56,533 nucleotides of DNA from an uncultured Caulobacteraceae bacterium (lineage in GTDB: Bacteria; Pseudomonadota; Alphaproteobacteria; Caulobacterales; Caulobacteraceae): the NCBI GenBank assembly GCA_903923135.1, contig CAIXWN010000264.1, positions 1 through 56,533 of the forward strand, in the 5' to 3' direction. Position 1 is the first letter of the stretch. Every line of letters starts with the position of its first letter. The position numbers were made by a program, and so were the translations under genes. Below, one piece after another: positions 1-56,533 of this stretch. The notes under the pieces were generated by a model. It did not search any database. It saw nothing but the letters and a program-made list of their open reading frames with translations, and was not told the origin of the DNA.

Positions 1-3000
1 GCGACGCCCGGCAGCACGCCGGCCGCGAAATTCGCCACCAGCGCGCGCGACCGCCGTTCCATCTCCCCCCGCGCTGCGACGGCAAGACCAGCGAGGGTCG
101 CGCTCACCTCATCACCGGGGCCGTCGCTCCGGTGGCCTGACAACCGGTCGATCGCCTCAGCGAGTTCCGTTGCGGACACGGGTTTGCGCAACACCGCACC
201 GGCGCCGAGCGCCAGCGCGGCCTCGGCGTTGGCCTCGTCAGATGATGCCGTGAGAACGAGGCAGGCGGTCGTCTCTCCCGCCCGCGCGAACTGGCGCAAC
301 AGATCGAGCCCGCCCATCCGGGGCATCGAAAGGTCCAGGATGATCAGATCGAAGGCCTGGGTCGCCGCCAGGCGGGCGGCCTCGATCCCGTCAGGGGCTT
401 CGGTGATCCGATGATTCAGGCGCCCGAGCACAGCCGCGATGCCCCGGCGGATGAGGGGTTCGTCCTCGGCCAGCAGGATGTTGAGGCCCGTCCCCGGCGT
501 CGGAGCGGAAGCGATGATCGGCTCGGCGGCAGGGGGGGCAGGAAGCGTAAACACGAACCGGGCGCCACCCTCCGGCCGATTTTCGACATCCAGCCCACCG
601 CCGAGCGATCGGGCGATCTGCCGGGAAAGCGCCAGACCCAGACCCAGACCCAGACCGTCGCCGTCCCGCCCGGCGCGATCGAACGGCTCGAACAGGCGCA
701 GCCGCTCACCGGCGGACAGTCCAGGTCCGCTGTCCTCGACCACGATCCGCAGCCGCGAGGAGCCGGTGGAATCCGGGGAAACGCTAACCACCGCGCTGTC
801 CCCTCCGTACTTGATGGCGTTGGACAACAGGTTGCGGATCACCTGACGGACCCGATGCCCATCCGTCAGCACAAGTCCGGCCGAACTCGGATCGATCCGA
901 ACCGTCAAGCTGAAGCCAACCTGACTGGCGGCCGGGCTGAGCATCCTTGCCTCAGCCTCGACAAGCCGGGCGACCGAGACAGGGCCTGGCGTCAACCGGA
1001 GCTCACCGCTGGCCATGGCGCCCAGGTCGGTCAGGTCATCAACGACGGTCTTCAGGCTGGCGAACACCTCTGCAAAGGACGACAGGTCGAACCCTGCGGG
1101 GTCGTCGGCCGCCACATCCAGAAGGCCCTGCATCCCCTGCATCGGGGTGCGCAGTTCGTGGGCGACATCCGCCAGGAAGCGCGATTTCGACCGCGCCTCC
1201 CGATTGGCGGCGAGCACCTGAGCACGGGCTTCAGCCAGGAGCGCGGCCGCGTCGGCGGCGCCGTGCGCCTCGACCGCAGGGGCGTCCAGTCGGGCGGTGG
1301 CTCCCGCTGCAGCCCAGATCGATTGCGCATGATCGTGGTAGTGACGGGCGAGGTCTGGCCGGCCAGCGGCGAGAGCGGCGTCGGCCGCACAGGCCGCCGC
1401 GAGTCCGGCCTCAAGTGGGGACGACCCGGCGTCGGCGGCGTTCACCGCGACACTGTAGGCCGCAAGGGCCGCGGCATGGCGGCGCCGACGGCGGAGATCC
1501 TCCGCACGCAACCACAGCTTCCTCGCCAGGTGATCGGCCGGATTCAGGCGCGCGGCGCGGCGGATATAGGCCAGGTCGGCCCTTCGGGCCGGCTGATCGG
1601 TCCTGAGTCGCGCCAGAGTCTCATGAAATCGCCAGGCGACGCCGCCGGGGTGGGAGTCGAAACCGCCGCGCGCCGCCCTGCAGGCGTCAGCCAGCCGCAG
1701 GACCTCGCGAGCGTCACCCCGCAAACCTGCGGCCTCGATGGCGACCAGTGGCTGGGTTTCCGGCGCGAGATTCAGGCTACCGGACTTGCCGGCGCCGTCG
1801 TCGTCAAGCCGGGCCCGGACGAACCCTCGCACGGCGGCGTGAACAGCCAGAAGGCCATTGATGATATCGGCGTCGCCGAGCCGTCGAGCCTCGCGGAGCG
1901 CTTCGCGCACCTCGATCTCGAAGTGCGGCAGATAGGCGACGGTGCGCCAACCGATCATTATGTGATTGCGGATAGCGTTGGCCACATAGGCGAGATCGCC
2001 CTCTGCCAAGGCCATTTCCCGGATCTCAAGGCACCGGCCACGAAGGGAAGCCTGGGGTCTGCGCCAGATCACCCCCCAGTAGAGGGCCCGGTAGAGCGTG
2101 CCGGCGCGGGCGATGCCGCGATAGTCCAGGCTGGCCGCGGCAAGCTCGCCGAGCCGCGCGGCGGCGGCGAAATCGCCGGTGACGGCCAGCAAGAAGGTGT
2201 CGATCGACATCCAGAACGCCGATCCCGGGGACTTAGCCCGCGCGCGGATCGATCCGCGAAAGGCCACATAGGCGGCGAAGGCCGGTCCCCTCTCATAGGC
2301 CACCGTGGCCGCGGCGTTGGCCACCCGCGTGAACGGATCGACCGGCCCGGGATCGTCGCGAGGCGGACTACGCGCCCGCCGGCCGAACAGCCGGCCGACC
2401 CGCCAGGCCAAGGCTGCAACCGCCAGCCTCAGGACTCCGACGCTGGGCGGGGTCTTCAGGCCAAATTCCGCCAGGCCGTCGCGCGCCATGGCCCAGCTCA
2501 GTTCGCCGGCGCCCGCCAGCCTGAGCGCAACGATGGCCAGTTCGTAGTCCTCGGCGCGGTCAGCTGGCGTACGGCTCACCGTCAGCAAACAACGGCTCCT
2601 CGCCAGGACCACGGCGGCCTCGTTCCGGTCAGCCGCGGCCAGCACCGCCTCACGCAGGAGTTGCCGGTCCGAGCCCGGATCGTCGCAGACCGCGCGCTCA
2701 CGCAGGCCCCAGGCGCACTCCGCGAAAGCGTTCGCGGCGGCGGCATCGGCGCGGGATCGGGCCTCCGCCGCCCCGCGTGCGAATCTCTCCCGCCAGACCG
2801 CTGGCTCGGCGCCAGAAAGACCAGCCAGTCGACGCAGATGCAGGGCGGCGGCGGACGTGCTGGTCCAGGCCACAGGGTCGGCCGCCAGGCGCTCCGCCAT
2901 GGCCGCGGCCAGGACAGCCACCCGTCCCGGGTCCTCATGGCGGATGATGTCGTCCCGCAGGCGATCATGCAGGAAGCGGATCCCCGCCGACCCCGAGTGA

Positions 3001-4031
3001 ACAAGACCGGCCGCGGCCAGCGACGTCATCGCCGTCTCCACTGTGGCGGGGCTCAGCGCCAGCGCCAGGCCGAGCTCCCGCGTTGGCGCCTCGTCGCCCC
3101 ACAGCGCCGCGGCCAGGGCCAGTTCGCGCGTGTCGACCGCAAGCGCGCTGACCCGCCGAAGCACGGCCTGTGACAATCCCGGCCCTCCCACGGTCGCCGC
3201 CGCCGCGGGGTCTACGGTCCAGGCGCCCGCCGCCTGGCTCACGACACGGCCGTCGGCTATGGCCCTCGCGGCCTCGAGAATATCGAAGGGCAATCTTGGA
3301 GCATCGTCGCCGAGCCAATCCCGCACAGCCCTGGCCGGTCCCTCGCCGATCACTGAGCTCATCAGGACCAGGCTGTCCGCCTCGCCAAGCGGACCCAGGT
3401 CGAGTTGCAGGGTGCGGGGACCGGAGGCGAGTTCGTCCTCTGAGGAGACGTCGGCGCGCTCGGTCAGAATCACGGTCGGCGCATCGTCGCCGTCCTCGGA
3501 AACAAAGGCGAGCAGCAGGGCGCGCGCCTCGTCGGGCGCCCGCCAGGCGTCATCAATGAACAACACCACGGGCGAGCCAAGACCCATCAGCCAACGGATG
3601 AGTTGGACGGCCGCCGCGGTAAGCCGCGCGGCGCCTTCCCGCCGCCCGGCCGAGACCTCAGGCGCGACGTCGAGCGGCGCGGCGCCGGCCTCGAATCCGG
3701 CGCTGTGCAGCACAGCCAGCGCGGGTCCCAGCGCCGCCAACATGGCGGCCGCCCCCGCCTGCGGGTCGTAGAGCTGGCCAAGCGCGGCGTCCGTGGCGCC
3801 GGAAAGTGCGCGCATGATCGGCGCGAAGGCGGACTGGCTGTCGCCCTGGCCATACTTGCCCGCGCCCGTGAGCGCGCCGCGGGCCGCGACGCCCGCCAGC
3901 ACCGCCTCGCAGAGCGCCGTCTTGCCTGAACCCGCCGGTCCCCGAACGACCACGCCGTGGATATCCTGGCGGCCGATGGCGCGTTCGAGCCACGCCGCCT
4001 CGACAGCCCGGCCCACAAGTGCAGGCGTCAC
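1..4031 (-). CDS. AAA-ATPase / hybrid histidine kinase, C-terminus cut by window edge
   Basis: Seen: an open frame starts at GTG 4031, overlaps the upstream regulator's stop codon as GTGA, and runs off the window at base 1 after about 1343 residues. Order: P-loop NTPase with Walker A GPAGSGKT (about residues 31-38) and Walker B VVLFIDDAW (about 155-163); a long Ala/Arg-rich helical middle that could be TPR-like; a HisKA box VAHELRTP with His958; an HATPase N box NLLSNAIKYGG (near 1070) and an expanded G box; then a receiver domain starting ILLAEDEP, with Asp1233 in the LDLSMP motif and a Lys-Pro near 1282. There is no signal peptide or membrane segment, so it is probably cytoplasmic. Known: STAND-like ATPase/TPR modules fused to kinases sense ligands or partner proteins. 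Inferred: it signals through its own receiver and perhaps the adjacent OmpR regulator. The stimulus is unknown. Confidence 0.85.
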   Translation of the reverse strand, partial: MTPALVGRAVEAAWLERAIGRQDIHGVVVRGPAGSGKTALCEAVLAGVAARGALTGAGKYGQGDSQSAFAPIMRALSGATDAALGQLYDPQAGAAAMLAALGPALAVLHSAGFEAGAAPLDVAPEVSAGRREGAARLTAAAVQLIRWLMGLGSPVVLFIDDAWRAPDEARALLLAFVSEDGDDAPTVILTERADVSSEDELASGPRTLQLDLGPLGEADSLVLMSSVIGEGPARAVRDWLGDDAPRLPFDILEAARAIADGRVVSQAAGAWTVDPAAAATVGGPGLSQAVLRRVSALAVDTRELALAAALWGDEAPTRELGLALALSPATVETAMTSLAAAGLVHSGSAGIRFLHDRLRDDIIRHEDPGRVAVLAAAMAERLAADPVAWTSTSAAALHLRRLAGLSGAEPAVWRERFARGAAEARSRADAAAANAFAECAWGLRERAVCDDPGSDRQLLREAVLAAADRNEAAVVLARSRCLLTVSRTPADRAEDYELAIVALRLAGAGELSWAMARDGLAEFGLKTPPSVGVLRLAVAALAWRVGRLFGRRARSPPRDDPGPVDPFTRVANAAATVAYERGPAFAAYVAFRGSIRARAKSPGSAFWMSIDTFLLAVTGDFAAAARLGELAAASLDYRGIARAGTLYRALYWGVIWRRPQASLRGRCLEIREMALAEGDLAYVANAIRNHIMIGWRTVAYLPHFEIEVREALREARRLGDADIINGLLAVHAAVRGFVRARLDDDGAGKSGSLNLAPETQPLVAIEAAGLRGDAREVLRLADACRAARGGFDSHPGGVAWRFHETLARLRTDQPARRADLAYIRRAARLNPADHLARKLWLRAEDLRRRRRHAAALAAYSVAVNAADAGSSPLEAGLAAACAADAALAAGRPDLARHYHDHAQSIWAAAGATARLDAPAVEAHGAADAAALLAEARAQVLAANREARSKSRFLADVAHELRTPMQGMQGLLDVAADDPAGFDLSSFAEVFASLKTVVDDLTDLGAMASGELRLTPGPVSVARLVEAEARMLSPAASQVGFSLTVRIDPSSAGLVLTDGHRVRQVIRNLLSNAIKYGGDSAVVSVSPDSTGSSRLRIVVEDSGPGLSAGERLRLFEPFDRAGRDGDGLGLGLGLALSRQIARSLGGGLDVENRPEGGARFVFTLPAPPAAEPIIASAPTPGTGLNILLAEDEPLIRRGIAAVLGRLNHRITEAPDGIEAARLAATQAFDLIILDLSMPRMGGLDLLRQFARAGETTACLVLTASSDEANAEAALALGAGAVLRKPVSATELAEAIDRLSGHRSDGPGDEVSATLAGLAVAARGEMERRSRALVANFAAGVLPGV
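633..656. repeat. Four perfect tandem copies of hexamer CAGACC inside the kinase ATP-lid
   Basis: The hexamer CAGACC occurs four times head to tail. On the coding strand it encodes alternating Gly-Leu (GLGLGLGL) in the G box of the HATPase domain, where GxGLGL followed directly by A/G is usual. A six-base unit keeps the frame, so slippage would change ATP-lid length without breaking the gene. Confidence 0.9.
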
Positions 4032-4711
4032 TCGCAGATCTCGGCCTGATTGAGCCTGTAACCGAAACCGGGGGCGGTCTGGATCAGGTCGCCGCCGCGA
4101 TCGGGTCGTCCGAGCTTGCGGCGTATTCGGCTGACCAGGGCGTCCACCGAGCGCAGATCGGAATCGTGAGGCGTCCTGCTGATCGCGCGAAGCAGATCCT
4201 CCCGACTGACGATCTTGCCGGCGGCGGCGGTCAGCAACGCCAGCAGGTCGAATTCCCCCCGCGTGAGATCAGCCGTCTCGTCGCCTGCCCGCGCCGTTCG
4301 CGATGCGGTATCGATCACCCAGCGGCCGACCCGGGTCGGTGTTCCCGGTCGGCGGCGGCGCATCAGGCTGCGCACCCGCGCCACCAGTTCTCCAAAGTGG
4401 ATCGGCTTGACGAGGTAGTCGTCAACGCCCAGGTCGAGCGCCTCGATCCGGGTCTCCGGATCAGCCCGCTGGCTGACCACGAGCAGCCCCACGGAAGCGG
4501 AGCCCCGCAGGGTGCGGGCAAGAGTCAGGCCGGTCATGCCGGGCAGCCCCAGGTCGAGAATGACCACATCCACGGGAGCCAGGCGCATCTGGTTGACGCA
4601 CGTTTCGGCATCGCAAACCGTGGTCACTTCGAAACCGGCAGCCCTTAGCGACAGGGCGATCGCCTCTCGCATCAGGTCCTCGTCCTCGACCACCATGATC
4701 CGTATGGGCAT
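4028..4711 (-). CDS. OmpR/PhoB-family response regulator
   Basis: The 227-residue protein has an N-terminal receiver domain (IMVVEDED at the start, phosphoacceptor Asp in VVILDLGLPG, Lys in YLVKPI) and a C-terminal winged-helix DNA-binding domain ending GFGYRLN. An in-frame start 22 codons further upstream exists, but ATG 4711 puts the receiver at the usual place, so it is preferred. The gene overlaps the hybrid kinase by the GTGA motif, so the two are translationally coupled and probably act together. That is unusual, because the kinase already has its own receiver domain. The DNA target is unknown. Confidence 0.88.
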   Translation of the reverse strand: MPIRIMVVEDEDLMREAIALSLRAAGFEVTTVCDAETCVNQMRLAPVDVVILDLGLPGMTGLTLARTLRGSASVGLLVVSQRADPETRIEALDLGVDDYLVKPIHFGELVARVRSLMRRRRPGTPTRVGRWVIDTASRTARAGDETADLTRGEFDLLALLTAAAGKIVSREDLLRAISRTPHDSDLRSVDALVSRIRRKLGRPDRGGDLIQTAPGFGYRLNQAEICE

Positions 4712-4831
4712 GTTCAACCGGCCTGCTGGCAAGCGGCAAGCGTGGCAGACATCAGGCCCCCACGCCACCATTGCCATGGAAGACGGATTGTCCGGCGGCG
4801 TCTATGGACAGATTGTGAACGGATTGGCCTC

Positions 4832-5425
4832 TCAGCGCGGCAGGGACAGGGTCACCGCTCGCAGGTTGGCCAGAACCTTGGCGGTGTCCTTGCGCATGCC
4901 CTCGCGCACCAGGGGGGCGGGGGCCATGATGTTGGCGGCCACCAGGTTCGAATAGATCACCCGGGTTCCGGCGCCGTTGTTGAGCGGCTCGAGGCGCCAT
5001 TCGCCCTCCTCCACCCGCAGGTCGCCGCCGGCCTTGCGGAAACGGATCAGGCTGTAGGGCTGATAGTCCGACCGGTAGATGTTGTGGATCGTCGGGATGA
5101 AGAAGTTGCCCTTGGTGACGGTCTCCTTGATGTCCCAGCCGCCGTGTTCGGCGTCGCCCTGCAGCACCCGGCAGTCGACGGCGCTGGTGATCAGCCGGCG
5201 GATGTAGCGGCAGTCGTTCATCACCATCCACACCACTCTGGGCGGGGCGGGGATGTCGATGGCCGCATGGATCAGGCCCGCGCCGTCCGCGGCGGGCGCC
5301 ACCTCGGAATAGGCCTGCCCGGAGCCCAGGTCCCGCGCCGCCCCCGGACCGGGCGCCCAGGCCGCGGCGAGCGGCGTGGAGACGAGGGTCATCAGGCCGA
5401 CGGCTAGGGCGAGGACAGGCTTCAC
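4832..5425 (-). CDS. Secreted SRPBCC/START-like domain protein (copy 1)
   Basis: Start chosen at GTG 5425, which has AGGAG nine bases upstream and gives a clear signal peptide (KPVLALAVGLMTLVSTPLAA). The mature part is a START/SRPBCC-type helix-grip domain: a segment with PAPPRVVWMVMNDC, then strand-rich sequence with GEWRLEPLNNGAGTRVIY. It is a clear paralogue of the protein at 8412-9008, sharing DIxAPPxxVW, VLQGD, the GN(F/I)F(I/L)P(T/D)IHN block and SLIRF(R/K)KAGGDL. Known: this fold binds hydrophobic ligands. Inferred: a periplasmic ligand-binding protein. The ligand is unknown. Confidence 0.8.
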   Translation of the reverse strand: MKPVLALAVGLMTLVSTPLAAAWAPGPGAARDLGSGQAYSEVAPAADGAGLIHAAIDIPAPPRVVWMVMNDCRYIRRLITSAVDCRVLQGDAEHGGWDIKETVTKGNFFIPTIHNIYRSDYQPYSLIRFRKAGGDLRVEEGEWRLEPLNNGAGTRVIYSNLVAANIMAPAPLVREGMRKDTAKVLANLRAVTLSLPR

Positions 5426-5543
5426 GAGGTTGCGCTCCTGAACGGTCTGCGACGTCGGGCTTCGGGCGGACCCGGCCGGGTTCAGGCGACGCGCGGCGAG
5501 GCTAACAAGTCCCGCCCGATCCGACAAAGTCAATAATGCGGCG

Positions 5544-8354
5544 TCAGGCCGCCCCGCCGCTCACGGTGGCCAGATGCGCTGTCGTGGCCTCCAGCGCCTC
5601 CACCAGGGAGACGCGTTCCAGGCGCACCCCTTCGGGCAGGCCGGAAAACAGCCGGGTGGGGGCGGCGGCGTCGAGCATGACGAACACGCCCCTGTCGTCG
5701 GCGCGGCGGATCAGGCGGCCGAACGCCTGGGAGATCCGGCCGCGGGCCTGGGTGTCGTCGTAGCCCTTGCCGCCGAACCGGCCGCGGCGGGCCTTGTGCA
5801 GGATATCGGGCCGGGGCCAGGGCACGCGGTCGAACACCAGCAGGCGCAGGGCGCGGCCCGGCACGTCGACCCCGTCGCGCACGGCGTCGGTGCCCAGCAG
5901 GCAGGCGTCCTCCTCGGCGCGGAAGATGTCCACCAGCGTGCCCACCTCCAGCGGATCCACATGCTGGGCGTAGAGGGCCAGCCCCTTGTCGGCCAGGGGG
6001 CCGGCGATCCGCTCGTGCACCGCCCTGAGCCGGCGGATGGCGGTGAACAGGCCAAGGCCGCCGCCGCCGGCGGCGAGGAACAGTTCGCGCATGGCGGCCG
6101 CCACCTGACGGGCGTCGTCCTTGGCCACGTCGGTGACCACGAGGGCCAGGGCGTTGCCGGCGTAGTCGAACGGCGAGGCCAGCTTCAGCGTGCGTGGCCG
6201 TTCGGGCAGACGGGCGGCGCCGGTGCGCATCTCGGCCAGGGCGAAGGGGTCGATCAGGGCGTTGTCGGTGAGGGTCGCGCTGGTCACCAGGACGCCGTGC
6301 GCCGGAGCGATGACCGCCGCGGTGAGCGGTTCGGTGGGGTCCACCCAGTGACGGCGGCAGGCCGCGTCCACGACGCGGCCGTAGAGGAACGTCGCCTCGA
6401 ACCAGTCGACGAAGTCGGGATCGTCCTCGGCGTTCTCGTCGATGGCGGTGAGCATGGAGCGCCAGGCCGGCAGGATCATCCGCGCCCGCCGGTCGAGGCC
6501 GCGCAGCGCCCCCTCGATGCGGGCCCGCTCGGCGGTGTTCAGGGTGTCGGCCTCGTCATCGAGCGTCGCCTCAAGCTGGCGGGACAGGGCCAGAAGAGGC
6601 GTCTCGACGTCGGCCAGGGCGGCGGCGGCGCTCCGCGCGGTTGAACGGACCAGATCGATGGCGGGTCGCGCCGCACACTCCATGCCCACGTCGGACGGCG
6701 CCGCGCGGGCCCGAAGCTGATCGACGACCGCCACCAGAAAAGCCTCCACCGGGCCGAGCGGGCTGACCTCGCCCGCGCCGGGCGCGATCCGCCCTGACCA
6801 GCCTTCGCCCGGCAGCGCGCCGGCGGCCCGCACCGCCCTTTGCAGGGCGCCTTGCGCCTCCTCGCGGTCGGCGATGATCTCTGACAGCCGGGCCTCGAGG
6901 CCCCGCCCGCGGCGACCCCGCCCCTCCGGCCCGCGGATCCAGCGTCGCATCTCGGCGGCCTCGGCGCCGGAGAGCGCCACCGAGAAGGCGCTGTCGGCGG
7001 CGTCGAACAGATGGTGGCCCTCGTCGAAGACGATGCGCCGCGGCCGCGCCGTCTCGGCGTCGTCCTTCTGGCCCCGGGCGGCCCGCGCCCCGTCGAACGC
7101 CGCCTGGGTGAGCACAAGGGCGTGGTTGGCGATGACGATGTCGGCCCGCTTCGAGGCCCGGACGGCCTTTTCGATGAAACAGGTGCGGTAGTGCGAACAG
7201 CCGGCGTGCATGCACTCGCCCCGCCGGTCCACCAGATTGCTGGCGCCGGCCTGGGCGGAGGGGGCGACAGCGAAGAGGGTGGGCAGCCAGGCGGGAAAGT
7301 CGCCGCCGGTCATGTCGCCGTCGCGGGTGGCCCGCGCCCACCGGGCCGCAAGGACCATACCGGTCAGATCGGCGCCGCCCAGGCGGGCGGCGTTGGCGGC
7401 GTCCTGGAAGTTGAGCAGGCAGAGATAGTTCTCCCGGCCCTTGCGGACCACGGCCTTCACCGCCCGGACGGCCGGGTCAGGGAAGATCGCGTGGCTTTCC
7501 CGTTCGATCTGGCGCTGAAGGGCGCGGGTATAGGTGGAGATCCACACCCCCGGGCCATTGACCTCGGCCCAGAGCGACGCTGGAGCCAGATAGCCCAGGG
7601 TCTTGCCGATTCCCGTGCCCGCCTCGGCCAGCATCATCATCGGCTCGCCCTCGCGCAGGCGGGGCTGGAAGGCGTGGGCGGCTTCGGAGGCGAAGACGGC
7701 CTGCAGCGGCCGGGCTTCGTCGAGTCCGGAACGGTCGAGCAGCAAGGCGAGTCTTTCGGCGGCGGCGGCCGGGTCGATGGGCCGCGTTCCGGCCTCTCCC
7801 GCCGGGGCCTGGTCCTCCCACTCGGCGACGCGCGCCCAGACATCCAGTCCGTCCCCCCGCCAGGGCCGTCCCGCGGGACCGGAGCGCAGGGCGCCGATGG
7901 CCGCCGCGGCCCATGGCCATCCGGCGCGGCCAAGGACCTCGGCCTGGGCCAGGGCCTCCTCCCGGCCCGGCGCCGGCGAGGCGGCCAGTTCGGCGAGCAG
8001 GATTTCGGCGGACCGGCGCAGGGCCATGGCCTGCTCGGGCGCGGCGCGCGGTTGAGCCAGGCCCAGCGTGAGGGAGAGCCCCACGGCGGTCGGGGCGCAG
8101 AACTGCGCCGGGCGCACGAAGGCGAACAGCTCGAGCACATCGAACAGCCTGGGGCTGCGCGGCGGCGCGGCGAGCCCCAGGCGGCGCGCGGTCATGGCCG
8201 CGTGGGCGACCATCACCGGCCCCTGCTCGAAAAGGTCGCGGGCCTGAGGCGTCCGCGCCGGCCGGCCGCCCGATCCGTCGGCCATACCCGACCGGCCGCC
8301 GGGCAGAACCACAAGGGCTGGAGCGAGATCGAGGGACAGGGCCGGCGCGTTCAC
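5544..8354 (-). CDS. DinG/Rad3-family ATP-dependent DNA helicase with Fe-S cysteines
   Basis: The 936-residue protein starts at GTG 8354. It shows Walker A AEAGTGIGKT (about residue 242), a cysteine set (one Cys in NYLCLLNF, then CMHAGC and YRTC) expected of the 4Fe-4S domain of XPD/DinG helicases, a DEGH box in RRIVFDEGHHL, motif III-like VLVTSATL, and a C-terminal motif VI segment with QAFGRLIR. Known: this family unwinds DNA 5' to 3' and clears D-loops, R-loops and G-quadruplexes. It is longer than E. coli DinG because of an N-terminal extension of about 230 residues. It lies between two paralogous secreted-protein genes with which it shares no obvious function. Confidence 0.9.
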   Translation of the reverse strand: MNAPALSLDLAPALVVLPGGRSGMADGSGGRPARTPQARDLFEQGPVMVAHAAMTARRLGLAAPPRSPRLFDVLELFAFVRPAQFCAPTAVGLSLTLGLAQPRAAPEQAMALRRSAEILLAELAASPAPGREEALAQAEVLGRAGWPWAAAAIGALRSGPAGRPWRGDGLDVWARVAEWEDQAPAGEAGTRPIDPAAAAERLALLLDRSGLDEARPLQAVFASEAAHAFQPRLREGEPMMMLAEAGTGIGKTLGYLAPASLWAEVNGPGVWISTYTRALQRQIERESHAIFPDPAVRAVKAVVRKGRENYLCLLNFQDAANAARLGGADLTGMVLAARWARATRDGDMTGGDFPAWLPTLFAVAPSAQAGASNLVDRRGECMHAGCSHYRTCFIEKAVRASKRADIVIANHALVLTQAAFDGARAARGQKDDAETARPRRIVFDEGHHLFDAADSAFSVALSGAEAAEMRRWIRGPEGRGRRGRGLEARLSEIIADREEAQGALQRAVRAAGALPGEGWSGRIAPGAGEVSPLGPVEAFLVAVVDQLRARAAPSDVGMECAARPAIDLVRSTARSAAAALADVETPLLALSRQLEATLDDEADTLNTAERARIEGALRGLDRRARMILPAWRSMLTAIDENAEDDPDFVDWFEATFLYGRVVDAACRRHWVDPTEPLTAAVIAPAHGVLVTSATLTDNALIDPFALAEMRTGAARLPERPRTLKLASPFDYAGNALALVVTDVAKDDARQVAAAMRELFLAAGGGGLGLFTAIRRLRAVHERIAGPLADKGLALYAQHVDPLEVGTLVDIFRAEEDACLLGTDAVRDGVDVPGRALRLLVFDRVPWPRPDILHKARRGRFGGKGYDDTQARGRISQAFGRLIRRADDRGVFVMLDAAAPTRLFSGLPEGVRLERVSLVEALEATTAHLATVSGGAA

Positions 8355-8411
8355 GACGCCGGTTGTAGACCACCAGGAACGGAAACGGAACGCGAACCTG
8401 GCCGGCCCCGG

Positions 8412-9008
8412 CTATTCGCTGCGCCCCGCCGCGGCGAGGCTCTCGCGGCGCAGGGCCATCAGCACCTTGGGTGTGCTGCCACGCAGGCCCGCGCGAACCA
8501 GCACGGCGGGAACCAGGATGTTGGCCTTGACCCGGTTGATGTAGATCACCCGCGTCCCGGCCCCGCCGTTCAGCGATTCCAGGCGCCACTCGCCATCCTC
8601 GATCTTCAGGTCGCCGCCGGCCTTCTTGAAGCGGATCAGGCTGAAGGGGAGGTATTCGGAACGGACGACGTTGTGGATGTCGGGCAGGAAGATGTTGCCG
8701 CGCGAGAACTGGTCGCGCACGTCCCAGCCATGGCGCTGGTCGCCCTGCAACACCGTGCAGCTGACCAGGTCGGCGATCAGCCGTCCGGCGATCCGGCAGT
8801 CGGTCATCACCGCCCAGACGGTGCTGGGGGGCGCGTCGATGTCCACCGCCGAACGGATGAGGGCGGCGCCGTCCGTGTCCGGCAGGACCTCGGCCCAGGC
8901 CTGGCCGCCCCGCAGGGTCCTCTGAGTCGCGACGGTCGGGGCCCAGGCCAGAAGCGGCGTGGCGGCGAGGCAGGCGGCCAGCGCCACGGCCAGGGTCTTG
9001 GCGTTCAT
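8412..9008 (-). CDS. Secreted SRPBCC/START-like domain protein (copy 2)
   Basis: ATG 9008 is preceded by GGAG at good spacing and opens a signal peptide (MNAKTLAVALAACLAATPLL, then AWAP). The remaining 175 or so residues match the protein at 4832-5425 through most of their length, including DIDAPPSTVW, MTDCR, GNIFLPDIHNVVRSEY and GAGTRVIYINRVKANI. It lies 57 bases upstream of the helicase gene on the same strand and may be co-transcribed with it. Probably a periplasmic hydrophobic-ligand-binding protein. Function not assigned. Confidence 0.8.
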   Translation of the reverse strand: MNAKTLAVALAACLAATPLLAWAPTVATQRTLRGGQAWAEVLPDTDGAALIRSAVDIDAPPSTVWAVMTDCRIAGRLIADLVSCTVLQGDQRHGWDVRDQFSRGNIFLPDIHNVVRSEYLPFSLIRFKKAGGDLKIEDGEWRLESLNGGAGTRVIYINRVKANILVPAVLVRAGLRGSTPKVLMALRRESLAAAGRSE

Positions 9009-9097
9009 GCAGGCTCCAGACTGGGTTTCACGCGTCTTGCAAACGGTCTTAGGCTCTTTTTCGACTTTCGCACCTGCACAAAAAGTCACAGCCCCGT

Positions 9098-10168
9098 TCA
9101 GGGGTGAAGGGTGAGCTTCTGCAGCCGCCAGTTCAGCAGCTCGGCCACATAGAGGGTGTCGGCGCGGGGGCAGGCGATCTCGTGGATCCAGCCGAACTCG
9201 CCGAGCCGCTTTCCCGAACGCCCCAGCCAGCCGAGCACATGGCCGTCGAGGTCCAGTTTATAGACCCGCCCGGGGAAGGCGTCGGCCACGAAGAGCGCTT
9301 GGGAGCCGGCGTCCGGCGGCGTGATGCACAGGGCCCAGGGCGCGCCGGGGGCCATGGTTCCGGTCGCGCCGGGCGCGGGCCTGGCCCCGATGGCGGGCGC
9401 GGCGTCGGCGGGAACCGGCACATCGATGGTGATGACCTTCAGCACATTGCCCTCCGTGTCGAACACCTGGATCCGCCGGTTGCCGCGGTCGGCCACATAG
9501 ATCCGGTCATGGGCGTCGGCGGCGATGGAGTGCAGGGTGTTGAACTGCCCTGGCTCGGACCCGTAGCTCCCCCACGACGTCAGCCATCGCCCGTCCGGCG
9601 CGATCTTCGCCACCCGCGAATTGATGTAGCCGTCGCTGATGTAGGTATTGCCCTGGCTGTCCCAGGTCATGTCGGTCACCTGGCGGAAGAGGCCGTCCAC
9701 CGCCGGCAGCGGCGGCCTCGGATGCTCCAGAGGATGGGCGCCCTCGTCGGCCGCTTCGGGCTTGCGGCCGAACACCTCCGTCACCCGGCCCGCCGGGTTG
9801 AAGCGGATCACCATGTCCGAGCCCTTGTCGGCCGCCCAGATATTGCCGGCGGGGTCCACGCGCACCGCATGGGCGTAGGACCAGGCGTAGAGATTCCGGC
9901 CGATCTCACGCACGAACCGGCCCGCGCCGTCGAACTCCAGCAACTGCGCCGCCGCCGCGCCATAGGCCGGGCCGGAGGTGTTTCCCCGCTGGAAGACGAA
10001 GATGTGACCGGCCTTGTTGACCGCCACGCCGGCCACTTCGCCCAGGTGCATGTCGGGGGGCGGATCGAGCGCATCAACGGCGTCGAAGGCGATCCGCGGC
10101 GGCGTGGCCTCGGCGTGGGCGGTGGCTGCGAGAAGGAGGGCCGCAGCAGCGGCGAGCACGGTTTTCAT
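9098..10168 (-). CDS. Secreted NHL-repeat beta-propeller protein
   Basis: A signal peptide (MKTVLAAAAALLLAATAHA) is followed by about 335 residues of NHL-type blades with repeated motifs such as GNIWAADKGSDMVIRFNPAG, GNTYISDGYINSRV and RIYVADRGNRRIQVFD. The layout resembles the propeller of peptidyl-alpha-hydroxyglycine amidating lyases, although the lyase active site cannot be confirmed by eye. A ribosome-binding GGAG lies eight bases before the ATG. Probably a periplasmic binding or lyase-like propeller. Confidence 0.82.
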   Translation of the reverse strand: MKTVLAAAAALLLAATAHAEATPPRIAFDAVDALDPPPDMHLGEVAGVAVNKAGHIFVFQRGNTSGPAYGAAAAQLLEFDGAGRFVREIGRNLYAWSYAHAVRVDPAGNIWAADKGSDMVIRFNPAGRVTEVFGRKPEAADEGAHPLEHPRPPLPAVDGLFRQVTDMTWDSQGNTYISDGYINSRVAKIAPDGRWLTSWGSYGSEPGQFNTLHSIAADAHDRIYVADRGNRRIQVFDTEGNVLKVITIDVPVPADAAPAIGARPAPGATGTMAPGAPWALCITPPDAGSQALFVADAFPGRVYKLDLDGHVLGWLGRSGKRLGEFGWIHEIACPRADTLYVAELLNWRLQKLTLHP

Positions 10169-10237
10169 GGCGGCGCTCCAGGCAGGAAGATCCTGGTGAT
10201 GAAAGACTGATCCGGTCCGCGCTCCAAGCGCCGGAGT

Positions 10238-11080
10238 TCAGCCCGCGATGGGCGCCCAGACCTCCATGTCCCCCATCCCCGACCGAGGATCGAACCCCGG
10301 GCCGTAGCGCTCCAGCAGGAACAGCGGATCGGTCTCCAGGGTCAGGCCCGACCGAGGCTGCCAATCGCCGAAGATCGCCGCGCAGGTCGCCCCCAGGGTC
10401 GAGACGTGGCCCGCGTGGGGAAACACGGCGTAGCGGCGGGCGGACAGGCGAAGACCCGAGAGTCCGTCCGGGATGCTGTCGAGCGAGGCCACAGGCACGG
10501 CGGTGAGATAGTCGAACCCCGCCTCGCGGTCGGCGGCGGCCAGGCAGGCGCCGTAGGTCTCCGGGCCCCTCTGCCCCGGAATGGCGCCGATGTGGGGGGT
10601 GAACCTCTGCCACTGGCCGGGGATGCCGACCCGGTCCTCGAACCGGCGGAACTCGCGGATGCCGGCCAGCAGCAGGGGCCCGGCCTCGCGGAAGACGGGC
10701 TCGGGCAGGCGCACGGCGGGGCGATCGGTCATGACATAGGGCTCCACAAGCGGCAGGTCGGCGAGACTGCGCCGGGCGCGCACGTCTTCGGGCGTGGCGC
10801 CGAAGACCTCGCGAAAAGCGCGGGTGAAGGCCTCGTGCGAGCCGTAGCCCGCATCGAGCGCCACGGAGAGGATGTCGGGCGCCCCGGCGGCCAGGGCGCG
10901 GGCGGCCTCGGTCAGACGCCGGCCGCGCAGATAGGCCGAGATCGTCGTCCCCGTGACCTGGGCGAAGGTCCGCGACAGGTGAAAGCGCGACAACGTGCTG
11001 ACGGCGGCCAGATCGTCGAGCCCCACGGGGCCGGCGAAATGGCCTTCGATGTACCAGAGGGTTTTGCGGATGGGATCCAT
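10238..11080 (-). CDS. AraC-family transcriptional regulator with GyrI-like effector domain
   Basis: Two helix-turn-helix units fill the N-terminal third (LDDLAAVSTLSRFHLSRTF and ILSVALDAGYGSHEAFTRAF, residues about 20-100). The C-terminal half, ending in EVWAPIAG, resembles the GyrI/Rob effector-binding domain that binds small hydrophobic or cationic drugs. ATG 11080 is preferred; a TTG six codons upstream is possible, and neither has a strong ribosome-binding site. It is convergent with nothing and lies back to back with the repair helicase at 11220, so the 139-base gap holds both promoters. Inferred role: drug- or stress-responsive activator. Confidence 0.85.
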   Translation of the reverse strand: MDPIRKTLWYIEGHFAGPVGLDDLAAVSTLSRFHLSRTFAQVTGTTISAYLRGRRLTEAARALAAGAPDILSVALDAGYGSHEAFTRAFREVFGATPEDVRARRSLADLPLVEPYVMTDRPAVRLPEPVFREAGPLLLAGIREFRRFEDRVGIPGQWQRFTPHIGAIPGQRGPETYGACLAAADREAGFDYLTAVPVASLDSIPDGLSGLRLSARRYAVFPHAGHVSTLGATCAAIFGDWQPRSGLTLETDPLFLLERYGPGFDPRSGMGDMEVWAPIAG

Positions 11081-11219
11081 GGATGTCCGGGGCGTCAAGC
11101 GGTCCTAGCCCATCGACGGCGTGTCCGCTTGACCGGCGTTGCGCCGGCCGCCCGCTCTCCAGGGAAACGGAACGGGAACATCGCTTGGTGTTTGGCCGGG
11201 GCGATGCTAACGCCGGGAC

Positions 11220-13685
11220 ATGTCGGGCGGCGTCGATTCCTACTCATTCCCCCTGCCCGAACCGTTCGCCGGATGGTTCGCCGCCCGGGGATGGGCGCCC
11301 CGTTCGCATCAACTGGACATGGTGGAGAAGGGCCGGGCCGGCCGCCACGCCCTGCTGATCGCCCCCACCGGCGGCGGCAAGACCCTGGCCGGCTTCCTGC
11401 CCAGCCTGATCGATCTGGCGCAGCGACCCAGGCCCAACACGCCGCCGGGCGTCCATACCCTCTACATCTCTCCGCTCAAGGCCCTGGCGGTGGACGTCGA
11501 GCGCAACCTGATGACGCCGATCGCCCAGATGGGCCTGGCCATCAAGGCCGAGTCGCGCACCGGCGACACAGGCGAGGCCCGCCGTCAGCGGCAGAGGGTG
11601 AAGCCCCCCGACATCCTGCTCACCACGCCCGAGCAGCTGGCCCTGTTCTGCGCCTGGGAAGGCGCGAGGCGGTATTTCGAGGACCTGCGCTGCGTGATCA
11701 TCGACGAGATCCACGCCATCTGGCCGTCCAAGCGCGGCGATCTGCTGGCCCTGGCGCTGGCGCGGGTGCAGACCTTCGCTCCCGCCTGCCGGCGGGTCGG
11801 GCTGTCGGCCACGGTGGAGGATCCCGACCTGATCCGCGACTGGCTCTCGCCCGGGGCGGGCGACGCGGTCGACCTGGTGCGCGGCGCGCCCGGCGCGGCC
11901 CCCGTGGTGGAGGTGCTGCTGTCGGAGGACCGTGTGCCCTGGGCCGGCCACACGGCCCGGCACGCCATGCCGGAGGTCTATGAGGCCATCCGCGCCGCCC
12001 GCACGGCGCTGGTCTTCGTCAACACCCGCTTCCAGGCCGAGTTCGCCTTTCAGGAACTCTGGCGCCTGAACGAGGACAATCTGCCGATCGCCCTGCACCA
12101 TGGCTCGCTGGCGGCCGAGCAGCGGCGCAGGGTCGAGGCGGCCATGGCCCGCGGCGCCCTGCGGGCGGTGGTCTGCACCTCCACCCTCGATCTGGGTGTC
12201 GACTGGGGCGATGTGGACCTGGTGATCCAGCTGGCCTCTCCCAAGGGGGCCTCGCGCATGGTCCAGAGGATCGGCCGGGCCAATCACCGTCTGGACGAGC
12301 CCAGCCGCGCCCTGTTCGTGCCGGCCAACCGCTTCGAGATGCTCGAATGCCAGGCCGCCCGCGAGGCCATCGCCGAGAACGCCTTCGACACCGAATCGCC
12401 GCGCACGGGCGCCCTGGATGTTCTGGCCCAGCACGTGATGGGCTGCGCCTGTTCGGAACCCTTCGACCTGACGGCGCTCTACGCCGAGATCACCGGCTCC
12501 GGCCCCTACCGGGGGCTCGCCTGGGAAGACTACGAGGCGGTGGTCGATTTCGTCGCCACCGGCGGCTACGCCCTGAGGGTCTACGACCGCTTCGCCCGCA
12601 TCGTCCGCGGCCAGGACGGCCTCTGGCGGGCGCGCAACGCCGAGATGATCCTGCGGCACCGCCTGAACGTCGGGGCCATCGTCTCGGCCGCCATGCTCAC
12701 CGTGCGCATCGCCTCGGGCCGCCGCGCCGCGCCGGGGCGCCGGATCGGCGAGGTCGAGGAAGGCTATCTGGAGCTGCTGGAGACCGGCGACACCTTCATC
12801 TTCGCCGGCGCGGTCTGGCGTCTGGTGGGGGTCACCGGAACCGAGGTGCTGGTGACGCCGGCGCCCGGCGAGGACGCCAAGATGCCATCCTGGGGCGGAT
12901 CGAAGTTCGCCATCTCGACCTTCCTGGCGCAGAAGGTGCGGGCGATGATGTCGGATGCGCACCACTGGCGGGTGCTGCCGGACGACGTGCGCGAATGGCT
13001 GGAGATCCAGCGCGACCGCTCGATCATTCCCGGTCCAGACGAGATGCTGCTGGAAACCTTCCCGCGCGGCCAGAGGCATTTCCTGGTCTGCTATCCCTTC
13101 GAGGGTCGGCTCGCTCACACCACCCTGGCGATGCTCCTGACCCGCCGGCTGGAAAGGGCCGGAGCGGGCCCCCTGGGGTTCGTCTGCAACGACTACGCCC
13201 TGGCGGTCTGGTCGCTCAAACCTATGGACGAGCTCGATTTCGCCGATCTGTTCGACGAGGACATGCTCGGCGACGATCTGGAAGCCTGGCTGGCCGAAAG
13301 CGCCATGATGAAGGCCGCCTTCAAGGCCTGCGCCCTGATCTCCGGACTGATCGAGCGGCGGTCGACAAAGGACCGAAAGACGAGCCGTCAGGTGACCTTC
13401 TCCACCGACCTGATCTACGACGTGCTGCGCCGCCACCAGAGCGACCACCTGCTGTTGCGCTGCGCCCGGGCCGACGCCGCCCAGGGCCTTATCGACGTCG
13501 AGCGCCTGGGCCAGATGCTGGCGCGCATCCGCGGGCGCATCCGCCACGCCCGCCTGGACCATCTGTCGCCGTTCTCGGTCTCGGTCATCCTGGAAATCGG
13601 CCGCCAGCGCGCGCCCGGAGAGGGCGCCGGCGAGATGATCCTGATGGACGCGGCCGACGACCTGATCGCCGAGGCGGTGGCGTGA
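11220..13685 (+). CDS. Ligase-associated DEXH-box DNA helicase (Lhr-type)
   Basis: The 821-residue SF2 helicase has Walker A APTGGGKTLAG (about residues 49-59), DEIHAIW as motif II, GLSATVED as motif III, and a helicase-C domain with TSTLDLGVDWGDVD and MVQRIGRANHR. It ends in the winged-helix/Lhr-specific region. Length and architecture match the Lhr-like helicases that form a repair cassette with PdeM, an ATP-dependent DNA ligase and an MBL-fold exonuclease. The stop overlaps the PdeM start (GTGA), so the two are coupled. The ligase and exonuclease are not in this window. Confidence 0.92.
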   Translation: MSGGVDSYSFPLPEPFAGWFAARGWAPRSHQLDMVEKGRAGRHALLIAPTGGGKTLAGFLPSLIDLAQRPRPNTPPGVHTLYISPLKALAVDVERNLMTPIAQMGLAIKAESRTGDTGEARRQRQRVKPPDILLTTPEQLALFCAWEGARRYFEDLRCVIIDEIHAIWPSKRGDLLALALARVQTFAPACRRVGLSATVEDPDLIRDWLSPGAGDAVDLVRGAPGAAPVVEVLLSEDRVPWAGHTARHAMPEVYEAIRAARTALVFVNTRFQAEFAFQELWRLNEDNLPIALHHGSLAAEQRRRVEAAMARGALRAVVCTSTLDLGVDWGDVDLVIQLASPKGASRMVQRIGRANHRLDEPSRALFVPANRFEMLECQAAREAIAENAFDTESPRTGALDVLAQHVMGCACSEPFDLTALYAEITGSGPYRGLAWEDYEAVVDFVATGGYALRVYDRFARIVRGQDGLWRARNAEMILRHRLNVGAIVSAAMLTVRIASGRRAAPGRRIGEVEEGYLELLETGDTFIFAGAVWRLVGVTGTEVLVTPAPGEDAKMPSWGGSKFAISTFLAQKVRAMMSDAHHWRVLPDDVREWLEIQRDRSIIPGPDEMLLETFPRGQRHFLVCYPFEGRLAHTTLAMLLTRRLERAGAGPLGFVCNDYALAVWSLKPMDELDFADLFDEDMLGDDLEAWLAESAMMKAAFKACALISGLIERRSTKDRKTSRQVTFSTDLIYDVLRRHQSDHLLLRCARADAAQGLIDVERLGQMLARIRGRIRHARLDHLSPFSVSVILEIGRQRAPGEGAGEMILMDAADDLIAEAVA

Positions 13686-14404
13686 GCGCCGCGACGCAGT
13701 TCGACGCCGTGACCCACCACCCCCTGGGCGGCCTGGCGGTCGTCCTGGCCGGCGAGCCGGTGGTGCTCCGCCCCTCCGGGGCCCTTTGGATCGAGGAGGG
13801 CCGCACCCTGGTCGTCGCCGACCTGCACCTGGAGAAGGGCTCCTTCTACGCCTCGCGCGGCCAGATGCTGCCGCCTTACGACTCGGCCGACACCCTGCGG
13901 CGGCTGGCCGCGGAGACGCAGGCGCTGGGGCCCCGCCGCGTGGTCCTGCTTGGCGACAGCTTCCATGACCGCGACGGCGAGGCCCGCCTCGCGGGGGCGG
14001 ACGGCGACTCCCTGCGGGCGGCGGTCGAGGGCCGGTCGCTGGTCTGGGTGACCGGCAACCACGACCCCGTCGCCCCCCGGGGTCTGCCTGGCGAGGCGGC
14101 CGCGAGGCTGTCGATCGGCGGACTGACCCTTGTCCATGAGCCGGCCGACGGCGCGGCGACGGGGGAGGTCGCCGGGCACCTGCACCCCTGCGCCCGGGTC
14201 AGGGCGCGGGGCGCCAGCGTCCGCCGCCGTTGCTTCATCACCGACGGCGAGCGGCTGATCCTGCCGGCCTTCGGCGCCCTGGCCGGGGGTCTGAACGTCC
14301 GCGACGCCGCCTTCCGGCCCCTGCTGCGGCCACGGCCGCTGGCGGCGGTGCTCGGCGCGGGGCGGGTGCACGCCGTCGGCTGGGCCTCATTGCAGCCGGA
14401 CTGA
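13682..14404 (+). CDS. pdeM: Ligase-associated DNA-damage-response endonuclease PdeM
   Basis: The 240-residue calcineurin-like metallophosphoesterase shows the metal-ligand motifs in order: VVADLHLEKG (D-x-H), LLGDSFHD (GDxxHD), VTGNHD (GNHD), and later GHLHP (GHxH). Start is GTG 13682, overlapping the helicase stop. Known: PdeM proteins belong to the bacterial ligase-associated repair cassette with Lhr-type helicases. The pairing and overlap here match that family well. Confidence 0.9.
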   Translation: MSAATQFDAVTHHPLGGLAVVLAGEPVVLRPSGALWIEEGRTLVVADLHLEKGSFYASRGQMLPPYDSADTLRRLAAETQALGPRRVVLLGDSFHDRDGEARLAGADGDSLRAAVEGRSLVWVTGNHDPVAPRGLPGEAAARLSIGGLTLVHEPADGAATGEVAGHLHPCARVRARGASVRRRCFITDGERLILPAFGALAGGLNVRDAAFRPLLRPRPLAAVLGAGRVHAVGWASLQPD

Positions 14405-14425
14405 AGGCCCTGTAACCGCCCGGCC

Positions 14426-14635
14426 ATGACCCTGCCCGTCACGGCCGCCCTGGCCGCCCTGTTCCTGGCGATGAGCCTGTTCTGCGGCTGGCGCGGGGCC
14501 CAGGCCGCCCGTCCGCATGCCGAGCCGCGGCTCGTCCCCTGGCGATTTCTCATGCTGCTGGCCTTCACCGGGATGATCGCCATGCTGGTGCATGTGGTGA
14601 CCCTGATCCGCGATCCCGGCGGGGCGGCGCCCTGA
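14426..14635 (+). CDS. Small membrane protein, function unknown
   Basis: Sixty-nine residues with two hydrophobic stretches (VTAALAALFLAMSLFCGW and FLMLLAFTGMIAMLVHVVTL) joined by an Arg/Pro-rich loop, consistent with a two-helix inner-membrane protein. It starts 21 bases after pdeM on the same strand and probably ends that transcript. No family recognised. Confidence 0.65.
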   Translation: MTLPVTAALAALFLAMSLFCGWRGAQAARPHAEPRLVPWRFLMLLAFTGMIAMLVHVVTLIRDPGGAAP

Positions 14636-14656
14636 GCGAGCGGAGTCGGTCCTGGT

Positions 14657-16087
14657 CTAGGGCTGGTCGCCCAGCGCCTTCATCAGACGATAGGTGAACT
14701 CCAGTTCCTCGGCGAAGGCCTGAACGCCCACCCGTTCGTCGCGGCCGTGGGCGCGGTCGTCGTCCATGTCGCCGAAGATGCCATCCACCCCGTAGGACGG
14801 GATGCCGGCGGCGCGGGTGATGGCGCTGTCGCTGGCTCCCGCGGACATGATCGGCAGGATCGGCAGGCCCGGCCACATCGACTGCGTCACCCGGTCGATG
14901 ACGCTGACGATGCGGGGCGTCAGCGGCGATTCCGGCGTCGGCGGCTCGGGAGTCAGGACAGAAAGCCGGATCGAGGGGTCGGCGATCCGGTCGAGGATGG
15001 CCTTCTGCACGCCCTCGAGGTCCTCGCCGGGGATGACCCGGCACTGGATGACGCTTCGCGCCCGCTCGGGCAGGGCGCTTTCCCCCTGGCCGCCCTCGAT
15101 CATCGTCGCCACGCAGGTGGTGCGCAGGGGGATGTTGGTCTCGGTCACCGCCGAGAGGCGCTCCACGGCGCCCGGCGACGGCGCGCCGCCGGCCACCTCG
15201 CGCATGTCGGCGCGCAACTGGCCGCTCTCCATCTCCGCCCGGGCCTTGAAATAAGCCTTCACGGTCTCCGTCAGGCGAACCGGGAAGGGGCTGGCCTCCA
15301 GCCGCGCGAGCGCGCCGGACAGGCGGTAGATCGGATTGCCGGGGGTGGGGCGTGAGCTGTGGCCCCCCTTGTCGGTCGCCTCGAGCTGGTAGGTCTCATA
15401 GACCTTCTCGCTGGTCTGCACGGGCAGATACAGGCGCCGGCCGCCCTTCAGGCCGCCCTCGTCCATATCCGGATTGATCACCACACCGGCGTCTATCGCG
15501 GCGCGATGCGCCTTCAGCAGCCATTCGACCCCGCTGAAATCGCCGCCGGCTTCCTCGTCGGCGGTGAGCGCGACGATGATGTCCCGCCGGGGAGTCCAGG
15601 ATTCACCCCTCAGGCGGATCAGGCTGGCGATCAGCGCTGCGTCCTCGCCCTTCATGTCGATCGTTCCCCGGCCGTATAGCCAGCCGTCCGCCTCGGTCAG
15701 CACGAAGGGATCATAGGTCCAGTCCTCGCGACGGGCCTCCACCACGTCGAGGTGCCCGATATAGAGCACCGGCGGGCCCCCGCGGCCGGACCCTCGCAGT
15801 CGGATCACCACATTGCCCTTGTCCGGATGGCCATCGGGAACCAGCACCTGCACATCGGCGGCGGCGAACCCGGCGGCCGTCAGGCGTGCGGCGACGGCGC
15901 GTGCGGCGACGGTGGATCCGAAGGCGTGGGTCGTGTTGATCTCGATGAGCGCTTTCAGGACCGTGCGGCCGAGGGCCTGGTCGGCGGCCGGCGGGACGGG
16001 GCCGGGCGTCTGGGCGGCCGCGAGTGGCGCGACAAGCAGCGCCAGGGCGCCCAGGCCGGCGGCGCGGCCCATTCGCGACAAGGTCAT
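14657..16087 (-). CDS. Secreted M20-family metallopeptidase
   Basis: The 476-residue protein has a signal peptide (GLGALALLVAPLAAAQ) and M20 metal ligands in the expected order: YIGHLDVV (His and Asp), GTIDMKGEDA (Asp), TADEEAGGD (catalytic and bridging Glu), NPDMDEGG (Asp), and a late HGRDERV (His). A dimerisation domain interrupts the catalytic one. AAGGA lies five bases before the ATG. Known: M20 carboxypeptidases/aminoacylases trim peptides or acylated amino acids in the periplasm. Substrate not predictable. Confidence 0.9.
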   Translation of the reverse strand: MTLSRMGRAAGLGALALLVAPLAAAQTPGPVPPAADQALGRTVLKALIEINTTHAFGSTVAARAVAARLTAAGFAAADVQVLVPDGHPDKGNVVIRLRGSGRGGPPVLYIGHLDVVEARREDWTYDPFVLTEADGWLYGRGTIDMKGEDAALIASLIRLRGESWTPRRDIIVALTADEEAGGDFSGVEWLLKAHRAAIDAGVVINPDMDEGGLKGGRRLYLPVQTSEKVYETYQLEATDKGGHSSRPTPGNPIYRLSGALARLEASPFPVRLTETVKAYFKARAEMESGQLRADMREVAGGAPSPGAVERLSAVTETNIPLRTTCVATMIEGGQGESALPERARSVIQCRVIPGEDLEGVQKAILDRIADPSIRLSVLTPEPPTPESPLTPRIVSVIDRVTQSMWPGLPILPIMSAGASDSAITRAAGIPSYGVDGIFGDMDDDRAHGRDERVGVQAFAEELEFTYRLMKALGDQP

Positions 16088-16132
16088 GGACGTTCCTTCA
16101 GGGCCGCGACCGGGCCGGCCAGCGGCGGCAGA

Positions 16133-16600
16133 CTAGCGAGTGCGAGGCGCGCGCGCCATGGCGGACGGGGTCGCCGGAACGCGTTCCAGGTCGCCGCGGA
16201 TTTCTCCGGCCGGATACTTGGCGGTGAGCAGATTGACCGACCACAACCCGGCTCTCAGATCACCGATCTCAATGTCGTTCAGTCTCGCCGACGAGAGGAT
16301 GGGACTGACCAGGGGTCTGGCGAAATCCATCGTGGAGCCCAGCGCCGACCCCGGTTCCGGCGGCGTGCGGAAATGCGCTCCGGTGACCGGGCCGGTGAGG
16401 CCGGCGTAGGTCACCCGCCAGGCCAGCATCCGGCTGTCCGTGTCCAGGGTGATCTCGGCCAGTCCGGTCCCCCGACCGACATTGGGCGGCGTCTCGGCGG
16501 CGCCGGTGAGCACCGCCCGGAAATGCAGAACTTCCCCCGCCGCGGGCGCGCCTGCGGCGAGCGCCCCCATGACAAGGGCGCCGATGATGGCGGCGCGCAT
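16133..16600 (-). CDS. Secreted CHRD-domain protein
   Basis: A signal peptide (AAIIGALVMGALAAGAPAAG) precedes a single CHRD domain: LTGAAETPPNVGRGTGLAEITLD, WRVTYAGLTGPVTGAHFRTP and a C-terminal GLWSVNLLTAKYPAGEIRGDL. CHRD domains were named from chordin and form small beta-rich extracellular modules. It precedes the M20 peptidase on the same strand with a 45-base gap and may be co-transcribed with it. Role unknown. Confidence 0.88.
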   Translation of the reverse strand: MRAAIIGALVMGALAAGAPAAGEVLHFRAVLTGAAETPPNVGRGTGLAEITLDTDSRMLAWRVTYAGLTGPVTGAHFRTPPEPGSALGSTMDFARPLVSPILSSARLNDIEIGDLRAGLWSVNLLTAKYPAGEIRGDLERVPATPSAMARAPRTR

Positions 16601-16689
16601 TGGTGTTCCCCGTCCCGTCGCTGTCCCGATTGAAGTCCTATCACGGACGGGACAGAAAATCAGCCCCGCGGCCCCGCCGGAGCGGCTCG

Positions 16690-19104
16690 TCAGGTCCCGC
16701 CGCCGGGGGTTTCCGGCTCGATGACGCGCTCGCCCAGACCCAGGTTCACAACCGTCGAGGCGCTGGCCAGGGCGATGCCGGCGGCCTTGAGATCGGGGAC
16801 GATCTGGAACAGCAGTTCGCTCTTCACGCCATAGACCAGACGCGGCGAGATCAGATAGGCGAAGGCGGTGAACTCCATGGCCGCGTCGCGCACATCGGTC
16901 ATGTAGACGGCGACGGCCGGCGATTTGACCACCTTGGGGTGCGCGGTCAGGCGAGCCATCAGGATGTCGCGGACCTCGGCCGGATCGGCGGCGGCGTCAA
17001 CCTTCAGAACGATCTTCACCCGGCCCATGGCGCCGGCATGGGTGATGTTGCGGACCGTCTTCGACACCAGATCCGAGTTGGGCACGATCAGGCGGGAGTG
17101 ATCGGTCATCTCGATCTCTGTGGCCCGGGCGTTGATCTTGCGCACGTCGCCCTCGAGATCGCCGATGGCGATCCAGTCGCCCACCCGAACCGGTCGCTCC
17201 GCCAGCAGGATCAGGCCCGAGACAAAGTTGCTGATGATCGACTGCAGGCCAAAACCGATGCCCACCGACAGCGCGCTGGCGAAGAGGGCGATCTGGGCGA
17301 CGCTGAGGCCCAGATAGGCGAAGGCCACGAGGATGGCCAGCAGGGCGCCGACGTAGGTGACCCCCGCCGCCAGGGAGGTGCGCAGACCGACGTCCAGCGC
17401 CGTCTTGGGAAGATAGCGCACTTCCAGCCAGCGGCGCACCGCCCGGGTGATCGCCAGGCCCAGCAGGAACAGGGCGATGCCCCCGAGAATCGCGCCAGGC
17501 GAGATGGACACCAGACCGAGCCGGACGACGAAATCCGTGGCCGTGAAGCGCTGGAAGACGTCCTCGAGACTGGCCCCGAAGGGCGCCAGAACCGCCGCCC
17601 AGGCCAGCAGCAGCAGCACCAGCCGGGTGACCCCGGACAGCAGGACGCCCAGTTGATCCATGGTCCCGTGGGACAGGCCAAGGGCGGTCTCGAGCGTCGA
17701 GCCCAGCGGGGCCCCGGGCGACAACAGGCTGGGAAAGAGGTCGTCGGCCAGACGAAGCAGCAGGAAGAGCAGGGCGAGGATCGCCGCGATCCACACCGCT
17801 TCACGCATCAGGAAGCTGGCCAGGGCCAGATAGCCCACCACCATCGCCGCCAGGGCCGCACCCACGGCGAACCAGGCGGCCAGGGTGGCCAGGACCCAGG
17901 GCAGGCGGGATTCGGAGTCCGCCGCCGAGGGGCCCGTGGGTTCGCGCGCCCTTTGCGCGACCCGCGCCCGACCGACGGCGGCCAGGGCTCCGCCGACAGC
18001 GGCGAGTTCCGTGATCACCGCCAGGCAGTCGCCGGCCACACGCGAGGCGAGGCTGGCGCCCAGGATGGTGTCGAGGCCGCCGACGAAGCTGGCCAGGCCG
18101 GCCGCCAGACCGATGAGGCCGGGAAACGGCGCCAGGCGACGGACGACATCCTCCGGCACCGGCGCCAGGCGCCACTCCGGACGGCCCGGCGACAGCAGGG
18201 CGCGGCCGAGCCCGCCGAGAAGGGCGGCGAAGACCGCCGCCTGGACCAGCAGCGCAGTGACACGGTCGACGTCCGGCGTCATGGCGTCGATCTGGGTGAG
18301 GACGGCGCGCAGCAGCAGGCCGGCCAGAAGCGGAGCGGCGACCGCCACCAGCACCAGCCAGAGCGCCAGGACGATCCGCCGCAGCCGCGCCTCGCCGCCG
18401 GCCCGAGCCGCGCGGCGATATCCCACGCGGTTGAGAATGACGCGCCCCGGACCCAGCAGGAACAGGCTGATGATCAGGGCCGCGACCCCGATGGTCACGC
18501 TGCGGGCGATGCGGGCGACCGAGGCGGTCTGGGTCATCTCATCGCCCACCGCCCGGGTGAGCCGGGCGAGGTCGTTGGGCAGGGCGGCGGCGAAGTCCCG
18601 CCACAGGCCGGGATCAAGAACCGAACGGGTTCGGGTCCAGAGGCGGGCGGAGAAATTGGCCCGCAGGCGGTCCGACAGGGTGGCGCTGATCTGATCGGCG
18701 GTCAGGATCAGCAGGCGGGCGTCCTGAAGGTCGGCGGTGAGGCTGGCCAGCCGCTGCGCCAGATCCCTGCGGGTCTGGACCGTCCGGGGATCTTCCGCTG
18801 GCGAGCCCGGCGACGCCGGGGCCCCCAGTTGCGCCTGACGCGCCTGCAGGTCCTCGACACGCGGCCCCAGCGATGAGGCCACCGCCGCCAGCCGGGCCTG
18901 GATCGGCGGGATCGTGGCCAGCCTGGCCTCGATGTCCTCATCGGAGAGGGCCCGGGACGTCACGCCGGCCGCCGCGGCGCGCAGATCCGCCCTAGCCTGG
19001 GCGAGCGCCGTCTGGGCGCTGGTCGCGGCCGGCGCCGTCACACCCTGGGCCAACGCGGGCGAAGCGAAGGTCAGCCACAGCAGGAGCAGAACGAGGACTC
19101 GCAC
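16690..19104 (-). CDS. MscS-type mechanosensitive channel with large periplasmic N-terminus
   Basis: The 804-residue protein has a signal peptide (LVLLLLWLTFASPALAQ), a roughly 150-residue helical periplasmic region with ordered Leu/Ala heptads, about ten hydrophobic helices, and a C-terminal MscS core. The core includes VGIGFGLQSIISNFVSGL (pore-helix kink), ERPVRVGDWI and VPNSDLVSKTVRN. The N-terminal part resembles the DUF3772-type region of large MscS relatives. GTG start 19104. Known role: release of solutes under hypo-osmotic shock. Confidence 0.9.
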   Translation of the reverse strand: MRVLVLLLLWLTFASPALAQGVTAPAATSAQTALAQARADLRAAAAGVTSRALSDEDIEARLATIPPIQARLAAVASSLGPRVEDLQARQAQLGAPASPGSPAEDPRTVQTRRDLAQRLASLTADLQDARLLILTADQISATLSDRLRANFSARLWTRTRSVLDPGLWRDFAAALPNDLARLTRAVGDEMTQTASVARIARSVTIGVAALIISLFLLGPGRVILNRVGYRRAARAGGEARLRRIVLALWLVLVAVAAPLLAGLLLRAVLTQIDAMTPDVDRVTALLVQAAVFAALLGGLGRALLSPGRPEWRLAPVPEDVVRRLAPFPGLIGLAAGLASFVGGLDTILGASLASRVAGDCLAVITELAAVGGALAAVGRARVAQRAREPTGPSAADSESRLPWVLATLAAWFAVGAALAAMVVGYLALASFLMREAVWIAAILALLFLLLRLADDLFPSLLSPGAPLGSTLETALGLSHGTMDQLGVLLSGVTRLVLLLLAWAAVLAPFGASLEDVFQRFTATDFVVRLGLVSISPGAILGGIALFLLGLAITRAVRRWLEVRYLPKTALDVGLRTSLAAGVTYVGALLAILVAFAYLGLSVAQIALFASALSVGIGFGLQSIISNFVSGLILLAERPVRVGDWIAIGDLEGDVRKINARATEIEMTDHSRLIVPNSDLVSKTVRNITHAGAMGRVKIVLKVDAAADPAEVRDILMARLTAHPKVVKSPAVAVYMTDVRDAAMEFTAFAYLISPRLVYGVKSELLFQIVPDLKAAGIALASASTVVNLGLGERVIEPETPGGGT

Positions 19105-19293
19105 CTTGTCTCAACCCTCCAGACCACCCGAGGCGACGGGCGCGCGTCATCGCGCCCTAGACCAAGGCGACGCCGCACGCCATGGGCGCCCGATTTCCCG
19201 GCGCATGGCAAGGCTTTCCTGACCGCTGGCGGTCGGACGGTTGATCAACGTCAGCCCGGTGGACGAAAGGGCTCCCCAACTGGCGGCGAATCT

Positions 19294-21195
19294 GTGATCA
19301 ATGCCTGTGCGGCGTCGAGGGGACGCCGCCGGTCGGGACAATCCAGAGTGAATCAGGCGGACGGCCCTCCCGGGCTGCCGGGCGAGCTTGAATTGCGGGC
19401 GGCTGTGGAAAGCGGTCCGCCGAGCCACGCGCTGTTCGACGCCTGGCCCGCGCCGACTACTCTGCCGGGGATCGGGCCCGGCATTGTCAGCGAGCTCCTC
19501 GACACCGCCTCGCAGCGGCAATCGGCTGACGCGCGCGCGGCGGTGGTGTTCCCGGACGCCATTGCCTTCGCCCTTCTCGACAGCCGCGGGCGGCTGCTCA
19601 AGACCACCAGGAGATTTGCCGAATGGGTTGGCGATCCGGGCGATTCCGTCGACTGCCGGGACCTGGCGAAGCGGGCCCTGACGAGCTCACGCGCCATGGC
19701 GGCGGCGCGGACCCTGAATCACGGAGTCCTGGCCCTGCTGGCCGTCCGCGGCGCGGCGGTGGCGGGCTGGCCGCTGCTGCTGGAGGGGCTGGGACGGCGG
19801 CCGGACGACGCGGATGTCGTGCTCGTGGTCTTCGCGCCCTCCCGGTCGCGCGGCCTGGTGCTGGCCACGGCGGCGGCCCTGGGTCTGACCCCCCTGGAGA
19901 GCCGGCTGGCGGCCGCCATGCTGATCGAGCCGACCCTGGAAGCCGCCGCGGCGAGCCTCGGCGTCGGGCGGGAAACCGCCAAGGACGCTCTGGGCGACGC
20001 CCTGCGCAAGACCGGCGCCCGCCGAGCGCAGGATCTGGTCGGGCGGATCATCGATCTGAGCTGCGAGGCGACGGAGGGCCCGGCCGCAAGCCAGGCGGCC
20101 GCTCTTGGCGCCCTGGATCTCAGTCCCGCCGAGCGCGCGGTATCCCGGCGGCTGGCTCTCGGTGACACCGCCGAGGAGGCGGCCATGGCCCTGGGCCTGA
20201 AGCCCGGCACGGTGAAAACCTACCGCAAGTCGATTTTCGGCAAGCTCGGCATCGCCCGCATCCGCGACCTGCGGCGGCTGATGGCCGAGACCGCCGAGCT
20301 CGATCGTCTGGCGGCTGTGGGCGAGGTGGTCGCGGGCGCCGCGTTCGGCGACGAAGCCGCCGTCCGGGTGTTCGTCGATGCTTCCGGCCGTAACGTCGCC
20401 TGCCTCGACTACGGTCCGGCGCGCGGCCGGGCTCTGGTGGTCATGCACGGCTACACCACCGGACGGACCGCGCCGCCGCCCCTGCTGAGCGCGCTGCGGG
20501 CGCGCGGCTACCGGGTGATCATCCCCCAGCGGCCGGGCTTCGGCGTCTCCTCGGCGGCGGAGGGCGACTATGTCGACACGGCGACGGCCGATCTGTCGCT
20601 GGTGCTCGACCGCCTGGGATGCGCCGAGGTGAGCATCCTGGCCCGGGACGGGGGCGTCGCCAGCGCCCTGGCCTTCGGCGTCCGGTTTCCCCATCGCCTG
20701 CGCGCGGGCGTCCTGATGAACCCGCGCAAGCCCAAGGGCGCCGCGCAGGCGGGCCGCGGGCCGATGGCCGCGCTGTCGGCGATGCTGCTCGATCACCCCC
20801 AGCTCATCGACCCGTTCTGCGCGATGATGTCGAGGCAATCCAGCGCCGAGGTGCTGGGCGGCGTCCTGCGGCGGGTGCTGACCTCCAGCGCCTCCGCCGA
20901 CCGGATCTGCATCGAGGAGCCTGAGGTCGCCCGCCGCCTGATCGACGACACGCGGCGTCTGGGGCGCCAGGCGGCGGGGTTCGTCGCCGAATTTCGCCTG
21001 TTCGCGCACGGCTGGCATGTGCCGGACGACTACCAGGGCCCGCAGTGGCGTCTGGCGCTCAGCGGCGAGATCGCCACGCCGAGCGACCTGCACGTCTGGC
21101 GCCACGTGATCGCCGACGCGCCGCACATCCTCGACGGCGCCGGTCTGCTGGCGCAGTTCACCCACGCCGAGGCCCTGGCGGCGCTGTTCGATTGA
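19294..21195 (+). CDS. Double LuxR-HTH / alpha-beta hydrolase fusion protein
   Basis: The protein (633 residues from GTG 19294, or 615 from GTG 19348) has a variable N-terminus, two LuxR-like HTH units (LGLTPLESRLAAAMLIE near 195-250; DLSPAERAVSRRLALGDTAEEAA near 273-330, with the typical GTVKTYRKSIFGKLGI), then an alpha/beta hydrolase from about 360. The hydrolase has LVVMHGYTTGR as oxyanion loop, and its nucleophile elbow reads ARDGG, so the nucleophile is Asp452, not Ser. A late DAPHIL supplies a plausible catalytic His. Asp nucleophiles are typical of haloalkane dehalogenases and epoxide hydrolases. Inferred: a regulator whose hydrolase-like domain senses or processes a small ligand. Confidence 0.8.
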   Translation: MINACAASRGRRRSGQSRVNQADGPPGLPGELELRAAVESGPPSHALFDAWPAPTTLPGIGPGIVSELLDTASQRQSADARAAVVFPDAIAFALLDSRGRLLKTTRRFAEWVGDPGDSVDCRDLAKRALTSSRAMAAARTLNHGVLALLAVRGAAVAGWPLLLEGLGRRPDDADVVLVVFAPSRSRGLVLATAAALGLTPLESRLAAAMLIEPTLEAAAASLGVGRETAKDALGDALRKTGARRAQDLVGRIIDLSCEATEGPAASQAAALGALDLSPAERAVSRRLALGDTAEEAAMALGLKPGTVKTYRKSIFGKLGIARIRDLRRLMAETAELDRLAAVGEVVAGAAFGDEAAVRVFVDASGRNVACLDYGPARGRALVVMHGYTTGRTAPPPLLSALRARGYRVIIPQRPGFGVSSAAEGDYVDTATADLSLVLDRLGCAEVSILARDGGVASALAFGVRFPHRLRAGVLMNPRKPKGAAQAGRGPMAALSAMLLDHPQLIDPFCAMMSRQSSAEVLGGVLRRVLTSSASADRICIEEPEVARRLIDDTRRLGRQAAGFVAEFRLFAHGWHVPDDYQGPQWRLALSGEIATPSDLHVWRHVIADAPHILDGAGLLAQFTHAEALAALFD

Positions 21196-21210
21196 AACCG
21201 TCAGAGCGCC

Positions 21211-21226
21211 CCCCCCAAAAGGGGGG
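21211..21226 (+). terminator. C6-AAAA-G6 hairpin after the LuxR/hydrolase gene
   Basis: A perfect six-pair C/G stem with an AAAA loop lies 15 bases after the stop codon. It has no T-run, so a terminator role is only plausible. Confidence 0.4.
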
Positions 21227-21302
21227 AGGAGCGGCCTCACACGCGACGCTATCAAGGCAAGATTGTGATCGCCCGCCCGGGCCAGTCGGTGGAGTATTTG
21301 AA

Positions 21303-21992
21303 ATGCGTGTCCAGATCCTGCCTATGGTTTTCGGCGCCGCCTTGTTCGCCGTCGCCGGTCAGGCCGCCGCGAACACCCCCAACCTGCTGGTCAACGGCGG
21401 TTTCGAGCTTCCCGGCGGGGACAGCGTCCGCAACCAGCTGCTCAGCCCCACCGACATTCCCGGCTGGACCTATGTGACGGCGCCGGGTGGCGGGAGTTAC
21501 GAAATCTATGAATCGGACAACCAGGACGGTCTGGCGGCCGCGGACGGCAGCCACTACGTCAGCATCGGCCACCTTGGCACCGTCGGCGGATCGCTCTATC
21601 AGGACTTCGCCACCATCATCGGCGACACTTACACCGTGAACTATTCCGTCGCCGAGCAGCAGGGTGACGACCCGACCCAGGTGCTCCGGGCGATCCTCAC
21701 CAATGGCGCGCAGACCATCACCAAGAATAACACCGGCCTTGGCCTGAGCTTCCAGTCGGGCAAGTCGATCACCTTCACGGCCACGAGCGCCCTTTCCGAG
21801 ATCACCTTCCTCGACGCAACTCCGGTCGGGGGCGGGGCCAGTTCCAACCTCGCCCTGGACGCGGTCTCGGTGACCCTGGGCGGCGTCGCCCCGGGTGTCC
21901 CGGAACCGGCGACCTGGGCCATGATGCTGCTGGGCGTGGCCGGCGTGGGCTATATGGCCCGCCGCCGCGTCGCCAAGCCGCGAACGGTCTGA
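21303..21992 (+). CDS. PEPxxWA-CTERM secreted protein, DUF642-like
   Basis: The 229-residue protein starts at ATG 21303, with GGTGGAG eight bases upstream. It has a signal peptide (MVFGAALFAVAGQAAA), a beta-sandwich domain beginning NLLVNGGFELPGG and containing YVSIGHLGTVGGSLYQDFAT (galactose-binding/DUF642-like), and a C-terminal sorting tail: PEPATWAMM, a hydrophobic helix and RRR. Known: PEP-CTERM tails are cut by an exosortase during export of surface or exopolysaccharide-linked proteins. No exosortase gene is in this window. Confidence 0.88.
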   Translation: MRVQILPMVFGAALFAVAGQAAANTPNLLVNGGFELPGGDSVRNQLLSPTDIPGWTYVTAPGGGSYEIYESDNQDGLAAADGSHYVSIGHLGTVGGSLYQDFATIIGDTYTVNYSVAEQQGDDPTQVLRAILTNGAQTITKNNTGLGLSFQSGKSITFTATSALSEITFLDATPVGGGASSNLALDAVSVTLGGVAPGVPEPATWAMMLLGVAGVGYMARRRVAKPRTV

Positions 21993-22059
21993 GACCGTTC
22001 CGGCCCTTGCGGGCCGCACGCGCCTGATCGACTGTGCCCTCCAGTCCGGAGGGGGCGTC

Positions 22060-23034
22060 ATGAGCCTGTTGATCGTCGATCGCCACACTGTGGCCGACCT
22101 GTTGCCGATGGCCGAATGTGTCGACCTGATGGAGCAGGCAATGACGGCGCTGTCGTCCGGCGCCACCCGACAGACCCTGCGCCAGATCATCCCCCTGTCG
22201 GACGGCGCCGCCTTCGGCGTGATGCCAGGGGCGTCGGCCGAGACCTTCGGCGCCAAGCTGATCAGCATCTTCCCCGGCAACTTCGCCAGAGGTCTGCAGT
22301 CGCATCAGGGCTTCGTCGCCCTGTTCGATCCGGTCTCCGGCGAGACCGTCGCCATGCTCCACGCCGGCGAGATCACCGCCATCCGCACCGCCGCCGCCAG
22401 CGCCGCGGCCACCCGCGTCCTGGCCCGGCCCGAGGCGCGCCACCTGGCGATCCTCGGCTATGGCGAGCAGGCCCTCACCCACGCGCGGGCCATGGTCGCG
22501 GTCAGGCCGGTCAGCGAGATCACGCTTTGGGGACGCCATCCTGACCGCGCCGAGCGCCTGGCGGCGCAGCTTCGCGCCGAGCTCTCCTTGCCGGTGCGCG
22601 TCGCCGCCGGCGTGGAGGCCGCCGTGGCCGAGGCGGACATCATCTGCGCGGTCACCGCCTCGCCCGAGCCGATCCTGCGCGGCGCGTGGGTGGCGCCAGG
22701 GACCCACGTCAACCTGGTGGGATCGAGCACCGCGGCCACGCGGGAAGCCGACGACGCCCTGGTGGCGCGGGCGCGCCTGTTCGCCGACCATCGGGAGGGG
22801 GTCCTCACGCAGGGCGGCGAGGTGGTCCACGCCATCGCCGCCGGCCTGATCGACGAACACCATGTCCTGGGCGAGATCGGCGAGGTGATGAGCGGCGCGA
22901 AGGCCGGCCGCACGACTGTGACGGACGTGACGGTCTACAAATCGCTCGGCGCCATCGTCCAGGATCTGTACAGCGGCTGGCGCGTCTATCGACGCGCGCT
23001 GGCCGAAGGGCGAGGGGTTTCGGTGGATTTCTGA
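22060..23034 (+). CDS. Ornithine cyclodeaminase / mu-crystallin family protein
   Basis: The 324-residue protein opens with the family's N-terminal domain and carries the substrate-region signature LHAGEITAIRTAAASAAAT followed by a Rossmann motif ILGYGEQA (about residue 131). The C-terminus, VTVYKSLGAIVQDL, is also family-typical. GGAGGGGG lies upstream of the ATG. Known: members are NAD(P)-dependent cyclodeaminases, alanine dehydrogenases or ketimine reductases. The exact substrate cannot be read from sequence. Confidence 0.9.
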   Translation: MSLLIVDRHTVADLLPMAECVDLMEQAMTALSSGATRQTLRQIIPLSDGAAFGVMPGASAETFGAKLISIFPGNFARGLQSHQGFVALFDPVSGETVAMLHAGEITAIRTAAASAAATRVLARPEARHLAILGYGEQALTHARAMVAVRPVSEITLWGRHPDRAERLAAQLRAELSLPVRVAAGVEAAVAEADIICAVTASPEPILRGAWVAPGTHVNLVGSSTAATREADDALVARARLFADHREGVLTQGGEVVHAIAAGLIDEHHVLGEIGEVMSGAKAGRTTVTDVTVYKSLGAIVQDLYSGWRVYRRALAEGRGVSVDF

Positions 23035-23105
23035 CGGCCCGCCGGATGGGGCGACAATCGTCCCTGTACCGACTAAACTGAGCGGTCCATGAAAGGCCTC
23101 GAACG

Positions 23106-24845
23106 ATGACCGCGTCGGAGGACAGGGCTCGCCCGACCAGCGCCGCGCCTCTGGCGGGCTGGCCGTTGCTGAGAGGGTTCGCCGGCTATCGCCCCGCCTG
23201 GCTCGCCCCCGACATGCTGGCCGGCCTGACCCTGGCGGCCATCGCCGTCCCAGAGCAGATCGCCACGGCGCGACTGGCGGGCCTGCCGCCGCGTCTGGGG
23301 CTCTTCGCGTTCATTGGCGGCACTCTGGCCTTCGCGCTGATGGGCGGCGGACGGCGACTGTCGGTGGGCGCCGACTCGACCATCGCCCCGATCTTCGCCG
23401 GCGCCCTGGCGCTGATGGCGGCCAGCGGATCGCACCAGTTCGCCGCCTTCGCCGCCGTCCTGGCGTTGCTCACCGGCCTCATCGTCCTGGCTGCCGGAGC
23501 GCTTCGGCTGGGATGGATCGGAAACCTGCTGTCCATTCCGGTGACCACCGGCTTCCTGGCGGGGATCGGCGTTCACATCCTGGCCTCACAGGCGCCGGCG
23601 GCGCTCGGCGTGGCCGCGCCGGCCGGCGCCCTTCCCCAGCGTCTGGCGCTGCTGGCCGCCAGCCTTCCGCACGCCGCTCCCGCCGCCGTGGCCATGACCA
23701 TCGGCGTCCTGGCCCTGATCGCCCTGTCGCATCGACTCAGTCCCCGTCTGCCGGGCCCGTTGATCGCCCTGGGTCTGGCCACGCTCGTCGCCTCGATGCT
23801 GGGTCTGGAGTCGCGTGGCCTGGCGGTTCTGGGGCCCGTGGACGGCGGCCTGCCCGGTTTCGTCTGGCCCGCCATCGATGTGGACGATACGGTGCGTCTG
23901 TTGCCCCTGGCCTTGCTGGTGTCCCTGATGGTCATGACCCAGACCGCCGCCACCGCCCGCGCCTTTCCGGACGGCTCGGCGCCTCCGGACATAGACCGCG
24001 ATTTCATCGGCGTCGGCGCCGGCAGCATGCTCAGCGGGCTGATGGGCGCTTTTCCGATCAACGCCAGCCCGCCCCGCACGGCCGTCGTTGCCGAGAGCGG
24101 CGGCCGTTCGCCTCTGGCCGGACTTCTGGCCGCCGGACTGGTGGCCGCGGTGCTGGCGTGGGCCACAGGATGGCTGCGGGGCCTGCCCCAGGCGGCGCTC
24201 AGCGGCGTCCTGCTGTTCGTGGCCCTTCGACTGGTGCGGGTGCGCGAGATCGTCCGGATCGCCACGACGAGTCCGGCCGAGGCGGTGCTGGTCGTCGCCA
24301 CGGCGGCGGCGATCATCGCCCTGCCCATCGCCACCGGCGTGGCGGTGGGGGTGATCCTGTCCCTCGCCCACGGAGCCTGGTCGAGCGCCCGCGTCCAGGT
24401 TACGCCTCTGCGGCGGCTGCCGGCCTCGACGGTCTGGTGGCCGCCGGCGCCCGGCCGGCCCCTGGCCGGCGAGAGCCTGCCCGGCGTGATGGTTCTGGGA
24501 TTCGCCGCCCCGCTGACCTTTCTCAACGCCGACGCCTTCACCCGCGCCTTCCTTGAACTGGCCCAGCCGGCCGGCGGTCACATCGCCCTGGTCGTCCTGG
24601 AGGCGGCGGGGTTGGTCGAGATCGACTACACGGGCGCCAGGGCTCTGAGTTCGGTGATTCTCGCGTGCCGTGCGTCAGGCCAGACCTTCGCCATCGCTAG
24701 ACTGGAGTCCCTGGCCGCCCAGGCGGCGTTCCAGCGGCTTGGCCTGACCGATCTGATCGGCGAGACGCTTATGTTCGAGAGCGTGGCCGCCGCCATCGCG
24801 GCCCTGGACCGCGGCGAGCCGGCAGCGGGCGCGGACCGGGGCTGA
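23106..24845 (+). CDS. SulP-family anion transporter with STAS domain
   Basis: The 579-residue protein has an N-terminal SulP signature (DMLAGLTLAAIAVPEQIATARLAGLPP), about ten to twelve hydrophobic helices and the late-core motif GSMLSGLMGAFPINASPPRTAV. Its C-terminal STAS domain includes VLEAAGLVEIDYTGARAL. Known: SulP proteins move sulfate, bicarbonate or dicarboxylates across the inner membrane. Substrate not predictable here. Confidence 0.9.
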   Translation: MTASEDRARPTSAAPLAGWPLLRGFAGYRPAWLAPDMLAGLTLAAIAVPEQIATARLAGLPPRLGLFAFIGGTLAFALMGGGRRLSVGADSTIAPIFAGALALMAASGSHQFAAFAAVLALLTGLIVLAAGALRLGWIGNLLSIPVTTGFLAGIGVHILASQAPAALGVAAPAGALPQRLALLAASLPHAAPAAVAMTIGVLALIALSHRLSPRLPGPLIALGLATLVASMLGLESRGLAVLGPVDGGLPGFVWPAIDVDDTVRLLPLALLVSLMVMTQTAATARAFPDGSAPPDIDRDFIGVGAGSMLSGLMGAFPINASPPRTAVVAESGGRSPLAGLLAAGLVAAVLAWATGWLRGLPQAALSGVLLFVALRLVRVREIVRIATTSPAEAVLVVATAAAIIALPIATGVAVGVILSLAHGAWSSARVQVTPLRRLPASTVWWPPAPGRPLAGESLPGVMVLGFAAPLTFLNADAFTRAFLELAQPAGGHIALVVLEAAGLVEIDYTGARALSSVILACRASGQTFAIARLESLAAQAAFQRLGLTDLIGETLMFESVAAAIAALDRGEPAAGADRG

Positions 24846-24968
24846 CCCTTCCTCCCAACCCCCGGACAGCGGCCGCCGCGTGGCGACCGAGGCCGGACTG
24901 CCGGTCGAGGGCCCGATCCGTTCGCGCCGATCAGAAGCGGCCGAGGAATCGGGCTCGACAGGCTTGCC

Positions 24969-25151
24969 CTAGCCGCGGGCGGTGGGCGGCGCGACCACGG
25001 CGCCGTGCAGCATCAGCGACCCGACGAGATGGTGGTCACCGTCATGGTCGCGATCGTGGTGACGATGGCCCCACATGTCCCCGTCGGAGGCGCAGGCGGT
25101 GAGCAGCAGGGCGGCGGCCAGGCTGAGGATGAGGGGAGCGAGGGTTTTCAT
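24969..25151 (-). CDS. His/Asp-rich mini-lipoprotein
   Basis: Sixty residues. A lipoprotein signal (LILSLAAALLLTAC, lipobox Cys20) is followed by a very short mature part with the cluster HRHHDRDHDGDHH. His/Asp clusters often bind zinc, nickel or copper. The gene is divergent from the lipocalin at 25401. Metal binding is an inference only. Confidence 0.65.
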   Translation of the reverse strand: MKTLAPLILSLAAALLLTACASDGDMWGHRHHDRDHDGDHHLVGSLMLHGAVVAPPTARG

Positions 25152-25400
25152 GATGACAGGCCTTCGGTCCGCGGCCCGGGCGCCGGGCGGAGTGTCCGGC
25201 GTTTGAGGGGCGTGGATGTTCCCTGCTTAGCTCCCGACACGGGCAAAGGTTCCCCGGGTGGGATGATTGACCAACCGCGAGGCTTCGGCGACAGCTCGCG
25301 CCGCCGCGATGAACCGGCGGCCGATGCGGGCCGTAGAGACGATGCCCGCAACCCGGCCAGTCACATGGCGTCGCCGGCGCTTTCGCGAGAGGAGTTTCCC

Positions 25401-25943
25401 ATGACAGCCAGGACCCTGGTGATTGCCGCAGCGGCGCTGCTGGCCGCCGGCGTGGCGCACGCCGACGCAGTCCGCGCGCCTGCGCCGGCGAAGACCGTCG
25501 ACGTGGCCCGATTCTACAGCGGGGTGTGGATCGAGATCGGTCGCCATCCGATGAAGCTGACCGACGGCTGCGTGGCCGGAGCGACCGAATACAAGCCGGT
25601 CAGCGCCACTCGGATCGAGGTTCTCGACACCTGCCACCACGGTACACCTGCCGGCCGGCTGGACTCCATCGGAGGGCCGGGCGAGATTCTCGATCCGGGA
25701 ACCAACGCCAAGCTGCACGTCAGCTACCGGCTGTTCGGTCTCTTCCCGGCCGGACGCGACTACTGGGTGCTCGACCACGCCGACGACTACAGCTGGTTCA
25801 TCTCCGCCGACCCGTCGTTCCGCAATCTGTGGATATACACCCGCGATCCCCATGTGGATCCGGCGACGCTCAAGGGTCTGATCGGCAAGGCGCAGGCCTT
25901 GGGCTACGACACCAGCAAGCTGGAGTTTCCGGCGCAACCCTGA
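25401..25943 (+). CDS. Secreted lipocalin-family protein
   Basis: The 180-residue protein starts at ATG 25401, with GAGAGGAG upstream. After a signal peptide (LVIAAAALLAAGVAHA) come lipocalin features: YSGVWIEIGRHP as the first conserved region (usually GxWYEIAR), and DYWVLDHADDYSWFISADPS then NLWIYTRDP as the second and third. It resembles bacterial Blc-type lipocalins, which bind fatty acids or lysophospholipids. It lacks a lipobox, so it is probably soluble in the periplasm. Confidence 0.88.
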   Translation: MTARTLVIAAAALLAAGVAHADAVRAPAPAKTVDVARFYSGVWIEIGRHPMKLTDGCVAGATEYKPVSATRIEVLDTCHHGTPAGRLDSIGGPGEILDPGTNAKLHVSYRLFGLFPAGRDYWVLDHADDYSWFISADPSFRNLWIYTRDPHVDPATLKGLIGKAQALGYDTSKLEFPAQP

Positions 25944-25961
25944 CCCGACGCCGCCCAAGGC

Positions 25962-26008
25962 GGCCACGGCGGCCACCCTTTGGGGGGGTGGGATCGGCCG
26001 CCGTGGCC
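25962..26008 (+). terminator. Perfect 13-bp inverted repeat after the lipocalin gene
   Basis: Arms GGCCACGGCGGCC (25962-25974) and GGCCGCCGTGGCC (25996-26008) are exact inverted repeats. They enclose a 21-base loop in which ACCC and GGGT could extend the stem. It begins 19 bases after the stop and has no U-tract. It could be a factor-dependent stop or a 3'-end stabiliser. Confidence 0.5.
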
Positions 26009-26151
26009 AGGCGCTCGTTGGGCGGCGAGCGCAATATCAAGGACGACGTCTCCGCGAAGGGTCCTCAAGACTTTTTCCGATTTTCATCGGGCGGCGGGAT
26101 GGTGAAGGCCGGGGGTTCCGACGCCGACGGATTTGCCGCCATACTGCCGGC

Positions 26152-26757
26152 GTGAACACGCTCCGGGACAACATCGCCGCTCACCTCACCGCCTTTCCTC
26201 GTCTCGCCGTGGACCGGCCCGAGTTACGCCGTGCCGCCGTGGCGATCCTGATCTCGCCGGTGCGCAACAGGCCCACCTACGCCCTGACGCGACGGGGGCT
26301 GAAGATGCGGCGGGGGGCGGGGAACTATGCCCTCCCGGGCGGCGTCGCAGAACCGGGCGAGGACGCGGCGGCCGCGGCGCTGCGGGAAACCGCCGAAGAA
26401 CTGGGCGTGCATCTGTCACGGGAGGCGGTCCTGGGTCTGCTCGATGATTTCGTCACCCTCAGCGGATTCGTGGTCACCCCCGTGGTCTTGTGGTCGGCGA
26501 CGCCCCTGACCCTGACACCCCATCCCGTGGAGGTCCACCGCGCCTGGCGGGTGCCGATCGCTGAACTCGATCATCCGGAAGCGCCCCGGCGGGTGACGCC
26601 CTGGGGCGGCGGGGCGGCGGTGCTGCGCATGCCGGCCCGGGGTCGCTGGATCAACGCCCCCACGGCGGTGTGGCTGTATCAGTTTCGCGAAGTGGCGCTG
26701 CACGGGCGCTGGACGCGGGTCGGCGACGAGGGCCAGCCGTCATGGACCGCGCGTTGA
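26152..26757 (+). CDS. NUDIX hydrolase, CoA-pyrophosphatase-like
   Basis: The 201-residue protein contains a full NUDIX box beginning GGVAEPGED and ending RETAEELGV (G-x5-E-x7-REUxEExGU), preceded by LTRRGLKMRRGAGNYALPG. The region before the box and the overall length resemble the NudL/CoA-pyrophosphatase branch. GTG start 26152. Known: such enzymes hydrolyse CoA or other nucleoside-diphosphate derivatives. Substrate is inferred. Confidence 0.85.
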   Translation: MNTLRDNIAAHLTAFPRLAVDRPELRRAAVAILISPVRNRPTYALTRRGLKMRRGAGNYALPGGVAEPGEDAAAAALRETAEELGVHLSREAVLGLLDDFVTLSGFVVTPVVLWSATPLTLTPHPVEVHRAWRVPIAELDHPEAPRRVTPWGGGAAVLRMPARGRWINAPTAVWLYQFREVALHGRWTRVGDEGQPSWTAR

Positions 26758-26793
26758 GCCGCAACCGGGCGGGGCGGGGCGGGGCCACGCCCG

Positions 26794-27195
26794 TCATACA
26801 CAGGCCCGCACGACTCTTGCGGCGTAGACTCCGGCCGCGCCGGAGCGGATCATCAGAAACGGCCCGGTCCACGAGGCCGACACCCGCCAGCGGCCGTCGA
26901 TCTCGTCGCCGCTGGCGTCGATTTCGCCGGCGTAGGCCACAGCGTCATAGCCAATGAGCGTGGCGTCATAGGTTTTCAGGAAGGTCACCGACCGGCCGAT
27001 CCGCCGCCCGGCGAGGGTGGCGGTGATCGGCTGCCCGGCCGTGTCGCCCACGGTGGCGATCTCCTCGATGGCGCCGGCGATCCAGCCGTCCGTCTCGGTC
27101 AGCCGGGCGAGGAAGGGCGTTGGCGGCTGGTTTCCGGGGTAGCTGTAGAGACCCTGCCAGTCGCCGGTCAGGTTCCGGTCAGCCGGCGCGGTCAT
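26794..27195 (-). CDS. Conserved-looking hypothetical protein, beta-rich
   Basis: The 133-residue soluble protein has no signal peptide. Alternating hydrophobic strands with repeated Gly turns (GDWQGLYSYPG, GWIAGAIEE, GYDAVAYAGEIDASGDEIDG, ASWTGPFLM) suggest a small beta-barrel. It is convergent with the NUDIX gene (36-base gap, G+C-rich). No family recognised. Confidence 0.6.
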   Translation of the reverse strand: MTAPADRNLTGDWQGLYSYPGNQPPTPFLARLTETDGWIAGAIEEIATVGDTAGQPITATLAGRRIGRSVTFLKTYDATLIGYDAVAYAGEIDASGDEIDGRWRVSASWTGPFLMIRSGAAGVYAARVVRACV

Positions 27196-27379
27196 TGGGT
27201 CGCTCTCCCCGCCGGCGATGCGTCATGGCCTGGTCCCGCGCCGAAAGCCCCCCACGGCCGAGCCTAATCCTGACGTCGGCGGGCGGATAGGGCGAACCAT
27301 CACCGCCGGACGGCTTGTGGATGGCCCACGCCCTCACGATGTTGGGGGCCTGTGCGAACCCCGGAAAGCCTGGTGACGG

Positions 27380-28717
27380 ATGACGGTCGATCTGACGGCG
27401 GGGCGAGCCATCGTCACCTATGGGCGGAGCCTGATGGCGCTGACCATGGCCCAGTCCCTTGGCAGCCGGGGTGTCGAGGTGATCGGCGGGGACGACGTCG
27501 GCCTCACCGCGCTGTCCTTCTCGCGCTATGTCAGCGACACCTTCGTTCACGCCCCCGCGGCGACCGACCCGGACGGCTTCATCGACAGCCTGGAAGCCGC
27601 CATCCTTCGCTTCCGGCCGGACGACGGCCGGCCCTATGTGCTGATGCCCTGCTTCCAGGAGACACGGCTGATCGCCCGGCACGCCGAGCGGCTGTCCCGC
27701 CACATCACCGTCGCCGCCCCGACGTTCGAGGCGATCACCGCGGTCGATCCAAAGGACAATCTCATGGCCACGCTGCGCCGGCTGGACCTGCGCGCCCCGG
27801 CGACCTGCACCGCCGAGGAGTGGCGCACGGGCGCAGGCCCGCGCCCGGCGCGGTATCCGGTGATGGTCAAGCCCGCCTGGGGGGTCGGCGGCCGGGGCGT
27901 GAGGCGCATCGATGACGGCGCCGCACTGGAAGCGGCGATCGACGAGGCGCTGGCGTCCGGCGACACCCTGCTGATCCAGGACTTCATCGCCGGCGAGGAC
28001 TATTGCCTCACGGCCCTGTTCGACCGTGGCGTGATGAAGGCCACCGCCGCCTATCGCAACCTCTCGCAGTTCCCCCGCGCCGCGGGCGCCGGGGTGTTGC
28101 GGGAAACCGTCGCCGACACGCCGTTCCTGGCCCCGGCGCAGGCCCTGTTCGGCCCCCTGGGCTGGACCGGCGTCGCCGAGATCGACTTCCGCTGGGATGG
28201 CCGCGCCGCGCCCTGGCTGATCGAGGTCAATCCGCGCTTCTGGGCGGGGTTGTTCCACACCGTGGAATCGGGCGTCGACTTTCCCTGGATGCTCTTCGAA
28301 TTGACGGTCACCGGCCAGGTGTCCGAAACGCCGCGCGCCCGGCTGGGCCAGCGCACCAAGGTGGCGGGACTGTTCATGCTCAGCGCCATCCAGGAGATCG
28401 CCGAATCGGACGAGGGGTTCGCGGCGGCCCGCGTCGCCTGGGATTCCGCCTCGGCGGCCTTCCGCGGCGGGCGACTGCTCGACGCGGCCCGCGACCTCGG
28501 CCGCGCGGCCAGCGAGGGTCTGGATGTCTCGCGGGTGGCCGGCCGCCTGCGCGAGGTCCTGAGGTCGGCGGAGAACGCGCCCAACGAGCTCTTCCGATCG
28601 GAGGATCCCCTGGTCAGCCTGGGGGCCCTGTTCATCGTCGCCTCGTTGTTGCGATACGGCCGCCTGCCGCCAGAACTGCGCTATGATCCCCAGGGCCAGG
28701 ACATGATGGTGGAATGA
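27380..28717 (+). CDS. ATP-grasp ligase
   Basis: The 445-residue protein has a pre-ATP-grasp Rossmann-like start (SLMALTMAQSLGSRGVEVIG). The ATP-grasp fold follows with YPVMVKPAWGVGGRGV (nucleotide-binding Lys and glycine loop), IQDFIAGEDYCLTALFDRG, and the metal/ATP motif APWLIEVNPRFWAG (E-x-NPR). A C-terminal extension of about 100 residues is helical. The start site is not marked by a good ribosome-binding site. Known: the family joins a carboxylate to an amine or thiol via an acyl phosphate. Its last four bases overlap the next gene. Confidence 0.85.
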   Translation: MTVDLTAGRAIVTYGRSLMALTMAQSLGSRGVEVIGGDDVGLTALSFSRYVSDTFVHAPAATDPDGFIDSLEAAILRFRPDDGRPYVLMPCFQETRLIARHAERLSRHITVAAPTFEAITAVDPKDNLMATLRRLDLRAPATCTAEEWRTGAGPRPARYPVMVKPAWGVGGRGVRRIDDGAALEAAIDEALASGDTLLIQDFIAGEDYCLTALFDRGVMKATAAYRNLSQFPRAAGAGVLRETVADTPFLAPAQALFGPLGWTGVAEIDFRWDGRAAPWLIEVNPRFWAGLFHTVESGVDFPWMLFELTVTGQVSETPRARLGQRTKVAGLFMLSAIQEIAESDEGFAAARVAWDSASAAFRGGRLLDAARDLGRAASEGLDVSRVAGRLREVLRSAENAPNELFRSEDPLVSLGALFIVASLLRYGRLPPELRYDPQGQDMMVE

Positions 28718-29430
28718 AACGGGGCGATTCCGACCGGCCGCTCATCGGCCTGACCCGACCCGATGGCGGCGACGAGGCGGCTTTCCAGGCGGCGAGCCTC
28801 GCCCTGCGGCTGTCGGACGCGCGGGTCATCCCCCTGACGGCGCGCACGCCGTACGAGGATGTCGCCCTAGACGGCCTGATGCTGGGCGGCGGCGCCGACG
28901 TTCATCCGCCCCTTTTCGAGACCGCCCCGAAGGCGGCCTATCCCTACGATCTGGCCCGCGAGGTGATGGAGCTGGGCTGGCTGTCGCGGGCCTGGGCGCA
29001 GGACATGCCGGCCCTGGGCGTCTGCCGGGGCGCGCAGCTGATGAACGTCGGCGCGGGCGGCGCCCTGCACATGGACCTCGCCGCGGCCTTCCAGGAGAGC
29101 CGCTATCCCGATCACTGGCTGGAGCAGATCTGGTTTCGCAAGCCCGTCCGCATCGAGCCGGGTTCGCGGCTGGCCGCCATCCTCGGCCCCGAGCCCCTGC
29201 ACGTGAACTCCATCCACAACCAGGCGGTCGAGCGACTCGGCGAGGGCCTGACGATCAGCGCCCGCGAGACCAACGGCGCCGTGCAGGCCATCGAGGCGCC
29301 GGGCCGCCGGTTCTGGCTCGGTGTGCAGTTTCACCCTGAATTCATGTTTTATCGGCGACGCTTCCGTCGGCTCTTCGAGGCCTTCGTCGCCGCCGCCCGC
29401 GACTTCAGACGTCGGCGCGGACCTGCCTAG
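28714..29430 (+). CDS. Class I glutamine amidotransferase / gamma-glutamyl hydrolase (PuuD-like)
   Basis: The 238-residue protein has the nucleophile elbow ALGVCRGAQLMN (Cys near residue 104) and the His-x-Glu pair in VQFHPEFM, as in peptidase C26 gamma-glutamyl-GABA hydrolases. GLMLGGGADVHP is also typical. The ATGA overlap with the ATP-grasp gene indicates coupled translation. Inferred: it removes or supplies a gamma-glutamyl group or ammonia in the same pathway as the ligase. Confidence 0.85.
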   Translation: MKRGDSDRPLIGLTRPDGGDEAAFQAASLALRLSDARVIPLTARTPYEDVALDGLMLGGGADVHPPLFETAPKAAYPYDLAREVMELGWLSRAWAQDMPALGVCRGAQLMNVGAGGALHMDLAAAFQESRYPDHWLEQIWFRKPVRIEPGSRLAAILGPEPLHVNSIHNQAVERLGEGLTISARETNGAVQAIEAPGRRFWLGVQFHPEFMFYRRRFRRLFEAFVAAARDFRRRRGPA

Positions 29431-29492
29431 GGACGCGCTGTTCCTGACGGATCAGGATCGATGAATCACCTTTGGAATCCGGGACCGCACGC

Positions 29493-31271
29493 CTAGCCCA
29501 CGAACCGGGCGATATCGACATCGTCCAGTTGCTCGGGCCGCAGGAAGCGCTCGCCATAGCGGCGAAAAAGTCCCGAGGTGAGGAACAGGTCGAACAGGTC
29601 GGGGTCGATGTGCCCGTCCTTCTTGAAGAACGACAGGATCTTCACCGATTCCGACAGGGTCTTGGCCGTCTTGTAGGGACGATCGGCGGCGGTGAGCGCC
29701 TCGAAGATGTCGGCGATGGCCATGATGCGGGCCGGCACCGAAAGGTCGTCGGCGCCCAGCCGGCGCGGGTAGCCGCTGCCGGTCAGGGTCTCGTGGTGGG
29801 TCCCGGCGTATTCGGGCACCCGTTTCAGCGATTTCGGCAGGGGCAGGGTCTCGAGCATCATGATCGTCTGGACGATGTGCTCGTTGATTTTGAAACGCTC
29901 CTCGGCGGTGATGGTGCCTCGGCGGATCGACAGGTTGTAGATCTCGCCGAAGTTGTAGAGGTGCTCGGGCGCATCCAGCTTAAATCCGTATTTTGGATCG
30001 GGCGCCGCCGCGGGAGGCCGCGGGACGACGTGTGAGGCCTTGTCGGCCAGCAGGGGTTCCAGGGCGGGCAGGGGGGCCGGCGGGGTGGTCGCCAGGCGGG
30101 CGAGTTCGTCCTGCGACAGGCCCAGCCGGTCATCGAAATGCCGCAGCCAGGTCTGGCCAGCTATCCGCCGCACCCGTTCGACCGCCTCCGACGCCATGAA
30201 CTCGCCCCCCACATTGCAGCGGGCCAGGAAGGCGAAGTCGTCGGTCAGTTCGGCCTGACGGGCGGCGAAGGCGGCATCCGCCTCGGCCGCGGGCGCTCCG
30301 GCGAGGAGGACGGTCAGCCGTTCGATCTGGGCGTCGCGCAACAGCACCTCGAAGCGCGTGCGGACCTCGTGCAGCCGGTTGTGGATCGTCTCCAGCTTGG
30401 TGGCCTTGTCGACCACGAACTCAGGCGTGGTGACCTTGCCGCAGTCGTGCAGCCAGGCGCCGATGCGGAACTCGCGCCACTCGTCCGGAGTCTTCAGGCC
30501 GCGGCCGGCGAGCGGGCCGCTGGTCACCCGACCGACCTCCTCGGCCAGCATCATCGCCAGTTCGGGCACCCGCTCGCAATGGCCGCCGGTGGAGGCGCTC
30601 TTGGCGTTAACGGCGCCGGCGATGAGCTTGAGCAGGGCGTCGAACAGCGCCTCCTGGGACGCCAGCAGGATCTGGTTCTCCAGGGCCACGGCTGACTGCG
30701 AGGCCACCGCCTCGATGAACCCCAGCAGTCCGGGCGGGAATGCGATGACCCGGCCGGTTTCGGGGTCGAGGGCGTTGAGCAGCTGCAGCACCCCGATCAC
30801 CTCGCCCTCCCGGGGCGACAGCGGCACGGTGAGCATGGAGATGGTGCGGAAGCCGGATTCCTCGCTGAACCGCTTGGTGCCGGTGAGATCGAAACGGGTC
30901 TCGCTGTAGACGTCGTCGATCAGCACGGCCTGGTTCCGCAGCGCCGCATAGGTGACCACATAGCGTTCGTTCGGTCGCCCGTCGGGGTCGAACAGGGGAA
31001 TTTCCGCAGCCGGCAGGGCGCCGTCGTTGGTGCGCATGGCGAAGGCCAGTGTGTCCCGCTCGGTGCGCAGGAACAGCGTGGCCGCCGCGCACTGCGAGAT
31101 GTCCTGCGCGCCGGCGAGGATCCTGCGGAACAGCACCTCGCGGTCCTTCTCACGGCTGAGCAGCAGGCCGTTCTCGACCAGCCGGGCCAGCTTACGTTCC
31201 GCCAGTCGCAGGGCCTCACCGGAGTCCGCGGTCAGGGATCGGGCCGCGGCTGAAGTCTCTTGGACGGTCAT
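29493..31271 (-). CDS. GAF-HD-GYP protein, predicted c-di-GMP phosphodiesterase
   Basis: Start chosen at ATG 31271, with AGGAGG eight bases upstream (592 residues). A GAF domain (about 40-200, with RTISMLTVPLSPREGEVIGVLQLLN) is followed by an HD-GYP domain: the HD pair in AWLHDCGKV (near 271) and HHETLTGSGYPRRL (near 490), then ARIMAIADIFEALTAADRPYK. The HD and GYP segments are separated by roughly 150 residues more than usual, and the insert is Ala/Arg-rich with a low-complexity PPAPLPALEPLL part. Known: HD-GYP enzymes hydrolyse c-di-GMP to pGpG or GMP. Cytoplasmic. Lies back to back with the MshEN-AAA gene. Confidence 0.88.
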   Translation of the reverse strand: MTVQETSAAARSLTADSGEALRLAERKLARLVENGLLLSREKDREVLFRRILAGAQDISQCAAATLFLRTERDTLAFAMRTNDGALPAAEIPLFDPDGRPNERYVVTYAALRNQAVLIDDVYSETRFDLTGTKRFSEESGFRTISMLTVPLSPREGEVIGVLQLLNALDPETGRVIAFPPGLLGFIEAVASQSAVALENQILLASQEALFDALLKLIAGAVNAKSASTGGHCERVPELAMMLAEEVGRVTSGPLAGRGLKTPDEWREFRIGAWLHDCGKVTTPEFVVDKATKLETIHNRLHEVRTRFEVLLRDAQIERLTVLLAGAPAAEADAAFAARQAELTDDFAFLARCNVGGEFMASEAVERVRRIAGQTWLRHFDDRLGLSQDELARLATTPPAPLPALEPLLADKASHVVPRPPAAAPDPKYGFKLDAPEHLYNFGEIYNLSIRRGTITAEERFKINEHIVQTIMMLETLPLPKSLKRVPEYAGTHHETLTGSGYPRRLGADDLSVPARIMAIADIFEALTAADRPYKTAKTLSESVKILSFFKKDGHIDPDLFDLFLTSGLFRRYGERFLRPEQLDDVDIARFVG

Positions 31272-31543
31272 CACCCTGTCCTCCTGGAACATCCCGACGC
31301 CGCCCCGAGACCCGCAACGTCCCACCCCCCGGCGCCTGAAGCGGGTTCATGGAGCGAATAGCGGATCACTGGCGTCAGGATAGCCTGTTCACCCTTGGCA
31401 TATTGCCTATACCTTTGACATGACTCAACGAGCTTCAGCTTGGCGCGTGAACGCGTCGCCGGGCCTGAGGCGCAGAGGGCGATCCCACGGCGGGACGGCG
31501 GCCAGCCGGCCGGCGTTCCGGGGATGGAAGAAAGGGCGAGCGG
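31272..31543. promoter_or_regulatory. Divergent promoter region between HD-GYP and MshEN-AAA genes
   Basis: A 272-base gap separates two outward-facing genes. Its middle (about 31391-31425) is less G+C-rich than the surroundings and holds an inverted repeat GGCA-TAT-TGCC at about 31397-31407 beside TATACC. This is a candidate operator or promoter, read by eye. Confidence 0.35.
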
Positions 31544-33013
31544 ATGCGGATTGGCGAACTTCTGGTGGCGGCGAAACTGGTGACCGCCGCCGACATCGAC
31601 GCGGCGCTGAACCTGCAGATCACCCAGGGCGGCCGCCTGGGGGAGAATCTCGTCTCGCTCGGCGTGATCAAGGCCGGAGTGATCGAGGCCTTCCTGGAGG
31701 CGATTCCGCCGGTGCCTCTGTCGATCGCCCAGACCGGGATCGGTGAAACCGAACTGCTCAATCTGCTGCTCAAGGCCATACTGGCCGGCTCTCTCGAAAC
31801 CATCACCGCCTTCACCGATGCGATCAAGCTCACCGCCAAGGTGACCGCCGATCTGGTGGATATCGCCGTCGACGCTCAGTTTCTGAGCGCACTGGGCCAG
31901 GGCAGCCAGGGCGCGCCCTCCGGCGTGCGCTACGCCCTCACAGACAAGGGGCGCGAGCGGGCCTCCGAAGCCATGGCGGCGTCCAGCTATGCCGGGCCGG
32001 CGCCGGTCACCCTGGCCAGCTACACCGAGCGCCTCAGCCGGCAGAAGGTGACCAACGAGGTGGTCAGCTGGTCGAAGATCCAGGCCGCCTTCTCCGACCT
32101 TCAGGTCGCCGACGCGTTCGTCGACCAGATCGGCCCGGCGGTGCGTTCCGGCCGCGCGGTGCTGCTCTACGGTCCGCCCGGCAATGGCAAGACCTCCATC
32201 GCCCAGCGCCTCAACAAGGTCTTCCGCGACGTGGTCTACATCCCCCACGCGGTGATGATCGAGGGTCAGGTGATGAAGGTCTTCGATCCGGACGTCCACG
32301 TGCCGATCACCCCGGACGATCAGGACGGATACAAGGCGGCGGTCTCGCTTCGCCGCGAGGATCTCGATGCCCGCTGGGTGCCGTGCCGACGGCCCTTCAT
32401 CGTCACCGGCGGGGAACTGACGCTGGAGATGCTGGATCTGCGCCACGAGACGACGGCCAATTTCTACGTGGCCCCCCTGCATGTGAAGGCGTCCGGCGGC
32501 TGCCTGCTCATCGACGACTTCGGCCGCCAGCTGGTCTCGCCCACGGCCCTGCTCAACCGCTGGATCGTGCCGCTGGAAAGCCGGATGGATTACCTCAAGC
32601 TGCATACCGGCAAGAGCTTCGGCCTGCCGTTCGAGGCCATGGTCATCTTCTCGACCAATCTGGAACCCGCCGACCTCATGGACCCGGCCTTCCTGCGTCG
32701 GATCCCCTACAAGCTCGAGATCGGCGCCCCGCCTCTGGACACCTACCGGCGCATCTTCGACAACGTGGCCGCGGCCAACGGCATGACCCTCTCCGACGAG
32801 GCGTTCGAATACATCGTCCGGGAGCTCACCGAGACCCAGGACGGTCCCCTGGCCGCCTACCAGCCGAAGTTCCTGATCGACCAGGTCGTCGCCGCCTGCG
32901 GTTTCATGGAGATGACCGCGCAGTTCGAGCGGCGGTTTGTCGACTACGCCCTGAGCAACCTGACGGTGAAGCGGTCGCCGACGTCACACGCGACCCTGGC
33001 GAAGGTCGTCTGA
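31544..33013 (+). CDS. MshEN-domain AAA+ ATPase, predicted c-di-GMP-responsive
   Basis: The 489-residue protein has two tandem N-terminal segments resembling the c-di-GMP-binding MshEN motif (RLGxxL...G...L...L..Q). The first runs from RIGELLV to ALNLQ (residues about 2-24) and the second begins RLGENLVSLGVI (about 31-42). A linker leads to a AAA+ domain: Walker A YGPPGNGKTS (about 208-217), Walker B CLLIDDFGR (about 320-328), sensor 1 IFSTNLEP, and an arginine-finger-like PAFLRRIPYK. Known: MshEN usually sits on type II secretion or type IV pilus ATPases, which this AAA domain is not. Inferred: a MoxR-like remodelling ATPase gated by c-di-GMP. Confidence 0.78.
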   Translation: MRIGELLVAAKLVTAADIDAALNLQITQGGRLGENLVSLGVIKAGVIEAFLEAIPPVPLSIAQTGIGETELLNLLLKAILAGSLETITAFTDAIKLTAKVTADLVDIAVDAQFLSALGQGSQGAPSGVRYALTDKGRERASEAMAASSYAGPAPVTLASYTERLSRQKVTNEVVSWSKIQAAFSDLQVADAFVDQIGPAVRSGRAVLLYGPPGNGKTSIAQRLNKVFRDVVYIPHAVMIEGQVMKVFDPDVHVPITPDDQDGYKAAVSLRREDLDARWVPCRRPFIVTGGELTLEMLDLRHETTANFYVAPLHVKASGGCLLIDDFGRQLVSPTALLNRWIVPLESRMDYLKLHTGKSFGLPFEAMVIFSTNLEPADLMDPAFLRRIPYKLEIGAPPLDTYRRIFDNVAAANGMTLSDEAFEYIVRELTETQDGPLAAYQPKFLIDQVVAACGFMEMTAQFERRFVDYALSNLTVKRSPTSHATLAKVV

Positions 33014-33035
33014 ATCGCGGCGACTTGAAAGCCTT

Positions 33036-36000
33036 TCAGACCGGGGCGCCCGGCAACCGCAACGGCGCTCGCGGCAGGATCGCGCCGTCACTCAGTACGG
33101 CGGTGGCCTCGCTCGCTGACAGGGGGAAGGCGAAGTAATAACCCTGCATCTCCTCGCAGCCCCAGGAGCGCAGAAGACTGCCCTGTTCCCGGGTCTCGAC
33201 CCCCTCGGCGACCACCCGCAGATTGAGGGCACGGGCCAGACCGATCGTGGCCTTGACGATCGCTTCGTTGCCGGGGGTGGCTCCCAGGTCCTTGACGAAG
33301 TTCTGATCGATCTTGATCCGATCCACCGGGAATCGGCGCAGGTAGTCCAGCGACGAGTAGCCCGTGCCGAAATCATCGATGGCGATGGCGAAGCCGCCCT
33401 GCCGCAGGCGAAGCAAGGTGCGGCTGTGTTCCAGGGAAGCCTCCATCAATACGGTCTCGGTCAGTTCGAGTTCGAGTCGGTCGGGCGTCCGCGCGTTGGC
33501 CCGAAGGGCCTGGGCGAGGTCACTCTCCAGTTCGCCCTGGGTCCTGAACTGCTGCCCTGACAGATTGATCGCCACCTGGGGAGGCTCCAGTCCCGCGTCG
33601 AGCCAGTCACGGATCTGCCGGCACGCCTCGTTCATGACCCAGCGGCCGAGCCCCACAGCCAGGCCGATCTGTTCAGCGATCGGGATGAATTCGGCCGGGC
33701 AGACGACGCCCCGCCCCTTGTGCCGCCACCGCACCAGGGATTCCAGGCCGATGATGCGGCCGGTCCCGGCGTCCACCTGGGGCTGATAGAGCAGGAAAAG
33801 GTCGCCCGACTCGATGGCGGACCGCAATTCGGCGCCCAGGGTCACCCGGCGGCGCACCTCGCGGTCCATGGCCTCGGTGAAGAAGCGGAAGGTGCCGCGA
33901 CCTTCCGACTTGGCGCGGTAAAGGGCGATGTCGGCGTAGGAGAGCACGGTCTCCGCATCCGGCGCGTCAGGACCGAAGACGGCGATGCCGACGCTGGTGC
34001 CGCTGCGCACGTCGTTGCCGTTGATCGAGAAGGGGCGGTTGACCGCCGTCAGCAGGCGTTCCGCCAGAATGGCCACCCCGGCCGGTTCGTGCACGTCCGT
34101 CGTGATCACCGCGAACTCGTCGCCGCCGAAACGGGCGACGGTGTCGGTGTCGCGCAGCGTCTCGCGCAGGCGCTCGCCCACGCCCTGCAGCAACTGATCG
34201 CCCACAGGGTGGCCGAGGGTGTCGTTGATATCCTTGAAATGATCCAGATCCAGGAACAACACCGCGAAGTTGCGACCCCAGCGGCGGGCGTCGGCGATCG
34301 CGCGCTCCAGCGCCTCCACGAAGCTCCACCGGTTGGGCAGTCCGGTCAGGCTGTCGAACCGCGCCGCCCGCACCAGATCCTGCTCGATGCGCTTCTGGTC
34401 GGTGACGTCGCGGGCAATGGCCGAGGCGCCGATGACCTTACCGGTCAGGTCCCGCGTGGGCGACACCACCAGGTCGACGATGATCCGCGAGCCGTCCTTC
34501 TTTACCCGTTCGGTCTCAAGCGACCGGACGTCCTCGCCGCGGGCGATGCGGGCGAGGATCCAGTCCACCTCGGCATGTCGCTCCTGGGGGATAACAAAGC
34601 GGATGTTTCGGCCGATAGCCTCGCCGGCGGCATAGCCGTAGACGTTCGCCGCGCCCTGGTTCCAGCTGGTGATCGTCCCGTCGAGCGCCTTGCCGACGAT
34701 CGCGTCGCGCGAGGATTCCACGATCGCCGCCAGCCGGTCGCGCGCCTGCCGGTCGCCAAGGGTGACCACGCCGAAGGCGATGTCGCTCGCGAGCTCCTCC
34801 AGCAGCCGGATCTCCTCGGAGCCGAAGGCGTCGGACTCGGCGGCGTAGATCGTCAGGACGCCGAACACCGCCAAGGCGTCGCGCAGGGGCAGCGAGATGC
34901 TCGACAGATAGCCGCGACTCAAGGCCGCCTCACGCCATGGCCCCATCTGCGGGTTCTGGTCCGAGGCGTGATTCACGCAGGTCGCGCCCTCGCGGATGGC
35001 CGAGCCGCCCGGCCCGCGGCCGCGCTCGTTGTCGGCCCAACTGAGCTTGAGGCCGCTGACATAGCCCTCGTCATGGCCGGCCACCGCAACCGGCCGCACA
35101 CTCCTGTCGGCGTCGTTCTCCGCCAGGCCTATCCACGCCATGCGATAGCCGCCCTGTTCGACGATCAGGTCGCACATGCGCTGATAGAGACCCTCGATGC
35201 TGGAGGCGCGGACCAGCGTCACATTGGCCCGGCTGAGGGTGTTCAGCGCCCGGACGGTGCGCTGAAGGGCCTGCTCGGCGCGCTTTCGCTCGCTGATGTC
35301 CCGGACGATGGCGGAAATGGCGATGGTCTCGCCGGTCTCGGCCCGGATCGGCGAGGCGACGATGGAGACGTTGATCACCGAACCATCCCTTGTCACCCGC
35401 TCGGTGTCCAGCCAGCTCAGGCCGCGGCCTCTCGCCAGACGCTGGCCCAGCATCTCCAGCTCGACCTGACGCTCGTCGGGAACGATGGCGCGGATGTTCT
35501 GCCCGATCATTTCCTCTGCGGGATAGCCGAAAAGGCGCTCCGCTCCGGGGTTCCAGGTGATGACCTTGCCTTCGAGATCCATGCTCAGAATGGCGTCCTG
35601 CGACGCCTCGACAATGGAGGCCAGGCGGGCCTTTTCCTCGCTGCCTTTCACCCGTTCGGTGATGTCGCGGAAGAACCAGACCCTTCCGCTGACCTTCCCG
35701 GGCGCAAGGACCAGAGGCGAGGAATGACGCTCGAAGGTTCGCCCATCCTTCAGGGCCATGACCTCGTGCCCAGACTCCAGGGGGTGCTCCTCAAGATAGT
35801 TCGTCTGCTGAAGGAATCCCTCCGCGTCGACAAGCTGGTCGTGAACCCAGGCGAGGGCCGCGTCCTGGTCCATCGTCCGGATCATCACCTCCGGAATGGA
35901 CCACATATCGAGAACGCGCTGGTTGAAGGAAACCCATCGATGAGTCTCGTCCTCCACCAGGATGCCGTCCGGAGACAGCTCCATCTCCGCGCGGAGCACG

Positions 36001-37430
36001 GCGGCGCTGGCGGCCGCCTCGGCCTCGATGCGCTGCCGCTCGGTGATGTCACGTATGATTAGCTGGCGCCAACGCTCGCCGTCCAGGATGAGACGACGGG
36101 CGCTGATCTCGACCGGGAATTCGCTGCCATCGCGGCGTCGGTGCAGGCTCTCGAACACGACGCCGCCGTCGGTGTCGCCCCCGTCGCCGCGGTCGTCCTC
36201 CCGTGACCCGGCCGCATGAAGCTCGGCCACGGGTCGTCCGACCAGTTCCTCATGGGCGTAGCCGTAGGCGGAGAGAGCCCGGTCGTTGGCTTCCACTATG
36301 CGTCCGTCGCCGTCCGTCAACAGGATGATGTCATTGGCGTATTTGCTGAGGGATTCGAAGCGTTGCTGCAGCTTGAGCCATTCGCTTTCGGCCCGGGCCC
36401 CGCGGGCGTCCTGGACGGCCTGCTGACGCCGCCACGCCGAGGTCAACAGCAATCCGGTTGAGGTCACCAGCCAGGTGACAACAAGAGACATGATCATCGC
36501 CAGACGGTTGGACGCGGCAGAGGCTTCGTCGAGGTCGATCTTCGACACCAGCCCCCAGGTCGTCCCTGGGATGCTGGCGGTGGCGGCGATGACCCGAACG
36601 CCGCTGTAGTCGAGGCCGGTCATCACCCGCTCGACGCCGGTGGCCGCCGCGGCGGCCGGCAATCCGTCGGAGAGGGGCTGTCGCAAGGGCCCCTTGTGGG
36701 CGGGGGCTCGCCTGGGCCGGCTGATCCAGACGACCTTGTCGCCGTCCCTGGCCACGATCAGGGTTTCGGCGCTGCCGCTTGCGCCGGGCCAGGATTCGAC
36801 CAGGGGAAACAGCCCGAGGGTCGGATCGACGGTCAGCACCGCGACGGCGACGACCCGGCCGCCGCCATCCGACGCAAGGGCGGGCGCGGCGATATGGATA
36901 TCCGTGTCCCCGGGACGCGCCGGATCCGGATGGGCGTTGGAGAACTGCAGCTGCCCGGTTTCCGCAACCCGGCGGATCATTGCGGCGAGGTCGGGGTCCG
37001 CCGGCCGGGGAAGAGCGCCCAGGCTGAGCAGAATCCGGCCTTTCGTGTCGGCCAGGGCCACGTCGCGGTAGCTGTCGTAGGCCATCAATGTCAGCAGTCG
37101 CTGGCGCAGATGCCGGGCGCGCTCATCCTGTGGGGCGCCGGCGCGTAGCCAGGTCTCGACGTCGCCGTCGATTGTCAGATCCTGGCCAAGGACCTTTGCG
37201 TCGCTCCGGCGCTCCGCGACCCAAACGGAGATCTCTCGCACCTTCAGGTGGCTGACCACCACGAGGGTGCTTTCGACGTTGCGTAACTGGGCGCGCCGCT
37301 CGGCGGACCACAGGGCGTAGCCGATGGCCATCACGGCCAGGGCGAAAGCGATGAACAGGGCCAGCGACCAGCGGAAGGTCGCCACCGCATCCCGGGGCCC
37401 GGTCACGCGATCCTGTCTACTCGGCCTCAT
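33036..37430 (-). CDS. Membrane multi-PAS/GAF GGDEF-EAL protein
   Basis: About 1464 residues from ATG 37430 (a TTG at 37496 is possible). Two membrane helices (FRWSLALFIAFALAVMAIGY near 20-40; LAMIMSLVVTWLVTSTGLLL near 310) bracket a periplasmic sensor. Then come three or four PAS domains, a GAF domain and another PAS. GGDEF follows with intact RFGGDEF (near 1098). The EAL domain reads ESL at the motif itself (near 1227) but keeps INLSGQQF, LELTETVL, IDDFGTGYSSLDYL and IKIDQNFV. Known: such proteins make and/or cleave c-di-GMP. Ser in place of Ala in EAL occurs in active members, so both activities are possible. Confidence 0.9.
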   Translation of the reverse strand: MRPSRQDRVTGPRDAVATFRWSLALFIAFALAVMAIGYALWSAERRAQLRNVESTLVVVSHLKVREISVWVAERRSDAKVLGQDLTIDGDVETWLRAGAPQDERARHLRQRLLTLMAYDSYRDVALADTKGRILLSLGALPRPADPDLAAMIRRVAETGQLQFSNAHPDPARPGDTDIHIAAPALASDGGGRVVAVAVLTVDPTLGLFPLVESWPGASGSAETLIVARDGDKVVWISRPRRAPAHKGPLRQPLSDGLPAAAAATGVERVMTGLDYSGVRVIAATASIPGTTWGLVSKIDLDEASAASNRLAMIMSLVVTWLVTSTGLLLTSAWRRQQAVQDARGARAESEWLKLQQRFESLSKYANDIILLTDGDGRIVEANDRALSAYGYAHEELVGRPVAELHAAGSREDDRGDGGDTDGGVVFESLHRRRDGSEFPVEISARRLILDGERWRQLIIRDITERQRIEAEAAASAAVLRAEMELSPDGILVEDETHRWVSFNQRVLDMWSIPEVMIRTMDQDAALAWVHDQLVDAEGFLQQTNYLEEHPLESGHEVMALKDGRTFERHSSPLVLAPGKVSGRVWFFRDITERVKGSEEKARLASIVEASQDAILSMDLEGKVITWNPGAERLFGYPAEEMIGQNIRAIVPDERQVELEMLGQRLARGRGLSWLDTERVTRDGSVINVSIVASPIRAETGETIAISAIVRDISERKRAEQALQRTVRALNTLSRANVTLVRASSIEGLYQRMCDLIVEQGGYRMAWIGLAENDADRSVRPVAVAGHDEGYVSGLKLSWADNERGRGPGGSAIREGATCVNHASDQNPQMGPWREAALSRGYLSSISLPLRDALAVFGVLTIYAAESDAFGSEEIRLLEELASDIAFGVVTLGDRQARDRLAAIVESSRDAIVGKALDGTITSWNQGAANVYGYAAGEAIGRNIRFVIPQERHAEVDWILARIARGEDVRSLETERVKKDGSRIIVDLVVSPTRDLTGKVIGASAIARDVTDQKRIEQDLVRAARFDSLTGLPNRWSFVEALERAIADARRWGRNFAVLFLDLDHFKDINDTLGHPVGDQLLQGVGERLRETLRDTDTVARFGGDEFAVITTDVHEPAGVAILAERLLTAVNRPFSINGNDVRSGTSVGIAVFGPDAPDAETVLSYADIALYRAKSEGRGTFRFFTEAMDREVRRRVTLGAELRSAIESGDLFLLYQPQVDAGTGRIIGLESLVRWRHKGRGVVCPAEFIPIAEQIGLAVGLGRWVMNEACRQIRDWLDAGLEPPQVAINLSGQQFRTQGELESDLAQALRANARTPDRLELELTETVLMEASLEHSRTLLRLRQGGFAIAIDDFGTGYSSLDYLRRFPVDRIKIDQNFVKDLGATPGNEAIVKATIGLARALNLRVVAEGVETREQGSLLRSWGCEEMQGYYFAFPLSASEATAVLSDGAILPRAPLRLPGAPV

Positions 37431-37565
37431 CGTCTGGCGCACCGCCCAGCGCCCCGTTCGCCGTCCATAACCACCGATGGTTGGTGGAAGATACAACAGA
37501 TCAGCAGTTTACCCCGGCCTTCCACAAGCTTGCCAGTCCGTTCACGGGATCTGCACGCCGCGCGA

Positions 37566-38900
37566 TCAGTATTGCGGCGCTTCAGGCGGCCGGACCCGGC
37601 CAGGGGGGCCCCGCGCGGCGTCCGGCGCGCTGTCGAAGAGCGGGAAGAACTGCCGGTCGCCCCGGAACAGATGCCGGGCGATCACCGCATTGACGAGGAA
37701 GTCCACCAGATCGCCGAGGGTCGCCCCGCCGCTGGCGACCGCCGCTTTCAGGTTGGTGGCGCGCGCCAGCAGGCTCGCGTGGGCGCGCTTGTGCGCCCTG
37801 AGGTCACCATAGCCCCGCACAGCCAGAATCGCCTCCTCGTCGCCGAAGTGGCGGGCGAGGTGCGCCAGCAGGGCGTCGAGCGGTGCGACGAGGGACTCGG
37901 CCGTCGCGCCCTCCCGGGCGGCCGCGTCGAACAGGGCGTTTCCCATTTCGAACAGGGTCCTGTGCTGGCTGTCGATGGTCGGCTCGCCGCACTCATAGGC
38001 CTCCCGCCAGATCAGCCGCACCGGAGCGCCGCCATCCTCCGCCGCCCATTCGTCGGAAGCGCCACGGGGATCGACCGTCACGCCGGCGGCGCTGGTCTTT
38101 GCCTGGTAGAGCGCCTCGTCCGCCCGACGGAACCAGATTTCCTGACTTTCACCGGCCACATATTCGGCGACGCCCAGGCTGATCTTCACCCGGCCGACCC
38201 CGGTGAATTCATAGGCCTCAACCTCCGCGGCGACCTTGGCGGCCATCACGGCGCCGTGACGCCGGTTGGTCTGTGGAGCCAGGATGACGAACTCGTCGCC
38301 GCCCCAGCGAAACAGGGTGTCACTCGACCGGACGGCGGCGGCGACCAGCTGAACCAGATCCCGCAGGACGCCGTCGCCAGCCAGATGACCGCAGCTATCG
38401 TTGACCTGCTTGAAGTGATCGACGTCCAGCATGATCAGCGTCACCGGCTGGCGGAAACGCAGGCTGCGATCCATCTCCGAAACGATCACCCCGTCGAAAT
38501 GACCGCGGTTCCACGCGCCGGTCAGGGGGTCGATGGCGCTGCGCCGCTCCAGGGTTTCGACCCGTGTGCGTAGCGCCTCCAGGGTGCTCAGCAGGGCGGG
38601 CTCGGCCATGTCGTCGAGGATCAGCGTCTGGAACCCCCGCCCACGGACGACCTGGGCCAGGACCTGCCGGCCATCCCTGGCGCCCGGGGCGGCGATCGTG
38701 GTCCAGCCGGCCGGAGGATCATTCAGCAGGGCCTGCAGGTCTGGCGCCACCAGCGCCGCCTCCCCGTAGAGATCGCTGAAACGGTCGTTCAGGATCAGCG
38801 GGCCGCCCGCTTCGTCCATCAGGGCGACGGGCAGCGGAAAGCGGGCAACCCAGTCGTGCAGCGTCGACAGGTCCAGCCATGCCAGGGCGTTCTGTTGCAA
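37566..38900 (-). CDS. Diguanylate cyclase with C-terminal bacteriohemerythrin domain
   Basis: The 444-residue protein has a PAS-like N-terminus, a GGDEF domain with intact WGGDEF (near 197) and MLDVDHFKQVNDSCGH, then a hemerythrin domain with all di-iron ligands: His in DSQHRTLF, H-x3-E in RHFGDEE, H-x3-H in HKRAH, and H-x4-D in RHLFRGD. TTG start at 38900 is preferred because no ATG/GTG lies nearer the N-terminal PAS-like part; a purine-rich GGGGAAG precedes it. Known: related GGDEF-hemerythrin proteins adjust c-di-GMP synthesis to oxygen or redox state. Cytoplasmic. Confidence 0.9.
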   Translation of the reverse strand: MQQNALAWLDLSTLHDWVARFPLPVALMDEAGGPLILNDRFSDLYGEAALVAPDLQALLNDPPAGWTTIAAPGARDGRQVLAQVVRGRGFQTLILDDMAEPALLSTLEALRTRVETLERRSAIDPLTGAWNRGHFDGVIVSEMDRSLRFRQPVTLIMLDVDHFKQVNDSCGHLAGDGVLRDLVQLVAAAVRSSDTLFRWGGDEFVILAPQTNRRHGAVMAAKVAAEVEAYEFTGVGRVKISLGVAEYVAGESQEIWFRRADEALYQAKTSAAGVTVDPRGASDEWAAEDGGAPVRLIWREAYECGEPTIDSQHRTLFEMGNALFDAAAREGATAESLVAPLDALLAHLARHFGDEEAILAVRGYGDLRAHKRAHASLLARATNLKAAVASGGATLGDLVDFLVNAVIARHLFRGDRQFFPLFDSAPDAARGPPGRVRPPEAPQY

Positions 38901-39559
38901 AGTCTTCCCCGCCTTCCGCCGAGTTCTGTGACGGCCCGGTTCCCACCGCCTTGACCTGCCGCAAATTCCGAAAGGCGTTGCGCGATTCTCGGTCGCCAGG
39001 GGGCCACGCGCCGCTGCGCGCGTGGCCCCGGCGTCGGGCCCGCCCGCGGGCAGGCCTTCCGGCTATCGCTTCCCGGCCGAGGGGTGGCGGCGGGGAAGCG
39101 GAGGTCGAACGAGAAGCGCGCCGTCGTCGGGCGGCGGCCCTCGAAGGCAGCGTGTAAACGCCATCGCCAGGGTCGAAGTCAAGACACCGGCGGTCTCCGC
39201 GCTGTGTTCAAGCATTTACTTTAGCGGCAATCCGGCGTCTGCGCCGTGACATTAGGTATCTTCTCGACCGGATCGAATAATAGATGGTTTCGAAAACGGT
39301 TCTGCAGGGTCTTTAACTATGCGCGGCAGCAAATCGTCAGGGAAACGTCAATAGCAATGCTGGACTCAACTTGTTTCAGAGACGCCGCGACGGCCTTGCG
39401 ACGCCCAGGGCCGGATCGCCTGTCGCCGGTCCACGACCGGCGACTCTGGAGCCCGATGCGTTCGCACGGAACAGAGGCGGACGATGTATCGGGCGCTGCG
39501 GGTTTGAATCCAGGGCGAATTGGTTCCGACCAGAGGCTTCGATCTGGTCGGGGTTCGCC
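38901..39559. other. 659-base noncoding gap with a strong hairpin and a low-G+C patch
   Basis: No convincing gene. A perfect 12-bp stem lies at 39000-39011/39018-39029 with a six-base loop. The stretch around 39180-39380 is visibly A+T-richer than the rest of the window. The gap ends at the gene next to the truncated P450, so it may contain decayed sequence as well as the promoter of the hemerythrin-cyclase gene. Confidence 0.6.
39000..39029. other. Perfect 12-bp stem hairpin
   Basis: Arms GGGGCCACGCGC and GCGCGTGGCCCC are exact inverted repeats around CCGCTG. There is no U-tract on either strand. It lies about 100 bases upstream of the TTG start of the hemerythrin-cyclase gene. Confidence 0.7.
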
Positions 39560-39934
39560 TTAGGTCGCCGGCATTCCCGACAGGGCCTTCATCCCCCAGC
39601 GACCGCCCTCGCAGGTGATCACATAGATCACGTCATAGGTTCCGATGACGCCGCCATCCCGGCGATGGCGTGTCGTGCGCGCGGCGATATGAACCTTGTC
39701 ATCGCTGTCGTGGAGCACCTGCCGGCGATCAAGAGTGGAATGGCTCCAGTCGGACGAGTGGTCCGTCGCCGACCAGGCCGGGATCGGCCGCCCGGGCCCG
39801 GTGACCACCGGTGCGCCCGGCCCCAGGCTGACGTGGGGATGATTGATCGTGGCCTCGAAGGCGTCGGCGTCGCGGGCGTTGAACGCCGCCATGTAGTCTT
39901 CCAGCACCTTCAGCGCGGCCGCTGCGGCGCTCAC
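39560..39934 (-). CDS. SnoaL/NTF2-like small protein
   Basis: The 124-residue cone-fold protein opens LKVLEDYMAAFNARDADAFEATINHPHV and ends in GGRWGMKALSGMP, the pattern of SnoaL-like/nuclear transport factor 2 family members (limonene-epoxide-hydrolase/ketosteroid-isomerase fold). GTG start 39934. It faces away from the P450 fragment with only 17 bases between the two starts. Function unknown; the fold often serves small-molecule isomerases or hydrolases. Confidence 0.75.
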   Translation of the reverse strand: MSAAAAALKVLEDYMAAFNARDADAFEATINHPHVSLGPGAPVVTGPGRPIPAWSATDHSSDWSHSTLDRRQVLHDSDDKVHIAARTTRHRRDGGVIGTYDVIYVITCEGGRWGMKALSGMPAT

Positions 39935-39951
39935 GCGCCGACCATGGCCGG

Positions 39952-40704
39952 ATGCTCGAGCTGACCCAGTGGTTGTTCACCTACGCCGACCCCGATCTGC
40001 GCCGTCCGGGTTCCGACCTCAGCGACCCGGCCGAGATCACCCGCACCTGGAACATCGTCTTCAAAGGTTTCGCCGATTACTACGCGCCAATCATCAAGGA
40101 CCGCCGCGCCTGCCCGCGGGACGATATCGCCTCGCTGATCGCCAACGGCCAGGTGAACGGCTGCCCGATGGAGGAACGGGCGATGGTGTCCTATTTCGCC
40201 ATCGCGTCGAGCGCCGGCCACGACACGACCTCGGCGACCACGGCGGCGGCCATGTGGGTTCTGGCCGAACAGCCCGGACTGCTCGCGCGCCTTCAGGCCG
40301 ACCCGAAGCTCATCCCGGGTTTCGTGGAGGAATCCATCCGCTGGGCGTCACCCGTCCAGCAGTTCGTGCGCTCGGCGACGCAGGACTATGAGCTGCGCGG
40401 CCGCCACATCCGGAAAGGCGACCTGCTCTACATTTCCTACATCTCGGGCAACCGCGACGAAGAGGTGTTCGACGATCCCTTCACCTTCAGGCCCGACCGC
40501 GCGCCCAACCGCCATATCGGGTTCGGCTATGGCGGCCACATCTGCCTGGGCCAGCATCTGGCGCGGCTGGAGATGCGACTCTTCTGGGAGGCGCTGCTGC
40601 CGCGGCTGGCGACGGTGGAACTGGCCGGCCCTCCTCGGATGGCCGAGTCCGAATTCGTCTGCGGCCCGAAATCCGTGCCCATCCGCTTCACGGTCAAGGC
40701 CTGA
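39952..40704 (+). pseudogene. Cytochrome P450, 5'-truncated
   Basis: The open frame encodes 250 residues where bacterial P450s have about 400. The I-helix SAGHDTTSATTAAA, the ExxR motif in VEESIRWASP and the heme loop FGYGGHICLGQHLAR with its Cys are intact. Sequence resembling a P450 begins abruptly at RMLELTQWLF, and upstream codons in the same frame read as unrelated Arg/Pro/Ala. The N-terminal 150 or so residues (helices A-F and most of the substrate site) are missing. ATG 39952 has no ribosome-binding site. Most likely a remnant of a deletion. Confidence 0.8.
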
Positions 40705-40714
40705 GGCGGCGGCG

Positions 40715-40891
40715 ATGAGCGGCCCCAACGGAAAGTGGCAATGCCCGGTCTGCGGCGAAATCTATGACGAGGCCCTGGGCGATCCGGAGGCTGGCGCTCC
40801 GCCGGGAACCCGGTTCGAGACGCTGCCGGCCGGCTGGCTCTGCCCCGCCTGCGGGGCCGCCCACGACAGCTTCGCTCCCTACGCACCATGA
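40715..40891 (+). CDS. Rubredoxin
   Basis: Fifty-eight residues with two CxxCG knuckles (QCPVCGEIYDE and LCPACGAAHDSF) and the linking GAPPGTRFETLPAGW, all diagnostic for rubredoxin. It follows the P450 fragment by 10 bases. Known: rubredoxins carry single electrons through a Fe(Cys)4 centre to alkane hydroxylases and some P450s or oxygen-reducing proteins. Probably the intact electron donor of the former P450 operon. Confidence 0.9.
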   Translation: MSGPNGKWQCPVCGEIYDEALGDPEAGAPPGTRFETLPAGWLCPACGAAHDSFAPYAP

Positions 40892-40936
40892 TTCAGCGCG
40901 CGCAAGGCTGACAGCCTGACCTGATGAAACCAAGCG

Positions 40937-41024
40937 GGAAAGGCGAAACGCCCCGGGCCTTACGGACCGGGGCGTCCCTGACATCGGCTTTCCCCGGGGG
41001 GGGCTGGAGGGTCGGCGGCGATGC
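40937..41024 (-). ncRNA. Predicted FNR/FixK-controlled small RNA, copy A
   Basis: Predicted +1 at 41024 (GCATCGC), terminator hairpin at 40948-40975 and T-rich tail to about 40937. The body matches copies B and C almost base for base: a CCCTCCAGCC segment, a C-run, GGGGAA and GCCGATG, then the terminator stem. A CCCUCC motif can pair with Shine-Dalgarno sequences. Upstream lie a -10-like CAATTT (41031-41036), exactly 21 bases and the FNR-type box 41058-41071. Prediction from three-way comparison within the window. Confidence 0.72.
40948..40975 (-). terminator. Intrinsic terminator of small RNA copy A
   Basis: Nine-pair stem ACGCCCCGG/CCGGGGCGT, followed on the minus strand by TTCGCCTTTCC. 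Confidence 0.65.
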
Positions 41025-41057
41025 CCCCCCAAATTGCCCGGCCCTGCGACGGGCGCT

Positions 41058-41071
41058 TTGATCCAGGTCAA
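41058..41071 (-). promoter_or_regulatory. FNR/FixK-type box, copy A
   Basis: Minus strand TTGACCTGGATCAA, a TTGAC-N4-ATCAA palindrome. Centred near -40.5 relative to predicted +1 at 41024, the class II activator position. Confidence 0.75.
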
Positions 41072-41144
41072 AAGATTCGCGATCATCGAAAGGAATGTCG
41101 CGGCCTTCGGCCGATGGCGCGAGAACGGCGCAACGCAGCGGCCG

Positions 41145-41230
41145 GAAAAGCGAAACGCCCCGGACATTGCTGCCCGGAGCGTTCCTCGCATCGGCCTTCC
41201 CCGGGGGGGCTGGAGGGTTGGTTGCGACGC
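41145..41230 (-). ncRNA. Predicted FNR/FixK-controlled small RNA, copy B
   Basis: Predicted +1 at 41230 (GCGTCGC), ending in a terminator at 41155-41182 plus CTTTT. The body keeps CCCTCCAGCC, the C-run, GGGGAAGGCCGATGCGAGGAACG and the terminator. Its terminator arm has a T in place of C that pairs as G-U only if the minus strand is transcribed. The -10-like CATGGT is at 41237-41242, 21 bases from the box at 41264-41277. It lies 121 bases upstream of copy A's box-to-body unit in tandem, and back to back with phnW. Confidence 0.74.
41155..41182 (-). terminator. Intrinsic terminator of small RNA copy B
   Basis: Stem ACGCTCCGG/CCGGGGCGT on the minus strand with one U-G wobble, followed by TTCGCTTTT. 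An outer A-T pair extends it to ten pairs. Confidence 0.68.
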
Positions 41231-41263
41231 CCCATCACCATGTCAGAGCCATCGGGGCCTACA

Positions 41264-41277
41264 TTGATTCAGGTCAA
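41264..41277. promoter_or_regulatory. FNR/FixK-type box, copy B, possibly serving both directions
   Basis: Minus strand TTGACCTGAATCAA. It sits at the class II position for copy B. On the plus strand a TATTTC (41298-41303) lies 20 bases away, so it could also act on phnW (ATG 41329). Confidence 0.72.
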
Positions 41278-41328
41278 ATGCAGGGGGGCCGCGGGCGTAT
41301 TTCGTCAGCGGGTGACAAGGAACCTACC

Positions 41329-42441
41329 ATGCAAGATCCGACACTGTTGACGCCTGGACCGCTGACGACCTCCCTGGCCACCCGGATGGCCATGCTGCGG
41401 GACTGGGGGTCGTGGGACGGCGCCTTCAACGCCCTGACGACGTCGGTGCGTCGCGACCTGGTCGAGATCGTCAACGGCGCCGCGGACCATGTCTGCGTCC
41501 CGCTACAGGGCAGCGGCACCTTCGCCGTGGAGGCCGCGCTCGCCACCCTGGTCCCGAGGTCCGGCCGGGTTCTGGTCCCGGACAACGGAGCCTACTGCAA
41601 ACGCATCGTCCGCATCCTGGACCGGCTGGGCCGCGAGGCGGTGGCGCTGGCGCAAAGGGAGGACACGCCAGCGGACCCGGCGCGGATCGACGCCGCCCTG
41701 GCCGCCGACCCTGGCATCACGCATGTGGCGCTGGTGCATTGCGAGACCGGCACAGGCATTCTCAACCCCCTGCCCCGGATCGCCGCCGTGGTCGCCGCGC
41801 GCGGCCGTCGCCTGATCGTCGACGCGATGAGTTCCTTCGGCGCCCTGCCGATCGACGCCGCGACCCTGCCTTTCGACGCCCTCGTCTCGGCGTCGGGCAA
41901 ATGCCTCGAGGGTGCTCCGGGTATGGGGTTCATCATCGTGCGGCGGACGGCCATAGAGGCGGCGGCGGGCCAATGCCCATCCCTGGTTCTGGATCTCCAC
42001 GACCAGTGGACCTACATGGAGGCCACCGGTCAGTGGCGCTTCACGCCCCCCACCCATGTGGTCGCGGCCCTCCGGTCGGCGCTGGACCAGCACCGCGCCG
42101 GGGGCGGCCAGCCCGGACGTCTGGCGCGATATGCCGCCAACTGCGCCGCTCTGGTCGACGGCATGCGCGAACTGGGATTCCGCAGCTTTCTCGACGATTC
42201 CGTCCAGGCGCCGATCATCGTCACCTTCCTGGCGCCGGCGGACCCGGCCTATGACTTCGGCGAGATGTACCGGCGCGTGCGCGACATGGGCTTCATGCTC
42301 TATCCGGGAAAACTCACCGAGGCCGACACCTTCCGCGTCGGCTGCATCGGCGACATCGACGCCCACGGGCTTCGGCGGGCGGTCGCCGCCATCCGTGACA
42401 GCCTCACAGCCATGGGCGTGCGGACCTTCTCGCCCGCCTGA
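41329..42441 (+). CDS. phnW: 2-aminoethylphosphonate-pyruvate transaminase
   Basis: The 370-residue class V aminotransferase begins [10 protein letters not shown] with RDWGSWD shortly after, the PhnW signature. The PLP lysine is in SASGKCLEG (Lys191), and [14 protein letters not shown] and [13 protein letters not shown] are typical. Length matches the family. AAGGA precedes ATG 41329. Known: it converts 2-aminoethylphosphonate plus pyruvate to phosphonoacetaldehyde plus alanine. No phnX, phnY/phnA or phosphonate transporter is adjacent, so the downstream steps must be encoded elsewhere. Confidence 0.92.
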
Positions 42442-42557
42442 GGTCGGAGCAGGCGTCAAGAGGGGTCGACATCTGGGCAGAGGCCTGTTCGCGCGCCGCG
42501 GGCCGGCGCTCCCGCCCCCGGGAGGGGCGCGGAACCTCTGCTTGAGGCCCTGTCGCT

Positions 42558-43355
42558 TTAGGGGGGCGGGCGTCCGTTCGTCTGAGACAGCACATCCCGC
42601 CGCAGTTCGAAGTCGGCGGCGTAGAAGCGCTCGACGAACGCCCGCAATTCGCGATCGGCGCTGATCTTGGCGTAGAAGCCGCCCTTGGAGATCAGGCCGG
42701 CGCGCTGCAGGCGCAGCAGAAACGCCTCCCTCTGTTGCCATGTGGTAAGGCGTCCGTAGATCGGCTTGAAGCGGTGGAACACCCGCGTCCACCGGTTGGA
42801 CGGCGCGAGATTGGCGTTTCTGGCGCGGCTGAAATCCAGCGGCAGTCCCGTGCGCGTCCGCAGTTCGGCTTCGAGCCCGGCGAGATCCTCGAACGCGAAA
42901 AGCCGGTTCACGATCCGCTCGCCTCGAAAGTCGGTGAACTCGACCTGGGGAAGGAAGTGCGCATATTCCGGGCGCTCCGCCGGGACCGGGGCCAGGAGCC
43001 AGACCTGCAACCGCCGCGTCTCGGCCACAACGTGCTCGTGTGTCACCTCGAAGCGCGAGATCCCCCTGTGTTCCCAGAGCCGATGGATTGTCGCGGACAC
43101 GAACCTCTGGAATGGATCGCGAACGACCGCATAGGCGTCGTAGGCGCGGACCTTTTCGAACACATCCGGGAAATGTTCGGCGAGGGTCTCCGGGGTCAGA
43201 TGCCCGAACCACTGCCGGGGCAAAGCACCGAACGCCTTGTCCTCGTTGAAGAAGTTCGCATAGGAATCGATGGGCTCAAGTTGGGTCCTGACGGTGGTCC
43301 CGGCGTTCTTGGGGATGTGCACGAACGCGACCCGGTGGGCGTCACTGACGATCAT
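42558..43355 (-). CDS. Sulfotransferase family protein
   Basis: The 265-residue protein has the 5'-phosphosulfate loop FVHIPKNAGTT near the N-terminus and the 3'-phosphate motif VVRDPFQRFVSA about 70 residues later, the order seen in carbohydrate sulfotransferases (Sulfotransfer_2 type). Known: these transfer sulfate from PAPS to sugars. Acceptor unknown; surface polysaccharide is a reasonable guess. It is convergent with phnW. Confidence 0.82.
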   Translation of the reverse strand: MIVSDAHRVAFVHIPKNAGTTVRTQLEPIDSYANFFNEDKAFGALPRQWFGHLTPETLAEHFPDVFEKVRAYDAYAVVRDPFQRFVSATIHRLWEHRGISRFEVTHEHVVAETRRLQVWLLAPVPAERPEYAHFLPQVEFTDFRGERIVNRLFAFEDLAGLEAELRTRTGLPLDFSRARNANLAPSNRWTRVFHRFKPIYGRLTTWQQREAFLLRLQRAGLISKGGFYAKISADRELRAFVERFYAADFELRRDVLSQTNGRPPP

Positions 43356-43563
43356 GGTTCCAGCCCCAGCCCCCTCGGGTCTCTTCGGCCTCGCTGGCGA
43401 GTCCGGGCGCGGCGTGGGTGGACCCCAACGTCGCGCGGTCGGGCTTGACGGCGGCGATGAGTCTATCGGCGACGGTTGTCAGGGTGAAGGGCTTCGAGGC
43501 GTCGCAATGGTCGCAGTCACGCCAATCGGGTGAGATCGCGGGCGGGGACGGGATACCGCGGGC

Positions 43564-44922
43564 TCACGCGCTCCAGTCGACGCGCAGATCGTCGGCGTAG
43601 ATCAGCGCGCCACCGGCCAGGTCGCGGTAGCTGATCCTGAGGCCACCCGGGATCGGGGTCTGCATGATCTGCCAGGCCCGAGGCAGGCGCGCGCTCATCG
43701 GCCCGGTGAAGTGGCGGGGCGGGCGCTCGAACACCAGCCGATAGTCCCAGCGCTGGCGGAAATGCTCCCACCAGGCGTTCTGCGGTCGCCAGCGCGGATC
43801 ATCGCGCTCGTGGTGGAGGATATCGGCTGGCAGCCAGCCCATGCCGTCGATCCAGATCTCGGCCCAGCTGTGGTTCGCAGGGCAGAGGCGCGAGAGATAA
43901 TGCCCCGAGACCGTCCGCGCCGGGAGGCCGTGGGCGCGGCACAGGGCCACAAGCAGGGCGGCGGCGAGGCGGCAGTCATAGGCCCGATGATCGAGGCTCC
44001 ACTCGCAGGGCGAAACACCCTCCACGTCGTCGCAGCGCAGGCTGCGGAAGTGGAACCCGTCGACGAGGAAGCTCCAGAAGGCCGCGACCGCCTCCAGCGG
44101 CGGCGCCCCGCGCGCCAGACGTCCGGCAAGGTCGACGATGCGCGGCGTGACCCCGATCAGATCCTCGAACGGGCGAAGGTGCGCCTCGCGGTCGGCCCCG
44201 CTCAGCCTCCCGGCCTCGTCGCCAGGCGCGGGCGGGACCGCCGTGAACGTGATGTCCGCGCCGAGGATCAGGCCTGGGTCGTCCGGCGCGCGCAGGCGGA
44301 CCTCCATGCGCCCCTCAGCGCAGCTCACCAGGCCGTCGAGGCCCGGGGGCAGGATCGGGGTGACCGCGATGGCCTGGTGGTAGGCGCTCGGCAGGGGAGT
44401 GGGCAGGCGCAGGCGCAGGGGCGTTCCCGGCGCGAAGCGGGCCAGGTCGAAGCGCCGGCTCAGGCGAAGCCGGAACCGGGTGGGCGCTGGCTCGAGGTCC
44501 TTGCCCGCCGACCGTTCGCCCGCGCGGGTGGAGGCGACATAGGTCCGGCGGGCCGTGGCCGGGCGGTCCCGCCAGAGCGGATCGCGGCCGGTCTCTGCAA
44601 GCCACTCGAGCAGATCCTCAACCTCGATGAAGTCGAACAGCCGACCGCCACGGGCGTCCCGGGCGAACCCCGCTCCCGCCGCCAGGGCGAGACCGAGCGC
44701 CCGCGCGGCGCCGGCTCGGGCTTCGCCCGCCCGCCCGTCGGCGAGTTCGCCCGGCCAGCCGTCGAGGGCCAGTCTGGCCAGGATGTCCGCCTCGGGGACG
44801 CAGCGGTGGCGCGGATCGCGGGCGGGCCGCGGGGGCGGTGAGCGGCGAGGTTCGCGTGAAATGAGGGATCTCCCCAGGATGGCGCCGGGTAGTGTACCTG
44901 AGCGGCCGGCCGGAGGCTCCAT
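43564..44922 (-). CDS. Transglutaminase-like cysteine protease-fold protein
   Basis: About 452 residues from ATG 44922. The start is uncertain: ATG 45000 and an ATG at 45054 inside small RNA copy C are also in frame, but the terminator of that RNA lies between 45054 and this gene. The C-terminal half has a transglutaminase core with Cys in AYDCRLAAALLVALCRAHGLPAR, His in NHSWAEIWIDG and Asp in WLPADIL. The N-terminal half is Arg/Pro-rich with a beta-rich middle. No signal peptide at 44922. Role unknown. Confidence 0.8.
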   Translation of the reverse strand: MEPPAGRSGTLPGAILGRSLISREPRRSPPPRPARDPRHRCVPEADILARLALDGWPGELADGRAGEARAGAARALGLALAAGAGFARDARGGRLFDFIEVEDLLEWLAETGRDPLWRDRPATARRTYVASTRAGERSAGKDLEPAPTRFRLRLSRRFDLARFAPGTPLRLRLPTPLPSAYHQAIAVTPILPPGLDGLVSCAEGRMEVRLRAPDDPGLILGADITFTAVPPAPGDEAGRLSGADREAHLRPFEDLIGVTPRIVDLAGRLARGAPPLEAVAAFWSFLVDGFHFRSLRCDDVEGVSPCEWSLDHRAYDCRLAAALLVALCRAHGLPARTVSGHYLSRLCPANHSWAEIWIDGMGWLPADILHHERDDPRWRPQNAWWEHFRQRWDYRLVFERPPRHFTGPMSARLPRAWQIMQTPIPGGLRISYRDLAGGALIYADDLRVDWSA

Positions 44923-45005
44923 GCCGCCGGACAGGGCGGTCGCCAGCGGGCGGCGATCGGAGGCAGGACCGCCGGTGAGAAGCCAGCCGAAGATCGCCAT
45001 GCATC

Positions 45006-45093
45006 GGAAACAGCGAAACGCCCCGGGCCTTTCGGACCGGGGCGTTCCTCGCATCGGCCTTCCCCGGGGGGGCTGGAGGGTCGGCGGCGACGC
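45006..45093 (-). ncRNA. Predicted FNR/FixK-controlled small RNA, copy C
   Basis: Predicted +1 at 45093 (GCGTCGC), terminator at 45018-45045 and T-rich tail to about 45006. It matches copies A and B over the whole predicted transcript but not between the box and the -10 region, so conservation follows the transcript. The -10-like CATGTT is at 45100-45105, 21 bases from the box at 45127-45140. It occupies the gap between the sensor-kinase stop and the transglutaminase gene. Confidence 0.74.
45018..45045 (-). terminator. Intrinsic terminator of small RNA copy C
   Basis: Stem ACGCCCCGG/CCGGGGCGT (ten pairs with the outer A-T), followed on the minus strand by TTCGCTGTTTCC. Confidence 0.66.
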
Positions 45094-45126
45094 CCAGCCA
45101 ACATGCCGGAGCGGCCGGGCGCCGTA

Positions 45127-45140
45127 TTGATCCGGGTCAA
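45127..45140 (-). promoter_or_regulatory. FNR/FixK-type box, copy C, overlapping the kinase stop codon
   Basis: Minus strand TTGACCCGGATCAA. The TGA stop of the upstream sensor kinase (45137-45139) is part of the box. Same 21-base distance to the -10-like hexamer as copies A and B. Confidence 0.74.
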
Positions 45141-46486
45141 TTTTCCCGCGGCGATTTCTGGAATTCGTCGATGGACGCGGTCGTCTCGGCGTGCAGGTCC
45201 AGAACGAAGATGGCCCCGCCGCCGGGGGCGTTGCCGGCCATCACCTGCCCCCCATGGTTGGTGATGATCGTGCGCACGATTTCCAGGCCCAGGCCGGCCC
45301 CGGCCGTGTCGCCCGATCGCTTGCGCCAGAAACGGTCGAAGATGCGACTGGTGTCCCCCGGCTCGAGGCCGGGCCCGTGGTCCCGCACCGAGAGGATCGG
45401 ACCCGGCCCGACCGCGATCTCGATCCCCGGGGCCGACCCGCCATATTTCATGGCGTTGTCGATCAGATTGGTCAGGGCGCGTCCGAGGGCGTCGGCGTTG
45501 CCGACGATCTGATACGGGCCCCCGCGTTCGACGAACTCCAGCTCGCGACCCTGCGACAGAGCCACGGGGACCATGCGCGAGACGATCTGTCTTGCCAGAT
45601 CGTCCAGATCGAGCCGCTCGCTTCCCTCGATGGTCAGGGCCTCGGCGTGGGCCAGATCGAGCAGTTGGTTGACCAGGCGCGTCATGCCGACAAGGTCGAG
45701 CTCGAGCTGCTCGCGCAGGTCCTGTGGCTCCACTTCGGCGACCGCCAGCTTGAGCACCATGATCGGATTGCGCAGCTCATGGGCCACCTGAGCGGTGAAC
45801 CCGTGTAGTTTATCGATCGCCAGATCCATGCGCTCCAGGGCGCGGTTGAAACCTTCCACCAGAGCGCGGACCTCGCGCGGGGCGGGGGGCTCGCTCAATC
45901 GCTGGCCCGGCGCCTTGGGCGACAGACCGTCCACCTCGCGGACGGCCTTTCTCAGAGGCGCGAGCAGTCGCCGCACGGCGTTGGTGATGAACAGGTAAAG
46001 CAGCGCCACCAAGGGGACGAGCGGACCGACCAGATGGTCGCCCAGTTCCTTCAGGATCGCCGGCGCGTAGGGCGTCAGACCGTTGACAGTGAACGCCATG
46101 CGGACCCAGCGGGTCTGTTCCGCGGCTCCATCGCTGCGCACGCCGGAAATCCTCACGCCGCCGGGCGTGACGTCCCGACGGGTCCACGACAGCAGGCCCG
46201 GCGATCCGGCGCCGCCGTCAGGGCCCTCCGGCGGCCGGGCGTACAGGGTCAAGTCCCAGGCCTCGACGCCGTACGGGGGCGGCAGGCTGGCGAGGGCGGC
46301 CGGTCGCGCGGCGAAGACGCGGGCGGCCTCGAGGTCGACCAGATCCTGACCCAGCCCGTCCAGGTCGGTGGCGTAAAGGCCGATCACCATCAGCGCCTCG
46401 ACGACGACGAAGAGCACCAGCATCAGGGCCAGTCTCGAAGCGATCTGCCGGAAGAGGCTGGGAACGCCGGGCCGCACGCGGTTCAT
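45137..46486 (-). CDS. Membrane sensor histidine kinase
   Basis: The 449-residue protein starts at ATG 46486, overlapping the regulator stop by one base (TGATG). Helix 1 (LALMLVLFVVVEALMVIGLY) and helix 2 (LVGPLVPLVALLYLFITNAV) enclose a periplasmic sensor of about 140 residues. A HAMP-like linker leads to HisKA (VAHELRNP, His near 236) and HATPase (NLIDNAMKYGG, VRDHGPGL, GAGLGLEIV). EnvZ/QseC-like arrangement, paired with the OmpR-type regulator directly upstream. Stimulus unknown. Confidence 0.9.
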   Translation of the reverse strand: MNRVRPGVPSLFRQIASRLALMLVLFVVVEALMVIGLYATDLDGLGQDLVDLEAARVFAARPAALASLPPPYGVEAWDLTLYARPPEGPDGGAGSPGLLSWTRRDVTPGGVRISGVRSDGAAEQTRWVRMAFTVNGLTPYAPAILKELGDHLVGPLVPLVALLYLFITNAVRRLLAPLRKAVREVDGLSPKAPGQRLSEPPAPREVRALVEGFNRALERMDLAIDKLHGFTAQVAHELRNPIMVLKLAVAEVEPQDLREQLELDLVGMTRLVNQLLDLAHAEALTIEGSERLDLDDLARQIVSRMVPVALSQGRELEFVERGGPYQIVGNADALGRALTNLIDNAMKYGGSAPGIEIAVGPGPILSVRDHGPGLEPGDTSRIFDRFWRKRSGDTAGAGLGLEIVRTIITNHGGQVMAGNAPGGGAIFVLDLHAETTASIDEFQKSPREN

Positions 46487-47169
46487 CAGGCGCCCTCGTC
46501 GTTGACCGTCAGAATATAGCCTATGCCGTGAACGGCGCGCAGCTGCAGCGCGGCGCCGGCGTCGTTCAGGCGACGCCTCAGGCGTGAGACCGTGGCGTCC
46601 AGGGCGTTGGGACTCACCGCCTCGTCCATCGAGTAGAGCGATTGTTCGAGCGCCGGGCGGGCGATCACCTGGCCGCACCGGCGCATCAGGATCTCCAGCA
46701 GCGCAACTTCGCGGCGACGCAGATCGATCGCTTCGCCCGAGACCCTGACCTGCCGGCTCGCCGGATCGAGCGCCACATTGCCCGCCGTCAACGCCAGGTC
46801 GAGAGTCTGGCTGGGCCGGCGCAGCAGGGCGCGGCAGCGCGCCGCCAGTTCGCCCATGTCGAACGGCTTCACCAGATAGTCGTCCGCGCCGGAATCCAGC
46901 CCCTCGATACGATGGTGCGGACTGTCCTGCGCGGTGAGCACGAGCACCGGCGTGGCCTGGCGCAAGGCGCGGATGGTCTTCAGCAGCAACAGCCCCTCGC
47001 CGTCCGGCAGCCCCCGGTCGAGGACGATCAGGTCGTATTCGGCGAGCCGGCAGGCCTCCTCGCCCTCAGCCAGGCTTCCCACCCGGTCGACCGAATAGCC
47101 CAGCCGCTCAAGCTCCCGGCGAATCAGGCTCGCCAGCCGCTCATTGTCCTCCACGAGCAGAAATCGCAT
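46486..47169 (-). CDS. OmpR-family response regulator
   Basis: The 227-residue protein opens MRFLLVEDNERLASLI, with phosphoacceptor Asp in LIVLDRGLPDGEG, Lys in YLVKPFD, and a winged-helix DNA-binding domain ending VHGIGYIL. It resembles the QseB/PmrA branch. A direct-repeat site for this class of regulator lies about 50 bases upstream (47220-47237), suggesting autoregulation. It precedes and overlaps the kinase gene. Confidence 0.92.
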   Translation of the reverse strand: MRFLLVEDNERLASLIRRELERLGYSVDRVGSLAEGEEACRLAEYDLIVLDRGLPDGEGLLLLKTIRALRQATPVLVLTAQDSPHHRIEGLDSGADDYLVKPFDMGELAARCRALLRRPSQTLDLALTAGNVALDPASRQVRVSGEAIDLRRREVALLEILMRRCGQVIARPALEQSLYSMDEAVSPNALDATVSRLRRRLNDAGAALQLRAVHGIGYILTVNDEGA

Positions 47170-47219
47170 CCAGACCGCCCCCGTCTCTGACCCGCTCCAA
47201 ATTCCGCTTTGGGCACCCT

Positions 47220-47237
47220 ATGTCAGTTCGATGTCAG
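47220..47237. promoter_or_regulatory. PhoB/OmpR-type direct repeat upstream of the response regulator
   Basis: ATGTCAG-TTCG-ATGTCAG: two exact seven-base repeats at an 11-base period, the geometry of OmpR/PhoB-family half-sites. It lies 50-68 bases upstream of the regulator's ATG. Confidence 0.6.
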
Positions 47238-47422
47238 AACTCAATGCTATCCCCCACCGCCATAAGCCGCCTCTCTCAGTCGCTTTGAGTATCACCATCG
47301 TCGAATTGCCACAGTATTGCCTCATTGTGTTTTCGCCGCCGGCGACAGGCTGAGGGTTTTCTTGAATTTCTTCCGACCAGTGATCTGGATCGGGAACTAT
47401 ATTTCCGGGATTGGAGACCTTG

Positions 47423-50400
47423 ATGACGTCAGTGAACTGGACCAACGCGATCAGCGGTGACTGGGCGAATGCCGCCAACTGGACCGGCGGCGTCCCCACG
47501 GCCGCGACCGATGCGGTCATCGACGCGGCCGGCGCCTATCAGGCCACCCTATCGACGACGGTTTCGGCCAAGTCCCTCACTCTGAACGCCGTAGGCGCCA
47601 CGTTTCTCGACAGTGGCAGCCTCAACCTGGGCGGGCCGCTCAACATATCGGCCGGAACGTTCAACCTCGACGCCGCCGGCAGTCTGGGGTGGTCTTCGGG
47701 CGCGGGCCTGATCAATCTGGCTGGCGGCGCCACCCTACAGGCCACCGGAACCCACACCCTCGACAATGTGCAGATCAGCATGGGCACGCCATCGGTGGGA
47801 TTCGCCGTCCTGTCGTTTGACAGCCTGACCCTCGGCGCCAGCGGCGCCGTCTCGTTCGTCGGCGGCGGCGCCTCGGCCACCAGCGCCTTCCAGGAAATCA
47901 CCGGGACCAGCCTGACCAACAACGGCGTCATCCAGGCGACCCAGGACTATGCCTGCGGGCTGATCTACGCCACCACCCTGGTCAACAACGGCTCGCTGAT
48001 CAACGCCAGCGCCTCCGGCTACACCGTCGAGGCGAACGACTTCACCAACACCGGCCTGATCAGCGCGTCGAACAATGGTGGCATCGGCATCAGCGGGTTC
48101 AACAGTTTTACCAACACCGGCGTGATCAACGACAGCGGCGGCGTCGCCATCTCTTCGCCGAACTTCGTCAACAACGGCGTCATCAACATCAGCGGCGCCA
48201 ACGACTATCTGTCCATCGACGCCCCCATGGGCGCCGCGCCGGGCTCGCCGCTGCAGACGATGAGTGGCACGGGTTCGATCAATGTCGCCGGAACCGGCGA
48301 CACGCTACAGTTCGTCCAGAGCCAGACCATTGGCCAGGGGACCATCAACCTGACCGGAACGGGCGAGCAGTTCATGGTCGTCAGCGCCGCGACCAATGCG
48401 CCTGGCGGATCGGTCGGCGCCACCGTCACCCTGGGCGCCGGGGCGACCATAAACCAGACCTCCGGCACGGCCACCATCGGGGCCTCGGCCGGCGGCCCCG
48501 GCCTCACCGACAACTTCGTCAATGACGGCGCGATCAACCTTTCGGCGGCCGGCGGCTCCCTGACCGTGTCGACCACCGGCTTCACCAACAACGGTGTCGT
48601 CACCGTCTCCAACGGCGATCACCTGGTGATCCAGACCGCCCTTGACGGCTCCGGCGTCCTCGCCCTGGCGACGGGCGGCGTGGTCGAGGTCGCCGCCGCG
48701 GCGGCGGCCAGCGATCAGGTCACCTTCAACGACAGTCAGAACAACCTTTTGAAGCTGGATGCGGCCTCAAGCTTCGCCGCCGTGATCAACGGATTCGCCA
48801 AGGGCGACGCCATCGACCTGACCGCGCTCTCCGCGACGGCGGCCACCTGGAGCAACGGCGTGCTGGCCGTCAGCCTCGCCGGCGGCGGCGTCCTCGACCT
48901 CAACATGGCCGGCGCCTACGCCGGAACCACCTTCAACGTCGCCAGCGACAATGCCGGCGGTTCGCTGATCACCATCGGCACGGTCGGCGCGCCCCCGCCC
49001 CCGCCGCCTCCGCCGCCGCCAGGCGTGCTCGCCGGGTCGTTCGGCCTCGGACCGGTCGCCGAAGGCGTGGCGACCAGCGGCGCCGTCGCCAGCTTCACCG
49101 ACAGCAACGCCGCGGACGCCGCCGCCGGCTTCACCGCCCAGATCACCTGGGGAGATGGCTCCACCAGCGCCGGCGTCGTCAGTGGATCCAACGGCCAGTT
49201 CTCGGTCTCCGCCCCCGCAGGCCACGTCTTCGCCGCCGAGGGAACCTACGCCGCCTCGGTGCTGGTCACCCGCACGGCCGACAGCGCCCAGCTCACCGTC
49301 TCCGGGTCTGTCACGGCCACCGAGGCCGACGTCTTCGCCGTCAAGAGCGCTCCGGCCCTGGCGGCCACGGCCGGGCAGGCCTTCTCCGGAACCGTCGCCA
49401 CCTTTACCGACGCCTACGCGGCCAACACCGCCGCTGACCTGGCCGCCACCATCACCTGGGGTGACGGCACGACCAGCGCCGGGGTCGTCTCCATGAACGG
49501 CGGCGTGGTCTCGGTGTCCGGCGGCCACACCTACGCCGCCGCGGGAACCGACGCGGTGTCGGTCACCCTTAGCGACAAGGACGGCGCGGCGACGGCGACG
49601 GCCGGCGGAACCGCCGTCGTCGCGGCCGGCGGATCGACCGGCGGATCGTCGGGCGGCAAGACCTACACCCTGACCACCAAGATCGACAAAGTGGCCGGCG
49701 GCGCGGGCGACGATCTCATCGTCGCGGCGGCCAACACCCTGAGCAAGAGCGACGTGATCGACGGCGGCGCGGGCGCCAACACCCTGCAGCTGTCCGGCGG
49801 CGGCGTCTTCAACCTCGCCCTGCCGACCACCCTGACCAACGTGCAGACGCTCAACGTCCAGGAGGGCGCCGGCGCCGGCCTGGAAACCGTCACCCTGCGC
49901 AAGGGACTCAACCTGACCGTGAATGTCGCCAGCAGCGCCGCCCCCGGCGCCGGCGTCACCATCGTCGGCGCGGCGGACTCCAGCATCATCAACCTGGGCG
50001 CGGGGGCCGATGTGGTCACCCTCGGCTCGGCCACCGAGACCGTCCATGGCGGCGGCGGCGCCGACACCTTCAACGTCAAGGCCGCCACCATCGGCGCCAC
50101 CATCGACGGCGGGACCGGGGCCAGCACCCTGGTGGTCAGCGGCGGCGGCAAGGTGAAAATGGGCGCCAACATAACCAACATCGCCACGGTCAATCTGTCG
50201 GCGGCGGGCTCGGCCTGGAATTTCACCGCCAACGCCATCGCCGGCCTGGTCGTCAACGACCTCAGCGCCGGCAACGCCGACCAGATCCACGCCGGCGCCG
50301 CCGGCCAGACCCTCACGGGGGGCTCGCACGACCAGACCTTCTTCGGGTTCGGCAGCGGCGTGACCACCTATGCGGACACCGCCGCCCAGTTCAACGGCTC

Positions 50401-50662
50401 GTCGATCAAGAGCTTCAGTTCGGGCGACGTCATCGACATCGCCGGTCTCGCCTTCGGGGCCCAGACCAAGGTGACGATGAACCCGTCGGGCGCGACCAGC
50501 GGCGATCTGAACATCACCGTCAACGGCGTGCTCCAGGCCCAGGTCCACGTCTTCGGTCAGTTCGTCGCGTCCAGTTTCTCGGCCGCCTCCGACGGCCATG
50601 GCGGCACGCTGATCACCGACCGCCCGCAGGCGGCGCCCGTGCTGGCGGCGGCGACCCACTGA
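47423..50662 (+). CDS. Large repetitive secreted/surface protein, probable type I secretion substrate
   Basis: 1079 residues from ATG 47423 (GGAG six bases upstream). No signal peptide. Residues 1-520 are beta-helix-like repeats rich in NNG, FTNNGVI and GSL, opening WTNAISGDWANAANWTGGVP. A run of ten prolines (near 524) leads to two Ig/PKD-like repeats with ITWGDG(S/T)TSAGVVS, then an RTX-like region (GGAGDDLIVAA, GGGGADTFNV) and a C-terminal IKSFSSGDVIDIAGL block. Known: such C-termini are common on type I secretion substrates. No transporter gene is nearby. Probably an adhesin or matrix protein. Confidence 0.8.
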   Translation: MTSVNWTNAISGDWANAANWTGGVPTAATDAVIDAAGAYQATLSTTVSAKSLTLNAVGATFLDSGSLNLGGPLNISAGTFNLDAAGSLGWSSGAGLINLAGGATLQATGTHTLDNVQISMGTPSVGFAVLSFDSLTLGASGAVSFVGGGASATSAFQEITGTSLTNNGVIQATQDYACGLIYATTLVNNGSLINASASGYTVEANDFTNTGLISASNNGGIGISGFNSFTNTGVINDSGGVAISSPNFVNNGVINISGANDYLSIDAPMGAAPGSPLQTMSGTGSINVAGTGDTLQFVQSQTIGQGTINLTGTGEQFMVVSAATNAPGGSVGATVTLGAGATINQTSGTATIGASAGGPGLTDNFVNDGAINLSAAGGSLTVSTTGFTNNGVVTVSNGDHLVIQTALDGSGVLALATGGVVEVAAAAAASDQVTFNDSQNNLLKLDAASSFAAVINGFAKGDAIDLTALSATAATWSNGVLAVSLAGGGVLDLNMAGAYAGTTFNVASDNAGGSLITIGTVGAPPPPPPPPPPGVLAGSFGLGPVAEGVATSGAVASFTDSNAADAAAGFTAQITWGDGSTSAGVVSGSNGQFSVSAPAGHVFAAEGTYAASVLVTRTADSAQLTVSGSVTATEADVFAVKSAPALAATAGQAFSGTVATFTDAYAANTAADLAATITWGDGTTSAGVVSMNGGVVSVSGGHTYAAAGTDAVSVTLSDKDGAATATAGGTAVVAAGGSTGGSSGGKTYTLTTKIDKVAGGAGDDLIVAAANTLSKSDVIDGGAGANTLQLSGGGVFNLALPTTLTNVQTLNVQEGAGAGLETVTLRKGLNLTVNVASSAAPGAGVTIVGAADSSIINLGAGADVVTLGSATETVHGGGGADTFNVKAATIGATIDGGTGASTLVVSGGGKVKMGANITNIATVNLSAAGSAWNFTANAIAGLVVNDLSAGNADQIHAGAAGQTLTGGSHDQTFFGFGSGVTTYADTAAQFNGSSIKSFSSGDVIDIAGLAFGAQTKVTMNPSGATSGDLNITVNGVLQAQVHVFGQFVASSFSAASDGHGGTLITDRPQAAPVLAAATH

Positions 50663-50689
50663 CGTCCCCGGCCGGGCGGGGCGTCGCGC

Positions 50690-51535
50690 TCAACCCGGCG
50701 AGGCGGTTTCCGGCGTTCTGCGGTCCTCGAACTGGTCGGCGAGATAGCGCAGGTCCATCGCCAGGCTGCTGTTGGCGGTCACCCCCAGACCCAGCCAGTC
50801 GTGCATCTGCGGGCTGAGCGTGGCGACGGTCTCGGCCGACAGGGCGGCGTTCCAGTTGACCTGCGGCCGCAGGAACGGAACGGTGTAGTAGCCGAACATC
50901 AGGGCGCGGTCCTCGTCGGCGGTGATGTTGGCGCCGGAGGTGTGCCAAAGCCGCCCCTCCATGACCACGATCGAGCCGGCCTTCGCCTCGAAAGGCCGCA
51001 GCCGCCGGTCGGCGTCCCGCGGCACGTCCGCCCGGGTGCGCCAGTGGTGGCTTCCCGGGATGAACAGGGTGGCGCCGTTCTCGAAGGTGACGTCGGTGAG
51101 GCACCAGATGATATTGACGGCCCAGGGATGCGCCCAGGGCTCCGGCGTCACCAGCGACTGGTCCGAGTGCAGCGCCATGGACTGCGATCCCGGCCGGGCG
51201 ATATTGGCGGTGAAGTTGGAGATCAGGAACTGCGGACCCAACACCTCCCGCACCATCTCCACCGCAGTGGGGTGCTGGATCAGGTCGCGGAAGATCGGGT
51301 CGAGTTCAAGCAGGTGGAATACGCGGACATTGCTGGGATTGGGGTCGAGCACCGGCATGTAGGTGTCTCCGCCCCGCCGGGCGAATTCCTCCGCCGCGGC
51401 CCACAGCCGTCCCAGAACGCCTGAGGCGCGGGCGGCGTCCAGCACGTCGGGCAGGACGCACCAGCCTTCGCTCTTCAGCTGCGCCTTGGCTGCGGCCGCC
51501 GCCGCCCGGGCTCCTGAGTCTCCGTCCACATCCAT
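50690..51535 (-). CDS. Phytanoyl-CoA dioxygenase (PhyH) family protein
   Basis: The 281-residue Fe(II)/2-oxoglutarate oxygenase fold has the metal triad HxD in MALHSDQSL and a distal His in GRLWHTSGANIT, with FIPGSHHWR between. GGGAGG precedes ATG 51535. Known: PhyH proteins hydroxylate or halogenate diverse small molecules using oxygen and 2-oxoglutarate. Substrate unknown. Convergent with the large surface-protein gene. Confidence 0.88.
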   Translation of the reverse strand: MDVDGDSGARAAAAAAKAQLKSEGWCVLPDVLDAARASGVLGRLWAAAEEFARRGGDTYMPVLDPNPSNVRVFHLLELDPIFRDLIQHPTAVEMVREVLGPQFLISNFTANIARPGSQSMALHSDQSLVTPEPWAHPWAVNIIWCLTDVTFENGATLFIPGSHHWRTRADVPRDADRRLRPFEAKAGSIVVMEGRLWHTSGANITADEDRALMFGYYTVPFLRPQVNWNAALSAETVATLSPQMHDWLGLGVTANSSLAMDLRYLADQFEDRRTPETASPG

Positions 51536-51731
51536 TCAACGCCTCCCGGGCCGAGGGGGCTCCTCAGGCGGGAGCCCGGAAAACAGTCCGGAGGCGCTCC
51601 GGCATTGTCAACGCGTTTCGCCGGAGGCGGCAGGGAACGGGTCACGGGAGGACGTGGCGCGCCGGACCGGAAGCCATGCTAGTCTTTGGGCCTGCCGCAA
51701 GACGGCGGCGCAGATCACCGGTCGAGTCGCC

Positions 51732-52727
51732 ATGCCGCCCATTCCGAAGCCGCCCCCACCCACCACCGCGACCGGCCGGACCATCGGTCTGGTCCGGCCG
51801 GCCTGGAGACGGCTCAAGGCCGGCCGTTTCTACGCCCTCCGCGGGTTGCGGCGGCTCGGGCTGTTCAGGCCCCGGAGCCCGGCGTTCTCCGCCACCCACG
51901 ACATCCTCACGTTCGTGGTCGTCTGCAAGGGCCGGCTGGAGCATCTCCGGCGCACCCTTCCGAAGCTGGAGAGGCAACCTCACACCCGAACGATCCTGGT
52001 CGACGCCCGGTGTCCGGACGGGGCGGCCGGGTGGGCGACGGCGAACTGTCCCGGCGTGAAGGTGATCAGGCTCGACGACCAGGGCGCCTTCAATCTCTGC
52101 CGGGCCCGCAACGTCGGCCTTGCGGCCTGCGAGACCCCGTGGGTCTGTTTCATTGACGCCGATGTGGTGTTGGCGGACGACTTCGCCGCACAGGTGGCGC
52201 CGGACCTCAGGCCCGGTCGCTTCCACCGCTTCGCCTTCTTCCCGGACCGTTACGACCTCGCCGGGACCTGCATCGTCGCCACGGACGACGCCCGCGCGAT
52301 CGAGGGCTATGACGAGGTCATGGTCGGCTGGGGCGGCGAGGACTTCGACCTCTATTCGCGGCTGGTCATCCGCGGCGTGGCCCAGGTCGTCCTTGACAAC
52401 TCGGCCATCGACACCGTCATCGACCACGGCGACGAACTGAGGATCGCCCACACCGCCAGCAAGGATCTGGTGTTCAGCCAGGCCTCCACGGCGGTCTATC
52501 GACTGGCGAAGGTCAATCTGCTCTCGCGAGCCACGGGCGGCCTTCTGACCGTCGAGGACAGACGCCGCCTGTATGACCAGGCCCACGAAACCGTCCGCCA
52601 GGCCCTGGACGCCGAGGACGGGATCGGTCGCCTGCGGCTGGACATCCCGCCGGGCGTGCACTTCGCCCCTGTTCTGGGCTCGATCCGTCAGTCGGTGACC
52701 ATCGAATTCGACGCCTCCGGCGGCTGA
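51732..52727 (+). CDS. GT2/GT7C-like glycosyltransferase
   Basis: The 331-residue protein (ATG 51732) has a GT-A fold: FVVVCKGRLEHLRRTLPKLE, ARNVGLAACETPWVCFIDADVV (metal-binding D-x-D) and MVGWGGEDFDLYSRL, the WGGED signature shared by chondroitin-synthase-type and GT7 C-terminal domains. A Pro-rich basic N-terminus has no clear membrane helix. Probably adds a sugar to a surface glycan. Acceptor unknown. Confidence 0.85.
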   Translation: MPPIPKPPPPTTATGRTIGLVRPAWRRLKAGRFYALRGLRRLGLFRPRSPAFSATHDILTFVVVCKGRLEHLRRTLPKLERQPHTRTILVDARCPDGAAGWATANCPGVKVIRLDDQGAFNLCRARNVGLAACETPWVCFIDADVVLADDFAAQVAPDLRPGRFHRFAFFPDRYDLAGTCIVATDDARAIEGYDEVMVGWGGEDFDLYSRLVIRGVAQVVLDNSAIDTVIDHGDELRIAHTASKDLVFSQASTAVYRLAKVNLLSRATGGLLTVEDRRRLYDQAHETVRQALDAEDGIGRLRLDIPPGVHFAPVLGSIRQSVTIEFDASGG

Positions 52728-52890
52728 TCGTCCCGCCCGAACCGGTGTCTCAAATCTTCGCTTGAATCCTTTCTGGCGGACATGCGAGGGAGGACGTCAT
52801 CGGCTTCGGTCTGCGCCTTCGGCGTCGCCGGACCAACGAATTGCCTCACTGTCGGCCTGGGCGACTGACCGAGGGGTCAGAACGGAAGGA

Positions 52891-53883
52891 ATGGCGCTGT
52901 TGAGACGCCTGTCGTCGATGCTTGCCCTCGCCGGGCTACTGGCGCTTGCGCCCAGGGCCCGCGCCGTCGAGAGTTCGCTGATCTCTCCTCCGTTCCCCTG
53001 GATGGCCTACGGCAGGCATCTGAGTTTCGCGCGCGTCAACGTGACCGGCTATCTGACCCCGAGCGGCGGCTCGGGAGGCTCGGTGCAGACGGTCACCGTC
53101 CCGATTTACGCCGCAGCAGGCGCGCCTGACGGCGACCGCACGGCGATCTGCACCGGCAACGTGCGATGCGAGCAGATCGGGACATTCCAGATGCAGTATG
53201 CGCTCTGGCAGGGTTACCAGCAGAGCTACACGACCAATCGAGTCGGCGCCGCCGTGCTTGGTGGTTTTCAGCTTACCGACGCCGCAGACGCCCCGAACAA
53301 CTACAGCGTCCTGCAAATATATCGTGATTACTACAATCCCGACGGCTTCATAGATGGCGGCAATTTCGCGGGGAAAATCAACGGTCAGATTCCCGACTGG
53401 AACCCGAACCCGACGACCTACAACAATACAGGATGGAACTACGGAGGGTCGAGCTATCAGTACCAGTACTTCGACGTGCCCTACGAAATTGTCGGAATCA
53501 GCCCGCTCGAGACCGTGAGCTTCGAAACCGCCCTGGCGAATGTCGACGCGGCTACGGGCGCTGTGAATATCCTCGCCGATTTCACCTGGAGCCTCGACAC
53601 CCTGACCGGACATCTGACCGGGCAGCAGATGGTCTTCAACCCCACCGCCTCCGCCACCCTCCTGTCGCTCTACACCGCCGCCTACGGACCCGCCGGGGCC
53701 TCCTATTCCAGCGGCATCCTCTCCTACGTCCGCCCCCTCCCTGAGCCGGGCGCCTGGGCGCTGCTCCTGGTCGGGATGGCGTTGACGGGAGCACAGTTGC
53801 GCCAGCGCCGAAGCGCGGTCCGCCTGGGCGACGCCACCGGCCTCGCTGCGCCGCCCGTTGTCGCGGGCCTACCGGGCGAGTAA
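52891..53883 (+). CDS. PEPxxWA-CTERM secreted protein
   Basis: 330 residues from ATG 52891. The signal peptide is RLSSMLALAGLLALAPRARA. The mature part is Tyr/Asn-rich (QMQYALWQGYQQSYTTN, YYNPDGFIDGGNF) with no recognised family. A C-terminal PLPEPGAWALLLVGMALTGAQLR tail is the sorting signal. After it, a 22-residue extension rich in Ala and Pro is unusual, since such tails normally end soon after the basic residues. Confidence 0.78.
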   Translation: MALLRRLSSMLALAGLLALAPRARAVESSLISPPFPWMAYGRHLSFARVNVTGYLTPSGGSGGSVQTVTVPIYAAAGAPDGDRTAICTGNVRCEQIGTFQMQYALWQGYQQSYTTNRVGAAVLGGFQLTDAADAPNNYSVLQIYRDYYNPDGFIDGGNFAGKINGQIPDWNPNPTTYNNTGWNYGGSSYQYQYFDVPYEIVGISPLETVSFETALANVDAATGAVNILADFTWSLDTLTGHLTGQQMVFNPTASATLLSLYTAAYGPAGASYSSGILSYVRPLPEPGAWALLLVGMALTGAQLRQRRSAVRLGDATGLAAPPVVAGLPGE

Positions 53884-53921
53884 TCTGAGGCGCGAAACGA
53901 GATCCTTCCGGACGCTGTCGG

Positions 53922-56533
53922 CTGAACATCAACATCACCTATGACGCCAGTGTCGCGGGCGCCCCGGCCGGCTTCACCGCCGCCGTGACCTATGCGGTCA
54001 ACTATCTCGACTCCCTGTTCACCAATTCGGCGACCATCAACCTCGACCTGGGTTGGGGCGAGGTGAACGGCCAAAAACTTGCGGCCAACGCCCTGGGCGA
54101 AAGCATCGCCAACTATGACGGCTTCGCCTACGGCGATGTGGTGAGCGCCCTGCAGGGCCAGAACGCGCCAGGGTCGGCCTCCCTGCCGACCGCCTCGCCG
54201 CTGCAGGGAACCGTGGCGATGAGCACGGCCGAGGCCAAGGCCCTGGGCCTCATCCCCGCCGACGACGCCATAGACGGCTGGGTCGGCATCGGCAGCCGTT
54301 TCAGCTACGGCTTCACGCCCGGCGTGGCGCCCTCGGCCGGGGCCTACTACCTGATCGGGGTGCTCGAGCACGAGATCACCGAGGACATGGGCCGCGTGTC
54401 GCTGCTCGACTATCAGCCCACCTACTACACGCCCATGGACCTCTATCGCTACAGCGCGCCGGGGGTGCGGTCCCTGGCCACCGGCGGGGCGGGGTCGACG
54501 GCCTATTTCTCCATCGACGGCGGAGCCACCGCCATGGGACGGTGGAACAACAACCCCAACAACGGTGATCTGGGCGACTGGTACCCTTCCGGCCCGGCGC
54601 CGGGCGGCAATGACGCGGTGAACGACTACACCTATTCGGGCGTGGTCGGCGCCTTTTCGGCCACCGACCTCACCCTGATGAACGCCCTGGGCTGGATCAC
54701 CGGCGCGACCGCCAGTTCGCCCTCGATCAGCGCCATCGTCGAGTCCCCCGGCGCCGGCGCGGTGGCCGCCGGCGCGACGGTGACCATCCAGCTGGACATG
54801 ACCGTCACCGCCACGGTCACCGGCGCCCCAACCCTGACGCTCAGCAACGGGGCGACGGCCGTCTACGCCGGCGGCTCGGGCGGCCAGGTGCTGACCTTCA
54901 CCTACACCGTGGCCGCCGGCGACGTGGCCAGCCCGTCGCTCACCGTCACGGCGATCAATACGGGCGGCGGATCGGTCACCAACGAGTCCGGTCTGGCCCT
55001 GGACCTCAGCCTCGCCGGACTGGCCCAGAGCGGTCCCCAGATCGGCGCGGGGATCGCCACCGTGACGCTCCAGCCGCTGAGCGTCTATGAGGCCCATGGG
55101 GCGGCGGCCTCCGGCCTGATCGCCGGCATCGTCAATCCGGGCGGCGACGCCATCACCCGCTACGGCTTTCTCGACACCGTCGCCGGCGGCGGCCACCTGA
55201 CCCTGGGCGGCGTATCCCAGGCCGCCGGACAGTGGGTGTGGGTGAACGCCGCTGACCTGGCCACCGTGCAGTATGTCGGCGGCGCCACGGCCGGGGCCGA
55301 AGCGCTGCAGGTGCAGATCTATGACGCCACCGCCGGCGCTTGGTCCGCCGCGGCGTCGGCCACCGTCACAACCCTGGCGCCCGTGGACGTCAGCAACAGC
55401 GCCGCCTGGGTGAGCGCCAATCTCGACGCCCTGCAGGCCGGGTTCGCCCAGGGATCGCTGGGCGCCATCACCCTCACAGACGCCACGACCCCGACCCTCG
55501 CCATCGCCGCCACCCAGCTGGCCAGCGACGCCGACGCGCTGGGTCGGATCGTTTCGCCCTATGCGATCGCCGCTACGGGAACCCTGGGGGCCGCGGCGGC
55601 GGCCGGGCTCTCCGCCGCCCTGCGCGGCCGGCTGACCACGCCCCTGACGGTGACAGATACGGGCTCGGCCGTGGTTGCCAGCCTCGCCGGCCTGCAGACC
55701 CTGGCCGCCGCGGGCAGGCTGGCCTCGATCACCCTGACCGACGGGGCGACGCCCACCCTGACGATCACCGCCGCCCAGCTGTCGGCCGACGCCATGACCC
55801 TGGTCGCCATCGCCTCGCCCTTCAGCCTCGCGGTCAGCGGCTCCCTTGCCGCCGCCGCGGCGGTCGGCGTTCCCGCCGCCCTGCTGACCCACCTGGCCAC
55901 GCCCCTGGCGGTCGAGGACACAGCCGCCCGGGTCACCGCCAGCCTGGCGAAATTGCAGGTCCTGGCGGCGGGGGGGCGCCTGGCGTCGATCGCCCTGACC
56001 AACGCCGGAACACCGGCCCTGACCATCACCGGCGCCCAGCTCGCCGCCGACGGCCTGGCGCTGAACGCCATCGTCACGCCCTTCACCCTCACCGTTACCG
56101 GAACCCTGGGGGCGGCCGCCGCGGCAAAGGTTTCCGCCGGCCTGCTGGCCGAGCTCACCGGCCCCCTGGCCGTCCGGGATTCGGCGGCCAACGTCATGGC
56201 CAGCCTGGCCGGCCTTCAGACCCTCGCGGCTGGCGGGCGGCTGGCCTCCATCGTCCTGACCAGCAGCGGGACGCCGGTCCTGACGCTCACCGCGGTCCAG
56301 CTGGCGGCCGACTCCGCGGCCCTGGCGGCGATCACCGGCCCCCACACCCTCACCGTCACCGGGGTCGCCGCATCGGCGGCGGCGGCCACGGCGGCCATGG
56401 CCAATGTCGGCGTGGTGGGGGTGAGCGACACGGCCGCCGGCGTCGGCGCCGCGCTCGACGCCCTGCAGGCCCTGGCGGGCGACGGCCGGCTCGGCGGCGT
56501 CATCCTCACCGACGCGGCGACGCCCACCCTGAC
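53922..56533 (+). CDS. NF038122-like metalloprotease with C-terminal repeats, 3' end cut by window edge
   Basis: An open frame runs from just after a TGA at 53886 to the end of the window. The protein reads NINITYDASVAGAPAGFTAAV, then LEHEITEDMGRVSLL, a HExxE-type zinc motif typical of the NF038122 metalloproteases, then Ig-like and repeated domains. No ATG, GTG or TTG is in frame before the conserved N-terminus. The first in-frame GTG falls inside it, so CTG 53922 is a tentative start, or the 5' end is missing. From about 55400 the protein is built of roughly 86-residue repeats. No signal peptide is visible. Confidence 0.75.
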   Translation, partial: MNINITYDASVAGAPAGFTAAVTYAVNYLDSLFTNSATINLDLGWGEVNGQKLAANALGESIANYDGFAYGDVVSALQGQNAPGSASLPTASPLQGTVAMSTAEAKALGLIPADDAIDGWVGIGSRFSYGFTPGVAPSAGAYYLIGVLEHEITEDMGRVSLLDYQPTYYTPMDLYRYSAPGVRSLATGGAGSTAYFSIDGGATAMGRWNNNPNNGDLGDWYPSGPAPGGNDAVNDYTYSGVVGAFSATDLTLMNALGWITGATASSPSISAIVESPGAGAVAAGATVTIQLDMTVTATVTGAPTLTLSNGATAVYAGGSGGQVLTFTYTVAAGDVASPSLTVTAINTGGGSVTNESGLALDLSLAGLAQSGPQIGAGIATVTLQPLSVYEAHGAAASGLIAGIVNPGGDAITRYGFLDTVAGGGHLTLGGVSQAAGQWVWVNAADLATVQYVGGATAGAEALQVQIYDATAGAWSAAASATVTTLAPVDVSNSAAWVSANLDALQAGFAQGSLGAITLTDATTPTLAIAATQLASDADALGRIVSPYAIAATGTLGAAAAAGLSAALRGRLTTPLTVTDTGSAVVASLAGLQTLAAAGRLASITLTDGATPTLTITAAQLSADAMTLVAIASPFSLAVSGSLAAAAAVGVPAALLTHLATPLAVEDTAARVTASLAKLQVLAAGGRLASIALTNAGTPALTITGAQLAADGLALNAIVTPFTLTVTGTLGAAAAAKVSAGLLAELTGPLAVRDSAANVMASLAGLQTLAAGGRLASIVLTSSGTPVLTLTAVQLAADSAALAAITGPHTLTVTGVAASAAAATAAMANVGVVGVSDTAAGVGAALDALQALAGDGRLGGVILTDAATPTL
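55428..56533 (+). repeat. Tandem coding repeat of about 86 residues
   Basis: Five units share GLQTLAAGGRLASI-LT---TPTLTI-AAQL. They begin near 55428 (diverged), 55681, 55942, 56202 and 56457 (cut). The period is about 258-261 bases. Confidence 0.85.

Follow-up and report, generated by a model that had tools for sequence, protein, structure and literature searches.

Several copies of a predicted small RNA with a FixK/FNR-type box and a C-rich loop in an uncultured Caulobacteraceae bacterium

In a 56,533-nt stretch of DNA from an uncultured Caulobacteraceae bacterium (the window, meaning the whole stretch of DNA analysed), we confirmed three minus-strand units (40940-41071, 41148-41277 and 45010-45140). 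Each has a FixK/FNR box and a -10 hexamer ahead of a predicted RNA, whose structured 5' domain carries a C-rich loop and which ends in a terminator. The units probably encode a multicopy, trans-acting sRNA that would be induced by FixK in low oxygen and would pair through its C-rich loop with mRNAs, lowering their expression. The comparison between species lends good support to an sRNA gene family with a predicted transcript of about 84–88 nt and a CRP/FNR-superfamily box, and the units appear to form a previously undescribed RNA family that belongs, by function, to a type already known.

An earlier note on this DNA had listed three minus-strand copies (40937-41024, 41145-41230 and 45006-45093), and these were confirmed both by a repeat search, which gave start-to-start spacings of 206–207 and 3863 nt, and by BLASTN. 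Within the own genome (G000), copy 3 used as a 136-nt query matched the other two window copies at E = 9.3e-31 and 1.5e-29 and revealed a fourth copy (G000:C119:2684-2820, E = 6.6e-22), after which the next match came only at E = 0.012. Together with a diverged copy 5, the genome holds five copies, four of them with an intact box. Some details of the initial description did not extend to every copy: the common 5' end GCGTCGC fails in copy 1, which starts GCATCGC, and the literal GGGGAAGG is present in only two of the nine units now recognized across genomes.

Table 1. Location in the window of the elements of the three copies
Copy	Feature	Start	End	Strand	Basis
1	FixK/FNR box TTGACCTGGATCAA, axis 40.5 bp 5' of predicted +1	41058	41071	-	
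1	-10 hexamer CAATTT	41031	41036	-	alignments
1	predicted sRNA, about 85 nt, +1 at 41024	40940	41024	-	
1	C-rich segment CCCTCCAGCCCCCCCC	40996	41011	-	
1	terminator hairpin	40945	40978	-	
2	FixK/FNR box TTGACCTGAATCAA	41264	41277	-	
2	-10 hexamer CATGGT	41237	41242	-	alignments
2	predicted sRNA, about 83 nt, +1 at 41230	41148	41230	-	
2	C-rich segment CCCTCCAGCCCCCCC	41203	41217	-	
2	terminator hairpin	41152	41185	-	
3	FixK/FNR box TTGACCCGGATCAA, stop codon of upstream histidine kinase gene inside box	45127	45140	-	
3	-10 hexamer CATGTT	45100	45105	-	alignments
3	predicted sRNA, about 84 nt, +1 at 45093	45010	45093	-	
3	C-rich segment CCCTCCAGCCCCCCC	45066	45080	-	
3	terminator hairpin	45015	45048	-	

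The unit is present in five of 16 genomes of the same genus, with five copies in the own genome and a single one in each of four others, making nine units over the carriers G000, G009, G015, G002 and G014. The earlier note had suggested a covariance-model search of related genomes, and two models were applied. One model (R2) was built from all nine units, so that its scores for them hold by construction; G002, G014 and copy 5 were nevertheless found independently by another (R1), which had not seen those three and used neither the box spacing nor the synteny of G002 and G014. The R1 score of the G014 unit (41.7 bits) is only 3 bits above that of the best terminator. Covariance matches at E <= 0.01 were obtained in 37 of 390 genomes with R1, and in 237 of 390 and 37 of 385 genomes with R2; those scoring below the nine units were taken as terminators. 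No perfect box accompanied the R1 matches L056-L080 (inspected by eye) or the R2 matches L141-L154 (box scan), six of the latter 14 having a box-like string with two mismatches. R2 counted three further matches in G015. Weak BLASTN matches in G010, G022, G026, G034 and G035 held no unit (the best, 1.2e-6 in G026, is a terminator, and the other four genomes gave about 1e-4 to 1e-3). Five of the seven matches of a contig pattern search were judged by eye to be chance, the pattern requiring a perfect box plus CCTCCAGCCCC, with which diverged members are undetectable.

In four genomes the box starts 16–48 nt past the stop codon that closes one and the same S9-peptidase gene, the peptidases of these genomes being 75–78% identical to that of the own genome; from this common position we conclude that the unit is old and inherited. 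At the corresponding place in G013 the box is absent. Neighbouring genes differ for the C119, G015 and window copies, and the G015 copy has no neighbour in common with the other copies compared. This diversity of neighbours also speaks against a cis-acting role, in which each unit would be the leader or attenuator of the gene that follows it. Such a role could be proposed for copy 3, whose end lies about 9 nt short of a possible start codon (45000) of a transglutaminase-like gene on the same strand. Yet copy 2 leads into copy 1, copy 1 heads toward a rubredoxin gene on the opposite strand, and every RNA is closed by its own terminator hairpin, all of which makes a leader function very unlikely. 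For a free-standing sRNA gene, the sequence provides both elements expected of a trans-acting regulator, a predicted promoter of its own and a predicted intrinsic terminator.

The mean pairwise identity over the nine units, computed region by region alongside a shuffled control, shows that conservation is limited to the box, the -10 region and the RNA. Sixty nucleotides upstream (0.50 vs 0.49 shuffled) and downstream (0.50 vs 0.50) are at the shuffled level, while the values for the box (0.78 vs 0.47), the -10 region (0.69 vs 0.43), the 5' domain (0.76 vs 0.52) and the terminator (0.74 vs 0.50) rise above the spacer (0.56 vs 0.51) and the six bases before +1 (0.42 vs 0.38). The sharp loss of similarity upstream of the predicted +1, with only a box and a hexamer kept, which had been noticed in the window copies, is therefore borne out across all nine. 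Since a GC-rich terminator of this type recurs widely in the family, the case rests on the box, the -10 region and the 5' domain. The box (palindrome TTGA-N6-TCAA) is perfect in seven of the nine units, with one mismatch in G014 and three in copy 5, where its position was counted backwards from the RNA and the spacing is assumed. In the eight units with a recognizable box, the alignment runs free of gaps from the box to an invariant GC (position 48) and the predicted +1, placing the box axis 40.5 bp from +1, one of the two positions looked for (-40.5/-41.5). It is this alignment that attests a constant spacing; the value of 33 seen in the fixed-length cut arises by construction, because every unit was cut at one length. 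Five copies in one genome, two of them in tandem, and a G015 copy away from the shared neighbours might suggest a mobile repeat of the REP or MITE type, dispersed and with no function of its own. This is highly improbable, however, given the same locus in four species and the retention of box, -10 and RNA stems between a spacer and flanks at or near the shuffled level.

The RNA itself has a structure in common. When box, spacer and RNA were given together to RNAalifold, the outer stem started at the predicted +1, and six of the 23 pairs of the shared structure show changes on both sides among the nine units. The observed structure value was reached by 0–1 of 500 shuffles for four of five measures and by 6 of 500 for the fifth; with only the first six units, a test of the same kind was weak. 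Of six RNAs folded singly, two had unexceptional energies: copy 1, at z -1.3, was equalled or undercut by 22 of 200 shuffles, and G015, at z -1.9, by 13 of 200. The inner hairpin of copy 1 is different from that of the shared fold, as is the minimum-energy fold of copy 5. As to the C-rich anti-Shine-Dalgarno motif of CCUCC type proposed in the earlier note, the C-rich part stands, all nine units having a run of at least five C (C8 in copy 1, C7 in the other two window copies), but CCUCC itself is kept in six and lost in three, and in most predicted folds the inner stem takes up part of it. Most of the U-tails read GCGTTT; they are short and not ideal for Hfq. The structure also weighs against the RNA encoding a small protein. 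An ATG occurs in six of the nine units, and in the three window copies the frame that follows is alike for 14–15 codons, which is expected because their DNA is near-identical; but the ATG lies in the outer stem, is missing from G015, G002 and G014, and is followed by a stop after two codons in copy 4 and G009, so that a coding role is hardly credible.

The earlier note had proposed control by oxygen or redox and pointed to FNR, which controls the sRNA FnrS in E. coli. A box of the CRP/FNR superfamily is indeed there, but it is more likely FixK's than FNR's. FixL-like, FixJ and FixK-like genes lie on one contig (C9) of the own genome, FixJ scoring above its NCBIfam cut-off (297 bits vs 255) and the FixK-like and FixL-like proteins below their curated ones (240 vs 300 and 573 vs 850 bits). 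The box pattern occurs at 37 sites in this genome vs one for the reversed control, which, with these genes encoded, makes FixK the likely activator; one such box precedes the fixK gene and another bchE, and according to a published report Caulobacterales possess FixK but no FnrN (PMC4999443). In nosR of B. diazoefficiens the axis of a FixK-type box is reported to lie 40.5 bp from a mapped start (PMC5582078). The box might instead be read by a different member of the CRP family, either FtrB or a CRP homologue, in which case the signal would not be oxygen via FixLJ: a second protein matches FtrB (301 bits vs a cut-off of 211) and has a box before its own gene, and PF13545 gives ten candidates, four of them above cut-off. 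We judge this unlikely, as the half-sites agree with the FixK/FnrN consensus given as TTGANCNNGATCAANG (PMC4999443) and boxes precede bchE as well as fixK.

From these sequence features we infer transcription, control by FixK, a response to oxygen, pairing and repression, in the following scheme. Each unit would be an independent sRNA gene. When oxygen is low, FixL would phosphorylate FixJ, which would turn on fixK, and FixK, bound to the TTGAy-N4-rTCAA box centred at -40.5, would bring RNA polymerase to the -10 hexamer. The resulting transcript of about 84–88 nt, ended by the intrinsic terminator, is predicted to form a 5' domain with an outer stem from the first nucleotide and an inner stem displaying a pyrimidine loop that ends in five to eight C. 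This loop may pair with G-rich mRNA stretches, which probably lie close to ribosome-binding sites; Hfq, whose gene is present in the own genome, would probably take part. Such pairing may lower the translation or stability of genes dispensable in low oxygen. The RNA would thus probably retune gene use in low oxygen, and the extra copies of the own genome might provide a higher dose or room for siblings to diverge.

The role mostly ascribed to FixK is activation of low-oxygen genes. With an sRNA family under its box, FixK would, if this is true, gain a negative arm comparable to the one that FnrS provides for FNR in E. coli. A wider proposal, which we offer tentatively and consider somewhat improbable as a whole, is that of a FixK-controlled regulon of sibling sRNAs, a new RNA family in which G-runs would be read by the exposed C-run and not by CCUCC, and through which FixLJ-FixK would also repress genes post-transcriptionally in these Caulobacteraceae. 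Ranging from near-identical to decaying, the five paralogues form a natural series for the multiplication and divergence of co-regulated sibling sRNAs.

No Rfam family was matched at gathering score by the whole window or by six related loci, nor at E up to 5 by 40800-45300; the database has a model for FnrS, to which no homology was found. Several copies and C-rich anti-Shine-Dalgarno loops are known from CcsR of Rhodobacter. They are also described for the alphaR14 or cuckoo RNAs (NfeR1; PMC3927594, PMC7143759), from which the present units differ in having one C-rich loop, not three; CCUCCUCCC loops were found in none of the nine RNAs. On the proposed reading, the units would work like FnrS of E. 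coli, an FNR-dependent anaerobic sRNA reported to repress mRNAs dispensable without oxygen (PMC8139620): in both, an sRNA induced without oxygen by an activator of the CRP/FNR superfamily would repress such mRNAs, the differences here being several copies, FixK rather than FNR, and no Rfam match. SisA-D of C. crescentus, also a member of the Caulobacteraceae, are four siblings with an anti-Shine-Dalgarno stretch and a terminator and, with MmgR of S. meliloti, make up the alphaR8 family. They resemble the present units in these traits, but PMC12559287 reports no common upstream motif for them, whereas our units have one box at one spacing; moreover, the alphaR8 core UUUCCUCCCU is in none of the nine RNAs nor in the window. 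The Qrr sRNAs of Vibrio are likewise homologous siblings under common control (PMC12559287), with another regulator and signal. In the open-licence papers searched, we found no FixK-controlled sRNA in Caulobacteraceae.

Candidate targets were sought through the C-run. With up to one mismatch, GGGGGCTGGAGG had 101 matches vs 48 for the reversed pattern (own genome only), an excess that could be explained by CTG GAG being common codons. Four of its five perfect matches are the sRNA copies themselves, and the fifth lies in a gene whose translation reads as nuoF. This site was rejected, being kept no better in five carriers than in nine non-carriers (14 genomes) and being equalled or surpassed in pairing by 41 of 1742 sampled windows. 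The arrangement GGCTGGAGG-N3-10-ATG was no commoner in the five carriers (G000 18, G009 13, G015 9, G002 14, G014 12) than in three non-carriers (G003 6, G010 20, G011 14), the reversed pattern giving 0–4 per genome in these eight. That no mRNA target stands out among the candidate sites would suit a sponge, that is, a low-oxygen-induced RNA whose C-rich loop would sequester either G-rich RNAs, namely other sRNAs, or a protein that binds RNA; several copies are present, and in C. crescentus CrfA is reported to soak up four siblings (PMC12559287). With no G-rich partner RNA known in the own genome, a sponge seems an unlikely role. Returning to pairing with mRNAs, the carrier counts for GGCTGGAGG include three matches that lie antisense to sRNA units, two of them in G000 and one in G009, and a single place in G000 is counted twice. 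The places examined came from three carriers, 15 in G000, 12 in G009 and eight of the nine in G015. They gave 22 open frames of at least 80 aa, in which one candidate protein recurs, in G000 (L226) and G015 (L252), the two being 92% identical.

The three segments that the earlier note had placed on the minus strand are present at the positions it claimed, and in each window unit a 14-nt palindrome (TTGAC-N4-ATCAA) is followed, after 33 nt that include a -10 hexamer, by a predicted RNA of about 84 nt that bears a C-rich segment and ends in a terminator. Contig C119 of the own genome carries a fourth copy, and BLASTN against 60 relatives detected units in G009 and G015. A covariance model of these six units recovered three that were new to it, on contig C181 (57.5 bits; a diverged fifth own-genome copy) and in G002 (49.4 bits) and G014 (41.7 bits); the match after G014 (38.5 bits) was an ordinary terminator. 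Carriers number five of the 16 same-genus genomes in the covariance-model searches (own, G002, G009, G014 and G015). With a full-unit model the nine units score 94–139 bits, high by construction as the model was built from them, while the best other among the matches listed reached 39.5 bits in 390 family genomes and 36.3 bits in 385 class genomes. These searches ran with stricter filters and many same-genus genomes are fragmented or incomplete, which makes absence of the unit a soft result. A pattern scan of a contig collection, from which records of the own genome may be absent, gave seven matches, the real ones being those of G009 and G015.

Coordinates of the units and of neighbouring or related features (window unless a contig is named)
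Feature	Position	Remarks
PAS/GAF/GGDEF/EAL protein	33036-37496	large, 1486 aa
Diguanylate cyclase	37566-38900	C-terminal hemerythrin domain
Short rubredoxin gene, behind a P450 gene	40715-40888	
Copy 1	40940-41071	minus strand
Copy 2	41148-41277	minus strand
Copy-2 box	41264-41277	51 nt before start of phnW-like gene
TATTTC	41298-41303	spotted by eye, roughly where a -10 element of the phnW-like gene would lie
phnW-like gene, start	41329	strand opposite to copy 2
Copy 3	45010-45140	minus strand
Copy-3 box	45127-45140	contains stop codon of histidine kinase gene
Histidine kinase gene	45137-46678	
Open frame	47411-50662	1083 aa; proline run; no Pfam match
L126 (fetched stretch of own genome)	G000:C223:55500-60500	bchE preceded by FixK-type box

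The box is recognisable in eight units, perfect in seven and with one mismatch in G014. Aligned, these eight show no gaps between the box and a GC that all share at position 48; the box axis accordingly lies at -40.5, as far from the start as in a mapped FixK-type promoter (PMC5582078). The box of copy 5 has three mismatches and was located by counting back the same distance from the RNA. Within the -10 hexamer C36, A37 and T41 are invariant. Pairwise identity averages 0.78 over the box, 0.69 over the -10 region, 0.76 over the 5' domain and 0.74 over the terminator; all other parts lie at the shuffled level or close to it, in agreement with the upstream drop in similarity, box and hexamer excepted, described before.

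As regulator we prefer FixK to the FNR of the earlier note, because of the regulator genes on contig C9, the boxes across the genome and the reported use of FixK without FnrN in Caulobacterales (PMC4999443). Contig C9 encodes FixJ (297 bits against a curated NCBIfam cut-off of 255), a FixL-like kinase and a CRP-family protein whose top-scoring NCBIfam model is that of Caulobacter FixK, the kinase and this protein scoring below their cut-offs (573 against 850 and 240 against 300 bits). A box lies upstream of fixK, and the palindrome pattern occurs at 37 sites in the genome versus one for the reversed control. Genes behind it, examined at 23 of these 37 sites (those on fetched stretches), include bchE (792 bits, cut-off 481) and, going by its translation alone, one gene showing the CxxCH haem motif; many others among these 23 were no clear low-oxygen genes. 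Judging by bchE on L126, the organism may be capable of bacteriochlorophyll synthesis. On L122, a stretch of contig C207, a box precedes an FtrB-like regulator gene about 1 kb from ubiU (anaerobic ubiquinone synthesis). The genome also has an Hfq gene.

No Rfam family matched the unit RNAs. Identity with alphaR8 or the cuckoo RNAs was rejected, the unit RNAs having neither the core UUUCCUCCCU of the former nor CCUCCUCCC of the latter. The units are probably not small-protein genes, since no start codon is preserved in all of them. On the proposed reading the RNA would act as FnrS does, a likeness of mechanism and not evidence of kinship. sRNAs controlled by oxygen are a known kind, and so are C-rich sRNAs in several copies; the apparent novelty is a family of RNAs with no known relatives whose siblings have a common FixK-type box at one spacing. 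We found no FixK-controlled sRNA of Caulobacteraceae in the mainly open-access literature covered.

RNAalifold on the unit alignment places the start of the outer stem on the predicted +1 and also forms an inner stem and the terminator, with both-side changes in six of 23 pairs; 96.6% of cells pair, counted on the same alignment. Of 500 shuffles none reached the observed paired percentage, double-change cells or covariation score, one reached the double-change pairs and six the pair types. Slid controls paired at 31–54%, a comparison biased in favour of a structure that, like this one, was drawn from the alignment itself. With the first six units and a hand-written structure, 14 to 396 of 500 shuffles matched the observed values. 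Single-sequence folds mostly follow the consensus; copy 1 forms a different inner hairpin, and the fold of copy 5 departs from the consensus entirely. Covariation across these nine related sequences is supportive of a shared structure, short of proof.

Of the C-rich anti-Shine-Dalgarno motif proposed earlier, a C-run of at least five is kept in 9/9 RNAs, CCUCC in 6/9 and CAGCCCCC in 7/9. Most predicted folds pair part of CCUCC within the inner stem and leave the C-run looped out, and we therefore think that contact would rest chiefly on the C-run, with CCUCC extending it where it occurs. Upstream of start codons, complementary sites outnumbered those of the reversed pattern in each of the eight genomes searched, whether carriers or not, as would be expected of ordinary Shine-Dalgarno-like sequence. 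The own genome has 101 matches to GGGGGCTGGAGG when one mismatch is allowed, versus 48 for the reversed pattern. A perfect site in nuoF failed controls and was dropped as a target. One protein recurs behind a site in two carriers and is a target candidate, no more.

The same S9-peptidase gene ends 16–48 nt ahead of the box in the own genome (C119), G009, G002 and G014. The peptidase (E <= 1e-40) was present in 13 of 40 genomes searched, own included, nine of them without the unit behind it; seven of these nine are same-genus (peptidase identity 63–68% in six, 49% in one). A two-mismatch box-like string lies within 420 nt of the peptidase in four of the nine, and the unit model gave nothing above 18.3 bits at peptidase loci apart from the four units. 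Loci with and without the unit together point to a single probable ancestral locus, which one clade gained or retained, and to a probable expansion in the own genome that gave rise to copies 1 and 2 in tandem, to copy 3 and to copy 5, now decaying.

The phnW-like gene beside copy 2 matches 2-aminoethylphosphonate-pyruvate transaminase (568 bits), and the copy-2 palindrome might activate in both directions. The diguanylate cyclase-hemerythrin protein is a possible oxygen-binding c-di-GMP enzyme.
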